Below are positions 1 through 37,125 of a stretch of DNA of 37,125 bases, one piece after another (the stretch's first letter is position 1; each line of letters starts with the position of its first letter). Below the pieces are notes generated by a model that worked only from the letters and a program-made list of their open reading frames with translations, ran no database searches and had not been told where the DNA came from. Location: assembly GCA_947626045.1 (NCBI GenBank), contig CANQQS010000008.1, positions 1 to 37,125 on the forward strand, given 5' to 3'. The position numbers and the translations under genes are program-made. Origin of the DNA: an uncultured Clostridia bacterium. Lineage in GTDB: Bacteria > Bacillota > Clostridia > UBA1381.

Positions 1-101
1 TTGCCGCTGTCATGCTGCTTTTTGATTTTTGCCTCGCCGCCGCCCGCGTTTATGACGCTTCTGCGGTATTGAAGCTCAGTCAATTTATCAACTGTTCCCA
101 T
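1..101 (-). CDS. Partial CDS, N-terminus of carboxyltransferase (acyl-CoA carboxylase / decarboxylase alpha family)
   Basis: Reverse strand reads GGAGG-N-ATG then MGTVDKLTELQYRRSVINAGGGEAKIKKQHDSGK, typical of the N-terminus of biotin-dependent carboxyltransferase subunits; runs off the left edge. Confidence 0.65.
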   Translation of the reverse strand, partial: MGTVDKLTELQYRRSVINAGGGEAKIKKQHDSG

Positions 102-300
102 GATTTAACCTCCATTGTTATTTTGCTGTGATAAATCACATTTTTACCTATTATACATTATACCGCAAATCCCTGTTTTTTTCAAGTTATTTTGCGTATC
201 TTCACGGGAGAAATTTCCCCGTCCAACCGCGCTGTGTTTTGTGTATGGTGTACAAATGTACGAATATCAAAATTTTTTTCGGGAAAATAAAAGAAACATG

Positions 301-329
301 TTGACAAATGATGTCTACAGTGGTAAACT
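301..329 (+). promoter_or_regulatory. Putative sigma-A promoter of the blaR1-like gene (TTGACA-17-TAAACT)
   Basis: TTGACA at 301-306, 17 nt spacer, TAAACT at 324-329, upstream of RBS AAGGAGG and ATG 396. Confidence 0.6.
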
Positions 330-351
330 ATTATTGTCTACAAATGCAGAC
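313..351. promoter_or_regulatory. Two BlaI/MecI-like operator dyads
   Basis: GTCTACAGTGGTAAAC (313-328, overlaps the -10) and GTCTACAAATGCAGAC (336-351, near-perfect dyad); resemble TACA-NN-TGTA type BlaI/MecI operators. Confidence 0.5.
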
Positions 352-395
352 GATAGAATTTGAAGATTATTTATCGGGATAAGGAGGTGTAAGAT

Positions 396-2216
396 ATGCT
401 TGGTGAAATATTGAGGCCGCTTGCCGTAACATCGCTTGCAGGCTCGGCGCTCACAGCGATTATTGTTCTTTGCAAGCCTTTCACGAAAAGAATATTCGGT
501 TACGCGTGGCATTACTATATCTGGCTTGCCGTGCTTTTGGTGATGCTGCTGCCGGTTCGGTTCCACATTCCTCAAAACGCGGGAAGCAATATCGTTTACC
601 CCGCAGCGAACCGGGTACAAAATCAGCGTACGCAGGTTTTCCCGCAGCCGGCGGATATGCAGTGGGAAATTGCGGATCATCCGTCACCGCAGACCTCTGA
701 GCCGAGCGGTGCGGTACAGCTGTGGCAGCTTGTATACGACAACATAGGCGGCGCTCTCGGTTTTTTATGGCTTACAGGCGCGTGCGGCATGCTTTTCGTC
801 TATATGGTCGGCTATCTGCGGCTTATTGCAAAAATACACAGAAGCTCCGTGCCTGTATCCTGCTCGGAAATCAAAGAATACTCGGGCAAAAAAATTTCGG
901 TTCGTGTCTATGGCGGCTCATCCTCGCCGTTTATGCTCGGAATTTTTCGACCGACACTGATTTTGCCGGATAGAGATTTAAGCCGTGAACAGCTCCGTAA
1001 CATTTTGCTGCACGAAATGACGCATTTCAGAAGGAAAGATATCATTTATAAGTGGCTTGCCGTCTTTGTAAAATGTATGCACTGGTTCAACCCCGTGATT
1101 TATTATGTTGTACGGCAAATCAATACGGAGTGTGAAATTTCCTGCGACCTGGCGGTCGTAGGTCGAATGAACGAGGACGAGCAGATGGGCTATGTCCACA
1201 CCATTCTTTCCCTGCTGTCAGGCAATAAAACAAAGGCAATCCCGTTTACCACGGGCATGACCGGAAACAAAAAAGTTTTGAAAAGGAGATTTGAGGAAAT
1301 GAAAAACAAAAGAAACGTAAGCAAAATCATGTCGGCTCTGTCCGCGGCGCTTGCGGCGGTTTTGCTGACGACTACTGTATTTGCAAGCGGCGTGCTGTCC
1401 GATCTTGCGGCGGACGATTACACAATCAAAATTGATTACAAAGGCAAAAGGCTTGAGCTTGCAAACAAGCCGTTTATAGCAAACAACACGGTTTATATGC
1501 CGCTGCGGGAGCTGCTGAATATGGAGGGCATTACCGATATTACATATACCGCCAACGGATATGTGACTTTTTTGATATATTCCGAAACACCCATTGTATA
1601 CAGAGGGCTGGAGTATGATTTTTGGGTAAACCGCGTTCAAATCGGAAATGTATGCGCTTATATTGCGGGACATTCCGGCGGCACAACGGAAAATATTGAG
1701 CTGCGCTGCGCGCCGATTTTGAAAAATGATGTAACCTATGTACCGTATGATTTGTTTGCCGAGATAGCAATGTCCGGTCAGGGCGTATTCGGGAGCCTCG
1801 CCTATACCGTGTATGACAAAAACGGCAATGAAGCCAAGGAAATGGAAATTGACGTTACGCGGCCGAGCGAAGATGTGCTGATGTCCGACCCGTACGGCAC
1901 CGCGGGACTTCTCTTCCGCGCGCTGTACAATTCCGATTTTGAAACAATGAAACGGTATTGCACCGAAAGCTGCGCGGAAAAATTTATCGGGACTTCAGAT
2001 GTGTTCGGTATGAAATCGGCTCAGCTTTACAGCCTGTCCGGACTGCGCACCGACACGATTACACCCGATAGAGTTAAAATCGGCGCATGGCTTTACCGCA
2101 AAGAGTTATCCGAAGCATCGGCGAACGGTATCGGAAAAAACGCGGACACATTTTACATGATTATGCAGAAGCAACCCGACGGCAGATACCTTATTGACGA
2201 ATTTACGGCGGAGTAA
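396..2216 (+). CDS. BlaR1/MecR1-like M56 membrane metallopeptidase with C-terminal copper-amine-oxidase-N-like (stalk) region
   Basis: HEMTH zinc motif and ECEISCDLAVV region, N-terminal TM helices and a later TM (IMSALSAALAAVLLTTTVFA), then KPFIANNTVYMPLRELL / KNDVTYVPYDLF type repeats; RBS AAGGAGG. Confidence 0.85.
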   Translation: MLGEILRPLAVTSLAGSALTAIIVLCKPFTKRIFGYAWHYYIWLAVLLVMLLPVRFHIPQNAGSNIVYPAANRVQNQRTQVFPQPADMQWEIADHPSPQTSEPSGAVQLWQLVYDNIGGALGFLWLTGACGMLFVYMVGYLRLIAKIHRSSVPVSCSEIKEYSGKKISVRVYGGSSSPFMLGIFRPTLILPDRDLSREQLRNILLHEMTHFRRKDIIYKWLAVFVKCMHWFNPVIYYVVRQINTECEISCDLAVVGRMNEDEQMGYVHTILSLLSGNKTKAIPFTTGMTGNKKVLKRRFEEMKNKRNVSKIMSALSAALAAVLLTTTVFASGVLSDLAADDYTIKIDYKGKRLELANKPFIANNTVYMPLRELLNMEGITDITYTANGYVTFLIYSETPIVYRGLEYDFWVNRVQIGNVCAYIAGHSGGTTENIELRCAPILKNDVTYVPYDLFAEIAMSGQGVFGSLAYTVYDKNGNEAKEMEIDVTRPSEDVLMSDPYGTAGLLFRALYNSDFETMKRYCTESCAEKFIGTSDVFGMKSAQLYSLSGLRTDTITPDRVKIGAWLYRKELSEASANGIGKNADTFYMIMQKQPDGRYLIDEFTAE

Positions 2217-2227
2217 ACTCCGCACGG

Positions 2228-2262
2228 AAAGAGCGTATCATTTTCACATGATACGCTCTTTT
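2228..2262 (+). terminator. Rho-independent terminator
   Basis: AAAGAGCGTATCAT-TTTCAC-ATGATACGCTCTTTT hairpin directly after the blaR1-like stop. Confidence 0.8.
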
Positions 2263-2288
2263 ATAATCCCTCATATGCCAATAAATTA

Positions 2289-3572
2289 TCAAACCTTGTC
2301 GAGCGCCTGGGCGAGGTCGGCGATAAGGTCGTCCTTATCCTCAAGACCGCAGGAAATTCTGACAAGTCCCGCGCTTATACCGGCAGCCGCAAGCTGCTCG
2401 TCGTTCATCTGGCGGTGCGTGGACGTCGCGGGGTTAAGACAGCACGTGCGCGCGTCGGCAACGTGCGTTTCGATTGCCGCAAGACGCAGAGCCTTCATGA
2501 AGCGCTCCGCTCCTTCCCTGCCGCCCCTGACGGTAAACGACACAACGCCGCAGCCGCCGTCGGGCATGTACTTCATCGCTCTGTCGTAATACTTGTCGCT
2601 CTCAAGATGCGGGAAGCTCACACTTTCAACCTCGCTGCGCGACTCCAAAAATTTCGCCACCGCGTAACCGTTTTCGGCGTGACGCTTCATTCTTACATGC
2701 AGCGACTCAAGTCCGAGATTTAACAGAAACGCGTGCTGTGGCGACTGTATGCTTCCCAAGTCGCGCATGAGCTGAGCCGTACACTTCGTTATAAACGCAC
2801 CCTCCTTGCCGAAACGCTCCGCGTATGTAATGCCGTGGTACGACTCGTCGGGCGTTGTAAGTCCGGGGAATTTGTCGGCGTGAGCCATCCAGTCAAAATT
2901 GCCGCTGTCGCATATCGCGCCGCCGACAGCCGCGCCGTGACCGTCCATGTATTTCGTCGTCGAGTGCGTCACAATGTCCGCGCCCCACTCTATCGGACGG
3001 CAATGAACCGGTGTCGGGAACGTATTGTCAACGATAAGCGGCACTCCGTGAGCGTGAGCCGCTTTTGCGAATTTTTCTATATCAAGCACTGTCAGCGCAG
3101 GGTTTGCGATAGTCTCGCCGAATACGGCGCGTGTGTTTTCCTTAAACGCCGCGTTAAGCTCCTCCTCGGTGCAGTCGGGCGATACAAACGTTGCCTCGAT
3201 GCCCATTTTCGCCATTGTAACCGATATAAGGTTGAACGTGCCGCCGTATATTGACGAGGATGACACAATATGACTGCCCGCCTCGCAGATATTAAAGAGC
3301 GCGAAAAAGTTCGCCGCCTGTCCCGACGACGTGAGCATGGCGGCAGTTCCGCCTTCAAGCTCGGCTATTTTCGCGGCAACGTAGTCGTTCGTCGGGTTTT
3401 GCAGACGCGTATAAAAGTAGCCCTCGGCTTCAAGGTCAAAGAGCTTGCCCATGTCCTCGCTCGTGTCATACTTAAACGTCGTAGACTGAACTATCGGGAT
3501 TTGTCTCGGCTCGCCGTTGCCCGGCGTGTAGCCGCCCTGTACGCATTTTGTGTTGATTTTGTAATCGCTCAT
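2289..3572 (-). CDS. O-acetylhomoserine aminocarboxypropyltransferase / PLP-dependent Cys/Met metabolism enzyme
   Basis: MSDYKINTKCVQGGYTPGNGEPRQIPIVQSTTFKYDT..., PLP lysine region THSTTKYMDGHG; ATG at 3572 follows GGAGGAATAAAA; the ORF call to 3650 is N-terminally overextended. Confidence 0.9.
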   Translation of the reverse strand: MSDYKINTKCVQGGYTPGNGEPRQIPIVQSTTFKYDTSEDMGKLFDLEAEGYFYTRLQNPTNDYVAAKIAELEGGTAAMLTSSGQAANFFALFNICEAGSHIVSSSSIYGGTFNLISVTMAKMGIEATFVSPDCTEEELNAAFKENTRAVFGETIANPALTVLDIEKFAKAAHAHGVPLIVDNTFPTPVHCRPIEWGADIVTHSTTKYMDGHGAAVGGAICDSGNFDWMAHADKFPGLTTPDESYHGITYAERFGKEGAFITKCTAQLMRDLGSIQSPQHAFLLNLGLESLHVRMKRHAENGYAVAKFLESRSEVESVSFPHLESDKYYDRAMKYMPDGGCGVVSFTVRGGREGAERFMKALRLAAIETHVADARTCCLNPATSTHRQMNDEQLAAAGISAGLVRISCGLEDKDDLIADLAQALDKV

Positions 3573-3644
3573 TTTTATTCCTCCGATACTGCGCGTTATG
3601 CGCTTATAAAATTCGCCGCGAGCCTTGCGCGTCGCGGCGGTTTC

Positions 3645-3719
3645 TGGCACCCCCGACCGGAGTCGAACCGATGACTAACCCTTAGGAGGGGCTTGTTATA
3701 TCCACTTAACTACGGGGGC
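3645..3719 (-). tRNA. tRNA-Arg (anticodon CCT)
   Basis: Reverse strand GCCCCCG...GTTAAGTGGATATAAC A AGCCC-CTCCTAA-GGGTT...ATCGG-TTCGACT-CCGGT CGGGGGT G CCA; cloverleaf with encoded CCA. Confidence 0.92.
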
Positions 3720-3850
3720 AAGTGCATATACAGTATAATATATTATCGCGGAAATTTCAAGTATTTTTTTAGAACCGTATAACTTCCATACGCAGCATGC
3801 CGCTTACGGCGGTTTACATAAACAATTTACATAAACTTTTCAAAAAAATA

Positions 3851-3879
3851 GTGACAAACGGCAAACATTGTGATATACT
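3851..3879 (+). promoter_or_regulatory. Putative extended -10 promoter (GTGACA-17-TGaTATACT)
   Basis: GTGACA 3851-3856, 17 nt spacer, TATACT 3874-3879 preceded by TG-A; upstream of ATG 3914. Confidence 0.55.
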
Positions 3880-3913
3880 TATTATATATGTAATTCGGAG
3901 AGGAAGAAATCAT

Positions 3914-5119
3914 ATGAAAAAAGCTGTATTGTCCGCGGTAATATGCGCGGCTGTTACGTTTACGGCATCGCTTACGGCAATGGCGGGAACATCAAATATA
4001 TCGGTAAAAAACAATTCGCCGCAGTCAAAACCGATTTCGTATTCATATAACAACGAGTCGGGAACGGAGTCGGCAAAATCCATAAAATCTCTTATGACAA
4101 AGCTTGAGGAGCTTGACCGTCTGGACAGCGTTGTGCAGACGCTTACCGTTACAAGTGAGAGCGACGGCGGCGTGCCGGTGAGTGTGAAGTTAAGGCTGTC
4201 GCTGCCCGGCGCAAAAAAGGATGACGGTCCCGAATCGCCGGAAAACACTGACAATGAAATTCTCGATTACTACAACATAAAGGTTACTTCCGCAGACGGA
4301 ACTGTGCTTTATAACGACGCGGACGTTACGGAGACGGACGAAAACGCCGCGTACAAGGATATTGATCTAGGATTGATGAATGTGACGTCCTCGGCGGAAA
4401 ACAAGATATTTAATGTCACGCTGTCGGTCAACAAGGATATGAAGGATTTATCAAAATCAAAGACGGAAGCAAGACGCATTGATTGGAGTATAGTTACCGC
4501 CGTTGCCGAGGCGCAGCCCACGCCTGAGCCGGGAAATACAGATAATGAAAATGAAACGGACGAAAATGCCGACAGCGCGGACAAACAAGCGGACGGCGAA
4601 AGCACCGCGCCGCCTGCACAGACTACAGCATCGCCGACAAGCGCACCGACCGTTAATCAGTCCGCAAACGAGATAACTCTTCCATCGGGCAATTATATTA
4701 TCGGACAGGAAATACCCGCGGGAAGATACACAATTACCGGCAGCGGCAAGGTTCACGTTTACGGTGAGGACGGAATACTCAGAATGACCGTCGCGTTAAA
4801 GCGCAAGGGTGATGCAAGCACAAACGGTGTTGATGAATATGTGCTTACCGTGAAGGACGGCGAAACGGTAAATATTGAAAATGAGATTATGCTCAGTCCG
4901 TTCCGCTCGTCGGTGATACTCCCCACCGCAAAGCCTTCAGCGTCCCCGTCGGCGACACCGAACAGCGGTACCAATTCGACGTCCGCGCCGAAAAGCACAT
5001 CTTCACAGAACCCCAAAACGGGTGACACAACGCCCGTGGTGCTCATAAGCGTGATAGGCGCGGCGGCGCTTTTGTCAGCCGCGGCGATAGCCGTTATAAA
5101 GAGAAAAATAAACAAGTAA
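3914..5119 (+). CDS. Secreted cell-surface protein with NPKTG sortase signal
   Basis: Signal peptide MKKAVLSAVICAAVTFTASLTAMA, Thr/Pro/Ala-rich linker, GNYIIGQEIPAGRYTITGSG domain, C-terminal NPKTG-hydrophobic helix-KRK tail; true start 3914 after GAGAGGAAG. Confidence 0.8.
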   Translation: MKKAVLSAVICAAVTFTASLTAMAGTSNISVKNNSPQSKPISYSYNNESGTESAKSIKSLMTKLEELDRLDSVVQTLTVTSESDGGVPVSVKLRLSLPGAKKDDGPESPENTDNEILDYYNIKVTSADGTVLYNDADVTETDENAAYKDIDLGLMNVTSSAENKIFNVTLSVNKDMKDLSKSKTEARRIDWSIVTAVAEAQPTPEPGNTDNENETDENADSADKQADGESTAPPAQTTASPTSAPTVNQSANEITLPSGNYIIGQEIPAGRYTITGSGKVHVYGEDGILRMTVALKRKGDASTNGVDEYVLTVKDGETVNIENEIMLSPFRSSVILPTAKPSASPSATPNSGTNSTSAPKSTSSQNPKTGDTTPVVLISVIGAAALLSAAAIAVIKRKINK

Positions 5120-5135
5120 AATCGAAAGGACGTGT

Positions 5136-5897
5136 GTGACAGTGAGAAAATGGCTTACCGGCGCGCAGGTCCTTTTATTGTTAATATTTTTATGCTGCGC
5201 GGCGTATATCGGAAAATACGTTTACGATTTGCATCACGCGAATACCGCGTATGAGGAATTGCGCCGAGAAGTGGCTGAAGCCGTTGACGCGTCCGGCGCG
5301 TACGAAAAGTATGACGAGAACACCGAGAGCGGCGAGGTTGTTTCGGAAGCACCTGACCCGACTGCAATGCTTATCGGAAAAAACAGCGACTATGCGGGAT
5401 GGATAAATATACCCGACACATCAGTCGACTACCCCGTCGTGCGGGCTGACGATAATGATTTTTACCTAAAAAGAGATTTTTACAAGAATAAAAGCGCAAG
5501 CGGCGTGCCGTTTATTGACTGCGAGTGTACGCCCGAAAGCCTTAACACGATTATTTACGCGCACAATATGAAGGACGGTTCAATGTTCGCACCGATTGCG
5601 AAATTCGCGGATAAGTCCTTTTTTGACGCTCACACGCGCATAATCTATGGCGGCGAATATAAAGCGTTCGCTGTTTTCCGCACGAGCGTCGGCAGTGATA
5701 ATGAATTTTTTTACCGTGATTATTCGGATTTAACAGATGAATATATGTATAATGAGTATGTGAACGGCGTAATTGACCGCGCGGTATGCAAGTCGGGCGA
5801 CACGCCGGCGTTCGGCGACAAACTCCTTACACTGTCCACCTGCGCGTACAACAGCGGCAACGAGAGAATTGTTGTTGCGGCGTACGCGGTGGAGTAA
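5136..5897 (+). CDS. Class B sortase
   Basis: DYAGWINIPDTSVDYPVV, IIYAHNM (catalytic His), LLTLSTC (catalytic Cys); GTG start (5136 or 5142) after AAAGGA. Confidence 0.9.
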   Translation: MTVRKWLTGAQVLLLLIFLCCAAYIGKYVYDLHHANTAYEELRREVAEAVDASGAYEKYDENTESGEVVSEAPDPTAMLIGKNSDYAGWINIPDTSVDYPVVRADDNDFYLKRDFYKNKSASGVPFIDCECTPESLNTIIYAHNMKDGSMFAPIAKFADKSFFDAHTRIIYGGEYKAFAVFRTSVGSDNEFFYRDYSDLTDEYMYNEYVNGVIDRAVCKSGDTPAFGDKLLTLSTCAYNSGNERIVVAAYAVE

Positions 5898-5898
5898 A

Positions 5899-5929
5899 CA
5901 AAAAAGTCTCCGCAAAAGCAGAGACTTAA
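5899..5929 (-). terminator. Rho-independent terminator downstream of the tRNA-Leu/tRNA-Gln unit
   Basis: Reverse strand AAGTCTC-TGCTTTTGCG-GAGACTTTTTTG; hairpin followed by T tract. Confidence 0.75.
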
Positions 5930-6003
5930 TGGCTGCGGAATCAGGATTCGAACCCGAACAGAGTGAGTCAGAGTCACTAGTGCTACCCTTACACAATTCC
6001 GCA
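5930..6003 (-). tRNA. tRNA-Gln (anticodon CTG)
   Basis: Reverse strand TGCGGAA TT GTGTAAGGGTAGCAC T AGTGA-CTCTGAC-TCACT...GGGTTCGAATCC...TTCCGCA G CCA. Confidence 0.93.
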
Positions 6004-6077
6004 ATATTTAACCGAAAACGATATTGATAATTTACCCTGTTTATGATAAAATATGTTCAACACGAAGCGGTTAAATT

Positions 6078-6161
6078 TGGTGCGAGGGACCGGACTTGAA
6101 CCGGCACGGGTAAACCACACGCCCCTCAAACGTGCGCGTCTGCCTATTCCGCCACCCTCGC
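6078..6161 (-). tRNA. tRNA-Leu (anticodon GAG)
   Basis: Reverse strand GCGAGGG TGGCGGAATAGGCAGACGCG CACGT-TTGAGGG-GCGTG + long variable arm + CCGGTTCAAGTCCGG CCCTCGC A CCA. Confidence 0.92.
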
Positions 6162-6268
6162 GCGACCGTTTAATATTGTACCAGCAAATTTCCGATTTGT
6201 CAAGAGGAAATTTAAAATATTTAAAAGAAATTGAAAATATAACAAAAACATCATTAGAAAGGGATATT

Positions 6269-7012
6269 ATGGGAGAAATAGTAAGACTGCAGAAATACAT
6301 CGCCATGTGCGGAGCCGCGTCAAGGCGCGCCGCCGAAACAATGATAAGCGAGGGACGCGTTACGGTAAACGGCAAAACCGTCACCGAGCAGGGCGTTAAG
6401 GTCGAGATAGGCGCGGACAAGGTGACGCTCGACGGCGAAACGCTAAAGCACAGTCAAAAACGTTACTACATTATGCTGAACAAGCCCGTCGGCTATGTTA
6501 CGACGGTTAAGGATCAGTTTGACCGTCCGACGGTTATAGACCTTATAAAGACCGATTTGAAGGACAAGCGTATATTCCCCGTCGGCAGGCTCGATTATGA
6601 CACGGAGGGGCTTTTACTGCTCACCGACGACGGCGATTTTTCCTACCGCGTCACACACCCGAAATTCAACATGGGCAAGACATATCTTGCAGCCGTTAAG
6701 GGCGGTATGACCGTACACGACATGAACGTGCTGCGCTCGGGCGTAAGGCTTGACGACGGATTTAAAACATCGCCCGCGCAGGCGGAGATCACCGATGTTA
6801 AGAACGGCTACACGTTTGTGAAGCTCACGATACATGAAGGTAAAAACCGTCAGGTGCGCCGTATGTTTGCCGCGCTCGGCAAGGAGCTGGGCGCGCTGCA
6901 AAGACTCGCTGTAGGCAGCGTCGAGCTTGGAAACCTGCCGCTCGGACGGTGGCGGCATCTTACGAGCCATGAGGTAAGCTACTTTATGAACGCGGCTAAG
7001 GAGGACGAGTGA
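6269..7012 (+). CDS. rluB: RNA pseudouridine synthase, RluB/RsuA family
   Basis: S4-like N-terminus LQKYIAMCGAASRRAAETMISEGRVTVNGK; catalytic GRLDYDTEGLLLLTDDG; KNRQVRRM; ORF call from 6053 is overextended across tRNA-Leu. Confidence 0.92.
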   Translation: MGEIVRLQKYIAMCGAASRRAAETMISEGRVTVNGKTVTEQGVKVEIGADKVTLDGETLKHSQKRYYIMLNKPVGYVTTVKDQFDRPTVIDLIKTDLKDKRIFPVGRLDYDTEGLLLLTDDGDFSYRVTHPKFNMGKTYLAAVKGGMTVHDMNVLRSGVRLDDGFKTSPAQAEITDVKNGYTFVKLTIHEGKNRQVRRMFAALGKELGALQRLAVGSVELGNLPLGRWRHLTSHEVSYFMNAAKEDE

Positions 7013-8313
7013 TGCGCGAGACGGAATATTTCCCCGACGGGACGGTAATTGACGATTGGTTTTACGATTTGAGCGTGCCTGATATAAAAAGCGGCGCGCT
7101 TTTCGCTGTTACAGATTACGGCGCAAAAAGCGACGGAAAGGTTTGTACAAAGGAAATTCAAAATGCCATTGACGCGGCTCACGCTGCGGGCGGCGGTACG
7201 GTGTATGTGCCGGAGGGTACATATATTTCGGGCGCGCTGTATTTTAAGCAGGGCATTAATCTTTATATTGAAAAGGGCGGCGTCTTAAAGGGCAGTGACA
7301 ATATATCCGACTATCCGCCGTGCGAAACGCGTATCGAGGGTGAAACGTGCGTGTACTTCCCCGCTCTCATAAACGCCGACGGTCTCAACGGCTTTGTTGT
7401 GTCGGGCGAAGGCGTTATCGACGGCAGCGGCGCGAAGTCGTGGCGCGCGTTTTGGCTCCGACGCGAATGGAACCCCGACTGCACGAATAAGGACGAGCAG
7501 CGTCCGAGGCTCGTTTATATCTCGAACAGCAAAAACGTAATTATATCCGGTCTTACGTTTCAGAACTCGCATTTCTGGACGACGCATCTGTACCGCTGCG
7601 AGCGTGTGAAGTACATAAACTGCCGCATACTGTCGCCGCGCGAGCCGGTAAAAGCTCCGAGCACCGACGCGATAGATATTGACGTATGCCGAGACGTGCT
7701 TGTAAAAAGCTGCTATATGGCTGTAAACGACGACGCTGTCGCGTTGAAGGGCGGCAAGGGCGCGTATGCCGACACACTTCCCGAAAACGGTGCAAATGAG
7801 CGTGTGATTATCGAGGACTGCGAGTTTGGATTTTGCCACAGCTGTCTCACGTGCGGCTCGGAGTCGATACATAATCGGAATATTGTAATGCGGCGGGTAA
7901 AGGTACATGGCGCACTCAATCTCTTATGGCTTAAAATGCGTCCCGACACGCCGCAGCTTTATGAGTATATAACGATTGAGGACATTGAGGGTAATATGCG
8001 CAGCTTCCTTCATATAAGGCCGTGGACGCAATTTTTTGACCTCGGCGGCAGAGAGGATATTCCCCTATCCCGCGCCGAGCATATTACGCTTAGACAGTGC
8101 AATGCTGTCTGCCATACATACTGTGATGCCGAAAGAAACGACGAACAGTATAGGCTCAGCGATTTTAAATTTGAGGATATAGCGGTTAAAGCCGCGAATG
8201 ACGGATTTAAAGAGGATTTGTTTAACGGAGTTACCGCAAAGAATGTCACAATTCATAAAATTTCCGAGGATAATGCTGTAATACGCTCCCTTACGAATTA
8301 TCATGAACTGTAA
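7012..8313 (+). CDS. Glycoside hydrolase family 28 (polygalacturonase-like)
   Basis: VTDYGAKSDGKVCTKEIQNAIDAA, GEGVIDGSG, NSHFWTTHLYRC, STDAIDIDVCRDVLVKSCYMAVNDDAVALKGG: right-handed beta-helix GH28 signature motifs. Confidence 0.88.
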   Translation: MRETEYFPDGTVIDDWFYDLSVPDIKSGALFAVTDYGAKSDGKVCTKEIQNAIDAAHAAGGGTVYVPEGTYISGALYFKQGINLYIEKGGVLKGSDNISDYPPCETRIEGETCVYFPALINADGLNGFVVSGEGVIDGSGAKSWRAFWLRREWNPDCTNKDEQRPRLVYISNSKNVIISGLTFQNSHFWTTHLYRCERVKYINCRILSPREPVKAPSTDAIDIDVCRDVLVKSCYMAVNDDAVALKGGKGAYADTLPENGANERVIIEDCEFGFCHSCLTCGSESIHNRNIVMRRVKVHGALNLLWLKMRPDTPQLYEYITIEDIEGNMRSFLHIRPWTQFFDLGGREDIPLSRAEHITLRQCNAVCHTYCDAERNDEQYRLSDFKFEDIAVKAANDGFKEDLFNGVTAKNVTIHKISEDNAVIRSLTNYHEL

Positions 8314-8328
8314 TATTATTACAGTTCA
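8304..8328. repeat. Perfect 11-bp-arm inverted repeat just after the GH28 gene
   Basis: TGAACTGTAAT-ATT-ATTACAGTTCA; no strong T tract. Confidence 0.6.
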
Positions 8329-8412
8329 GTAACATATATGGAAATCAGCGCGGTTTTGTGGTAAAATACAGTCGTTAAAATTTGCGCACGGGCGCATGAA
8401 AGGCGATAAACT

Positions 8413-10896
8413 ATGGCAGCGACGAAGAAAACCGCGCAGAAAAAGACAGCGGGCAAAAAAAACAATACAAAAAACAGAAACGCCGCTAAAAAAAAGCGTA
8501 ATCCGCTTCCCACATATATTATCTCGATGATAATTATAACGGTACTCGTTTCGGTGCTTCTGTACATCGACACAGGCAGCGGCGGCGTGTTTAACGGTAT
8601 TATGAAGCTTGTCATGAGCCGTCTTTTCGGTGTGTGCGGATATTTTGTGCCTGTCCTTTTGGCGGGAGTTACGGCGTATCTTATCAAGACGAAAGATATA
8701 AACGGCTTTTGGAAGAAATTTCTGCTGTCCGCGCTCGCACTTGTCAATGTGAGCGCGATTACGCAGCTTGCGGCGTCGGATTCGGCGTTCACGCCGATTG
8801 ACGCGCTTGTCGCAGGCTACGCTGACGCGGCGGGCGGTTTTTTCGGTGCGTGTGTCGCAATGTTTCTGGAACGCATGGTACAGAAGGTCGCGTCGTACAT
8901 TATACTGTTTATAACGCTTATTATTCTCGCGAGCGTCATAAGCAATGTGTCGATTGTGACCCTTGTCGTGGATTGGGTAAAGCGTACTGTTGCCGACGCG
9001 AAGGAAAGACGCGAATACGAGGACGAAGAAGCATACAATTTTGACGACGAGTATATCATTGACAGCAAGAGTAACGGTGACGGTAAAAATAAGAGCAAAC
9101 CAAAGAAAAAGAGCGTTCCGTCTATTCTTGACGCGGCAAACTCGCTTTTCAGCGACAAATCGGGTAATGATAAAAAAACGTCGAGTAATACACCTGCCGA
9201 CAAGAATGAGATAAAGGACACGCTCTCCGACGATATTGACGCGATTTTTTCAAGAATGGAACGTGAGAGCGCGCCGCAGCCCGAGATTCCGGAAGCCGAA
9301 AGCATTGTAAATGATACTGCGGCGGTTAAAGAAAAGCCGAAAAAAGCGGACAGCTTGACCGAAAAGGAAAAGAACGAGATAAACAGTGAATTTAACAAAC
9401 CGATAGAACAGCCGAAGATTGAGTATAAGGCTCCCCCGCTCTCGATTTTAAATCCGCCTAAAGCCGTTTCGGGCGACAAACGCGAGGAAATGCGCCGCAC
9501 GGCGGAAAAACTTATATCGATACTTGACGATTTCGGAGTTAAGGCAAAGCTCGTGCAGGTGACGCAGGGTCCGACGGTTACTCGCTACGAAATACAGCCC
9601 GAAACGGGTACGAAGCTCAGCAAAATAGTCGGACTTGCGGACGATATCGCGCTCAATCTCGCCGTTTCAACGGTGCTTGTCGCGCCCGTTCCCGGTAAGG
9701 CGGCCGTCGGCGTGGAGATACCGAACAGCAAGGTAAGCTCCGTGTCGATACGTGAAATGCTTGAGTCGGACGAGTTCCGAGGTGCGAAGTCTAAGCTGAC
9801 AGTCGCGCTCGGTAAGGACATAGGCGGCAACGTCGTTATCGGCGACATTGCAAAAATGCCGCACGTGCTTATCGCGGGCGCTACGGGTTCGGGTAAGAGT
9901 GTGTGTATAAACACGATTATAATGAGCCTTTTGTTTAAATCGAAGCCCGACGAGGTAAATCTTATCATGGTAGACCCAAAGGTGGTTGAACTCGGCGTGT
10001 ACAACGGCATACCCCACCTGCGCGTACCCGTTATTACCGAGCCGAAAAAGGCTGCCGGCGCGCTTAACTGGGCTGTTACGGAAATGATGCGCCGATATGA
10101 TTTGTTTAAGGAAACAGGCGTGAGAAAGCTCGAGAGCTACAACAAGCTCATGGAAAGCACGGGCGGCGAAAAGATACCGCAGCTTGTCGTTATTATAGAC
10201 GAGCTTGCCGACCTTATGATGGTAGCAGCAAAAGAGGTTGAGGATTACATATGCCGTCTGGCGCAGCTTGCGCGTGCGGCGGGTATACATCTGATTATCG
10301 CGACGCAGCGTCCGTCGGTTGACGTTATCACAGGTCTTATTAAGGCAAATATCCCCTCGCGTATAGCGTTCGCGGTGTCGAGCCAGATTGACAGCCGCAC
10401 AATACTTGACAAGGGCGGTGCGGAGAAACTGCTCGGTATGGGCGATATGCTCTACCACCCCTCCGGCGCAAGAACAGCTACGCGCGTGCAGGGCGCGTTC
10501 GTGAGTGACGCGGAGATTGAGAGAGTTCTCGAGTATATTAAGGAAAACACGGGCGAAACGCATTACAGCGAGGATTTAATGGAGGAAATAGAACGCCATG
10601 CGACGGGTGAAAGCGGCGTTACGCCCGACACGCCCGACGAGGACGGTGACCCACTCCTGCGTGAGGCAATCGAGCTTGCCGCGTCGCTCGGTAAAATATC
10701 GACGTCAATGGTTCAGCGCCGTCTTGGTGTGGGCTACAGCCGTGCGGGACGCATTATAGACCAGATGGAAGCGCGCGGTATTATTTCAGGCGCGAACGGT
10801 TCAAAGCCGCGCGAGCTTTTGAAGCTGCCATCGGAGCTTGGTATCGGTTCGGACACGGACAACGAAGACGATTTTGACGATGATGTGAATGAATAA
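8413..10896 (+). CDS. ftsK: DNA translocase FtsK/SpoIIIE
   Basis: N-terminal TM domain, acidic/charged linker, Walker A GATGSGKS, VVIIDELADLMM, IIATQRPSVDVITGLIKANIPSRIAF, C-terminal gamma winged helix (STSMVQRRLGVGYSRAGRIIDQME). Confidence 0.97.
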   Translation: MAATKKTAQKKTAGKKNNTKNRNAAKKKRNPLPTYIISMIIITVLVSVLLYIDTGSGGVFNGIMKLVMSRLFGVCGYFVPVLLAGVTAYLIKTKDINGFWKKFLLSALALVNVSAITQLAASDSAFTPIDALVAGYADAAGGFFGACVAMFLERMVQKVASYIILFITLIILASVISNVSIVTLVVDWVKRTVADAKERREYEDEEAYNFDDEYIIDSKSNGDGKNKSKPKKKSVPSILDAANSLFSDKSGNDKKTSSNTPADKNEIKDTLSDDIDAIFSRMERESAPQPEIPEAESIVNDTAAVKEKPKKADSLTEKEKNEINSEFNKPIEQPKIEYKAPPLSILNPPKAVSGDKREEMRRTAEKLISILDDFGVKAKLVQVTQGPTVTRYEIQPETGTKLSKIVGLADDIALNLAVSTVLVAPVPGKAAVGVEIPNSKVSSVSIREMLESDEFRGAKSKLTVALGKDIGGNVVIGDIAKMPHVLIAGATGSGKSVCINTIIMSLLFKSKPDEVNLIMVDPKVVELGVYNGIPHLRVPVITEPKKAAGALNWAVTEMMRRYDLFKETGVRKLESYNKLMESTGGEKIPQLVVIIDELADLMMVAAKEVEDYICRLAQLARAAGIHLIIATQRPSVDVITGLIKANIPSRIAFAVSSQIDSRTILDKGGAEKLLGMGDMLYHPSGARTATRVQGAFVSDAEIERVLEYIKENTGETHYSEDLMEEIERHATGESGVTPDTPDEDGDPLLREAIELAASLGKISTSMVQRRLGVGYSRAGRIIDQMEARGIISGANGSKPRELLKLPSELGIGSDTDNEDDFDDDVNE

Positions 10897-10920
10897 CGTA
10901 AAATACAAGGAGGAAACAAT

Positions 10921-11772
10921 ATGGCAAAGCTTTTAATGGGCAAAGAGGTGGCGGCACGTATTAAGGGTGAACTGCGCGAAGAAACGGAAAAGCTGAAGGC
11001 GCAGGGTATAAACCCCGGTCTTGCCGTTATAATAGTCGGCGAGGATCCCGCAAGTCAGGTGTATGTACGCAATAAGGAGAAAGCGTGTGAGGAGTGCGGC
11101 ATTTACAGCGAGAAGTACGCGCTGCCCGAGGAAACGACGCAGGAGGAATTACTGCGTCTTATAGACGAATTAAATCATAAGGAATGTATATCGGGCATAC
11201 TCGTGCAGCTTCCGGTACCGAAGCATATTGACGAAAAGACCGTAATTGAGGCGATTGACCCGAAAAAGGACGTTGACGCGTTCCACCCCGTAAACGTCGG
11301 TAAAATTATGGTCGGCAACTATGATTTCGTGCCTTGTACGCCCGCAGGCGTTATGGAGCTTATCAAGGAGAGCGGCGTTGACGTGAGCGGCAAGGAGTGT
11401 GTCGTTGTCGGCAGGAGCAACATTGTCGGCAAGCCACAGGCTATGCTGCTTCTGCATCAAAACGGCACCGTTACGATATGCCATTCGCGCACAAAAGACC
11501 TCGCCGAAAAGACGAAGCGCGCGGATATACTCGTCGCCGCGGTCGGTATACCGAATTTTATCAAGGGCGATATGATCAAGGAAGGTGCGGTCGTTATCGA
11601 CGTGGGTATAAACCGTATGCCGGATAAGAAGCTGTGCGGCGATGTTGAGTTTGAAACTGCCGAAAAGGTAGCGGGAGCGATCACGCCAGTACCGGGCGGC
11701 GTGGGCCCCATGACCGTTGCAATGCTTATGAAAAACACCGTCAGAGCCGCTGTGGTGAATAAGTCGAAGTAA
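10921..11772 (+). CDS. folD: Methylenetetrahydrofolate dehydrogenase/cyclohydrolase FolD
   Basis: [71 protein letters not shown]. Confidence 0.97.
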
Positions 11773-12571
11773 GACCTTCTATAATTTCGGTTTCGGTTTT
11801 TACATCGGCGATTTTGCCGTCATTATCTATAAAATACACTATGGCGTAACAGCCGCGGTTAAACCTCGCGGCAACATCTCTCATATCAGTATCCGTGTCC
11901 GCCGCGATAAGGCGGACACGGTTCTTTTTTTTCTTTTCCGCAAACATAAGCTCGCTTACAAAATCCACGTCGTACTTTTCACGCTGCGTAAAGATGTTGC
12001 CCATGAGCAGCAGCGAGAACAGTATCAGAGAGAAGTTTGTTCTGTTTACGGTCACAACGTACACGCCGAGCGCGGCGAGCGTTGCGCAGATTACGGCGCT
12101 TATAACTCCGCTTATGCGGTTCGCCGTTCTGTAACCTAAGCGGCGCGACAGAAATCGTTTTAAAAGCGCGCCGCCGTCAAGCGGCATTGCTGGCAGCATA
12201 TTAACCGCGAAAAGGGCTATATTCATCGCGTAAAACTCACGCACAACCTCCACGCCGCACAGACCGTATATCCAAAGCGACAAAAGCGCGGCGGCGGCGT
12301 TAAAAAGAGGCCCCGAGAGGTAAAGTATTACCTCGTCCGAAAATGTGTTCACAATTCTGTTTTTTAGCCGCAAATTAAGTCCGAACGGCTGCAGAATCAC
12401 GCAGTCAATTTTAAGTCCGACGCATACGGCTGCGACGAGGTGCGCCGTTTCGTGCAGTGCCATTACGGCGTACGACACGTAGAACACGGTCGGGCATTTG
12501 AATATTATCCCGAATACGAACAGCGCGATTGTGAGCGGGTTTATTTTTATATGCTCCGTTATTTTTATCAC
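11741..12571 (-). CDS. M50 family site-2-type protease (SpoIVFB-like) with C-terminal CBS-like region
   Basis: HETAH motif in a TM context, [11 protein letters not shown] motif, multiple TM helices. Confidence 0.85.
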
Positions 12572-12610
12572 AGGACATACCTCCCCGTTTTTATTTTATG
12601 CGGGCGTAAT

Positions 12611-12638
12611 AAAAAAAGTACAGCGCGGAGCCGTACTT
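12611..12638 (-). terminator. Rho-independent terminator after the M18 aminopeptidase
   Basis: Reverse strand AAGTAC-GGCTCCGCGCT-GTACTTTTTTT. Confidence 0.75.
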
Positions 12639-12649
12639 AATTATATTAT

Positions 12650-14053
12650 TCAGCTTTTATAAAACGCGACATATGACCTGTAAGCCATATAAACATCGCT
12701 CTTTGCCGTCACCTCGAACGGCGAGTGCATGCTTAGTACCGGCACACCGCAGTCGATTACGTCGATATTGAGGTTCGCGACGTACTGCGCTATTGTACCG
12801 CCGCCGCCCTGATCGACTTTGCCGAGCTCCGAGGTCTGCCATATTACTCCGTCGTCGTCGAGTATTTTGCCTATTTTGTACACAAATTCAGCCGACGCGT
12901 CGGAGCTTTCAGCCTTGCCGCGTGCGCCGGTGTACTTCATCAGCACCATACCGCAGCCCGCGAATGCCGCATTTTTCTTTTCCGAAACGCTCTCGTAGTT
13001 CGGATCAACAGCCGCGCCGACATCCGAGGACAGACATGCGGAGTGTGATATTATCTTGTTAAAATCGGTCATTGTGCATGAGCCTGTGAGCTTTTCGGCT
13101 ATCTCGGCTACGGTCATTTCAAAGAATGCGCTTAACATTCCCGTGTTGCCTGTAGAGCCGATTTCTTCCTTATCCACAAGCAGCGCGACAGCCGTTTTGT
13201 TTGGGTTGTCAACATCAAGTATGCCCTTTAGCGTCGTGAACGCGCACACTCTGTCGTCCTGACCGTACGAGCCTATGAAGCTCTCGTCAAGTCCCACGTT
13301 GCGCGCCTTGAACGCCGGCACTATTTCTATTTCCGCGCTTAAAAAGTCGCGCTCCGTTATGCCGTAGCGGTCGTTTATAAGCTTAAGAGCCGCGAATTTA
13401 ACCTTTTCTTTTACCTCGTCGTCGCCGACAGGCATACCGCCTATAAGTATATTGAGGTTTTCGCCCTCTATGCCTTCAGCCAAAGACTTCGACATCTGAT
13501 CTTTCGCGAGGTGCGGCAGAAGGTCTGTTATGCAGAATACGGGATCCGTGTCCTTTTCGCCGATATTGAGCGTTACTTTATTGCCGTCCTTTGTGAATAT
13601 TACGCCGTGCAAAGCGAGCGGCATCGCCGTCCACTGATACTTCTTTATTCCGCCGTAGTAGTGCGTTTTCAGAAGCGCCATACCGGTCGATTCATAGAGC
13701 GGGTTCTGCTTTAAGTCAAGACGCGGCGAGTCAATATGCGCGCCGACAAGGTTAATGCCGTTACGTATGTCGTCCTTGCCTATTACAGCCAAAAGGATGT
13801 TTTTCGCGCGGTTTATCTTGTATACCTTATCGCCCGCTTTGAGCGTGTCCGTTTCGTCAAGGTTTTTGTAGCCCGCGTCCTTTACCATTTTTAGCGCCGT
13901 TTCAACACACTCACGCTCCGTTTTGCCGGCGTCGAGAAACGCGCGGTACTCATCGCAAAGCGCGTACATTTCGCGTTTTTCATCTTCTGTTATATTCTCA
14001 TATACGTTTTTTCTTTCGTAGGAAAGTAATTTGAAAAGCTCTTTGTCAGTCAT
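12650..14053 (-). CDS. M18 family aminopeptidase (aspartyl aminopeptidase-like)
   Basis: GAHIDSPRLDLKQNPLYE, DKEEIGSTGNTGM, SHSACLSSDVGAAVDPNY, VLSMHSPFEVTAKSDVY. Confidence 0.93.
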   Translation of the reverse strand: MTDKELFKLLSYERKNVYENITEDEKREMYALCDEYRAFLDAGKTERECVETALKMVKDAGYKNLDETDTLKAGDKVYKINRAKNILLAVIGKDDIRNGINLVGAHIDSPRLDLKQNPLYESTGMALLKTHYYGGIKKYQWTAMPLALHGVIFTKDGNKVTLNIGEKDTDPVFCITDLLPHLAKDQMSKSLAEGIEGENLNILIGGMPVGDDEVKEKVKFAALKLINDRYGITERDFLSAEIEIVPAFKARNVGLDESFIGSYGQDDRVCAFTTLKGILDVDNPNKTAVALLVDKEEIGSTGNTGMLSAFFEMTVAEIAEKLTGSCTMTDFNKIISHSACLSSDVGAAVDPNYESVSEKKNAAFAGCGMVLMKYTGARGKAESSDASAEFVYKIGKILDDDGVIWQTSELGKVDQGGGGTIAQYVANLNIDVIDCGVPVLSMHSPFEVTAKSDVYMAYRSYVAFYKS

Positions 14054-14071
14054 ATTGCCGACCTCCCTAAT

Positions 14072-15367
14072 TTATGATTGTTTAAGCTCGTAGCCACCTA
14101 CGGGTCTTATCGACAGCACGTGGCACATTCCATCGCCAAGCACGCTTTCGATGCCGCTTTTGAACTCGTCAAGCATATCGAACGGCACAAACGCCTGCAC
14201 CGTTCCGGCAAAGCCGCCGCCGTGTACGCGGTAAGAGCCTCTGTCGCCCAGGAGCTCATCGCACATTGCGAGCGTTACCGACACAGCCTGTGTCTTCGGC
14301 ATCGACGACGCGTAGACGTTTTGAAGATACATATACGACGAGCGTCCCGAAAGTCTGTTAAGGCGCAGAAATTCGTCAAAATTCCCCGATTTGAGCGCGT
14401 TCGTTTCGTCGAGAGCGCACTTGTTGTCACGGAAGAAGTGGATTGCGCGAAGAACAGCGCGGTCGTTTTTGAGCTTTTCGCGCAGCGCGCCGATATTTGC
14501 CTTAAACTCGGTTTCGTCAACCTCGCGCAGGTATTTCTTGCCGAAATACGCGGCTACGGATTTCATATCGGCGGGGATTGTCGCGTACTCGTCCGTAAGG
14601 TCGGCGTGATCCGCGCCGGAGTCTATTATGCAGAGCACGTGACTCTCCTTTGTGAGGTCAATCTCCACCTTCTCTATCACGGGGTTTTCCGTGCTTTCAA
14701 AATCAATCGCGACAACGCCGCCCACAGACGACGCCATTTGATCCATAAGACCGCTCGGCTTGTTGTAGTAGACGTTTTCGGCGTACTGACCGAATTTAGC
14801 TATTTCCACAGGACTTACGCTGCCGTTTGCGAAAAGTCCGTTTATTATCGTTCCCACAAGAACCTCAAACGCAGCCGACGACGATACGCCCGAGCCTTTA
14901 GGCACGTTTGATATTGTGTACGCGTCGAAGCCCTTTACCTCTACCCCGATGTCCGTAAAACGCTTGATTACGCCGCGGATAAGCGCTATCGCCTTGTCGT
15001 ACTGCTCCTTGTGGATTTCCAGATCGTCAAGGTCAATAACGTCCATTTTGTAATTTCTCGACTGTATGCGGACTGTGTTTGTGCCGTTGGGGCGCGCTGC
15101 CGCGATTATGTCGATATTCACGCTTCCGGCAAGCACGCGTCCGTGCTGGTGGTCGGTGTGGTTGCCGCCTATTTCCGTGCGTCCGGGTGCGGAAAAGAGC
15201 GCTATGTCGTCGGCTTCGCCGAATGTGTCAACAAAGCTGTCAATCGCGTCAACATATCTTTCGGCGTACTGCTTTGTCTCACCGTCGCCGCACACGTATA
15301 TGAATTTAAGCTTTTCGTCGTACTCGCCCGCGAGAAGCGCGGCTTTCGTTTCATTTAAAGAGCGCAT
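14072..15367 (-). CDS. galK: Galactokinase (GHMP kinase)
   Basis: APGRTEIGGNHTDHQHGRVLA, VPKGSGVSSSAAFEVLVG, VHGGGFAGTVQAFVP. Confidence 0.93.
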   Translation of the reverse strand: MRSLNETKAALLAGEYDEKLKFIYVCGDGETKQYAERYVDAIDSFVDTFGEADDIALFSAPGRTEIGGNHTDHQHGRVLAGSVNIDIIAAARPNGTNTVRIQSRNYKMDVIDLDDLEIHKEQYDKAIALIRGVIKRFTDIGVEVKGFDAYTISNVPKGSGVSSSAAFEVLVGTIINGLFANGSVSPVEIAKFGQYAENVYYNKPSGLMDQMASSVGGVVAIDFESTENPVIEKVEIDLTKESHVLCIIDSGADHADLTDEYATIPADMKSVAAYFGKKYLREVDETEFKANIGALREKLKNDRAVLRAIHFFRDNKCALDETNALKSGNFDEFLRLNRLSGRSSYMYLQNVYASSMPKTQAVSVTLAMCDELLGDRGSYRVHGGGFAGTVQAFVPFDMLDEFKSGIESVLGDGMCHVLSIRPVGGYELKQS

Positions 15368-15383
15368 ATTGTCCTCCTTTGTG

Positions 15384-16886
15384 TTACTCGACCATAAGAA
15401 AGTCGCTTACCGTCTGCTGCATCTCGTCCTTATCGCAAACAAGGTCGAATACAACCGACTTATTCTTGAGCGCAGCGAGCGATTCGGGGATTTTCATTCC
15501 GCTCTTTTCGCTAAGCTCGTTAAGCAATGTAAACTCGTCCTTGCCCACAACAGCGTTGTGATCCTCAAGCGCGATAAGCACGCTCTGATTGAATTTGAAC
15601 GGGCTTGCCGTTGACGCTATAACCGTCTTTGTCTTGTCGCCCGTTTCCGCGACGTACTTATCGTATACGGCTTTCGCAACGGCTGTGTGAGTGTCCATTA
15701 CGTAGTCGTATTCCTTAGCCGTTTTCCTGATTGCCGCCATTGTTTCGGCATCGTCGCAGTAACCTGCCGAAAACAGCGACTGCATCTTTGCCTTAACGTC
15801 GGCGGACACCTCATACACGCCGTCCGACGCAAGCTTTGCCATAAGGTCTCTTACAGCCGCGTCGTCGCAGCCGGTAAGGTCGTATAAAAATCTTTCGAGG
15901 TTGCTCGAAATCAAAATGTCCATTGACGGCGAGATTGTCGTGTGGAACGGACGGTTTTTGTTATACACACCCGTGTTTATAAACTCGGTGAGAACGTTGT
16001 TCTCATTCGACGCGCAGATAAATCTGCGTACGGGAAGTCCCATTTTCTTAGCGTAGTAAGACGCCAAGATATTGCCGAAATTGCCTGTCGGCACTACGAC
16101 GTTTATCTCGTCGCCGTTTTTGATGTCGCCGCTCTTTATAAGCTCGGCATACGCGGAGAAGTAGTAAACTATCTGCGGCACAAGTCTGCCCCAGTTTATC
16201 GAGTTCGCAGACGACAGGCTGAATTTGTTGCGCTCGAGAAGCGTCTTGTACGCCTCGTCGGTAAATATCTTCTTTACGCCGTTCTGCGCGTCGTCAAAGT
16301 TACCCTTTACAGCCGCAACCGATACGTTGTCGCCCTCCTGCGTAACCATTTGGAGCTTTTGTATCTCGCTTACGCCGTTGTCGGGATAAAATACGATTAT
16401 TCTCGTGCCGTCAACGTCCCGAAATCCCGCGAGAGCCGCCTTGCCCGTGTCGCCCGACGTGGCGACAAGAATTACGACCTCTTTGTCCTCGTTTGTCTTT
16501 TTCATGGACGTTGTAAGCAGGTGCGGCAGAATTTGCAGCGCCATATCCTTAAACGCACATGTCGGTCCGTGCCACAGCTCGAGAACGTATACGGTGTCGC
16601 TGAGCTTATACACCGGAGCAATCGCGCTTGTACCGAATTTTTCCTTTGTATACGCGCTGTTTACGCATTTTGCAAGCTCCTCGTCCGTGAAGTCGGTGAG
16701 AAATTTGCCGAGTATAAATTTCGCTCTTTCGTTGTATGTCATCTCCGTGAGAGCGTTTATTTCCGCACGTGTAACCGTCGGAAAACTCTCAGGCACAAAT
16801 AATCCGCCCTCGCGCGAAAGTCCCTGCTTTATTGCCTGAGCGGATGATACTGATATGCTTTTGTCCCTTGTGCTTTGATATTGCAT
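15384..16886 (-). CDS. thrC: Threonine synthase
   Basis: MQYQSTRDKSISVSSAQAIKQGLSREGGLFVPE, LELWHGPTCAFKDMALQ, VATSGDTGKAALAGF, PTGNFGNILASYYAKKMGLP. Confidence 0.96.
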   Translation of the reverse strand: MQYQSTRDKSISVSSAQAIKQGLSREGGLFVPESFPTVTRAEINALTEMTYNERAKFILGKFLTDFTDEELAKCVNSAYTKEKFGTSAIAPVYKLSDTVYVLELWHGPTCAFKDMALQILPHLLTTSMKKTNEDKEVVILVATSGDTGKAALAGFRDVDGTRIIVFYPDNGVSEIQKLQMVTQEGDNVSVAAVKGNFDDAQNGVKKIFTDEAYKTLLERNKFSLSSANSINWGRLVPQIVYYFSAYAELIKSGDIKNGDEINVVVPTGNFGNILASYYAKKMGLPVRRFICASNENNVLTEFINTGVYNKNRPFHTTISPSMDILISSNLERFLYDLTGCDDAAVRDLMAKLASDGVYEVSADVKAKMQSLFSAGYCDDAETMAAIRKTAKEYDYVMDTHTAVAKAVYDKYVAETGDKTKTVIASTASPFKFNQSVLIALEDHNAVVGKDEFTLLNELSEKSGMKIPESLAALKNKSVVFDLVCDKDEMQQTVSDFLMVE

Positions 16887-16910
16887 GTGTTAAAACCTCC
16901 GAATACAGAT

Positions 16911-16938
16911 TATGGGACTGCCGTTGTGCGCGGCAGCC
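16911..16938. other. GC-rich hairpin in the thrC 5' leader
   Basis: Plus strand GGGACTGCCG-TTGTGCG-CGGCAGCCCC followed by TGTCTGTTTTTTTA; T tract lies on the strand opposite thrC and the upstream P-loop gene. Confidence 0.6.
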
Positions 16939-16958
16939 CCTGTCTGTTTTTTTATTTC

Positions 16959-17369
16959 TTACGCCAGTTCCTTAATATAGTCGGGCGCAGTGTCCGCGTC
17001 TATGCTTACCGATATTACGAACGATATGCTCTGCTTTCTTGACAATTCCTCAAGTCTCTTGAGAAATTCCTCAAAGCCGTCAAGCTCAGTCGTGCCGACA
17101 ATTTTGAAAATGCCATCGATGAATATGTTCGTGATGTCGTAGTCGCGGCTTACTATGCCGTAGATGAAGCCCAGAAGCTCGTTATAGCTTCTGAGGTCGA
17201 AATCCGACGTGGTAGCCATTCTCGCCTTTGAATCAACTGCGTACATCTGATCGCTCGTTTTTGCGATGAATACCACGTTGCCCTTCGCGACCGTAAGAGC
17301 CGTGTTTACCTTTTCCACAAGAGCCTTCGTCTTGCCCGTTCCCTTTTTACCGATAAGAAGTTCAACCAT
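16959..17369 (-). CDS. Small P-loop ATPase, uncharacterised
   Basis: Walker A GKKGTGKT near the N-terminus, hydrophobic ITNIFIDGIF Walker-B-like strand; 136 aa; RBS GGAGGAAG. Confidence 0.75.
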   Translation of the reverse strand: MVELLIGKKGTGKTKALVEKVNTALTVAKGNVVFIAKTSDQMYAVDSKARMATTSDFDLRSYNELLGFIYGIVSRDYDITNIFIDGIFKIVGTTELDGFEEFLKRLEELSRKQSISFVISVSIDADTAPDYIKELA

Positions 17370-17435
17370 AAGAAACTTCCTCCTTTGATTTATTTTATTT
17401 TGTGGGATTGCCGTAATAAATCGTATAGTTTAGGC

Positions 17436-17500
17436 GTAGGGGCGACCCTTGCGGTCGCCCGACGGATTTCTTTTCGGGCGACCGCAAGGGTCGCCCCTAC
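17436..17500. repeat. Perfect 26-bp-arm inverted repeat (MITE/REP-like palindrome)
   Basis: GTAGGGGCGACCCTTGCGGTCGCCCG - 13 nt - CGGGCGACCGCAAGGGTCGCCCCTAC. Confidence 0.85.
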
Positions 17501-17546
17501 AATTCAACATAATTTATTTAATACGACAAACGCATTAAAAACGATT

Positions 17547-18902
17547 TTACTTCGCGAGTCTTTCCTCGAGAGCCGCTTTCTGATCCTCGTAGCCCGGCTT
17601 GCCGAGAAGCGCGAACATATTCTTCTTGTACGCTTCAACGCCCGGCTGGTCAAACGGATTTACGCCGAGAAGATAACCCGATATGCCGCACGCCTTCTCG
17701 AAGAAGTATACCATCTTGCCGAAATTATACGCGTCGAGCTTCGGAACGGATACGACGAGATTCGGCACCTGACCGTCCGTGTGTGCCAGAGCCGTACCCT
17801 GAGCCGCCTTGGAGTTTACAAAGTCAACGGTCTTTCCCGCGAGGAAGTTAAGTCCGTCTATGTTGTCCTCGGTGGCTTCTATCGTTATATTCTTTCTCGG
17901 CTCTTCAACGAGTATAGCCGTCTCGAACATTATTCTCTGACCGTCCTGGATATACTGTCCCATTGAGTGGAGGTCGGACGAGAAGTCGGCTGCCGCCGGG
18001 AATATTCCCTTATTGTCCTTGCCCTCGCTCTCGCCGTAGAGCTGCTTCCACCATTCACCGAAATAATGAAGCGCAGCAGGCTCATAGTTTACGACCATTT
18101 CAACGGTCTTGCCCTTTCTCGCGAGCGCGTTTCTTACAGCCGCGTACTGGTAGCACTGATTTTCCGCAAGGTTCGGGTTGCTGTACTCGTCCATCGCGTC
18201 CTTCGCGCCCTGCATCATGGCGTCAATGTCTATACCTGCAGTCGCAATCGGCAAAAGTCCCACAGCAGTAAGAACGGAGTAACGTCCGCCTACGTCGTCG
18301 GGTACAACGAACGTTTCGTAGCCCTCGCTGTCCGCGAGCGTCTTTAAAGCGCCACGCGCCTTGTCGGTAGTCGCGTAAATTCTCTTTGCAGCTTCCACCT
18401 TGCCGTATTTCTTTTCAAGCAATTCCTTGAATATTCTGAAAGCTATCGCCGGTTCTGTCGTAGTGCCGGACTTCGAGATTACGTTTACGCTTATATCCTT
18501 GCCCTCTACCGCTTCGAGAAGGTCTGCAAGGTACGTCGAGCTTATGCTGTTGCCTGCGAAAAATACGGCGGGACCCTTTCTCTTATCCTTATCGAGCGCG
18601 TTGTAGAACGAGTGCGAAAGCATTTCCACAGCCGCTCTCGCGCCGAGGTACGAACCGCCGATGCCTATTACGATAAGCACGTCCGAGTCGGAGCGGATCT
18701 TCTCCGCCGCCTTCTTAATGCGCGCAAACTCCTCTTTGTCGTATTCCGCCGGAAGGTCTACCCATCCGAGGTAATCATTGCCCGCGCCGGTTTTATCGTG
18801 AAGCATTTTATGAGCGTCCGCAACGTACTTTGCTAGGTTGTCTATCTCATACTGCTTTACGAACGGGAGCGCCTTTGAATAATCGAATCTCAGATTTGCC
18901 AT
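17547..18902 (-). CDS. pgi: Glucose-6-phosphate isomerase
   Basis: [69 protein letters not shown]. Confidence 0.97.
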
Positions 18903-18950
18903 TTTCGTATATCCTCCTATATTTTGTATGAATTACATTTATTATCATAT

Positions 18951-18979
18951 ATTCTATACTATTTTTGCCAATAAATCAA
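18951..18979 (-). promoter_or_regulatory. Putative pgi promoter (TTGATT-17-TAGAAT)
   Basis: Reverse strand TTGATT, 17 nt, TAGAAT, upstream of AGGAGG and ATG at 18902. Confidence 0.5.
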
Positions 18980-19016
18980 TACAAAATTTGAATTTTTCTC
19001 ATAAGTTTTTAAACAC

Positions 19017-19050
19017 TGCAAAAAGACAGCCGTAAAGAGCTGTCTTTGCA
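19017..19050 (-). terminator. Terminator at the 3' end of the 19-28.6 kb gene block
   Basis: Reverse strand AAAGACAGC-TCTTTAC-GGCTGTCTTTTTGCA hairpin with T tract. Confidence 0.7.
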
Positions 19051-19126
19051 TATAGGTTATTTCCGTTTCAAACAGCTTTATTGCTAACATTCTCATTTCA
19101 GCCGCTTTGAAGGCGCATCCGAGTAA

Positions 19127-20209
19127 TCAGCGGATACCGGCAAACCTGTCTATTTTTTGAGCATATAGAATAAACCACTGCAGTTCATCGCTGTCTTCGT
19201 CTTTCAGCACACATATGCCTATCGAATTATAATCCTCGTCAGCAAGATAAGTGTCATCGGTGAGCAGTTTTCTCAGTGCCTCATCAACGCTTTCCGGTCC
19301 TTTTAATATAGTCATATTCACTTCACTATATTCGTCACCGGCGTCTGACTTTATGGCATCATATATGTTATACGGTAAATCGTACGGAGCCTCGGCATCC
19401 CTCGTCAGCATATCATTATTGTATTCATATGCGATACTGTCTATGTGCATATCCAAATCAAACTCATCAAGATTTATTGCCGTCCGCGCCCGATTTAACA
19501 TGGTATAAAGCGAAGCTTCAAGCTTGTTGTCCCTTTTCCTTTGCGTATTCTGCGCAGTGGGAGCCGCAGTCGGCGCTGCAGTAGGTTTCGTTGTCGGCTT
19601 TGCGGTCTGCTTTGTCGTCTGCTTTGTGGTTTTTACAGGTATAGTAGTTGCGGTGTTCCTCTTGTTAGACAACGAGAAAATTGCCACAACGAGTATAACA
19701 ATTCCCAAAAGCACGCCTATAGCAATCAGCACGGCTTTTTTTGTGCCTTTTTTGCGGCGTTCTTTTTTCTGTGCCGCTTCTTTTATTTTTTCATCTTCTT
19801 TTTGTTTTTGCTCGTTCAGCCGGCGAATACGCTCCTGCTCCGCTCTTACACTAGCCATATCCGAGGATTCGTTTTCATTCTTTCGCTGTTCTTCGGCAGC
19901 ACGCTCTTTTTCGCGCTGTTCCTGTGCATGGCGTTCCCTTTCTCGTTGTTCTTCGGCAAGACGTTCCCTCTCCTTTTCCTCCGCCGCGGCGCGTTCCTGC
20001 TCACGCTGCTTGACTTCATACGCTGCCGCCGCTTTTTCGCTTTCCTCTTTTCTATGTTTTTCCCATTCCTCGCGGTCGGTGTCGTTTATAATCGGATCAC
20101 CGTACAAATCAAGATCACTGCCGCACTTTTCACAGCGTACCACACCGGCGTTGTTTATAGTTCCGCAATGCCTGCATTTGATATGCTTATAACCTCCGTT
20201 TATTGACAT
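19127..20209 (-). CDS. Zinc-ribbon / charged coiled-coil / TM protein with C-terminal CAP(SCP)-like domain
   Basis: N-terminal CRHCG...CEKCG, RE/AEEQ-rich coiled coil, TM AVLIAIGVLLGIVILVVAIFSL, TTKPTAAPTAAP linker, C-terminal LYTMLNRARTAINLDEF...SIGICVLKDEDSDELQWFILYAQ resembling a divergent CAP fold. Confidence 0.6.
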   Translation of the reverse strand: MSINGGYKHIKCRHCGTINNAGVVRCEKCGSDLDLYGDPIINDTDREEWEKHRKEESEKAAAAYEVKQREQERAAAEEKERERLAEEQRERERHAQEQREKERAAEEQRKNENESSDMASVRAEQERIRRLNEQKQKEDEKIKEAAQKKERRKKGTKKAVLIAIGVLLGIVILVVAIFSLSNKRNTATTIPVKTTKQTTKQTAKPTTKPTAAPTAAPTAQNTQRKRDNKLEASLYTMLNRARTAINLDEFDLDMHIDSIAYEYNNDMLTRDAEAPYDLPYNIYDAIKSDAGDEYSEVNMTILKGPESVDEALRKLLTDDTYLADEDYNSIGICVLKDEDSDELQWFILYAQKIDRFAGIR

Positions 20210-20289
20210 GTTGAATACACCCCCATATATTTATTCAAGTCTCTTGGGATCGGGACCGTACATATTCGGACTCGGATCCCCTTCTTAAA

Positions 20290-22107
20290 TTAATTTCCTG
20301 CCATAAACTGCGCTTGGCAAATACCGGCGCCGAAATATTCACGATTGCCCATGTCCACGCAGTAGTCCTGTATGTATTTCTTCACCTGCTCAGGTGACGC
20401 ATCCGGCACTATCAGCTTTACCATTGCCGCGAGAGCCGTTATATGAGGAGCCGCCATTGATGTTCCGTTCTCAAATTCGACATGAATACCGTTGTCCAAA
20501 ACATTCGTTCCTCTTAAGCCGTCGTCCTGTTTCTGCCAATCCATATCCCTTAAAATTTCGCTGACGTCGCTGTCGTCCTTCCAGTAACTCAAAATATCCA
20601 CTCCGGGTGCGGCAACGGAAACAGAGTCGCCGTAGTTTGAGAAATCGGCAATGTTATGATTCGCGTCATACGCAGATACAACGATACAGTCCATTATCCT
20701 TGAGGGGCTGTAGTTTGCCGTGTCGTCCGACTTGTTGCCCGCCGCTGCAACGACCGTTACTCCCTCTTTAATAACTTTTTTTACAACATAATCATATTCC
20801 GCGCTGGCGAATCCCGATAGGCTGAGATTGATTACATCCGCTCCGTGTTCGGCGGCATATTCGATACCGTTAAGAATCGTAAGAGTATTGCCTATGCTGT
20901 ACTGGATAACACGAACCGGCAAAATGTTCACATTAAGCCCCTGTGTCGCGTCGAGCACAATTCCGGCGACGTGTGTGCCGTGACCGTTGACAGCGTCTGT
21001 GCCGTCACCGCCTATAACGCAGTCATAACCGGGTAAAATTCTGTCCTCAGTTTCCGCATTCGGCACAACTCCGCTGTCAACCACAGCCACAGTCACACTG
21101 TTATCGGTGTAATTTTCATTGAGCCACGCGTCAAGGCAGTCAAGTCCGAGGTCTATCACGCCCCATGAATAATATGTGTAACCGCTGTAATTCGAAATAT
21201 ATTGCTCATTGTACTCCTGACCGGTCGTGGGCGCGGTGACGCCGCTGTCGGTAAAATTTTGGTATGTATCCTCCTCAATATATTGCACGCCGTCAAGCTG
21301 CTTGAGCGCTTCCATACAGTGCCGCGCATCTTCCTCATTTTTGAATTGTATTACAACTCTGTTATCCTCACGCCATATTACTTTGTCTGCCGGAAAATCG
21401 CTTAAATCGAGTTTACTTCCCTCAAATCTAAGCATAATCCTGTTCGTGGGTCGTTCTCCCGAAATTACCTGCTCGTCGTCGTATTGATTTTTAAGCTCGT
21501 TAAGCCGCTCTTCGAAATCGTCTGCGGACACGGTTCTCTTAAGCTCCGTATTGTCTCCGACCTTTACAGCGGCAGCGCTTCCTCTGAAAATTATAAGCAG
21601 TGCAACAGCAGCCACCACCGCCGCAGCAGCAATGCAGACCGTAACTATCGGCAGCACACGGCGTTTCTTCTTTTTCTTCGCGCCGTTATCCGGCTGCCGC
21701 GTTCCCTTGTTATTATTTCCTTTCGCGGTTCTCTTTTCTGTCTCTTTGTCGTCCTCTTTATCCGACGATTCCAGTTCACGCAGAGCGGAAACAGCGTCCG
21801 CACTGCCGAGTTCCGCGGCCTTTTGGTACCATTTGACGGCTGTCGGTATTGATTTCTTCACAGCCCAGCCGTAACGGAACATCTGCGCCATGGCAAGGAC
21901 GGACGGTATGTGGTCGGCATTCGCCGATTTTTCCATTAGCCATACCGCTTCTGCCGCATCGTACCCTTTTTGGTATTTTGAGAGAAGATTGTCGGCAAGG
22001 TAATACTGAGCCGTAGGGTCGTTTGCGGCAGAGCGGTACCACTCCAGTTTTTTTTCGTCGATATTTTCCCCTTCCCATACTTTCAGTTCGTCATTGTACA
22101 TTATCAT
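20290..22107 (-). CDS. SEL1-repeat / TM / S8 subtilisin-like protease
   Basis: SEL1 repeats (AVKWYQKAAELGSADAVSAL), TM VLPIVTVCIAAAAVVAAVALLIIF, catalytic triad AVVDSGV / GHGTHVAGI / NGTSMAAPH. Confidence 0.9.
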   Translation of the reverse strand: MIMYNDELKVWEGENIDEKKLEWYRSAANDPTAQYYLADNLLSKYQKGYDAAEAVWLMEKSANADHIPSVLAMAQMFRYGWAVKKSIPTAVKWYQKAAELGSADAVSALRELESSDKEDDKETEKRTAKGNNNKGTRQPDNGAKKKKKRRVLPIVTVCIAAAAVVAAVALLIIFRGSAAAVKVGDNTELKRTVSADDFEERLNELKNQYDDEQVISGERPTNRIMLRFEGSKLDLSDFPADKVIWREDNRVVIQFKNEEDARHCMEALKQLDGVQYIEEDTYQNFTDSGVTAPTTGQEYNEQYISNYSGYTYYSWGVIDLGLDCLDAWLNENYTDNSVTVAVVDSGVVPNAETEDRILPGYDCVIGGDGTDAVNGHGTHVAGIVLDATQGLNVNILPVRVIQYSIGNTLTILNGIEYAAEHGADVINLSLSGFASAEYDYVVKKVIKEGVTVVAAAGNKSDDTANYSPSRIMDCIVVSAYDANHNIADFSNYGDSVSVAAPGVDILSYWKDDSDVSEILRDMDWQKQDDGLRGTNVLDNGIHVEFENGTSMAAPHITALAAMVKLIVPDASPEQVKKYIQDYCVDMGNREYFGAGICQAQFMAGN

Positions 22108-23395
22108 CTTCTCCCCTCGAAGGATAATATACGGTGAACGCGCACCAGAACACGATGCAGAAAATACAAGTGGATATGAACGCGCCTATATTGCCAATGC
22201 CTCCTATGGTAGTCGCCGCAAGCGTTGTCACTGTGCCGCTTATAAGACTGCCTAGCAGCATTCGCCGCGACACGGAACGATACATAACCCACGAAGCAAT
22301 CATTCCGTACAGTATGAACATAACCAAACGAACGATTATTTTCCACAGATTCAGATCGTCATATCCGTAAGGCAAATATCCGTCTCCCGTCTTTATTCTT
22401 AACGGACCGTGTTTTGAACCGATCCGCTCTCTTTTTTGGTTATCATTCGGATCATTCACGCCGTCATCCTCATACGCTTCACGCAGCGCTTGGAGCAGAT
22501 TGTCGGGGTTAAAGCTGTTTTTGTCAAGCTGCGTCTCAAATCCGCCCGTTGACTCGGCAAATTCTATTATTTCTCCCCTCATTTCCGGATTTTCAACACT
22601 CTCTTCTGTGTCTATGCTTATCACGTAAACGGGGATTCCTTCTTCTTTATATGTCTTCCGTATGCTGTCGCTGACCTCGCTGTCGCCGTCCGTCATCAGT
22701 ATTACCGCCTTTTTCTTCGCGCCGCTGTCGGAAAGCGTGTTATACGCAGTTTCAAGCGCGGCGTTAAAATCGGTTGTACCTATGTGGTCGGTGCGGTTTA
22801 TGGCAGCTTTAAGACTTCTTTTGCCCGTTTGGTCAAGAGTTGTAATATCGGTACATTCATAAACCACCGACGTAAACGCTATATACTGCATGGCGGTATC
22901 GTCGCCGAGCTCGTCAATGAGTTCACAAGCAGCCGACTTGCATATTTCCGTTTTATCACCGTCAGCCGACTGAAAATCCCGCATACTGCTCGAAAAGTCC
23001 AAAAGCAGAGACACATTTGTCACCGCGTCGTCCTGTTTCGGAGCGGCTGTGGGCTCTGTTATCGGAGCGGGTTCCGCCTCCACGGTATTCCTCGTAAAGT
23101 CAAGCGCATACAGCATTTCACCGCCGCAGCCGACTATTGCCGACAAAACAAACGCGCATATAAACGAAACAACCCTGTTTCCCTTCCGATGTATTATGTA
23201 TTTCTTGTTATGTATATATTCCGCAAGCGCCATACCGATCAGAGAAAAAATCAGAGGCAGAGTAAAATACATGCCGCTCAATATCACAGGTTCAAGCTCC
23301 GATGAAAAACCCAGAGCCAAAGCCGGCAAAGCCGCGGCAAGCGACAGTACCATTGTAAACAAGAGCATAAGCCAGTCGAATTTAAGACGCCTCAT
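22091..23395 (-). CDS. Membrane-anchored vWA-domain protein
   Basis: N- and C-terminal TM helices flanking vWA with MIDAS LLLDFSSSM ... GTTDFNAAL ... VILMTDGDSE. Confidence 0.88.
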   Translation of the reverse strand: MRRLKFDWLMLLFTMVLSLAAALPALALGFSSELEPVILSGMYFTLPLIFSLIGMALAEYIHNKKYIIHRKGNRVVSFICAFVLSAIVGCGGEMLYALDFTRNTVEAEPAPITEPTAAPKQDDAVTNVSLLLDFSSSMRDFQSADGDKTEICKSAACELIDELGDDTAMQYIAFTSVVYECTDITTLDQTGKRSLKAAINRTDHIGTTDFNAALETAYNTLSDSGAKKKAVILMTDGDSEVSDSIRKTYKEEGIPVYVISIDTEESVENPEMRGEIIEFAESTGGFETQLDKNSFNPDNLLQALREAYEDDGVNDPNDNQKRERIGSKHGPLRIKTGDGYLPYGYDDLNLWKIIVRLVMFILYGMIASWVMYRSVSRRMLLGSLISGTVTTLAATTIGGIGNIGAFISTCIFCIVFWCAFTVYYPSRGEDDNVQ

Positions 23396-23406
23396 TCAAA
23401 TACCTC

Positions 23407-24534
23407 CTATCCGATTTTCTGAGGACTCCAGTAATTGCTTCCTATGTAGTCCGCGAACCCTGTCTGTATTCCATGCCAGATTTCCTCGCCGGCAGGCAGA
23501 GACAGGTATCCCTCACCGCTGTTTCTTATCGCTGAAAACGTGTGCAGGACGGGTATATGACAAGCCACCGGATTGTAGCCTGCGTATCTGCCGTCAGGTA
23601 TAAATACGGGTCTGCCGTATTCGTCGCGGTCGTCAAGCTCCAATCCGCCGTATATCTGTACCTGACACATATCCGCGGTCATTCCCGCCTGCTCGAATAT
23701 TTCTCCGTACATTCTGCGGCATTCCTTGTAAAGCCCTGTTCTCACGCTTCCGGAAAGCTCCGCATCCGCTTCGGAGTCACGGTAATGCTCCGTATTCTCA
23801 AACTGCGATATTATAAGCTCAACCACTCTCTTTTTAAGCGCTTCGCCGTATGACAAGAGAATCTGCTTTACCATACCCTCATACTCCGTTTCCGCATGTT
23901 CGGAAATCGAGCCCGGCACGAGAATCCACACCGCATTTGCCTGATTTATATAACGGCTTATATCCGCGTCGGGCGTCACACATATGAAATTCATTTCAAG
24001 CGCCTTGTTGGGGTAGCCGGACTTGTGTATGCTGAATCTCAGGCGGCAGTTGCTCGGCGCGTTTCCCTTGTATACGGGCCACTTTATATCAGTCGTTAAG
24101 CCGTTAAAGCAATTTTCTATTCCTATTTTTATCTCGGACATTACCGGCATGGTTTCCTCGGAAAGAGAACATGCCATGCCGCTTTTGACAAGCGTGTCCT
24201 CTGTATTCTGCCACATCGAGCAAAGGAAGTCCTCGGCGATTTCCAATGTTTCTCCTATAATGAGAGCATCAAGCCTTCCGTCGGGCATTGCTCGAAACTC
24301 CGGTGCTTCATACGGCGGAATGTCGGGCATCGGATAGGCATCGGAATTTACACTCACTTGCTCCTCATGGTTTTGATTTGTGTCGATTGGCGTAAACGGC
24401 TCAGGTTTTACATTATCCGCCGGTTGGTACGGTGGCTGAACCGTATCATTCTTTTCCTTTCGTTTGAACCAGCTTATCCTTTTTTTCTTTTTCCCGTCCC
24501 GCTCGCCGTCTATCCCCATAGTACCAAACGGCAT
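23407..24534 (-). CDS. Conserved-looking hypothetical, possibly a degenerate (P-loop-less) GTPase-fold protein
   Basis: ORF in the same-strand block; LDALIIGETLEIAEDFL, ANAVWILVPGSI and VVELIISQFE strands resemble GTPase core strands without a P-loop. Confidence 0.5.
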   Translation of the reverse strand: MPFGTMGIDGERDGKKKKRISWFKRKEKNDTVQPPYQPADNVKPEPFTPIDTNQNHEEQVSVNSDAYPMPDIPPYEAPEFRAMPDGRLDALIIGETLEIAEDFLCSMWQNTEDTLVKSGMACSLSEETMPVMSEIKIGIENCFNGLTTDIKWPVYKGNAPSNCRLRFSIHKSGYPNKALEMNFICVTPDADISRYINQANAVWILVPGSISEHAETEYEGMVKQILLSYGEALKKRVVELIISQFENTEHYRDSEADAELSGSVRTGLYKECRRMYGEIFEQAGMTADMCQVQIYGGLELDDRDEYGRPVFIPDGRYAGYNPVACHIPVLHTFSAIRNSGEGYLSLPAGEEIWHGIQTGFADYIGSNYWSPQKIG

Positions 24535-24565
24535 GTCAATCCAGCTCCTTCCAAAAATATATGTG

Positions 24566-25240
24566 TCAAGAATTTATAAATTTCTTTTCAAATTCGGTCA
24601 GGGTGATAACATATTTCGGCTGTTTTCTCCACACGCGCCCCTCACCGAAATATCGGCTTAAATCCTGCCACGATTCCGCCGTCACCGCGAAACGCAGCAA
24701 ATCCTTCTCGTTGAGTATTCCGTTCTCGCGTTTTAGTATCTTTGCAATCATCTTGCCACCCGCGCTTGACGACAGCAATTTAAAATCTATTCTTTCACTG
24801 CCTGCCGTCATATAATTCAAAAAGCGGCTCACGTCTATTCCGTACCCGAAGCTTCCTCCAACGGTCATACATGCGGACAGCATCCGGCAAAATTCCGTAT
24901 ATCTTCCCAGAACAAACGCCGCGACATTCTCAAGGTCTCCGCACTCGTCGCTTCCCGCCCTGAAAACGATATTGACAATTCCCCGTCTGCCGCCGAAACT
25001 CGCTTCAATTCGCCGTATACCGAGAATCCCGCCGCACGGCTCGGGGAACAGCGCGCCGCTTTTTAAGGGATATTCGCGCCACAGAACTTTGAAACGGTCG
25101 TACGAGAAGAAATCCCAAACGTCGGCAGGCAGATTTACGCCCATGCTTCCATCTGCCGGAATCAGACCGTTTTCGGTAAGGCACGACGGAAAGAAACCCC
25201 TTGCCGAATTCTCATATGTGCAGTAAAAATAAATGTCCAT
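24566..25240 (-). CDS. Hypothetical protein, possible GTPase-associated protein (GAP1-N-like)
   Basis: MDIYFYCTYENSARGFFPSCLTENGLIPADG...; sits directly downstream of a GTPase gene (14 nt gap); family assignment tentative. Confidence 0.4.
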   Translation of the reverse strand: MDIYFYCTYENSARGFFPSCLTENGLIPADGSMGVNLPADVWDFFSYDRFKVLWREYPLKSGALFPEPCGGILGIRRIEASFGGRRGIVNIVFRAGSDECGDLENVAAFVLGRYTEFCRMLSACMTVGGSFGYGIDVSRFLNYMTAGSERIDFKLLSSSAGGKMIAKILKRENGILNEKDLLRFAVTAESWQDLSRYFGEGRVWRKQPKYVITLTEFEKKFINS

Positions 25241-25254
25241 ATTATCCCCTTTTA

Positions 25255-26292
25255 TTACAGCCTTCCCGCATTATCCTGTATGACAAGGAAACCGTCATCT
25301 GAATACGGACCGGTACCCTTCTTCATCTTCTTGCGCAGTATCTCGAGCGGATAAATCAACTCATTCCTGTTTATTTTCAATGATTTGTTTGATGTGTTTA
25401 TCTCTTCAAGCGTTTTCGAAAGAATGTATACAAGCGAGTATATCATGGGCTGCTCGCAGAATTTCGGAGCGTAGCCGCGCTCGTAGTCCTTAAGAAACTC
25501 GGCTTCCTGATACAGCGACACGACTTTGCCCGTTTCCGAATCTTTTTTGAAATGCACAAAATCAATACCGCCCGCGGAAAGTATCGGCGTAATTGCTATA
25601 GAGCAGCCCATAACAAGCTGCGGCGACGATCTCAGATAGTGAATAAGCTCTCTGTACCCGTCGCCTACCGCGTTTACAAGCTCCTGCATATAATTGCGCC
25701 TGAACGCGTTAAGCTCAATCGTGTGGGTAAGATGATAGTATCTCTCGCACTTTATCGGCACGAAAAGTATAAGACGCTCGGAAATATCGTCAACGGTAAG
25801 ACTGTTCTTGAAGAAATTCGTAATCTGCATGGGTTTATTGTATTCCTCGTGATAAATACCGTAGCCCTTATCATTCATCATCTTTGCGAACAGGTACGGA
25901 GTATCTATCGCGATTATGATAACTTGACAGTTGTGGATAAGATTTTTCACCTGTGCCTGATGATTGTCCGTCAGCCATTCTCCCGGTATATCATGTATTG
26001 AAAAAGCTATACCCTTACCTGAATTAAGCCTGATTCCGAACGAGTATGTTTTTTGCGCGTCGCTCGGATTGTCATCGACTTCCACGCGCGTCAGCGGTTT
26101 ATTGAATACGTCAAGCTTCTTTCGGATATTTTCGGTCGCGCGCATAAGCTCTCTCTGCGTCTGCTCGTTCAGTATGTCAAAGCTGAGATCCGTTCCCGCA
26201 AGCGCCTTGCCTATCTCGCTGCACATCGAGGCAAGAACTGTCGTCTTGCCGCATCTTTTTCCTCCGAGCATTAATATATTTATATCGTTCAT
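25255..26292 (-). CDS. P-loop GTPase-like protein (TRAFAC-like, double-GTPase-2-type candidate)
   Basis: MNDINILMLGGKRCGKTTVLASM (Walker A), SIHDIPGEWL (DxxG), QVIIIAIDTPYL, ERLILFVPIKCE. Confidence 0.7.
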   Translation of the reverse strand: MNDINILMLGGKRCGKTTVLASMCSEIGKALAGTDLSFDILNEQTQRELMRATENIRKKLDVFNKPLTRVEVDDNPSDAQKTYSFGIRLNSGKGIAFSIHDIPGEWLTDNHQAQVKNLIHNCQVIIIAIDTPYLFAKMMNDKGYGIYHEEYNKPMQITNFFKNSLTVDDISERLILFVPIKCERYYHLTHTIELNAFRRNYMQELVNAVGDGYRELIHYLRSSPQLVMGCSIAITPILSAGGIDFVHFKKDSETGKVVSLYQEAEFLKDYERGYAPKFCEQPMIYSLVYILSKTLEEINTSNKSLKINRNELIYPLEILRKKMKKGTGPYSDDGFLVIQDNAGRL

Positions 26293-26310
26293 TTATCTTT
26301 CCTCCCAAAA

Positions 26311-28596
26311 TCAAAAATGCAAAGTTCCCGCCATGTCTCTCATGAGCAGCTTTGTACCGTTGTACTTTGTGATAATTTCATTGACGTCCTTATATCTGTC
26401 CGCGTTATCCTCCCACAGCTTCTGACTGTACTGCATGAAGAAGTTGCCCCATACCATGCTCATATCCGTGAAGCTGTTTTCGTCGCTTTTGTTGTCAAAG
26501 TTAATCGCAAATGTTATTCTGTCGTAAAACTCCTCGGCAGCGGCGTAAAATGTCTGGTTCGGACGTCTGTACAGCTGGGAAAGCGAATGTCTGAGTTCGT
26601 CCTCTATAACCGCGAGGCGCGACGTGAGATAATAATGCACCTCGTCGCCGGCACTGCTTGCACGGAACACGTACTGAGGCGGCACGTAGTAATCCTCGGC
26701 AAGCGGATTGAGTGTGTAGAGCTGCTTTCTCACTTCCTGAATTACATTTTCCTTTATGCTGAATTCAAAATTGTAAAGGAATTGGAATGCCTTGTAAATC
26801 TGCGTGTACTGCTCCTGTCCGCCTATGACGTTGTCCATCATGTTTTTGAGCCATGCGAGCATATCCACATCATCGCCGCCCTCGTCCGACCCGCTTGTCT
26901 GCTGCGAGAATATATTGTTAAGCGCGTAATACATATGCTTTACAAGAGAGTTTTTAAACTCAAGCGTTTCTTTCTGCATCGCCCCGTCGATTTCGTTGAA
27001 GCTGTCGGTTATCTCATTGCGGACATAGTTGCACGCCGCCTCCCACAGAGCGTTTGGCATCATTGCGCCGTTCTTGTTTATAATTTCCTGCAGCTCGTCG
27101 GCGCTCGGCGCAACGCTGTCCATCTTGTTCAGGATAACCTGTACCTTGCTCCACAACGCGCCGTTTGACTGATTTCTTTTCTTGCTCCAATCGGACACCT
27201 GGCTTTTAAGCTGCGCCGTCATATCCTTGTATGTTTTCTGACCCATCATAAAAGCCTGCTGCGCTATTGCCTGACCGACGTTCTTCTCCTTTATCTCCGG
27301 CAGCTCCGTTACCATTTTGTTGACCATATTAATTAATTTGCTGCCGATTGAGTTAATATTTTCCAGATATTTTGCGTCGATTTCATCCATATTCCGCGTA
27401 AGCGTGTCAAGAAGCGGCATCATAAAATCATTATTTACCGCGTCCTTGTCGGAGCAGTCAACCTTTTTGCAAAAGCATATATCGAAATTGTTATTCTTTA
27501 CTCCGTTCAGAAACGCGTCTACTGCGTTATCGTTTACGCCTTTATGCAGATTTGCTATGTAGAAAAGCCATTTTCCCATCGCTCTGTCCGAAAAATTATC
27601 CCGAAGCGTCTGATACAGCTTTATATCCGGGTCGTGTACATCAGATATAGGCTTTGTCACAACAATGGCGGCGTCGCAAAGCTTATCCACGGTGTCAAGC
27701 ATCGCCTTGTCAATGCCGACCTGCGTATCGCCTATACCTATAGTATCTACAAGAACAATCTTGCCGCAGTCCTCGTAAAAGCGGCAGGATATTTCCGCTC
27801 TGCCTACGGCGAGATAATTGTAATAGTATTCCACATCGGGGTCGGTGGCTTTCTTGCCGTTGTTCTGTGCTACATACGACTTTATCAATTCAGGGTCGGT
27901 AAGCGTTATTGAATGACTTCCGAAAAGCGGGCTTATCTCATCGAAGTTATCTATTATGTCCTGAAGGTGCTTTAAAGCTATAGACTTTTCAGCCTCGTCA
28001 TTGCGTATCTTGCCTTTAAGCTCGGTAATAATATTTGCGTCGTCAATATCGTAAAAGCCAAATTCACTCGTTAGATATGGAGAAGACGGATCTATCTGCT
28101 TTATATATTCTTTAACGGTTTTAACAAGGTCTGACTGCTGTTTAAATGTTATAAGCACAGACACCGTTTCGGGCGCCATTTCAGGTCTGTTATATATGAC
28201 GGAGGTGGCGCCTGTACAGTCGCTCGCGTCATAGGCGGGAATAATTTCGTTGCCGAGGTTTCCGACTGCCTGAAGGAATCGGCTCTTGCCCTGACGCGCC
28301 ATTCCAACCGTGGCAATGGCAATATGATCACGCTCAAACCGCGCTATTGCGTTATTTATAAGATTATTGTACCTTTGCAGCTCTTTTCTCAGCGCGCCGG
28401 TGCTTATACTGCCGAACTCCGACGCGTAATCGCTGCGAATCTCGGCATCTGGCAGGTTTTCCACCTCTTTCTTGTAGCTTTCCAACGAAGCGATATACGA
28501 TTGCAGTGTTTTAACGCTCTCTCTGCTCTGTCTCAGCCTGTCCGCTTTTTTCTTGCGCTCCGCCAGGATACTGTCAATTTGATCCTTAACTGCCAT
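26311..28596 (-). CDS. Dynamin-like / large GTPase
   Basis: GMARQGKSRFLQAV (G1), DCTGATSVIYN (G2), VLVDTIGIGDTQ (G3), AAIVVTKPISD (G4-like), long helical C-terminal half. Confidence 0.8.
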   Translation of the reverse strand: MAVKDQIDSILAERKKKADRLRQSRESVKTLQSYIASLESYKKEVENLPDAEIRSDYASEFGSISTGALRKELQRYNNLINNAIARFERDHIAIATVGMARQGKSRFLQAVGNLGNEIIPAYDASDCTGATSVIYNRPEMAPETVSVLITFKQQSDLVKTVKEYIKQIDPSSPYLTSEFGFYDIDDANIITELKGKIRNDEAEKSIALKHLQDIIDNFDEISPLFGSHSITLTDPELIKSYVAQNNGKKATDPDVEYYYNYLAVGRAEISCRFYEDCGKIVLVDTIGIGDTQVGIDKAMLDTVDKLCDAAIVVTKPISDVHDPDIKLYQTLRDNFSDRAMGKWLFYIANLHKGVNDNAVDAFLNGVKNNNFDICFCKKVDCSDKDAVNNDFMMPLLDTLTRNMDEIDAKYLENINSIGSKLINMVNKMVTELPEIKEKNVGQAIAQQAFMMGQKTYKDMTAQLKSQVSDWSKKRNQSNGALWSKVQVILNKMDSVAPSADELQEIINKNGAMMPNALWEAACNYVRNEITDSFNEIDGAMQKETLEFKNSLVKHMYYALNNIFSQQTSGSDEGGDDVDMLAWLKNMMDNVIGGQEQYTQIYKAFQFLYNFEFSIKENVIQEVRKQLYTLNPLAEDYYVPPQYVFRASSAGDEVHYYLTSRLAVIEDELRHSLSQLYRRPNQTFYAAAEEFYDRITFAINFDNKSDENSFTDMSMVWGNFFMQYSQKLWEDNADRYKDVNEIITKYNGTKLLMRDMAGTLHF

Positions 28597-28669
28597 AGTT
28601 GCTTTTTCCTCCTTTTTTCATGTCCGCCGATCTGTTCCGCAACGGTTCTCATTCTAATATTTATATGTA

Positions 28670-28700
28670 ATTCTATCACACATAATAAGATTTTTGTCGG
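28670..28700 (-). promoter_or_regulatory. Possible extended -10 promoter upstream of the dynamin-like gene
   Basis: Reverse strand TGaTAGAAT extended -10, weak CCGACA -35 with 19 nt spacer. Confidence 0.35.
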
Positions 28701-28714
28701 TTTTATTTCCGCAT

Positions 28715-28754
28715 AAAAAAATATCCGCGCCGCAAGAAGCGGACACGGATATGT
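28715..28754 (-). terminator. Rho-independent terminator after the lipoprotein gene
   Basis: Reverse strand ATATCCGTGTCCGCTTCTTGCGGCGCGGATATTTTTTTATG. Confidence 0.8.
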
Positions 28755-28756
28755 TG

Positions 28757-29422
28757 TCAGTTTAGCGACACGCGCCGTTCGTTTATGTTGTTTTCTATTT
28801 CGTCAAGATGCTTTGTGTATTCCCTGTTGATTTCGTCATGACTGTAAAGCCACTCGCAGTTTTCGGGAATTACCGCGGGATATTTGTATATCATATCCTT
28901 CATACAATCAGCCGCGTCTCCGCCTGCACCGGATACCAAATCCATTGCACCGTACACAAGGAACACTTTTTCAAGCTCAAGCCTGTCCTCAAATAAATCG
29001 GACAGTATTTTAAGGGTTTCGAAATCAGCTGTTTCCTGTATGCTGTCCTTAAACATTAAATTTTCCATGCTCTCTCTCTGCGAATAGAAGAGATAATCAT
29101 AGTCTGTCCTCGGTATATTCATGCTGTCCATTACGTCATACTCTCTGTCTCCGATATTGGACTGTACAGAAGCGCTCTCTTCCGCGGCAGCATCGCTTTC
29201 AGCCGCAGCGGCGTTCAGCTTTTCCATATTCTCGTCCGTCGGATTTTCCGTGTATGCTCGAATTGCCAGCACTGTGTTTTCGTATGCCTCAAACACTGCA
29301 TTGTCGCTCCTTATAACCTGCTCCAAATCGGGTATTATTTTATCCCTGTACACATCGCTTGTGTTCGTTGCACAGCCCGCAAGCAAAACGGCCGTCAGTA
29401 ATAAAAAAGATAATTTCTTCAT
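28757..29422 (-). CDS. Predicted lipoprotein, uncharacterised
   Basis: Lipobox signal MKKLSFLLLTAVLLAGC; helical body; ATGA overlap with the upstream kinase gene. Confidence 0.75.
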   Translation of the reverse strand: MKKLSFLLLTAVLLAGCATNTSDVYRDKIIPDLEQVIRSDNAVFEAYENTVLAIRAYTENPTDENMEKLNAAAAESDAAAEESASVQSNIGDREYDVMDSMNIPRTDYDYLFYSQRESMENLMFKDSIQETADFETLKILSDLFEDRLELEKVFLVYGAMDLVSGAGGDAADCMKDMIYKYPAVIPENCEWLYSHDEINREYTKHLDEIENNINERRVSLN

Positions 29423-32211
29423 GTTTCGTCTCCTTTTATTTCACTCATTATTGACTCAAGATAATTCATGCGAAGCTCAAGGCTGTGCACCGAGTTTTCC
29501 AAATCAGCAGTGCTTATTTCGAGCGCGCCGTTAAAATCCATAACAACGTCGCCGCTGCCCTTCATCGCTTCTTTTATAACGCCGCCGCCCTTTTCGCTGA
29601 TTGTTCGCGTCAAGAGACACAGCTCATAGCCCATAAGCTTCTCGCAGCAGGATATATACTCGCTGTAATAACCAAGATTCCTTTTTACAGTATCGGCGTC
29701 ATATCCCGATTCGGGCGACAGCGCATGTTCGAGTCTTTCAAACATATCCTTCTGAAAAGCTCGGTGTTCCCGTGACATTGACAGTATTTTGTCAACACGC
29801 TCGGTATCCAGACCCCTGTACGCCTTTTCATCAAGATTTTCTATCGTGACAGCCGCGTCTCCGAGTGCATCAAGCCTTTCTCCCGCTTCTCTTACAGATT
29901 CCGTGCCGGATGTCATATCGTTCGATTCAAGCTCCTCGATAAGATTTTTCTCGCTCGACGTCATTTGAACAACATTGTTAAGCGAAACCGCAACCGTTGT
30001 CATAATCTCGTAATTGTTTTTCTCCTCGCGGCGTCCGAGCGGGTGCGTTCCGGGCATAAACCGGTATGTAACCGCAGATGCGCAAAGACAGACCGCAATA
30101 ACAGCGGCGGTTAAAGGTACGCGTACTCCCATTGCCGCTTTTCTGTACCGTTTTGAATTTTCCTTGTTCACGGGTGACAGGCAGTCGCAAAAATTCATAT
30201 GCGCCGCGCTGTAAACACCTTTCTCGTTTTTAAGAAGCGCGGTATCGCGCACAAGTATTCCCTCCGCGGCTATGTTCATCCACTCGTCCGCGTTCTTCGC
30301 GCCGCCGAGAATTTCATCCGTCTTGCCGGCAAACTCCCTAAACGCGCGTGAAAAGGCGCGCGATTTAAGACGTCTGTAGTCGGCGGCACACACCGAACGC
30401 ACGCCGTCAAAATTCACATTCGCTCCGCCTTTCATGGAAGCGCATATTTCCGGAAACAAATATTTAAGCACGTAATTCAGTCTTGTCTGCCCGCATTTGT
30501 CATTGGGCGCAGCCCTGCGGTACGATTCGGATATACTGTCAAGATAACGGTTTATTATCTCACTTTCTGTCGTACAATTCTCCTTTGCGGCGCTGCTTTC
30601 GCGGAATACCGTTTCCGACTTTACGTACAAAGTGAGCATCAGCGGATTTGTCAAAAGGCGTGCTGTGTTCTCGTCCTCCGGATATGCGGCGCCGTGACTG
30701 TTCACATATTGCCGCGCCTGCTCATTTTCAATAGGTAAAAGTGTTACCGGCACAAAATTTTCAAGATATTCTGTCAGCGTGTCTCTTCTGAGCGACACGG
30801 ATACGGTGACAGCCGACATTTTGCTCAATTCGTTTATCTCGAGTATTATACCGCCGCTGTCTTTTATCTCATTGAAGCCGTCAAGCATCAGGTACAAAAG
30901 CGGTTTGCTGCCCCGCATCAGTTCGTCAAGTCTGTTTACGGCATCGGAAACCGTTGACACGCCATTACCGAAGCGTATTTTTGAAACAATATATCTCTTT
31001 ATAAAATCACTTTTTCCGTCGTACTCGTTAAGCGGCACAATAAAACCTATCGGTTTATCCGGCATGTACGCGCGCGTATTTTCGTACAGTATGCGTCGGT
31101 ACAGCGTAGTTTTTCCTATTCCGCCGTCACCGGAAAGCACGGTGTTTCCCATCGTTATAAGCTCGGTTGACGGAATAATCCGTCCGCCGCCCATGACATT
31201 ATTGTCGATAAGCTCTTTTTCCTCATCGCCGCATATGACACGGCTTGCCTCCCACAGGCTCGCGCGCGTGACTCCGACATTTAAAAGCCTGTTTTCCAAT
31301 TCCCTGCACGCGTGCAGCATTTCTTCCGCCGAAGCAAATCTTAAAGACGGTCTCGACCTAAGTCCCTTTGCGAGTATACCCATCAGGCAACTCACCGCGG
31401 TCGGTGGCGCGTTCTTTAAAATCGGTGAATTTAAAAGTTCCTTGTCGTTTAACGCGGCATACACAAAATCACGTCCGCTTATCATAAACACAAGTGTTGC
31501 GCATACCGAAAAAATATCCGAAGCCTCGGATATGTCATTCCTTCTGCCAAGCTTGATTTCAGGTGCGGAGTATGTTGGATTGACGCTCATGTATTCGCCG
31601 TCCGAGCCGTTAAAGTCAATGAGAAGCACGCGCTCGTCACCGTTGGCATGCGGTATGATTATGTTGTCGGGACTTATGTCGAGATGAAGTATTCCCTTTT
31701 TATGCAGCGCTCCGACAGCTTTTAAAAGCTTTATAGCAACGCGCGTTACATCTTTAAGCGTTTTTATGTCTCCGCACCGCCTGCGCAAAGTATACGCGGA
31801 ATTTAATCCAAGCAGAGAATACACGGTATTGTTTGCCTCGAACGAATCATAATTCGCTCCAACGCTGTCGGGGTCGGCTTCAAGTATTTCCAAATGTGTT
31901 TTATTACCAAGAATAAAGCTTTTTTTTCGCGACTCGAAAAACTCCTCCGCACCGTCATAACGTATCGAGCCGTCTTTATCACGGTAAACGGCATTTTTCG
32001 GGTGAAGCGGGAAAAGCTCCTTTACAATACATATATGCTTTCCTCCGCTTATAAGCGTGTCGTCATATTCGGTCTTGTACGCAAGAGAAACGCCGCCGCG
32101 TCCGATAAGCTCCGTTACGCGCAGATTTTTACCGTTATAAGTTATCGCAGTGCCGTTTTTTATAGGCTCTCTGTTATCATTCACAGCGTCCTCACTTCTT
32201 TCATTATCCAT
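29419..32211 (-). CDS. Ser/Thr protein kinase fused to NACHT/STAND-type NTPase, with TM helix and C-terminal helical region
   Basis: Gly loop LIGRGGVSLAYK, VKE lysine, HLDISPDNI catalytic loop, LLIDFNG (DFG position); P-loop VLSGDGGIGKTTLYRR and Walker B LLYLMLDGFNEI; TM VPLTAAVIAVCLCASAVTYRF. Confidence 0.85.
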   Translation of the reverse strand: MDNERSEDAVNDNREPIKNGTAITYNGKNLRVTELIGRGGVSLAYKTEYDDTLISGGKHICIVKELFPLHPKNAVYRDKDGSIRYDGAEEFFESRKKSFILGNKTHLEILEADPDSVGANYDSFEANNTVYSLLGLNSAYTLRRRCGDIKTLKDVTRVAIKLLKAVGALHKKGILHLDISPDNIIIPHANGDERVLLIDFNGSDGEYMSVNPTYSAPEIKLGRRNDISEASDIFSVCATLVFMISGRDFVYAALNDKELLNSPILKNAPPTAVSCLMGILAKGLRSRPSLRFASAEEMLHACRELENRLLNVGVTRASLWEASRVICGDEEKELIDNNVMGGGRIIPSTELITMGNTVLSGDGGIGKTTLYRRILYENTRAYMPDKPIGFIVPLNEYDGKSDFIKRYIVSKIRFGNGVSTVSDAVNRLDELMRGSKPLLYLMLDGFNEIKDSGGIILEINELSKMSAVTVSVSLRRDTLTEYLENFVPVTLLPIENEQARQYVNSHGAAYPEDENTARLLTNPLMLTLYVKSETVFRESSAAKENCTTESEIINRYLDSISESYRRAAPNDKCGQTRLNYVLKYLFPEICASMKGGANVNFDGVRSVCAADYRRLKSRAFSRAFREFAGKTDEILGGAKNADEWMNIAAEGILVRDTALLKNEKGVYSAAHMNFCDCLSPVNKENSKRYRKAAMGVRVPLTAAVIAVCLCASAVTYRFMPGTHPLGRREEKNNYEIMTTVAVSLNNVVQMTSSEKNLIEELESNDMTSGTESVREAGERLDALGDAAVTIENLDEKAYRGLDTERVDKILSMSREHRAFQKDMFERLEHALSPESGYDADTVKRNLGYYSEYISCCEKLMGYELCLLTRTISEKGGGVIKEAMKGSGDVVMDFNGALEISTADLENSVHSLELRMNYLESIMSEIKGDET

Positions 32212-32251
32212 GGCTTAAACTGTAATCTCAAGGATAATTTAACATATGCGT

Positions 32252-33373
32252 TTACGCGTCGGTCGGATTTGTTTCCGCAAATATTCTGCTCACAAGCTCC
32301 TGCATTTCGCCGAGTATCTCGTCGGAATTGTTCATCTTTACCGCGTAAAGCGCCGCCCAGTCAAAAACGCTGCGCGGATCGGGCAGAGCCATGCCGCAGT
32401 CGGTAAGCATTATGCACAGTCTGTCATAGTGTTCGCCGAACCGCTCGGCGGGCGTAAGCTCATCGTCTATAACAAAGTCATAATTTACCTCAGGCGCTAT
32501 TCCCTCCGTTATTATGTACAGCAGAATAAGCGATTTTCTCGTTATGTCCTCGGAACGACTTATCATACTCTTTATGCTCGTCGCCGACGGCCAGTATTTT
32601 TTTATCATTTTCTGAATATATGTATACTTCCCGCTCGTGCTGCCAAGCGGCACATTCATTCGTATATACCGCTCGGTTATCTCGTCAACCGAAAACCGCT
32701 CCGACTTTGGCGCAGCACCGCCCCAAAATTCTCTTTGCTGCGCCTCCGGATCGCGCAGACATTCTATAAACGTCATAAAATATTTGTACGCCGTATTGTG
32801 CAAAGCTCCGAACTTATTTATATTTTCAAGATAAAATTTTTTAAAATCCGGTACGGACGATATGTACCGAAACTCATTGTAGAGTGGCTCGGTATACACC
32901 GTTTCGTCAATGTTGTCGGGCAGCGGCGGAAGCGACTCATACAGCTTCACCGCATCGGGATAGCTCATGCCGGTTCTCAAAGCAAACGCGTATGTAAGCT
33001 CTCGCGGGTCTCTGTAGTGAAAACCGCAGTCTGACGAGCAGCACAAAAAATCCTGCGCCCTGCTTTCATTAAGCCCGAGTGCAAAGCATATCCTCATATA
33101 CGTTTCCCTGTCCGACGGCTCGCCGCCGCCAAACCAGCCGCGAACCTTTCTAGACGCACTGTCGCGGCTTAAAGACGGCGAATACTCACAAAGCGCGTCG
33201 GTGAGGATTTTCTTTACATCACCGCCGTCGGAAAATTCTCTGAGAGTTTCGCTGAATGTGCGAAGCTTCAGAGATTGATTCATGTATTCAAAAGCTTCGT
33301 CCGCCGTCATGCAGACGTTTGCTATGTGGTCATATTCGTTTTGAGAGAGCAGTGTTATATCCATTGTTATCAT
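32252..33373 (-). CDS. Uncharacterised protein with XRE/HTH-like N-terminal region
   Basis: LSRDSASRKVRGWFGGGEPSDRETYMRICFALGLNESRAQDFL resembles an HTH core; remainder alpha-helical. Confidence 0.5.
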   Translation of the reverse strand: MITMDITLLSQNEYDHIANVCMTADEAFEYMNQSLKLRTFSETLREFSDGGDVKKILTDALCEYSPSLSRDSASRKVRGWFGGGEPSDRETYMRICFALGLNESRAQDFLCCSSDCGFHYRDPRELTYAFALRTGMSYPDAVKLYESLPPLPDNIDETVYTEPLYNEFRYISSVPDFKKFYLENINKFGALHNTAYKYFMTFIECLRDPEAQQREFWGGAAPKSERFSVDEITERYIRMNVPLGSTSGKYTYIQKMIKKYWPSATSIKSMISRSEDITRKSLILLYIITEGIAPEVNYDFVIDDELTPAERFGEHYDRLCIMLTDCGMALPDPRSVFDWAALYAVKMNNSDEILGEMQELVSRIFAETNPTDA

Positions 33374-33385
33374 CCCGCAGACTTT

Positions 33386-34426
33386 TTATTTTAGTGTTTC
33401 GGCGAATTTATGCGCATGACGGGTAAGACGCTCACGCGTCTCGTCCGACATGTTGAATATGCTCGTAAACGGCTTTGAAAACGGCTTCATTCCAAAGCTT
33501 ACAAGCAATGAGTGAAGAATGTTGGCGCCCTCGCCGCTCCAGCCGTGTGAGCCGAATGTGAAAAACGGCTTGTGGCGCATAAGTACGGCGTTTACGCCGC
33601 ACAGCACGCGCGTGACGCTTTCAGCCGCGCCGCGCTCGTATGTGCCCGTTCCGGCTATTATCGCCGAAAAGGTGTTAATATCGGGCGCGTCATTCTTGTC
33701 CGCATCGCATATTTTAATGGTCACTCCCGCGTCTTCCATTTCGGCGCGTATACACTCCGCCATTTCACGTGTTACGCCGTAGTGTGACGAGTACAGAATA
33801 AGCACGGTTTTATTTTTCTCCCACTCGCGGTATTTGTCAAGCAGTCCGCCGTAAAAATCGAATGCCGTTTGAATATCCGCGCCGCGTAAAACATCACTGT
33901 CAGCGGGCATGACCGCCGTTATTTTAAGCTCCGACAGCCTTTTAAGTGCGTTTTCCACGTAGTCGGGGTACGTCATAAGGTTCTCGCCTTCCGAAAACAG
34001 GTCGCAGCTAAAGAGCGTGCCGCTATTTTCCTCATACGTTACCATGCTATCGGGCCAGCTGAGGTTTGGAGTTATTATAAATCGCAGCACTGCGCCGTTT
34101 CCGAGTTTGAGCAGCGCGTTATCCTTAGCCGCCTGCTCACGGAACGGTCGGCTGTACATTTCCTTTAAATTCCTTATACCCGCCACGGTGGCGATAACCT
34201 CCGCGTCAGGATAACTTTCCAGTACCGCGCTGAGTCCGTATGACCTGTTAGGCTCGGTGTGATTTAAAATCACATAGTCAAGCGGTCTGCCGCTTAAAAT
34301 TTCCGCAATATCGCGTACAAGCGCGTCCTCGCCGCCGCGCGGCGCGGTGTCGATAAGCGCGGCTTTGCCGCCTATAACAAGGTACGCGCTGCCGATATGA
34401 TATATAATATTCTCACTTACTTGCAT
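33386..34426 (-). CDS. Flavodiiron (FprA-like) protein with degenerate di-iron site
   Basis: SAYLVIGGKAALIDTAP, LNHTEPNRSYG, ITPNLSWPDSMVTY, LFSCDLF, flavodoxin VLILYSSHYGVTREMAE; likely start 34426 (MQVSEN). Confidence 0.75.
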   Translation of the reverse strand: MQVSENIIYHIGSAYLVIGGKAALIDTAPRGGEDALVRDIAEILSGRPLDYVILNHTEPNRSYGLSAVLESYPDAEVIATVAGIRNLKEMYSRPFREQAAKDNALLKLGNGAVLRFIITPNLSWPDSMVTYEENSGTLFSCDLFSEGENLMTYPDYVENALKRLSELKITAVMPADSDVLRGADIQTAFDFYGGLLDKYREWEKNKTVLILYSSHYGVTREMAECIRAEMEDAGVTIKICDADKNDAPDINTFSAIIAGTGTYERGAAESVTRVLCGVNAVLMRHKPFFTFGSHGWSGEGANILHSLLVSFGMKPFSKPFTSIFNMSDETRERLTRHAHKFAETLK

Positions 34427-35382
34427 ACGACCGACGCCCAATCCTTTCTGCGGTTTATTTCGGTTATGACGAAGCCGTTTTCAGTAAGCGCCGCCGTCAC
34501 GTCGTCTATTCTGTCCTCAATGATGCCCGACGTTATAAATACCGCACCGTCAGCCATGTACTGCCTTACGACCGGAGCGAGACCGATTATAACGTCGGCT
34601 ACGATATTCGCGCACACGACGTTATATTTGTTCTTCGAGATTTCGGCTTGCACGTCCTTATCTGTCACGACGTTGCCGCTTATGACGGTATAGCGCGACT
34701 TGTCTATACCGTTGCGCTCGGCGTTTTGGTACGCCGTATCGACCGCATTCGGATCGATGTCGACCGCAACGGCTTCGTCCGCGCCGAGCATAAGTGCAAT
34801 AATCGAAAGTATACCGCTGCCGCAGCCGAGGTCGAGCATTTTATCGCCTTTTTTTATACATTTTTCGAGCGTTTCGAGACAAAGCTGCGTCGTGTAGTGC
34901 GAACCCGTGCCGAAGCTCATTCCCGGCTCTATGTTGAACACAATGCGGTTGGTAGGCTCCGTAAGCTCCTCCCATTCAGGTTTTATCATTATTTTTTCTC
35001 CTATTTCCATGGGGTGGAAGTATTTGCGCCAGTTATTCGCCCAGTCCTGCTCGGTCATGCCGTCCATGTCAAGCTCCAAGCGTCCGAACGCACCTTCGGT
35101 GTCGAGCTGTTTAAGCTCCGCAAGCGTTGATTTTATACCGAGAAGCAGCTCGTGTCCGGCTATGTCGTCGCTTATGTACGCCTTAACCTTAGTTTCACCG
35201 TGCATTTTCTCGACAAGCTCATCGTCCACGTAGTCCCAGTACGCCTTACTTTCCTCAATAAAATCGTCAAATTCCTCCGCATCCTCTATTTCAAGTCCCG
35301 TTATGCCGAGTCGGTACAGTCTGCCGCTTACCGGCTCTATACCGTCATGCGATGTGTATATTGTCACCTTTATCCAGTTCAT
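34417..35382 (-). CDS. prmA: Ribosomal protein L11 methyltransferase
   Basis: MNWIKVTIYTSHDGIEPVSGRLYRLGITGLEIED, GMSFGTGSHYTTQLCLE, MLDLGCGSGILSIIALMLGA, VVCANIVADVI. Confidence 0.95.
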   Translation of the reverse strand: MNWIKVTIYTSHDGIEPVSGRLYRLGITGLEIEDAEEFDDFIEESKAYWDYVDDELVEKMHGETKVKAYISDDIAGHELLLGIKSTLAELKQLDTEGAFGRLELDMDGMTEQDWANNWRKYFHPMEIGEKIMIKPEWEELTEPTNRIVFNIEPGMSFGTGSHYTTQLCLETLEKCIKKGDKMLDLGCGSGILSIIALMLGADEAVAVDIDPNAVDTAYQNAERNGIDKSRYTVISGNVVTDKDVQAEISKNKYNVVCANIVADVIIGLAPVVRQYMADGAVFITSGIIEDRIDDVTAALTENGFVITEINRRKDWASVVCK

Positions 35383-35438
35383 ATTTATCCTCCGTTATAT
35401 AAATACGAGGCGGCACAAAATATACCGCCCCTATAAAA

Positions 35439-36596
35439 TCAATCAAGAAAATCCTTCAATTTTTTGCTTCTCGACGGGTGGCGCAGCTTACGGAGCGCCT
35501 TTGCTTCAATCTGACGTATACGCTCACGCGTTACGCCGAATTCCGAGCCGACCTCCTCGAGAGTTCTCGCGCGTCCGTCGTCAAGACCGAAACGCAGTCT
35601 CAAAACCTTTGCTTCGCGCGGTGTGAGCGTTGAAAGCACGTCGCCGAGCTGTTCCTTTAGGAGTACAAAACTTGCCGCTTCCGAAGGCGCGGGCGCGTCG
35701 TCGTCGGGTATGAAGTCGCCCAGGTGGCTGTCCTCCTCCTCGCCTATCGGCGTTTCGAGCGACACCGGTTCCTGTGATATTTTGGAAATTTCGCGCACCT
35801 TCTCAACCGACATGTTGAGTTCTTTTGCAAGCTCCTCCGGCGTTGGCTCGCGTCCGAGTTCCTGTACAAGCTGACGCGACACGCGCACAAGCTTGTTTAT
35901 CGTTTCAACCATGTGTACGGGTATACGAATCGTACGCGCCTGGTCGGCTATCGCGCGTGTTATAGCCTGACGTATCCACCATGTCGCGTACGTCGAGAAT
36001 TTGTAGCCCTTTGTGTAGTCGAACTTGTCCACCGCCTTTATAAGACCGAGGTTGCCCTCCTGTATAAGGTCGAGGAAAAGCATACCGCGTCCGACATATC
36101 TTTTCGCGATGCTTACTACAAGACGGAGATTGGCTTCGGCAAGATTCTTTTTTGCCTGCTCGCCGTCGTTTACGATAGCTTCAAGCTCGGCGCGCGCCGC
36201 GTCGTCAAGCTCCGCTTCCTTGTCGGCGAGCTTCTTTTTCGCGGCTTCCCCCTCCGCCATCCGCTTTGCGAGGTTCATTTCCTCCTCAGCTGTGAGAAGG
36301 TCTACCTTGCCTATTTCCTTGAGGTACATTTTTACGTGGTCGTCAATGTTTATCCCTTCCGGTACGGACAGATCCTCGAGTTCTTCCTTTGATACCTCGA
36401 TTTCTTCAAGCTCCTTGTCCAAATCCTCGACAAGTTCTATTCCTTCCTTTTCGAACCTGTCGTAGAGCGCTTCTATTTCATTGGGAGTAATTTCCACCTC
36501 GTCATAGGCGTCGTTTATTTCCTTATAGCTGAGCACTCCCTTCTGTTTGCCCTTCTCTATAAGCTCTTTTTTGATTTGCTTTTTCTTTTCAAGCAT
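35439..36596 (-). CDS. rpoD: RNA polymerase primary sigma factor RpoD/SigA
   Basis: [74 protein letters not shown]...[31 protein letters not shown]. Confidence 0.98.
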
Positions 36597-36600
36597 TACT

Positions 36601-37125
36601 TTATTCCTCCCAAGTATTTTTTCCCGCCGAAAGTGTTTCCCTTTCCTTAAAAAGTTTTGACAGCTCCGCAGGATTTGTTTCTTTTTTTATTTTTAAATCA
36701 AGCTTTTCAAGCCTGATTGTATACAACAGTTCTCTGACGGTCGCTTCGTCGCCGTCATAGACTTCGAGGTTGTAGAACACGCTGCTTGCGGCGCTCAAAT
36801 CATTGCCCTCAAAGTCGTTCAGTATCAGCGCCGGTTCGGGCGTTTCGCCGTTTTCAAAGCTTTGGTACATTCGCTTTGCAATCCGTCTGTAAACATCGGT
36901 TGAAAAATCGTCGGGGTTCATTTCTCCGCTTACTGTTTTGTACAGCTTGCGGCTTCTCGATATAAGTCCCAAAAGCCGTCTCTCGGCTTCCATGAGTTTT
37001 GAAGACGTGTTTTCCGTTTTGACCGTTTGGCGCGTTTCGCGCTCCGTCCGCTTTTGGTACTCGCTCTTTTGCGGTATACGGCTGCGGAACGTATTGCGCG
37101 ACGATTTTTCGCGGTATTTCGCGAG
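36601..37125 (-). CDS. dnaG: Partial DNA primase DnaG, C-terminal region
   Basis: Frame is open from the right edge ([16 protein letters not shown]...) through [20 protein letters not shown]...; helical DnaG C-domain, 4 nt upstream of rpoD as in the dnaG-rpoD operon. Confidence 0.85.

What the first reader, a model, noticed from the sequence alone, without database searches (positions are those of the whole stretch)
19127..33373. Multi-gene kinase-NACHT / GTPase / vWA / subtilisin membrane cassette inserted among housekeeping genes
Ten same-strand genes, mostly with short gaps or overlaps, combine regulators and effectors rarely seen together: HTH-like protein, kinase-NACHT fusion, lipoprotein, dynamin-like GTPase, second GTPase, possible GTPase-associated protein, degenerate GTPase-like protein, membrane vWA, SEL1-TM-S8 protease, zinc-ribbon-TM-CAP-like protein. 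The parts recall NTP-dependent conflict systems (double-GTPase/GAP1, vWA, S8 peptidase, STAND) described by comparative genomics from the Aravind group (from memory). I do not recall this exact composition. TM topology suggests a device with GTPases/NTPase inside and vWA, protease and CAP-like domains outside.
Basis: partly seen in the sequence, partly recalled or inferred. Interest (0 to 1): 0.88.

Follow-up and report, generated by a model that had tools for sequence, protein, structure and literature searches.

The report
Dynamin–GTPase–protease surface operon, two modules
A stretch of gut-bacterium DNA carries a conserved but apparently undescribed set of genes in which GTP-powered switches inside the cell are packaged with a membrane-anchored protease and rapidly changing surface proteins outside it, next to a separate kinase-sensor unit that is usually found without it.

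Summary
The ten genes are real and lie where stated, but they are two units, not one cassette. J-I-H (J protein, kinase-NACHT-TM, lipoprotein) ends in a strong predicted terminator; G-F-E-D-C-B-A follows with a promoter-like site and its own terminator. Relatives agree. A genome scan gave 47 loci, mostly gut and rumen Clostridia; the dynamin-like GTPase (G) lies beside the small GTPase (F) in 45, and 12 besides the window carry the full order G-F-E-D-C-B. These S8-type loci form one clade of G (100/100). J plus a kinase accompanies the operon in only three of 17 S8-type loci, window included, and occurs elsewhere without it. G folds as a dynamin. F passes the DO-GTPase2 cut-off. D is an F paralogue without a P-loop. 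E is a new family; GAP1 membership was not supported. Protease triad, vWA MIDAS and GTP motifs are conserved. A is the variable part: zinc ribbon, TM, and at least seven unrelated ectodomain types. Sister species show the empty site. Best mechanism (inferred): a GTPase assembly under the membrane gates an extracellular subtilase that processes or releases the A proteins. Defence remains possible but has little support. New variant of a known kind; no description found in the literature searched.

The parts
32252..33373 (-). Starts 12 bp after the ODP-flavodoxin gene.
   Evidence: No Pfam/NCBIfam hit; relatives in 5 of 388 class genomes; next to kinase-STAND genes in L082, L144, L145 and a kinase in L094
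29419..32211 (-). I: protein kinase - NACHT - TM (about 696-714) - extracytoplasmic helical tail
   Evidence: Pfam Pkinase and NACHT above cut-off; TM; full-length homologue 45% identical only in G416
28757..29422 (-). H: lipoprotein (lipobox LLAGC), overlaps I by 4 bp
   Evidence: Sequence; no homologue found in the loci; similarity to the C-terminus of the G416 kinase not significant (E 0.11)
28721..28752 (-). Predicted intrinsic terminator after H (ATATCCG...CGGATAT then T7), followed by a promoter-like site (28679-28651) and a strong RBS before G
   Evidence: Fold -23.3 kcal/mol over 60 nt; promoter scan; sequence. Predictions, not experiments
26311..28596 (-). G: dynamin-superfamily large GTPase, 761 aa
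   Evidence: AF2 pLDDT 87.4, Foldseek SynDLP/BDLP/IniA; P-loop, DCTGA and DTxG invariant in 17 class I copies
25255..26292 (-). F: small TRAFAC-type GTPase, DO-GTPase2 family, Walker B 'DIPGE'
   Evidence: PF19993 30.8 bits over cut-off 27; motifs invariant in 17 copies
24566..25240 (-). E: new 224-aa family; predicted strand/helix order resembles a longin-type GTPase-regulator domain plus a helical C-terminal part
   Evidence: In 42 of 47 loci; AF2 pLDDT 94.1; no significant PDB or viral fold match
23407..24534 (-). D: pseudo-GTPase paralogue of F with the P-loop lost
   Evidence: hhalign D versus F E 5.2e-12; no GxxxxGK[ST] in 15 of 15
22091..23395 (-). C: three N-terminal TM, extracytoplasmic vWA with intact MIDAS, two C-terminal TM
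   Evidence: Pfam VWA; TM; MIDAS columns
20290..22107 (-). B: cytosolic Sel1 repeat - TM (154-172) - extracytoplasmic subtilase with intact D344/H376/S550; closest NCBIfam model is type VII mycosin, below cut-off
19127..20209 (-). A: cytosolic zinc ribbon - Lys/Glu-rich linker - TM (160-178) - 182-aa ectodomain of no recognised family; variable component of the operon
19020..19047 (-). Predicted intrinsic terminator after A (AAAGACAGC...GCTGTCTTTTT)
18982..33397 (.). Inserted segment, about 14.4 kb, between the last codons of ODP and the PGI promoter
   Evidence: Junctions by alignment with the empty sites in G028 and G026 (coordinates)

Best explanation
The locus is two adjacent modules brought into the ODP-PGI interval. 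The main one, G-F-E-D-C-B-A, is a GTPase-gated surface-protein processing machine. Shown: G is a dynamin-fold GTPase and F a DO-GTPase2 relative, both with intact GTP motifs; D is an F-like pseudo-GTPase; C puts a MIDAS vWA and B a subtilase with an intact triad outside the membrane; A proteins share a cytosolic zinc ribbon and a TM but carry unrelated ectodomains; G-F-E-D-C-B is kept in order as one lineage. Inferred: F and D form a GTPase/pseudo-GTPase pair regulated by E (a longin-type regulator if the fold hint is right); G assembles on the inner face in a GTP-dependent way; this clusters or opens the C-B membrane complex; A proteins are recruited through their cytosolic zinc ribbons; B then matures or releases their ectodomains. 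J-I-H is a separate kinase-STAND sensing unit that may signal to the operon here but is not part of it.
For: Synteny: G-F adjacent in 45 of 47 loci, E in 42, full G-F-E-D-C-B in 12 plus the window. One clade for the S8 type, 100/100. Correlated divergence between genes, r 0.83-0.96. Catalytic residues conserved, P-loop lost only in D. Dynamin fold. ZnR-TM-variable ectodomain gene after B in every S8-type locus with complete sequence there. Alternative protease in the sister class: G-FFF-EE plus three M48 paralogues, of which exactly one has HExxH, so a GTPase core plus a protease is a recurrent theme. Two transcription units. Empty site in sisters.
Against: No experiment. At least 18 class III loci have G-F-E without a recognised adjacent protease, so proteolysis cannot be the only output. 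That A is the substrate of B is inferred from gene position and topology only. The longin resemblance of E is below significance (best E 0.07). Divergence correlations have no host-phylogeny control. Terminators and promoters are predictions.
Confidence: 0.4

Rival explanations
1. Anti-phage or other conflict system: infection is sensed by E, G or the kinase-STAND protein, the GTPases switch, and protease, vWA and A proteins damage or seal the envelope (abortive infection), as proposed for DO-GTPase/GAP1 systems.
For: F is a DO-GTPase2 relative and such systems are proposed to be conflict systems (PMC7159879). Sporadic distribution: 1 of 70 genomes of the family. Variable component A. Bacterial dynamin DynA gives phage resistance (PMC8844932). 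Type I and II restriction-modification and AbiE genes flank a few loci.
Against: Defence genes flank only about three of the loci and no control was run; no classical effector (nuclease, TIR, pore former) in the conserved operon; absent from the phage and viral collections searched; variable ectodomains face outside and include LRR/DUF285 and pectate-lyase-like types, more like adhesion or surface exposure than intracellular sensing.
Confidence: 0.25
2. GTPase-controlled adhesion or surface-display apparatus: C (extracellular vWA/MIDAS) and the A ectodomains bind partners or host glycans, and the GTPases control assembly and release at the surface in an inside-out manner.
For: Extracellular MIDAS conserved in all copies aligned; A ectodomains of LRR/DUF285 and pectate-lyase-like adhesive types; most S8-type loci come from gut and rumen genomes.
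Against: The window A ectodomain has no recognised adhesive domain; the conserved active protease is better explained by processing; the gut bias may reflect the genome collection.
Confidence: 0.2
3. All ten genes form one device, with J-I-H as its dedicated sensor.
For: Same strand and same insertion; J and a kinase also sit just upstream of G in L094 and near it in L099.
Against: Terminator and promoter-like site between H and G; J/I absent beside 14 of 17 S8-type loci, some of which end soon after G; J-kinase pairs occur without G-F-E in G416, G170 and G314.
Confidence: 0.1
4. Envelope-stress or membrane-repair system: the dynamin senses membrane damage and the protease clears surface proteins.
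For: Dynamin fold; DynA is implicated in membrane surveillance in Bacillus (PMC8844932 abstract).
Against: Sporadic distribution and variable A proteins are unusual for a housekeeping stress system.
Confidence: 0.05

Closest known systems
DO-GTPase / GAP1-N2 GTPase-centric systems (Kaur et al. 2020, PMC7159879)
   Same: DO-GTPase2-family GTPase with the D-x-P-G-E Walker B; two GTPase paralogues; membrane components; extracellular TM-vWA protein; variable component; in Firmicutes
   Different: Dynamin-fold GTPase always next to F (the paper never mentions dynamin); no GAP1-N/M/C detected; no FNIII, tubulin or HSP70 component; subtilase or M48 protease and ZnR-TM-ectodomain proteins instead
Bacterial dynamin-like proteins and operon pairs (BDLP, SynDLP, IniA, LeoABC, DynA)
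   Same: Fold of G
   Different: Known pairs are dynamin with dynamin; here the dynamin is paired with a DO-GTPase2-type small GTPase and E
Type VII secretion mycosin (TIGR03921)
   Same: Closest named model for B: membrane-anchored extracytoplasmic subtilase (E 5e-40)
   Different: 137.6 bits against a cut-off of 278.75; Sel1 repeats on the cytosolic side; no ESX genes in the operon
Longin-domain regulators of Rag/Rab GTPases and MglB-type regulators of bacterial MglA
   Same: Order of strands and helices in E; several longin-containing GTPase-regulator complexes among the best but non-significant Foldseek hits
   Different: No significant fold or sequence match; analogy only

Membership tests
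DO-GTPase/GAP1 system (Kaur 2020) | DO-GTPase family GTPase | tested here: met
   PF19993 30.8 bits, cut-off 27; Walker B DIPGE
DO-GTPase/GAP1 system (Kaur 2020) | GAP1 protein (GAP1-N/M/C) | tested here: not met
   No GAP1 Pfam hit in E or relatives up to E 0.1; hhalign versus GAP1-N2 proteins probability 0.3%. The reference set was narrow and GAP1-N1 was tested only through Pfam
DO-GTPase/GAP1 system (Kaur 2020) | FNIII-repeat (GAP1-N2 type) or GASH (GAP1-N1 type) component | tested here: not met
   No FNIII or GASH hit in the ten proteins; that the Pfam copy holds a GASH model was not checked
Dynamin superfamily (protein G) | Dynamin GTPase plus helical-stalk fold | tested here: met
   Foldseek 44 hits with E <= 0.001, the best all dynamin superfamily
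Dynamin superfamily (protein G) | GTP hydrolysis and membrane remodelling | not testable with these tools
   GTP motifs intact; activity needs biochemistry
Type VII mycosin (protein B) | Equivalog score and ESX context | tested here: not met
   137.6 < 278.75 bits; no ESX genes in the operon
Anti-phage defence system | Known defence components | tested here: not met
   PADLOC hits only to generic kinase and subtilase parts
Anti-phage defence system | Location among defence genes | tested here: inconclusive
   A few restriction-modification and AbiE genes among 94 flanking proteins, two added by hand, no control
Anti-phage defence system | Protection against phage | not testable with these tools
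   Needs phage challenge
Longin/roadblock regulators (protein E) | Significant fold match | tested here: inconclusive
   Strand/helix order fits; best Foldseek E 0.07
CAP/SCP superfamily (A ectodomain) | Profile match to CAP | tested here: not met
   No CAP hit up to E 0.1

The most novel reading that the evidence does not exclude
The dynamin-DO-GTPase-E triad is an ancient, undescribed bacterial signalling core in which a longin-type regulator controls a small GTPase and its pseudo-GTPase partner to drive dynamin assembly, coupled in different lineages to different proteases (extracellular subtilase, M48 with two dead paralogues) and, in Clostridia, to a polymorphic set of zinc-ribbon-anchored surface proteins: a bacterial GTPase-gated ectodomain-processing machine with no known equivalent.
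Probability: 0.25. Interest if true: 0.85.

Novelty: new variant of a known kind. Interest (0 to 1): 0.62.

Why it matters
It links three things not linked in the sources found here: a bacterial dynamin, a DO-GTPase-type switch and a membrane protease with polymorphic surface proteins. Bacterial dynamins mostly lack known partners, and DO-GTPase systems are known only from comparative genomics. A compact operon with a switch, a pseudo-GTPase, a likely regulator, a protease and an obvious candidate substrate makes the question of what bacterial dynamins are regulated by, and what they do at the membrane, directly testable.

Tried and rejected
One ten-gene system: rejected (terminator after H; J-I-H distributed separately). 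E as GAP1-N2: tested by Pfam and hhalign, not supported; a second attempt with more GAP1 proteins picked wrong reading frames for several rows and is not relied on. H as a split-off C-terminus of I: not significant (E 0.11). CAP domain in A: no profile support. Phage or virus carriage: no relatives in phage or viral collections. PDB sequence search with G and F profiles gave only coiled-coil or insignificant hits. Fold search of E against viral models: nothing. Third gene of the Aulosira and Nonomuraea loci as E homologues: position and tail-TM fit, but profile support is weak (Aulosira E 2e-4 in a one-to-one comparison, Nonomuraea none). Dedicated integrase for the insert: none present.
Full report
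What is there. The window is a whole contig of a 2.6-Mb Clostridia genome. Ten minus-strand genes occupy 19127-33373 as described. In order of transcription they are J (373 aa), I (930), H (221), G (761), F (345), E (224), D (375), C (434), B (605) and A (360). Upstream lie RpoD, PrmA and an ODP-flavodoxin gene; downstream lie phosphoglucose isomerase (PGI) and threonine synthase.

Domains. I is kinase-NACHT, B is Sel1-S8 and C is vWA, all above Pfam cut-offs; F passes the DO-GTPase2 cut-off; D, E, H and J match nothing above cut-off. G is only weakly dynamin-like by sequence, but its AlphaFold model (pLDDT 87) matches SynDLP (E 4e-12), BDLP (7e-11) and IniA (3e-9), and the 44 matches with E <= 0.001 are led by dynamin-superfamily structures. 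D aligns with F along 242 columns (E 5e-12) and has lost the P-loop in all 15 copies. Hydropathy gives one TM in A, B and I and five in C. With the charge pattern this puts the vWA, the subtilase and the A ectodomain outside and the Sel1 repeat and zinc ribbon inside (inference from topology).

Two transcription units. The only sizeable gap, 160 bp between H and G, begins with a strong hairpin followed by seven T (fold -23.3 kcal/mol), then a promoter-like site and a strong ribosome-binding site (sequence). A second hairpin-T tract follows A at 19020-19047, and the PGI promoter is retained behind it. These are predictions.

Insertion. In sister species G028 and G026 (PGI 97% identical) ODP is followed directly by PGI. 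Alignment puts the junctions at the last codons of ODP and just upstream of the PGI promoter, so about 14.4 kb (18982-33397) is inserted and a 16-17 bp spacer is replaced. No integrase lies in the insert. A third sister, G024, carries an unrelated 14.1-kb recombinase/integrase element about 35-60 bp away in the same interval. G was not found in any of 69 other genomes of the family.

Conservation of the operon. A genome-collection scan with an F alignment returned 47 loci, mostly gut and rumen Clostridia, with a few Selenomonadaceae and Bacteroidota. G and F are adjacent in 45; the exceptions are L117, where G is cut by the contig end, and L130, where the order differs; E is found in 42. Three classes appear. 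Class I is G-F-E-D-C-(C)-B: complete in 12 loci plus the window, with 17 loci in one clade of G supported 100/100. Class II is G-FFF-EE followed by three M48 paralogues, exactly one of which keeps HExxH. Class III is G-F-E alone. G-F pairs also occur in Cyanobacteria and an actinomycete. Among class genomes with DO-GTPase2 proteins only the known three (window, G118, G335) have G beside them, so this is a distinct subset. Within class I the subtilase triad, the MIDAS and the GTP motifs are conserved, and gene-to-gene divergence correlates at r 0.83-0.96 (no host-phylogeny control).

The variable end. In every class I locus with complete sequence after B, the next one or two genes encode an N-terminal zinc ribbon, a linker and a TM. 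Ectodomains fall into at least seven groups without BLAST similarity: DUF285/LRR, MORN, pectate-lyase-like, the window type and others without known domains. Two further groups are short or cut by contig ends and are not counted. The CAP-like reading of the window ectodomain has no profile support.

The J-I-H unit. A full-length homologue of I was found only in G416, where J and I sit beside two BDLP-type dynamins, an M48 peptidase and a zinc-ribbon protein, without G-F-E. J is rare (5 of 388 genomes). It pairs with kinase-NB-ARC-TPR proteins in G170 and G314, with a kinase-Big_2 protein just upstream of G in L094 and near a kinase in L099. This is a recurrent signalling pair in its own right, present next to the operon in three of 17 class I loci; some loci are too short upstream to judge.

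E. E gives a confident model (pLDDT 94) without a significant PDB match. Its strand-helix order (three strands, helix, three strands, two helices) is that of a longin domain if the second strand is split, and longin-bearing GTPase-regulator complexes recur among the top hits (GATOR1-KICSTOR, SEAC-EGOC, FLCN, Lst4), but the best E is 0.07. This is a hint that E regulates F, not evidence of kinship. GAP1-N2 kinship was not supported, although the same genome carries a true GAP1-N2 protein elsewhere.

Mechanism. Most likely (0.4): a GTPase assembly on the inner face gates the C-B membrane complex, and B processes or releases A ectodomains recruited through their zinc ribbons. Shown: parts, topology, active-site conservation, co-inheritance. 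Inferred: the F-D pair, E as regulator, gating, A as substrate. A conflict role (0.25) rests on the kinship of F with DO-GTPase systems (PMC7159879), sporadic distribution and variability; neighbouring defence genes are few and uncontrolled.

Novelty. Searches of the open-access literature for dynamin together with DO-GTPase, conflict systems, M48, mycosin or vWA found no description; the key paper does not mention dynamin. Subscription papers and preprints were not searchable. The parts are known and the kind (NTPase-switched multi-gene membrane system) is known; the combination appears new.

Noticed in passing
L079 (G024:C3) 4320-6158 and 15063-16250: A sister species carries an unrelated 14.1-kb element with a serine recombinase and a tyrosine integrase in the same ODP-PGI interval, so the interval has been used at least twice.
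   Followed up: partly
L146 (G000:C80) 1398-5379; L147, L148, L149: GAP1-N2-type proteins in the same family of bacteria sit directly downstream of ABC-exporter genes (annotated in L146/L147), a GAP1 context not compared here with the published ones.
   Followed up: no
L011, L013, L103, L105-L107, L112, L116, L118: Class II loci carry exactly three M48-peptidase paralogues, of which exactly one keeps the HExxH motif.
   Followed up: partly
L082 (G416:C118) 286-12138: Zinc-ribbon protein, two BDLP-type dynamins, an M48 peptidase, then J and a kinase-NACHT protein: another dynamin-protease neighbourhood.
   Followed up: partly
L144 (G170) 7517-11830; L145 (G314) 1540-6105: J-family protein paired with kinase-NB-ARC-TPR proteins: a recurrent kinase-STAND signalling pair without a name.
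   Followed up: partly
L143 (G047) 8722-10735: J-family gene followed by a DUF285-type surface lipoprotein between an ABC-transporter set and rpoB.
   Followed up: no
window 3797-5897: Protein ending in NPKTGD-TM-KRK (sortase-type signal) next to a sortase-like protein (TLSTC motif); read by eye only.
   Followed up: no
window 396-2216: Membrane protein with an HEMTH motif, resembling a BlaR1/M56-type sensor peptidase; read by eye only.
   Followed up: no

What the first reader, a model, noticed from the sequence alone, without database searches (positions are those of the whole stretch)
29419..32211. Membrane-spanning Ser/Thr kinase - NACHT NTPase fusion
One 930-aa polypeptide carries a kinase domain (catalytic HLD..N intact, DFN in place of DFG), a GDGGIGKTT P-loop with LMLDGFNE Walker B, then a single TM and ~200 aa of helices predicted outside. 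Kinase-STAND fusions are typical of signalling or immune sensors; the TM plus extracytoplasmic tail suggests envelope sensing.
Basis: partly seen in the sequence, partly recalled or inferred. Interest (0 to 1): 0.75.

Follow-up and report, generated by a model that had tools for sequence, protein, structure and literature searches.

The report
Membrane kinase–NACHT switch on GTPase island
A gut Clostridia bacterium carries a 14.4-kb gene island in which a membrane-anchored protein, a kinase fused to an immune-receptor-type switch, sits beside its own probable DNA-binding partner and a set of GTPase, adhesion-type and protease genes; it is probably an alarm system against invaders such as phages, but nobody has tested it.

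Summary
On the minus strand, 29419-32211 is one 930-aa ORF with a protein-kinase domain (Pfam 48 bits), a NACHT NTPase (27.4 bits, just above cut-off), one transmembrane helix (residues 696-714) and a ~210-aa helical tail. A 42%-identical homologue in a goat-caecum Clostridia MAG keeps all four parts and the catalytic motifs, including DFN and HLD.

The gene is part of a 14.4-kb island (18982-33397); two same-genus genomes have an empty site there. A strong terminator separates two modules. Module A: Cro/C1-like HTH protein (373 aa), kinase-NACHT, lipoprotein. Module B: large GTPase, DO-GTPase2, a GAP1-positioned protein, extracellular vWA, mycosin-like subtilase. Each also occurs without the other. 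HTH-kinase pairs recur in Clostridia with NACHT, NB-ARC-TPR or TM-LRR on the kinase. Relatives sit beside LeoA/LeoBC-type dynamins, or BrxL and CBASS-type E1-E2/JAB genes.

Best explanation: a transmembrane kinase-STAND switch reads an envelope or infection cue, oligomerises, phosphorylates its HTH partner and/or the GTPases, and triggers a membrane-acting conflict response. Anatomy and mobility are shown; ligand, substrate and defence role are inferred. New variant of known kinds. AlphaFold failed on the 930-aa protein (pLDDT 40).

The parts
18982..33397 (.). Inserted island between the flavodiiron-type flavoprotein gene (33386-34441) and pgi (17547-18902): ten minus-strand genes, no integrase
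   Evidence: blastn against G008 (L073) aligns window 17547-18981 and 33398-37125 to adjacent stretches 17 bp apart; G009 (L075) has the same order; G005 (L074) carries another element at this place
32252..33373 (-). HTH partner, 373 aa: Cro/C1-like HTH at about residues 37-116 plus a long helical C-terminal part
   Evidence: 58% identical homologues; hhalign 96.7% to short HTH proteins paired with kinases; AF2 residues 40-190 mostly pLDDT 80-93, top matches include HTH repressors such as DdrO and CI, Z 4.5-4.6
29419..32211 (-). Kinase-NACHT-TM protein, 930 aa (P0001), the finding
31297..32151 (-). Protein kinase domain, residues about 21-305; K64, D178, N183, D199 kept; non-RD (HLD), DFN
30694..31140 (-). 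NACHT NTPase core, Pfam match residues 358-506 (Walker A at 361-369, Walker B at 441-448)
30070..30126 (-). Single transmembrane helix, residues 696-714, N-in/C-out by charge
29422..30054 (-). Extracytoplasmic helical tail, residues 720-930; fast-evolving, over 500 aa long in the homologue
28757..29422 (-). Lipoprotein, 221 aa (lipobox LLAGC); start codon overlaps the kinase stop by 4 bases
28714..28752 (-). Intrinsic terminator ending module A
   Evidence: RNA fold -20.7 kcal/mol, z -5.4, followed by a T run
26311..28596 (-). Module B: large GTPase, 761 aa, weakly dynamin/IRG-like
   Evidence: Pfam Dynamin_N 20.1 bits, below cut-off 27; 58% identical orthologue in G326
25255..26292 (-). Module B: DO-GTPase2, 345 aa (GGKRCGKTT, DIPGE)
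   Evidence: Pfam PF19993 30.8 bits, cut-off 27; 72% identical orthologue
24566..25240 (-). Module B: 224-aa protein in the GAP1 position, family 'FYCSY'
   Evidence: No Pfam match; hhalign 96.9% to proteins beside tandem DO-GTPases in G109/G406
23407..24534 (-). Module B: 375-aa protein, no known domain
   Evidence: 38% identical orthologue in G326
22091..23395 (-). Module B: vWA protein with three N-terminal and two C-terminal TM helices; vWA (DFSSS) predicted outside
   Evidence: Pfam VWA 45.9 bits; hydropathy
20290..22107 (-). Module B: Sel1-TM-subtilase, 605 aa, mycosin-like, triad present, protease predicted outside
   Evidence: Peptidase_S8 126 bits; NCBIfam T7SS_mycosin 137.6 bits, below cut-off 278.75
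19127..20209 (-). Module B: zinc-ribbon-TM protein, 360 aa

Best explanation
The protein is a transmembrane, NLR-like receptor kinase. The helical tail outside the membrane, probably with the co-encoded lipoprotein, reads an envelope or infection cue. The NACHT domain then exchanges nucleotide and oligomerises, bringing the N-terminal kinase domains together so that they activate in trans. The activated kinase phosphorylates its dedicated HTH partner, releasing or recruiting it on DNA, and/or the adjacent GTPase module. Module B (large GTPase, DO-GTPase2, GAP1-positioned protein, extracellular vWA and subtilase) carries out a membrane- or envelope-directed conflict response. Shown: domain anatomy, topology by charge, conserved HTH-kinase pairing, island status, two modules with a terminator between them. 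Inferred: oligomerisation, substrate, cue, defence role.
For: Kinase and NACHT domains, catalytic motifs and TM conserved at 42% identity in a distant family. HTH partner adjacent there too and about 57% identical, better conserved than the kinase-NACHT. HTH-like gene directly upstream of a kinase in 7 of 10 loci found from the HTH side, plus a divergent neighbour in an eighth; two kinases found from the kinase side also have a divergent HTH neighbour. STAND-fused kinases (NACHT and NB-ARC) group together with one other kinase, support 96/95, and share a non-RD, DF[N/D] active site. Island with empty site in close relatives. Module B conserved in order in G326. Neighbours of relatives match defence models: LeoA/LeoBC-type dynamins (91 and 69 bits), BrxL, CBASS-type E1-E2 and JAB. 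DO-GTPase neighbourhoods are predicted conflict systems with a multi-TM extracellular vWA protein in Firmicutes (PMC7159879). S/T/Y kinases are listed among effector domains at the N-terminus of STAND proteins (PMC8195603). A dynamin-like GTPase delays phage lysis in B. subtilis (PMC8844932).
Against: No structure: AlphaFold pLDDT 40. Module A and module B are separate transcription units by prediction and each occurs without the other, so the functional link between them is not shown. No PADLOC model covers the island; kinase hits are generic. Orthologues are very rare (1 of 390 other class genomes, 0 of 397 other phylum genomes). No phage data.
Confidence: 0.5

Rival explanations
1. Module A is an envelope-stress or housekeeping signalling pair (HTH regulator plus membrane kinase with a NACHT regulatory domain), unrelated to defence; module B is a secretion or surface-remodelling machine (vWA plus mycosin-like protease).
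For: Short HTH + TM-LRR kinase pairs are spread through Clostridia without defence neighbours seen; the subtilase resembles T7SS mycosin; the G407 HTH homologue sits beside a DUF285 surface lipoprotein with no kinase.
Against: Sporadic, island-borne distribution; defence genes beside relatives; DO-GTPase context.
Confidence: 0.25
2. Modules A and B only share an integration site; the kinase-NACHT does not control the GTPase/protease genes.
For: Terminator between them with a promoter-like site downstream; G326 has module B without A, G410 has A without B.
Against: Inserted together on one strand in one island; in G410 module A again lies beside GTPases, a zinc-ribbon protein and an M48 protease, a functionally similar set.
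Confidence: 0.35
3. The kinase domain is a pseudokinase that works as a scaffold; the NACHT switch alone carries the signal.
For: HRD to HLD, DFG to DFN, HRDxK lysine replaced by serine.
Against: K64, D178, N183 and D199 are all kept in both orthologues, and the same kind of change is family-wide (DFD/DFN, non-RD); active non-RD kinases exist (general knowledge).
Confidence: 0.15

Closest known systems
HTH + kinase-NB-ARC-TPR pair (R. albus 7 plasmid pRUMAL01 WP_013483441.1/WP_013483440.1; G163; G305), not described in the papers read
   Same: Same gene order, extended HTH partner, kinase domains in one supported group, non-RD DF[N/D] active site
   Different: NB-ARC-TPR instead of NACHT-TM-extracytoplasmic tail
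Bacterial NLR-like STAND/NACHT proteins (Avs, bNACHT) with N-terminal effector domains
   Same: N-terminal effector, central NACHT ATPase, C-terminal sensor-like part
   Different: Effector is a kinase and the C-terminal part is membrane-anchored and outside
DO-GTPase/GAP1-N2 conflict systems (Kaur et al. 2020, PMC7159879)
   Same: DO-GTPase2, zinc-ribbon and TM proteins, multi-TM extracellular vWA protein, mobile neighbourhood; kinases reported in an actinobacterial theme
   Different: No Pfam-detectable GAP1, no FNIII protein, no tubulin, HSP70 or PP2C; large GTPase and subtilase instead
LeoABC / DynA dynamin-type phage defence
   Same: Large GTPases beside module A in G410 match LeoA/LeoBC models
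   Different: Window GTPase is only weakly dynamin-like and does not match those models

Membership tests
Protein kinase superfamily (PF00069) | Profile match above curated cut-off | tested here: met
   48 bits vs 31.7; homologue 49.2
Protein kinase superfamily (PF00069) | Catalytic K, D, N and metal-binding D | tested here: met
   K64, D178, N183, D199 invariant; DFG is DFN, HRD is HLD
NACHT / STAND NTPases (PF05729) | Profile match above curated cut-off | tested here: met
   27.4 vs 26.7 bits, only just; homologue 35.8
NACHT / STAND NTPases (PF05729) | Walker A, DGxxE-type Walker B, sensor-1 Arg, GxP/NPL motif | tested here: met
   GDGGIGKTT, LMLDGFNE, R475, NPLMLTLY conserved; motif roles from general knowledge
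NACHT / STAND NTPases (PF05729) | NTPase fold in a predicted structure | tested here: inconclusive
   pLDDT 40
bNACHT / Avs anti-phage NLR-like proteins | Shown phage protection | not testable with these tools
   no experiment possible
DO-GTPase/GAP1-N2 systems | DO-GTPase with conserved glutamate in Walker B | tested here: met
   PF19993 30.8 bits; D101, P103, G104, E105 invariant
DO-GTPase/GAP1-N2 systems | GAP1 protein downstream of the GTPase | tested here: inconclusive
   224-aa protein in that position, no Pfam match at E<1, related to proteins beside tandem DO-GTPases
DO-GTPase/GAP1-N2 systems | FNIII-repeat protein | tested here: not met
   No FNIII match in any of the ten island proteins
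Cro/C1-type HTH regulators (the 373-aa partner) | HTH fold / profile match | tested here: inconclusive
   No direct Pfam hit; hhalign 96.7% to short proteins of which two match Pfam HTH models, one above a cut-off; model residues 37-116 align to HTH repressors, Z 4-5

The most novel reading that the evidence does not exclude
A transmembrane bacterial NLR-like receptor kinase, in which a NACHT oligomerisation switch sits between an extracytoplasmic sensor and a cytoplasmic non-RD kinase, controls a GTPase-vWA-subtilase effector through a dedicated HTH partner: one branch of an undescribed HTH-kinase-STAND family in Clostridia with interchangeable NTPase and sensor parts.
Probability: 0.35. Interest if true: 0.8.

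Novelty: new variant of a known kind. Interest (0 to 1): 0.57.

Why it matters
Bacterial NLR-like proteins studied so far mostly sense inside the cell and act through their own effector domain (general knowledge). Here the NACHT switch is placed between an outside domain and a kinase, and the kinase has a conserved, probably DNA-binding partner, which would link immune-type switching to phosphorylation and to gene control. The recurring HTH-kinase pair with NACHT, NB-ARC-TPR or TM-LRR parts gives a natural series for testing how such receptors are built. Module B gives a compact DO-GTPase system to test for envelope-directed defence.

Tried and rejected
Lipoprotein fused into the longer tail of the G410 homologue: suspected by eye, not significant (171 of 2000 shuffles as good). 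Homologues in viral contigs: none with either module A protein. Phage records: kinase-only matches. Genome contigs with P0001 alone: none. Repeats at the island ends: none of 9 bases or more between the two junctions. GAP1 membership of the 224-aa protein by Pfam: no match. Same superfamily for the window large GTPase and the G410 dynamins by profile comparison: only the P-loop stretch aligned, probability 25%. Fold search with the P0001 model was not run, because its confidence was too low. Foldseek with the HTH-partner model gave no E-value under 1.

Full report
Observation. The finding's coordinates hold a single 930-aa ORF on the minus strand. Pfam places a protein kinase (48 bits) and a NACHT NTPase (27.4 bits, just above its 26.7 cut-off) in it. 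PDB sequence matches cover only the kinase part; the best are PknI and CaMK-type kinases. The only long homologue found, L035:8344-12135 from genome G410 (its contig matches JAFQHQ010000141.1, a goat-caecum Clostridia MAG), is 42% identical and keeps the same order of kinase, NACHT (35.8 bits), TM and tail. K64, D178, N183, D199, the Walker A and B motifs, R475 and NPLMLTLY are invariant. DFN and HLD are conserved, so they are traits and not sequencing errors. Hydropathy gives one strong TM near residue 700 with more positive charge on the N side in both proteins, so the tail is predicted outside.

Structure. AlphaFold with the two-row alignment gave pLDDT 40 and cannot confirm or refute the NTPase core; it shows only that the tail is probably helical. 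The HTH partner folded better: residues about 40-190 mostly at pLDDT 80-93. Residues 37-116 align with Cro/C1-type repressors (DdrO, TP901-1 CI, C.Csp231I, CapH) at Z 4-5, and Foldseek E-values are all above 1. This is weak alone, but agrees with the profile match to short HTH proteins (hhalign 96.7%), one of which passes the Pfam HTH_26 cut-off.

Island. PrmA of the window is 96% identical in genome G008 and 90% in G009, same genus. In both, the flavoprotein gene is followed directly by pgi; window 18982-33397 is missing, leaving a 17-bp gap in the G008 alignment (sequences). In G005 another element with recombinase-like genes sits at the same place. The island is therefore an insertion of the ten minus-strand genes from HTH373 to the zinc-ribbon protein. 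GC is about 0.45-0.49 across it against about 0.51 in most of the flanks. None of 15 same-genus genomes has the large GTPase or the HTH gene, and their kinase-NACHT hits are partial ones to other kinases or to a NACHT-propeller protein.

Two modules. A terminator (-20.7 kcal/mol, z -5.4, T run) lies after the lipoprotein gene, so HTH373, kinase-NACHT and lipoprotein form module A; the lipoprotein start overlaps the kinase stop. Module B (large GTPase, DO-GTPase2, 224 aa, 375 aa, vWA, subtilase, zinc ribbon) is found in the same order in G326, at 58, 72, 45, 38, 35 and 45% identity for the first six genes and about 25% for the zinc-ribbon protein, without module A. G326 gave no HTH373 match and no NACHT match, but is only 79% complete. 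G410, of the same genus as G326, has module A beside two dynamin-family GTPases, an M48 peptidase and a zinc-ribbon protein. Its contig ends fewer than 200 bases after the kinase, so a lipoprotein gene could not be looked for. G109 and G406 show the core of module B: large GTPase, three DO-GTPase-type genes in a row and two relatives of the 224-aa protein.

The HTH-kinase family. A profile of the HTH partner found ten loci in 391 class genomes. In seven the next gene downstream is a kinase (window, G410, G163, G305, G176, G310, G385); in G014 a kinase-like ORF is the divergent neighbour. G305's kinase gene is split by a frame change as read. The R. albus 7 plasmid has the same pair. Starting from the kinase side, two more loci (L030, L031) have a divergent HTH gene. 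The kinases carry NACHT-TM, NB-ARC-TPR or TM-LRR parts. In an 18-row tree the STAND-fused kinases plus one 1432-aa kinase form a supported group (96/95); a single clade of the five STAND-fused rows alone is not shown. All five are non-RD with DFN or DFD. This argues that the pair is the stable unit and the NTPase part was exchanged or added within it; the tree is small and has long branches.

Function. The R. albus pair lies a few kb from BrxL, E1-E2 and JAB genes, which score 699, 407 and 147 bits against PADLOC models; the G410 GTPases score 91 and 69 bits against LeoA. DO-GTPase systems were proposed as conflict systems and described in Firmicutes with a multi-TM, extracellular vWA protein (PMC7159879), which the window's vWA protein resembles. 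S/T/Y kinases are known in the N-terminal effector place of STAND proteins (PMC8195603). These lines support a conflict function but do not prove it; the proposed chain (cue, oligomerisation, trans-activation, HTH or GTPase phosphorylation) is inference from established STAND and kinase behaviour.

Novelty. Text search in the held library found no bacterial kinase-NACHT fusion under the compound names tried and no description of the HTH-kinase pair under the terms tried; most subscription papers are not held. The parts are known kinds; the transmembrane kinase-NACHT arrangement, its HTH partner and its link to a DO-GTPase/subtilase island appear to be a new variant.

Noticed in passing
L074 (G005), about 5562-18747: A different mobile element with recombinase/integrase-like genes occupies the same place after the flavoprotein gene, so the site looks like an integration hot spot in this genus.
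   Followed up: partly
L028:11576-14563: Kinase-helicase fusion matching Mokosh MkoA (about 590 bits), N-terminus cut by the contig end.
   Followed up: partly
L029:1993-6288 and 6303-6998: A 1432-aa kinase of unusual architecture (HMD loop, no DFG seen) beside a gene that looks like a PP2C phosphatase by eye; it groups with the STAND-fused kinases.
   Followed up: no
L040:9995-12005: HTH373 homologue (58% identity) beside a DUF285/BspA-type lipoprotein and no kinase, close to rpoB/rpoC and to genes that look like a microcompartment cluster.
   Followed up: partly
L088:4146-14262 and L089:3910-13775: Large GTPase, three tandem DO-GTPase-type genes, two 'FYCSY' proteins and three similar-looking 260-280-aa proteins in both genomes: an apparently undescribed system.
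   Followed up: partly
L037:8721-18013: R. albus plasmid pRUMAL01 HTH + kinase-NB-ARC pair near BrxL and E1-E2/JAB genes.
   Followed up: partly
L025:1090-4089: Same-genus locus with a kinase gene next to an ORF that joins a partial kinase N-terminus to a subtilase end; may be a fusion or an assembly join.
   Followed up: no
window 20290-22107: Sel1 repeat (cytoplasmic) joined through one TM to an extracellular mycosin-like subtilase, an unusual architecture.
   Followed up: no
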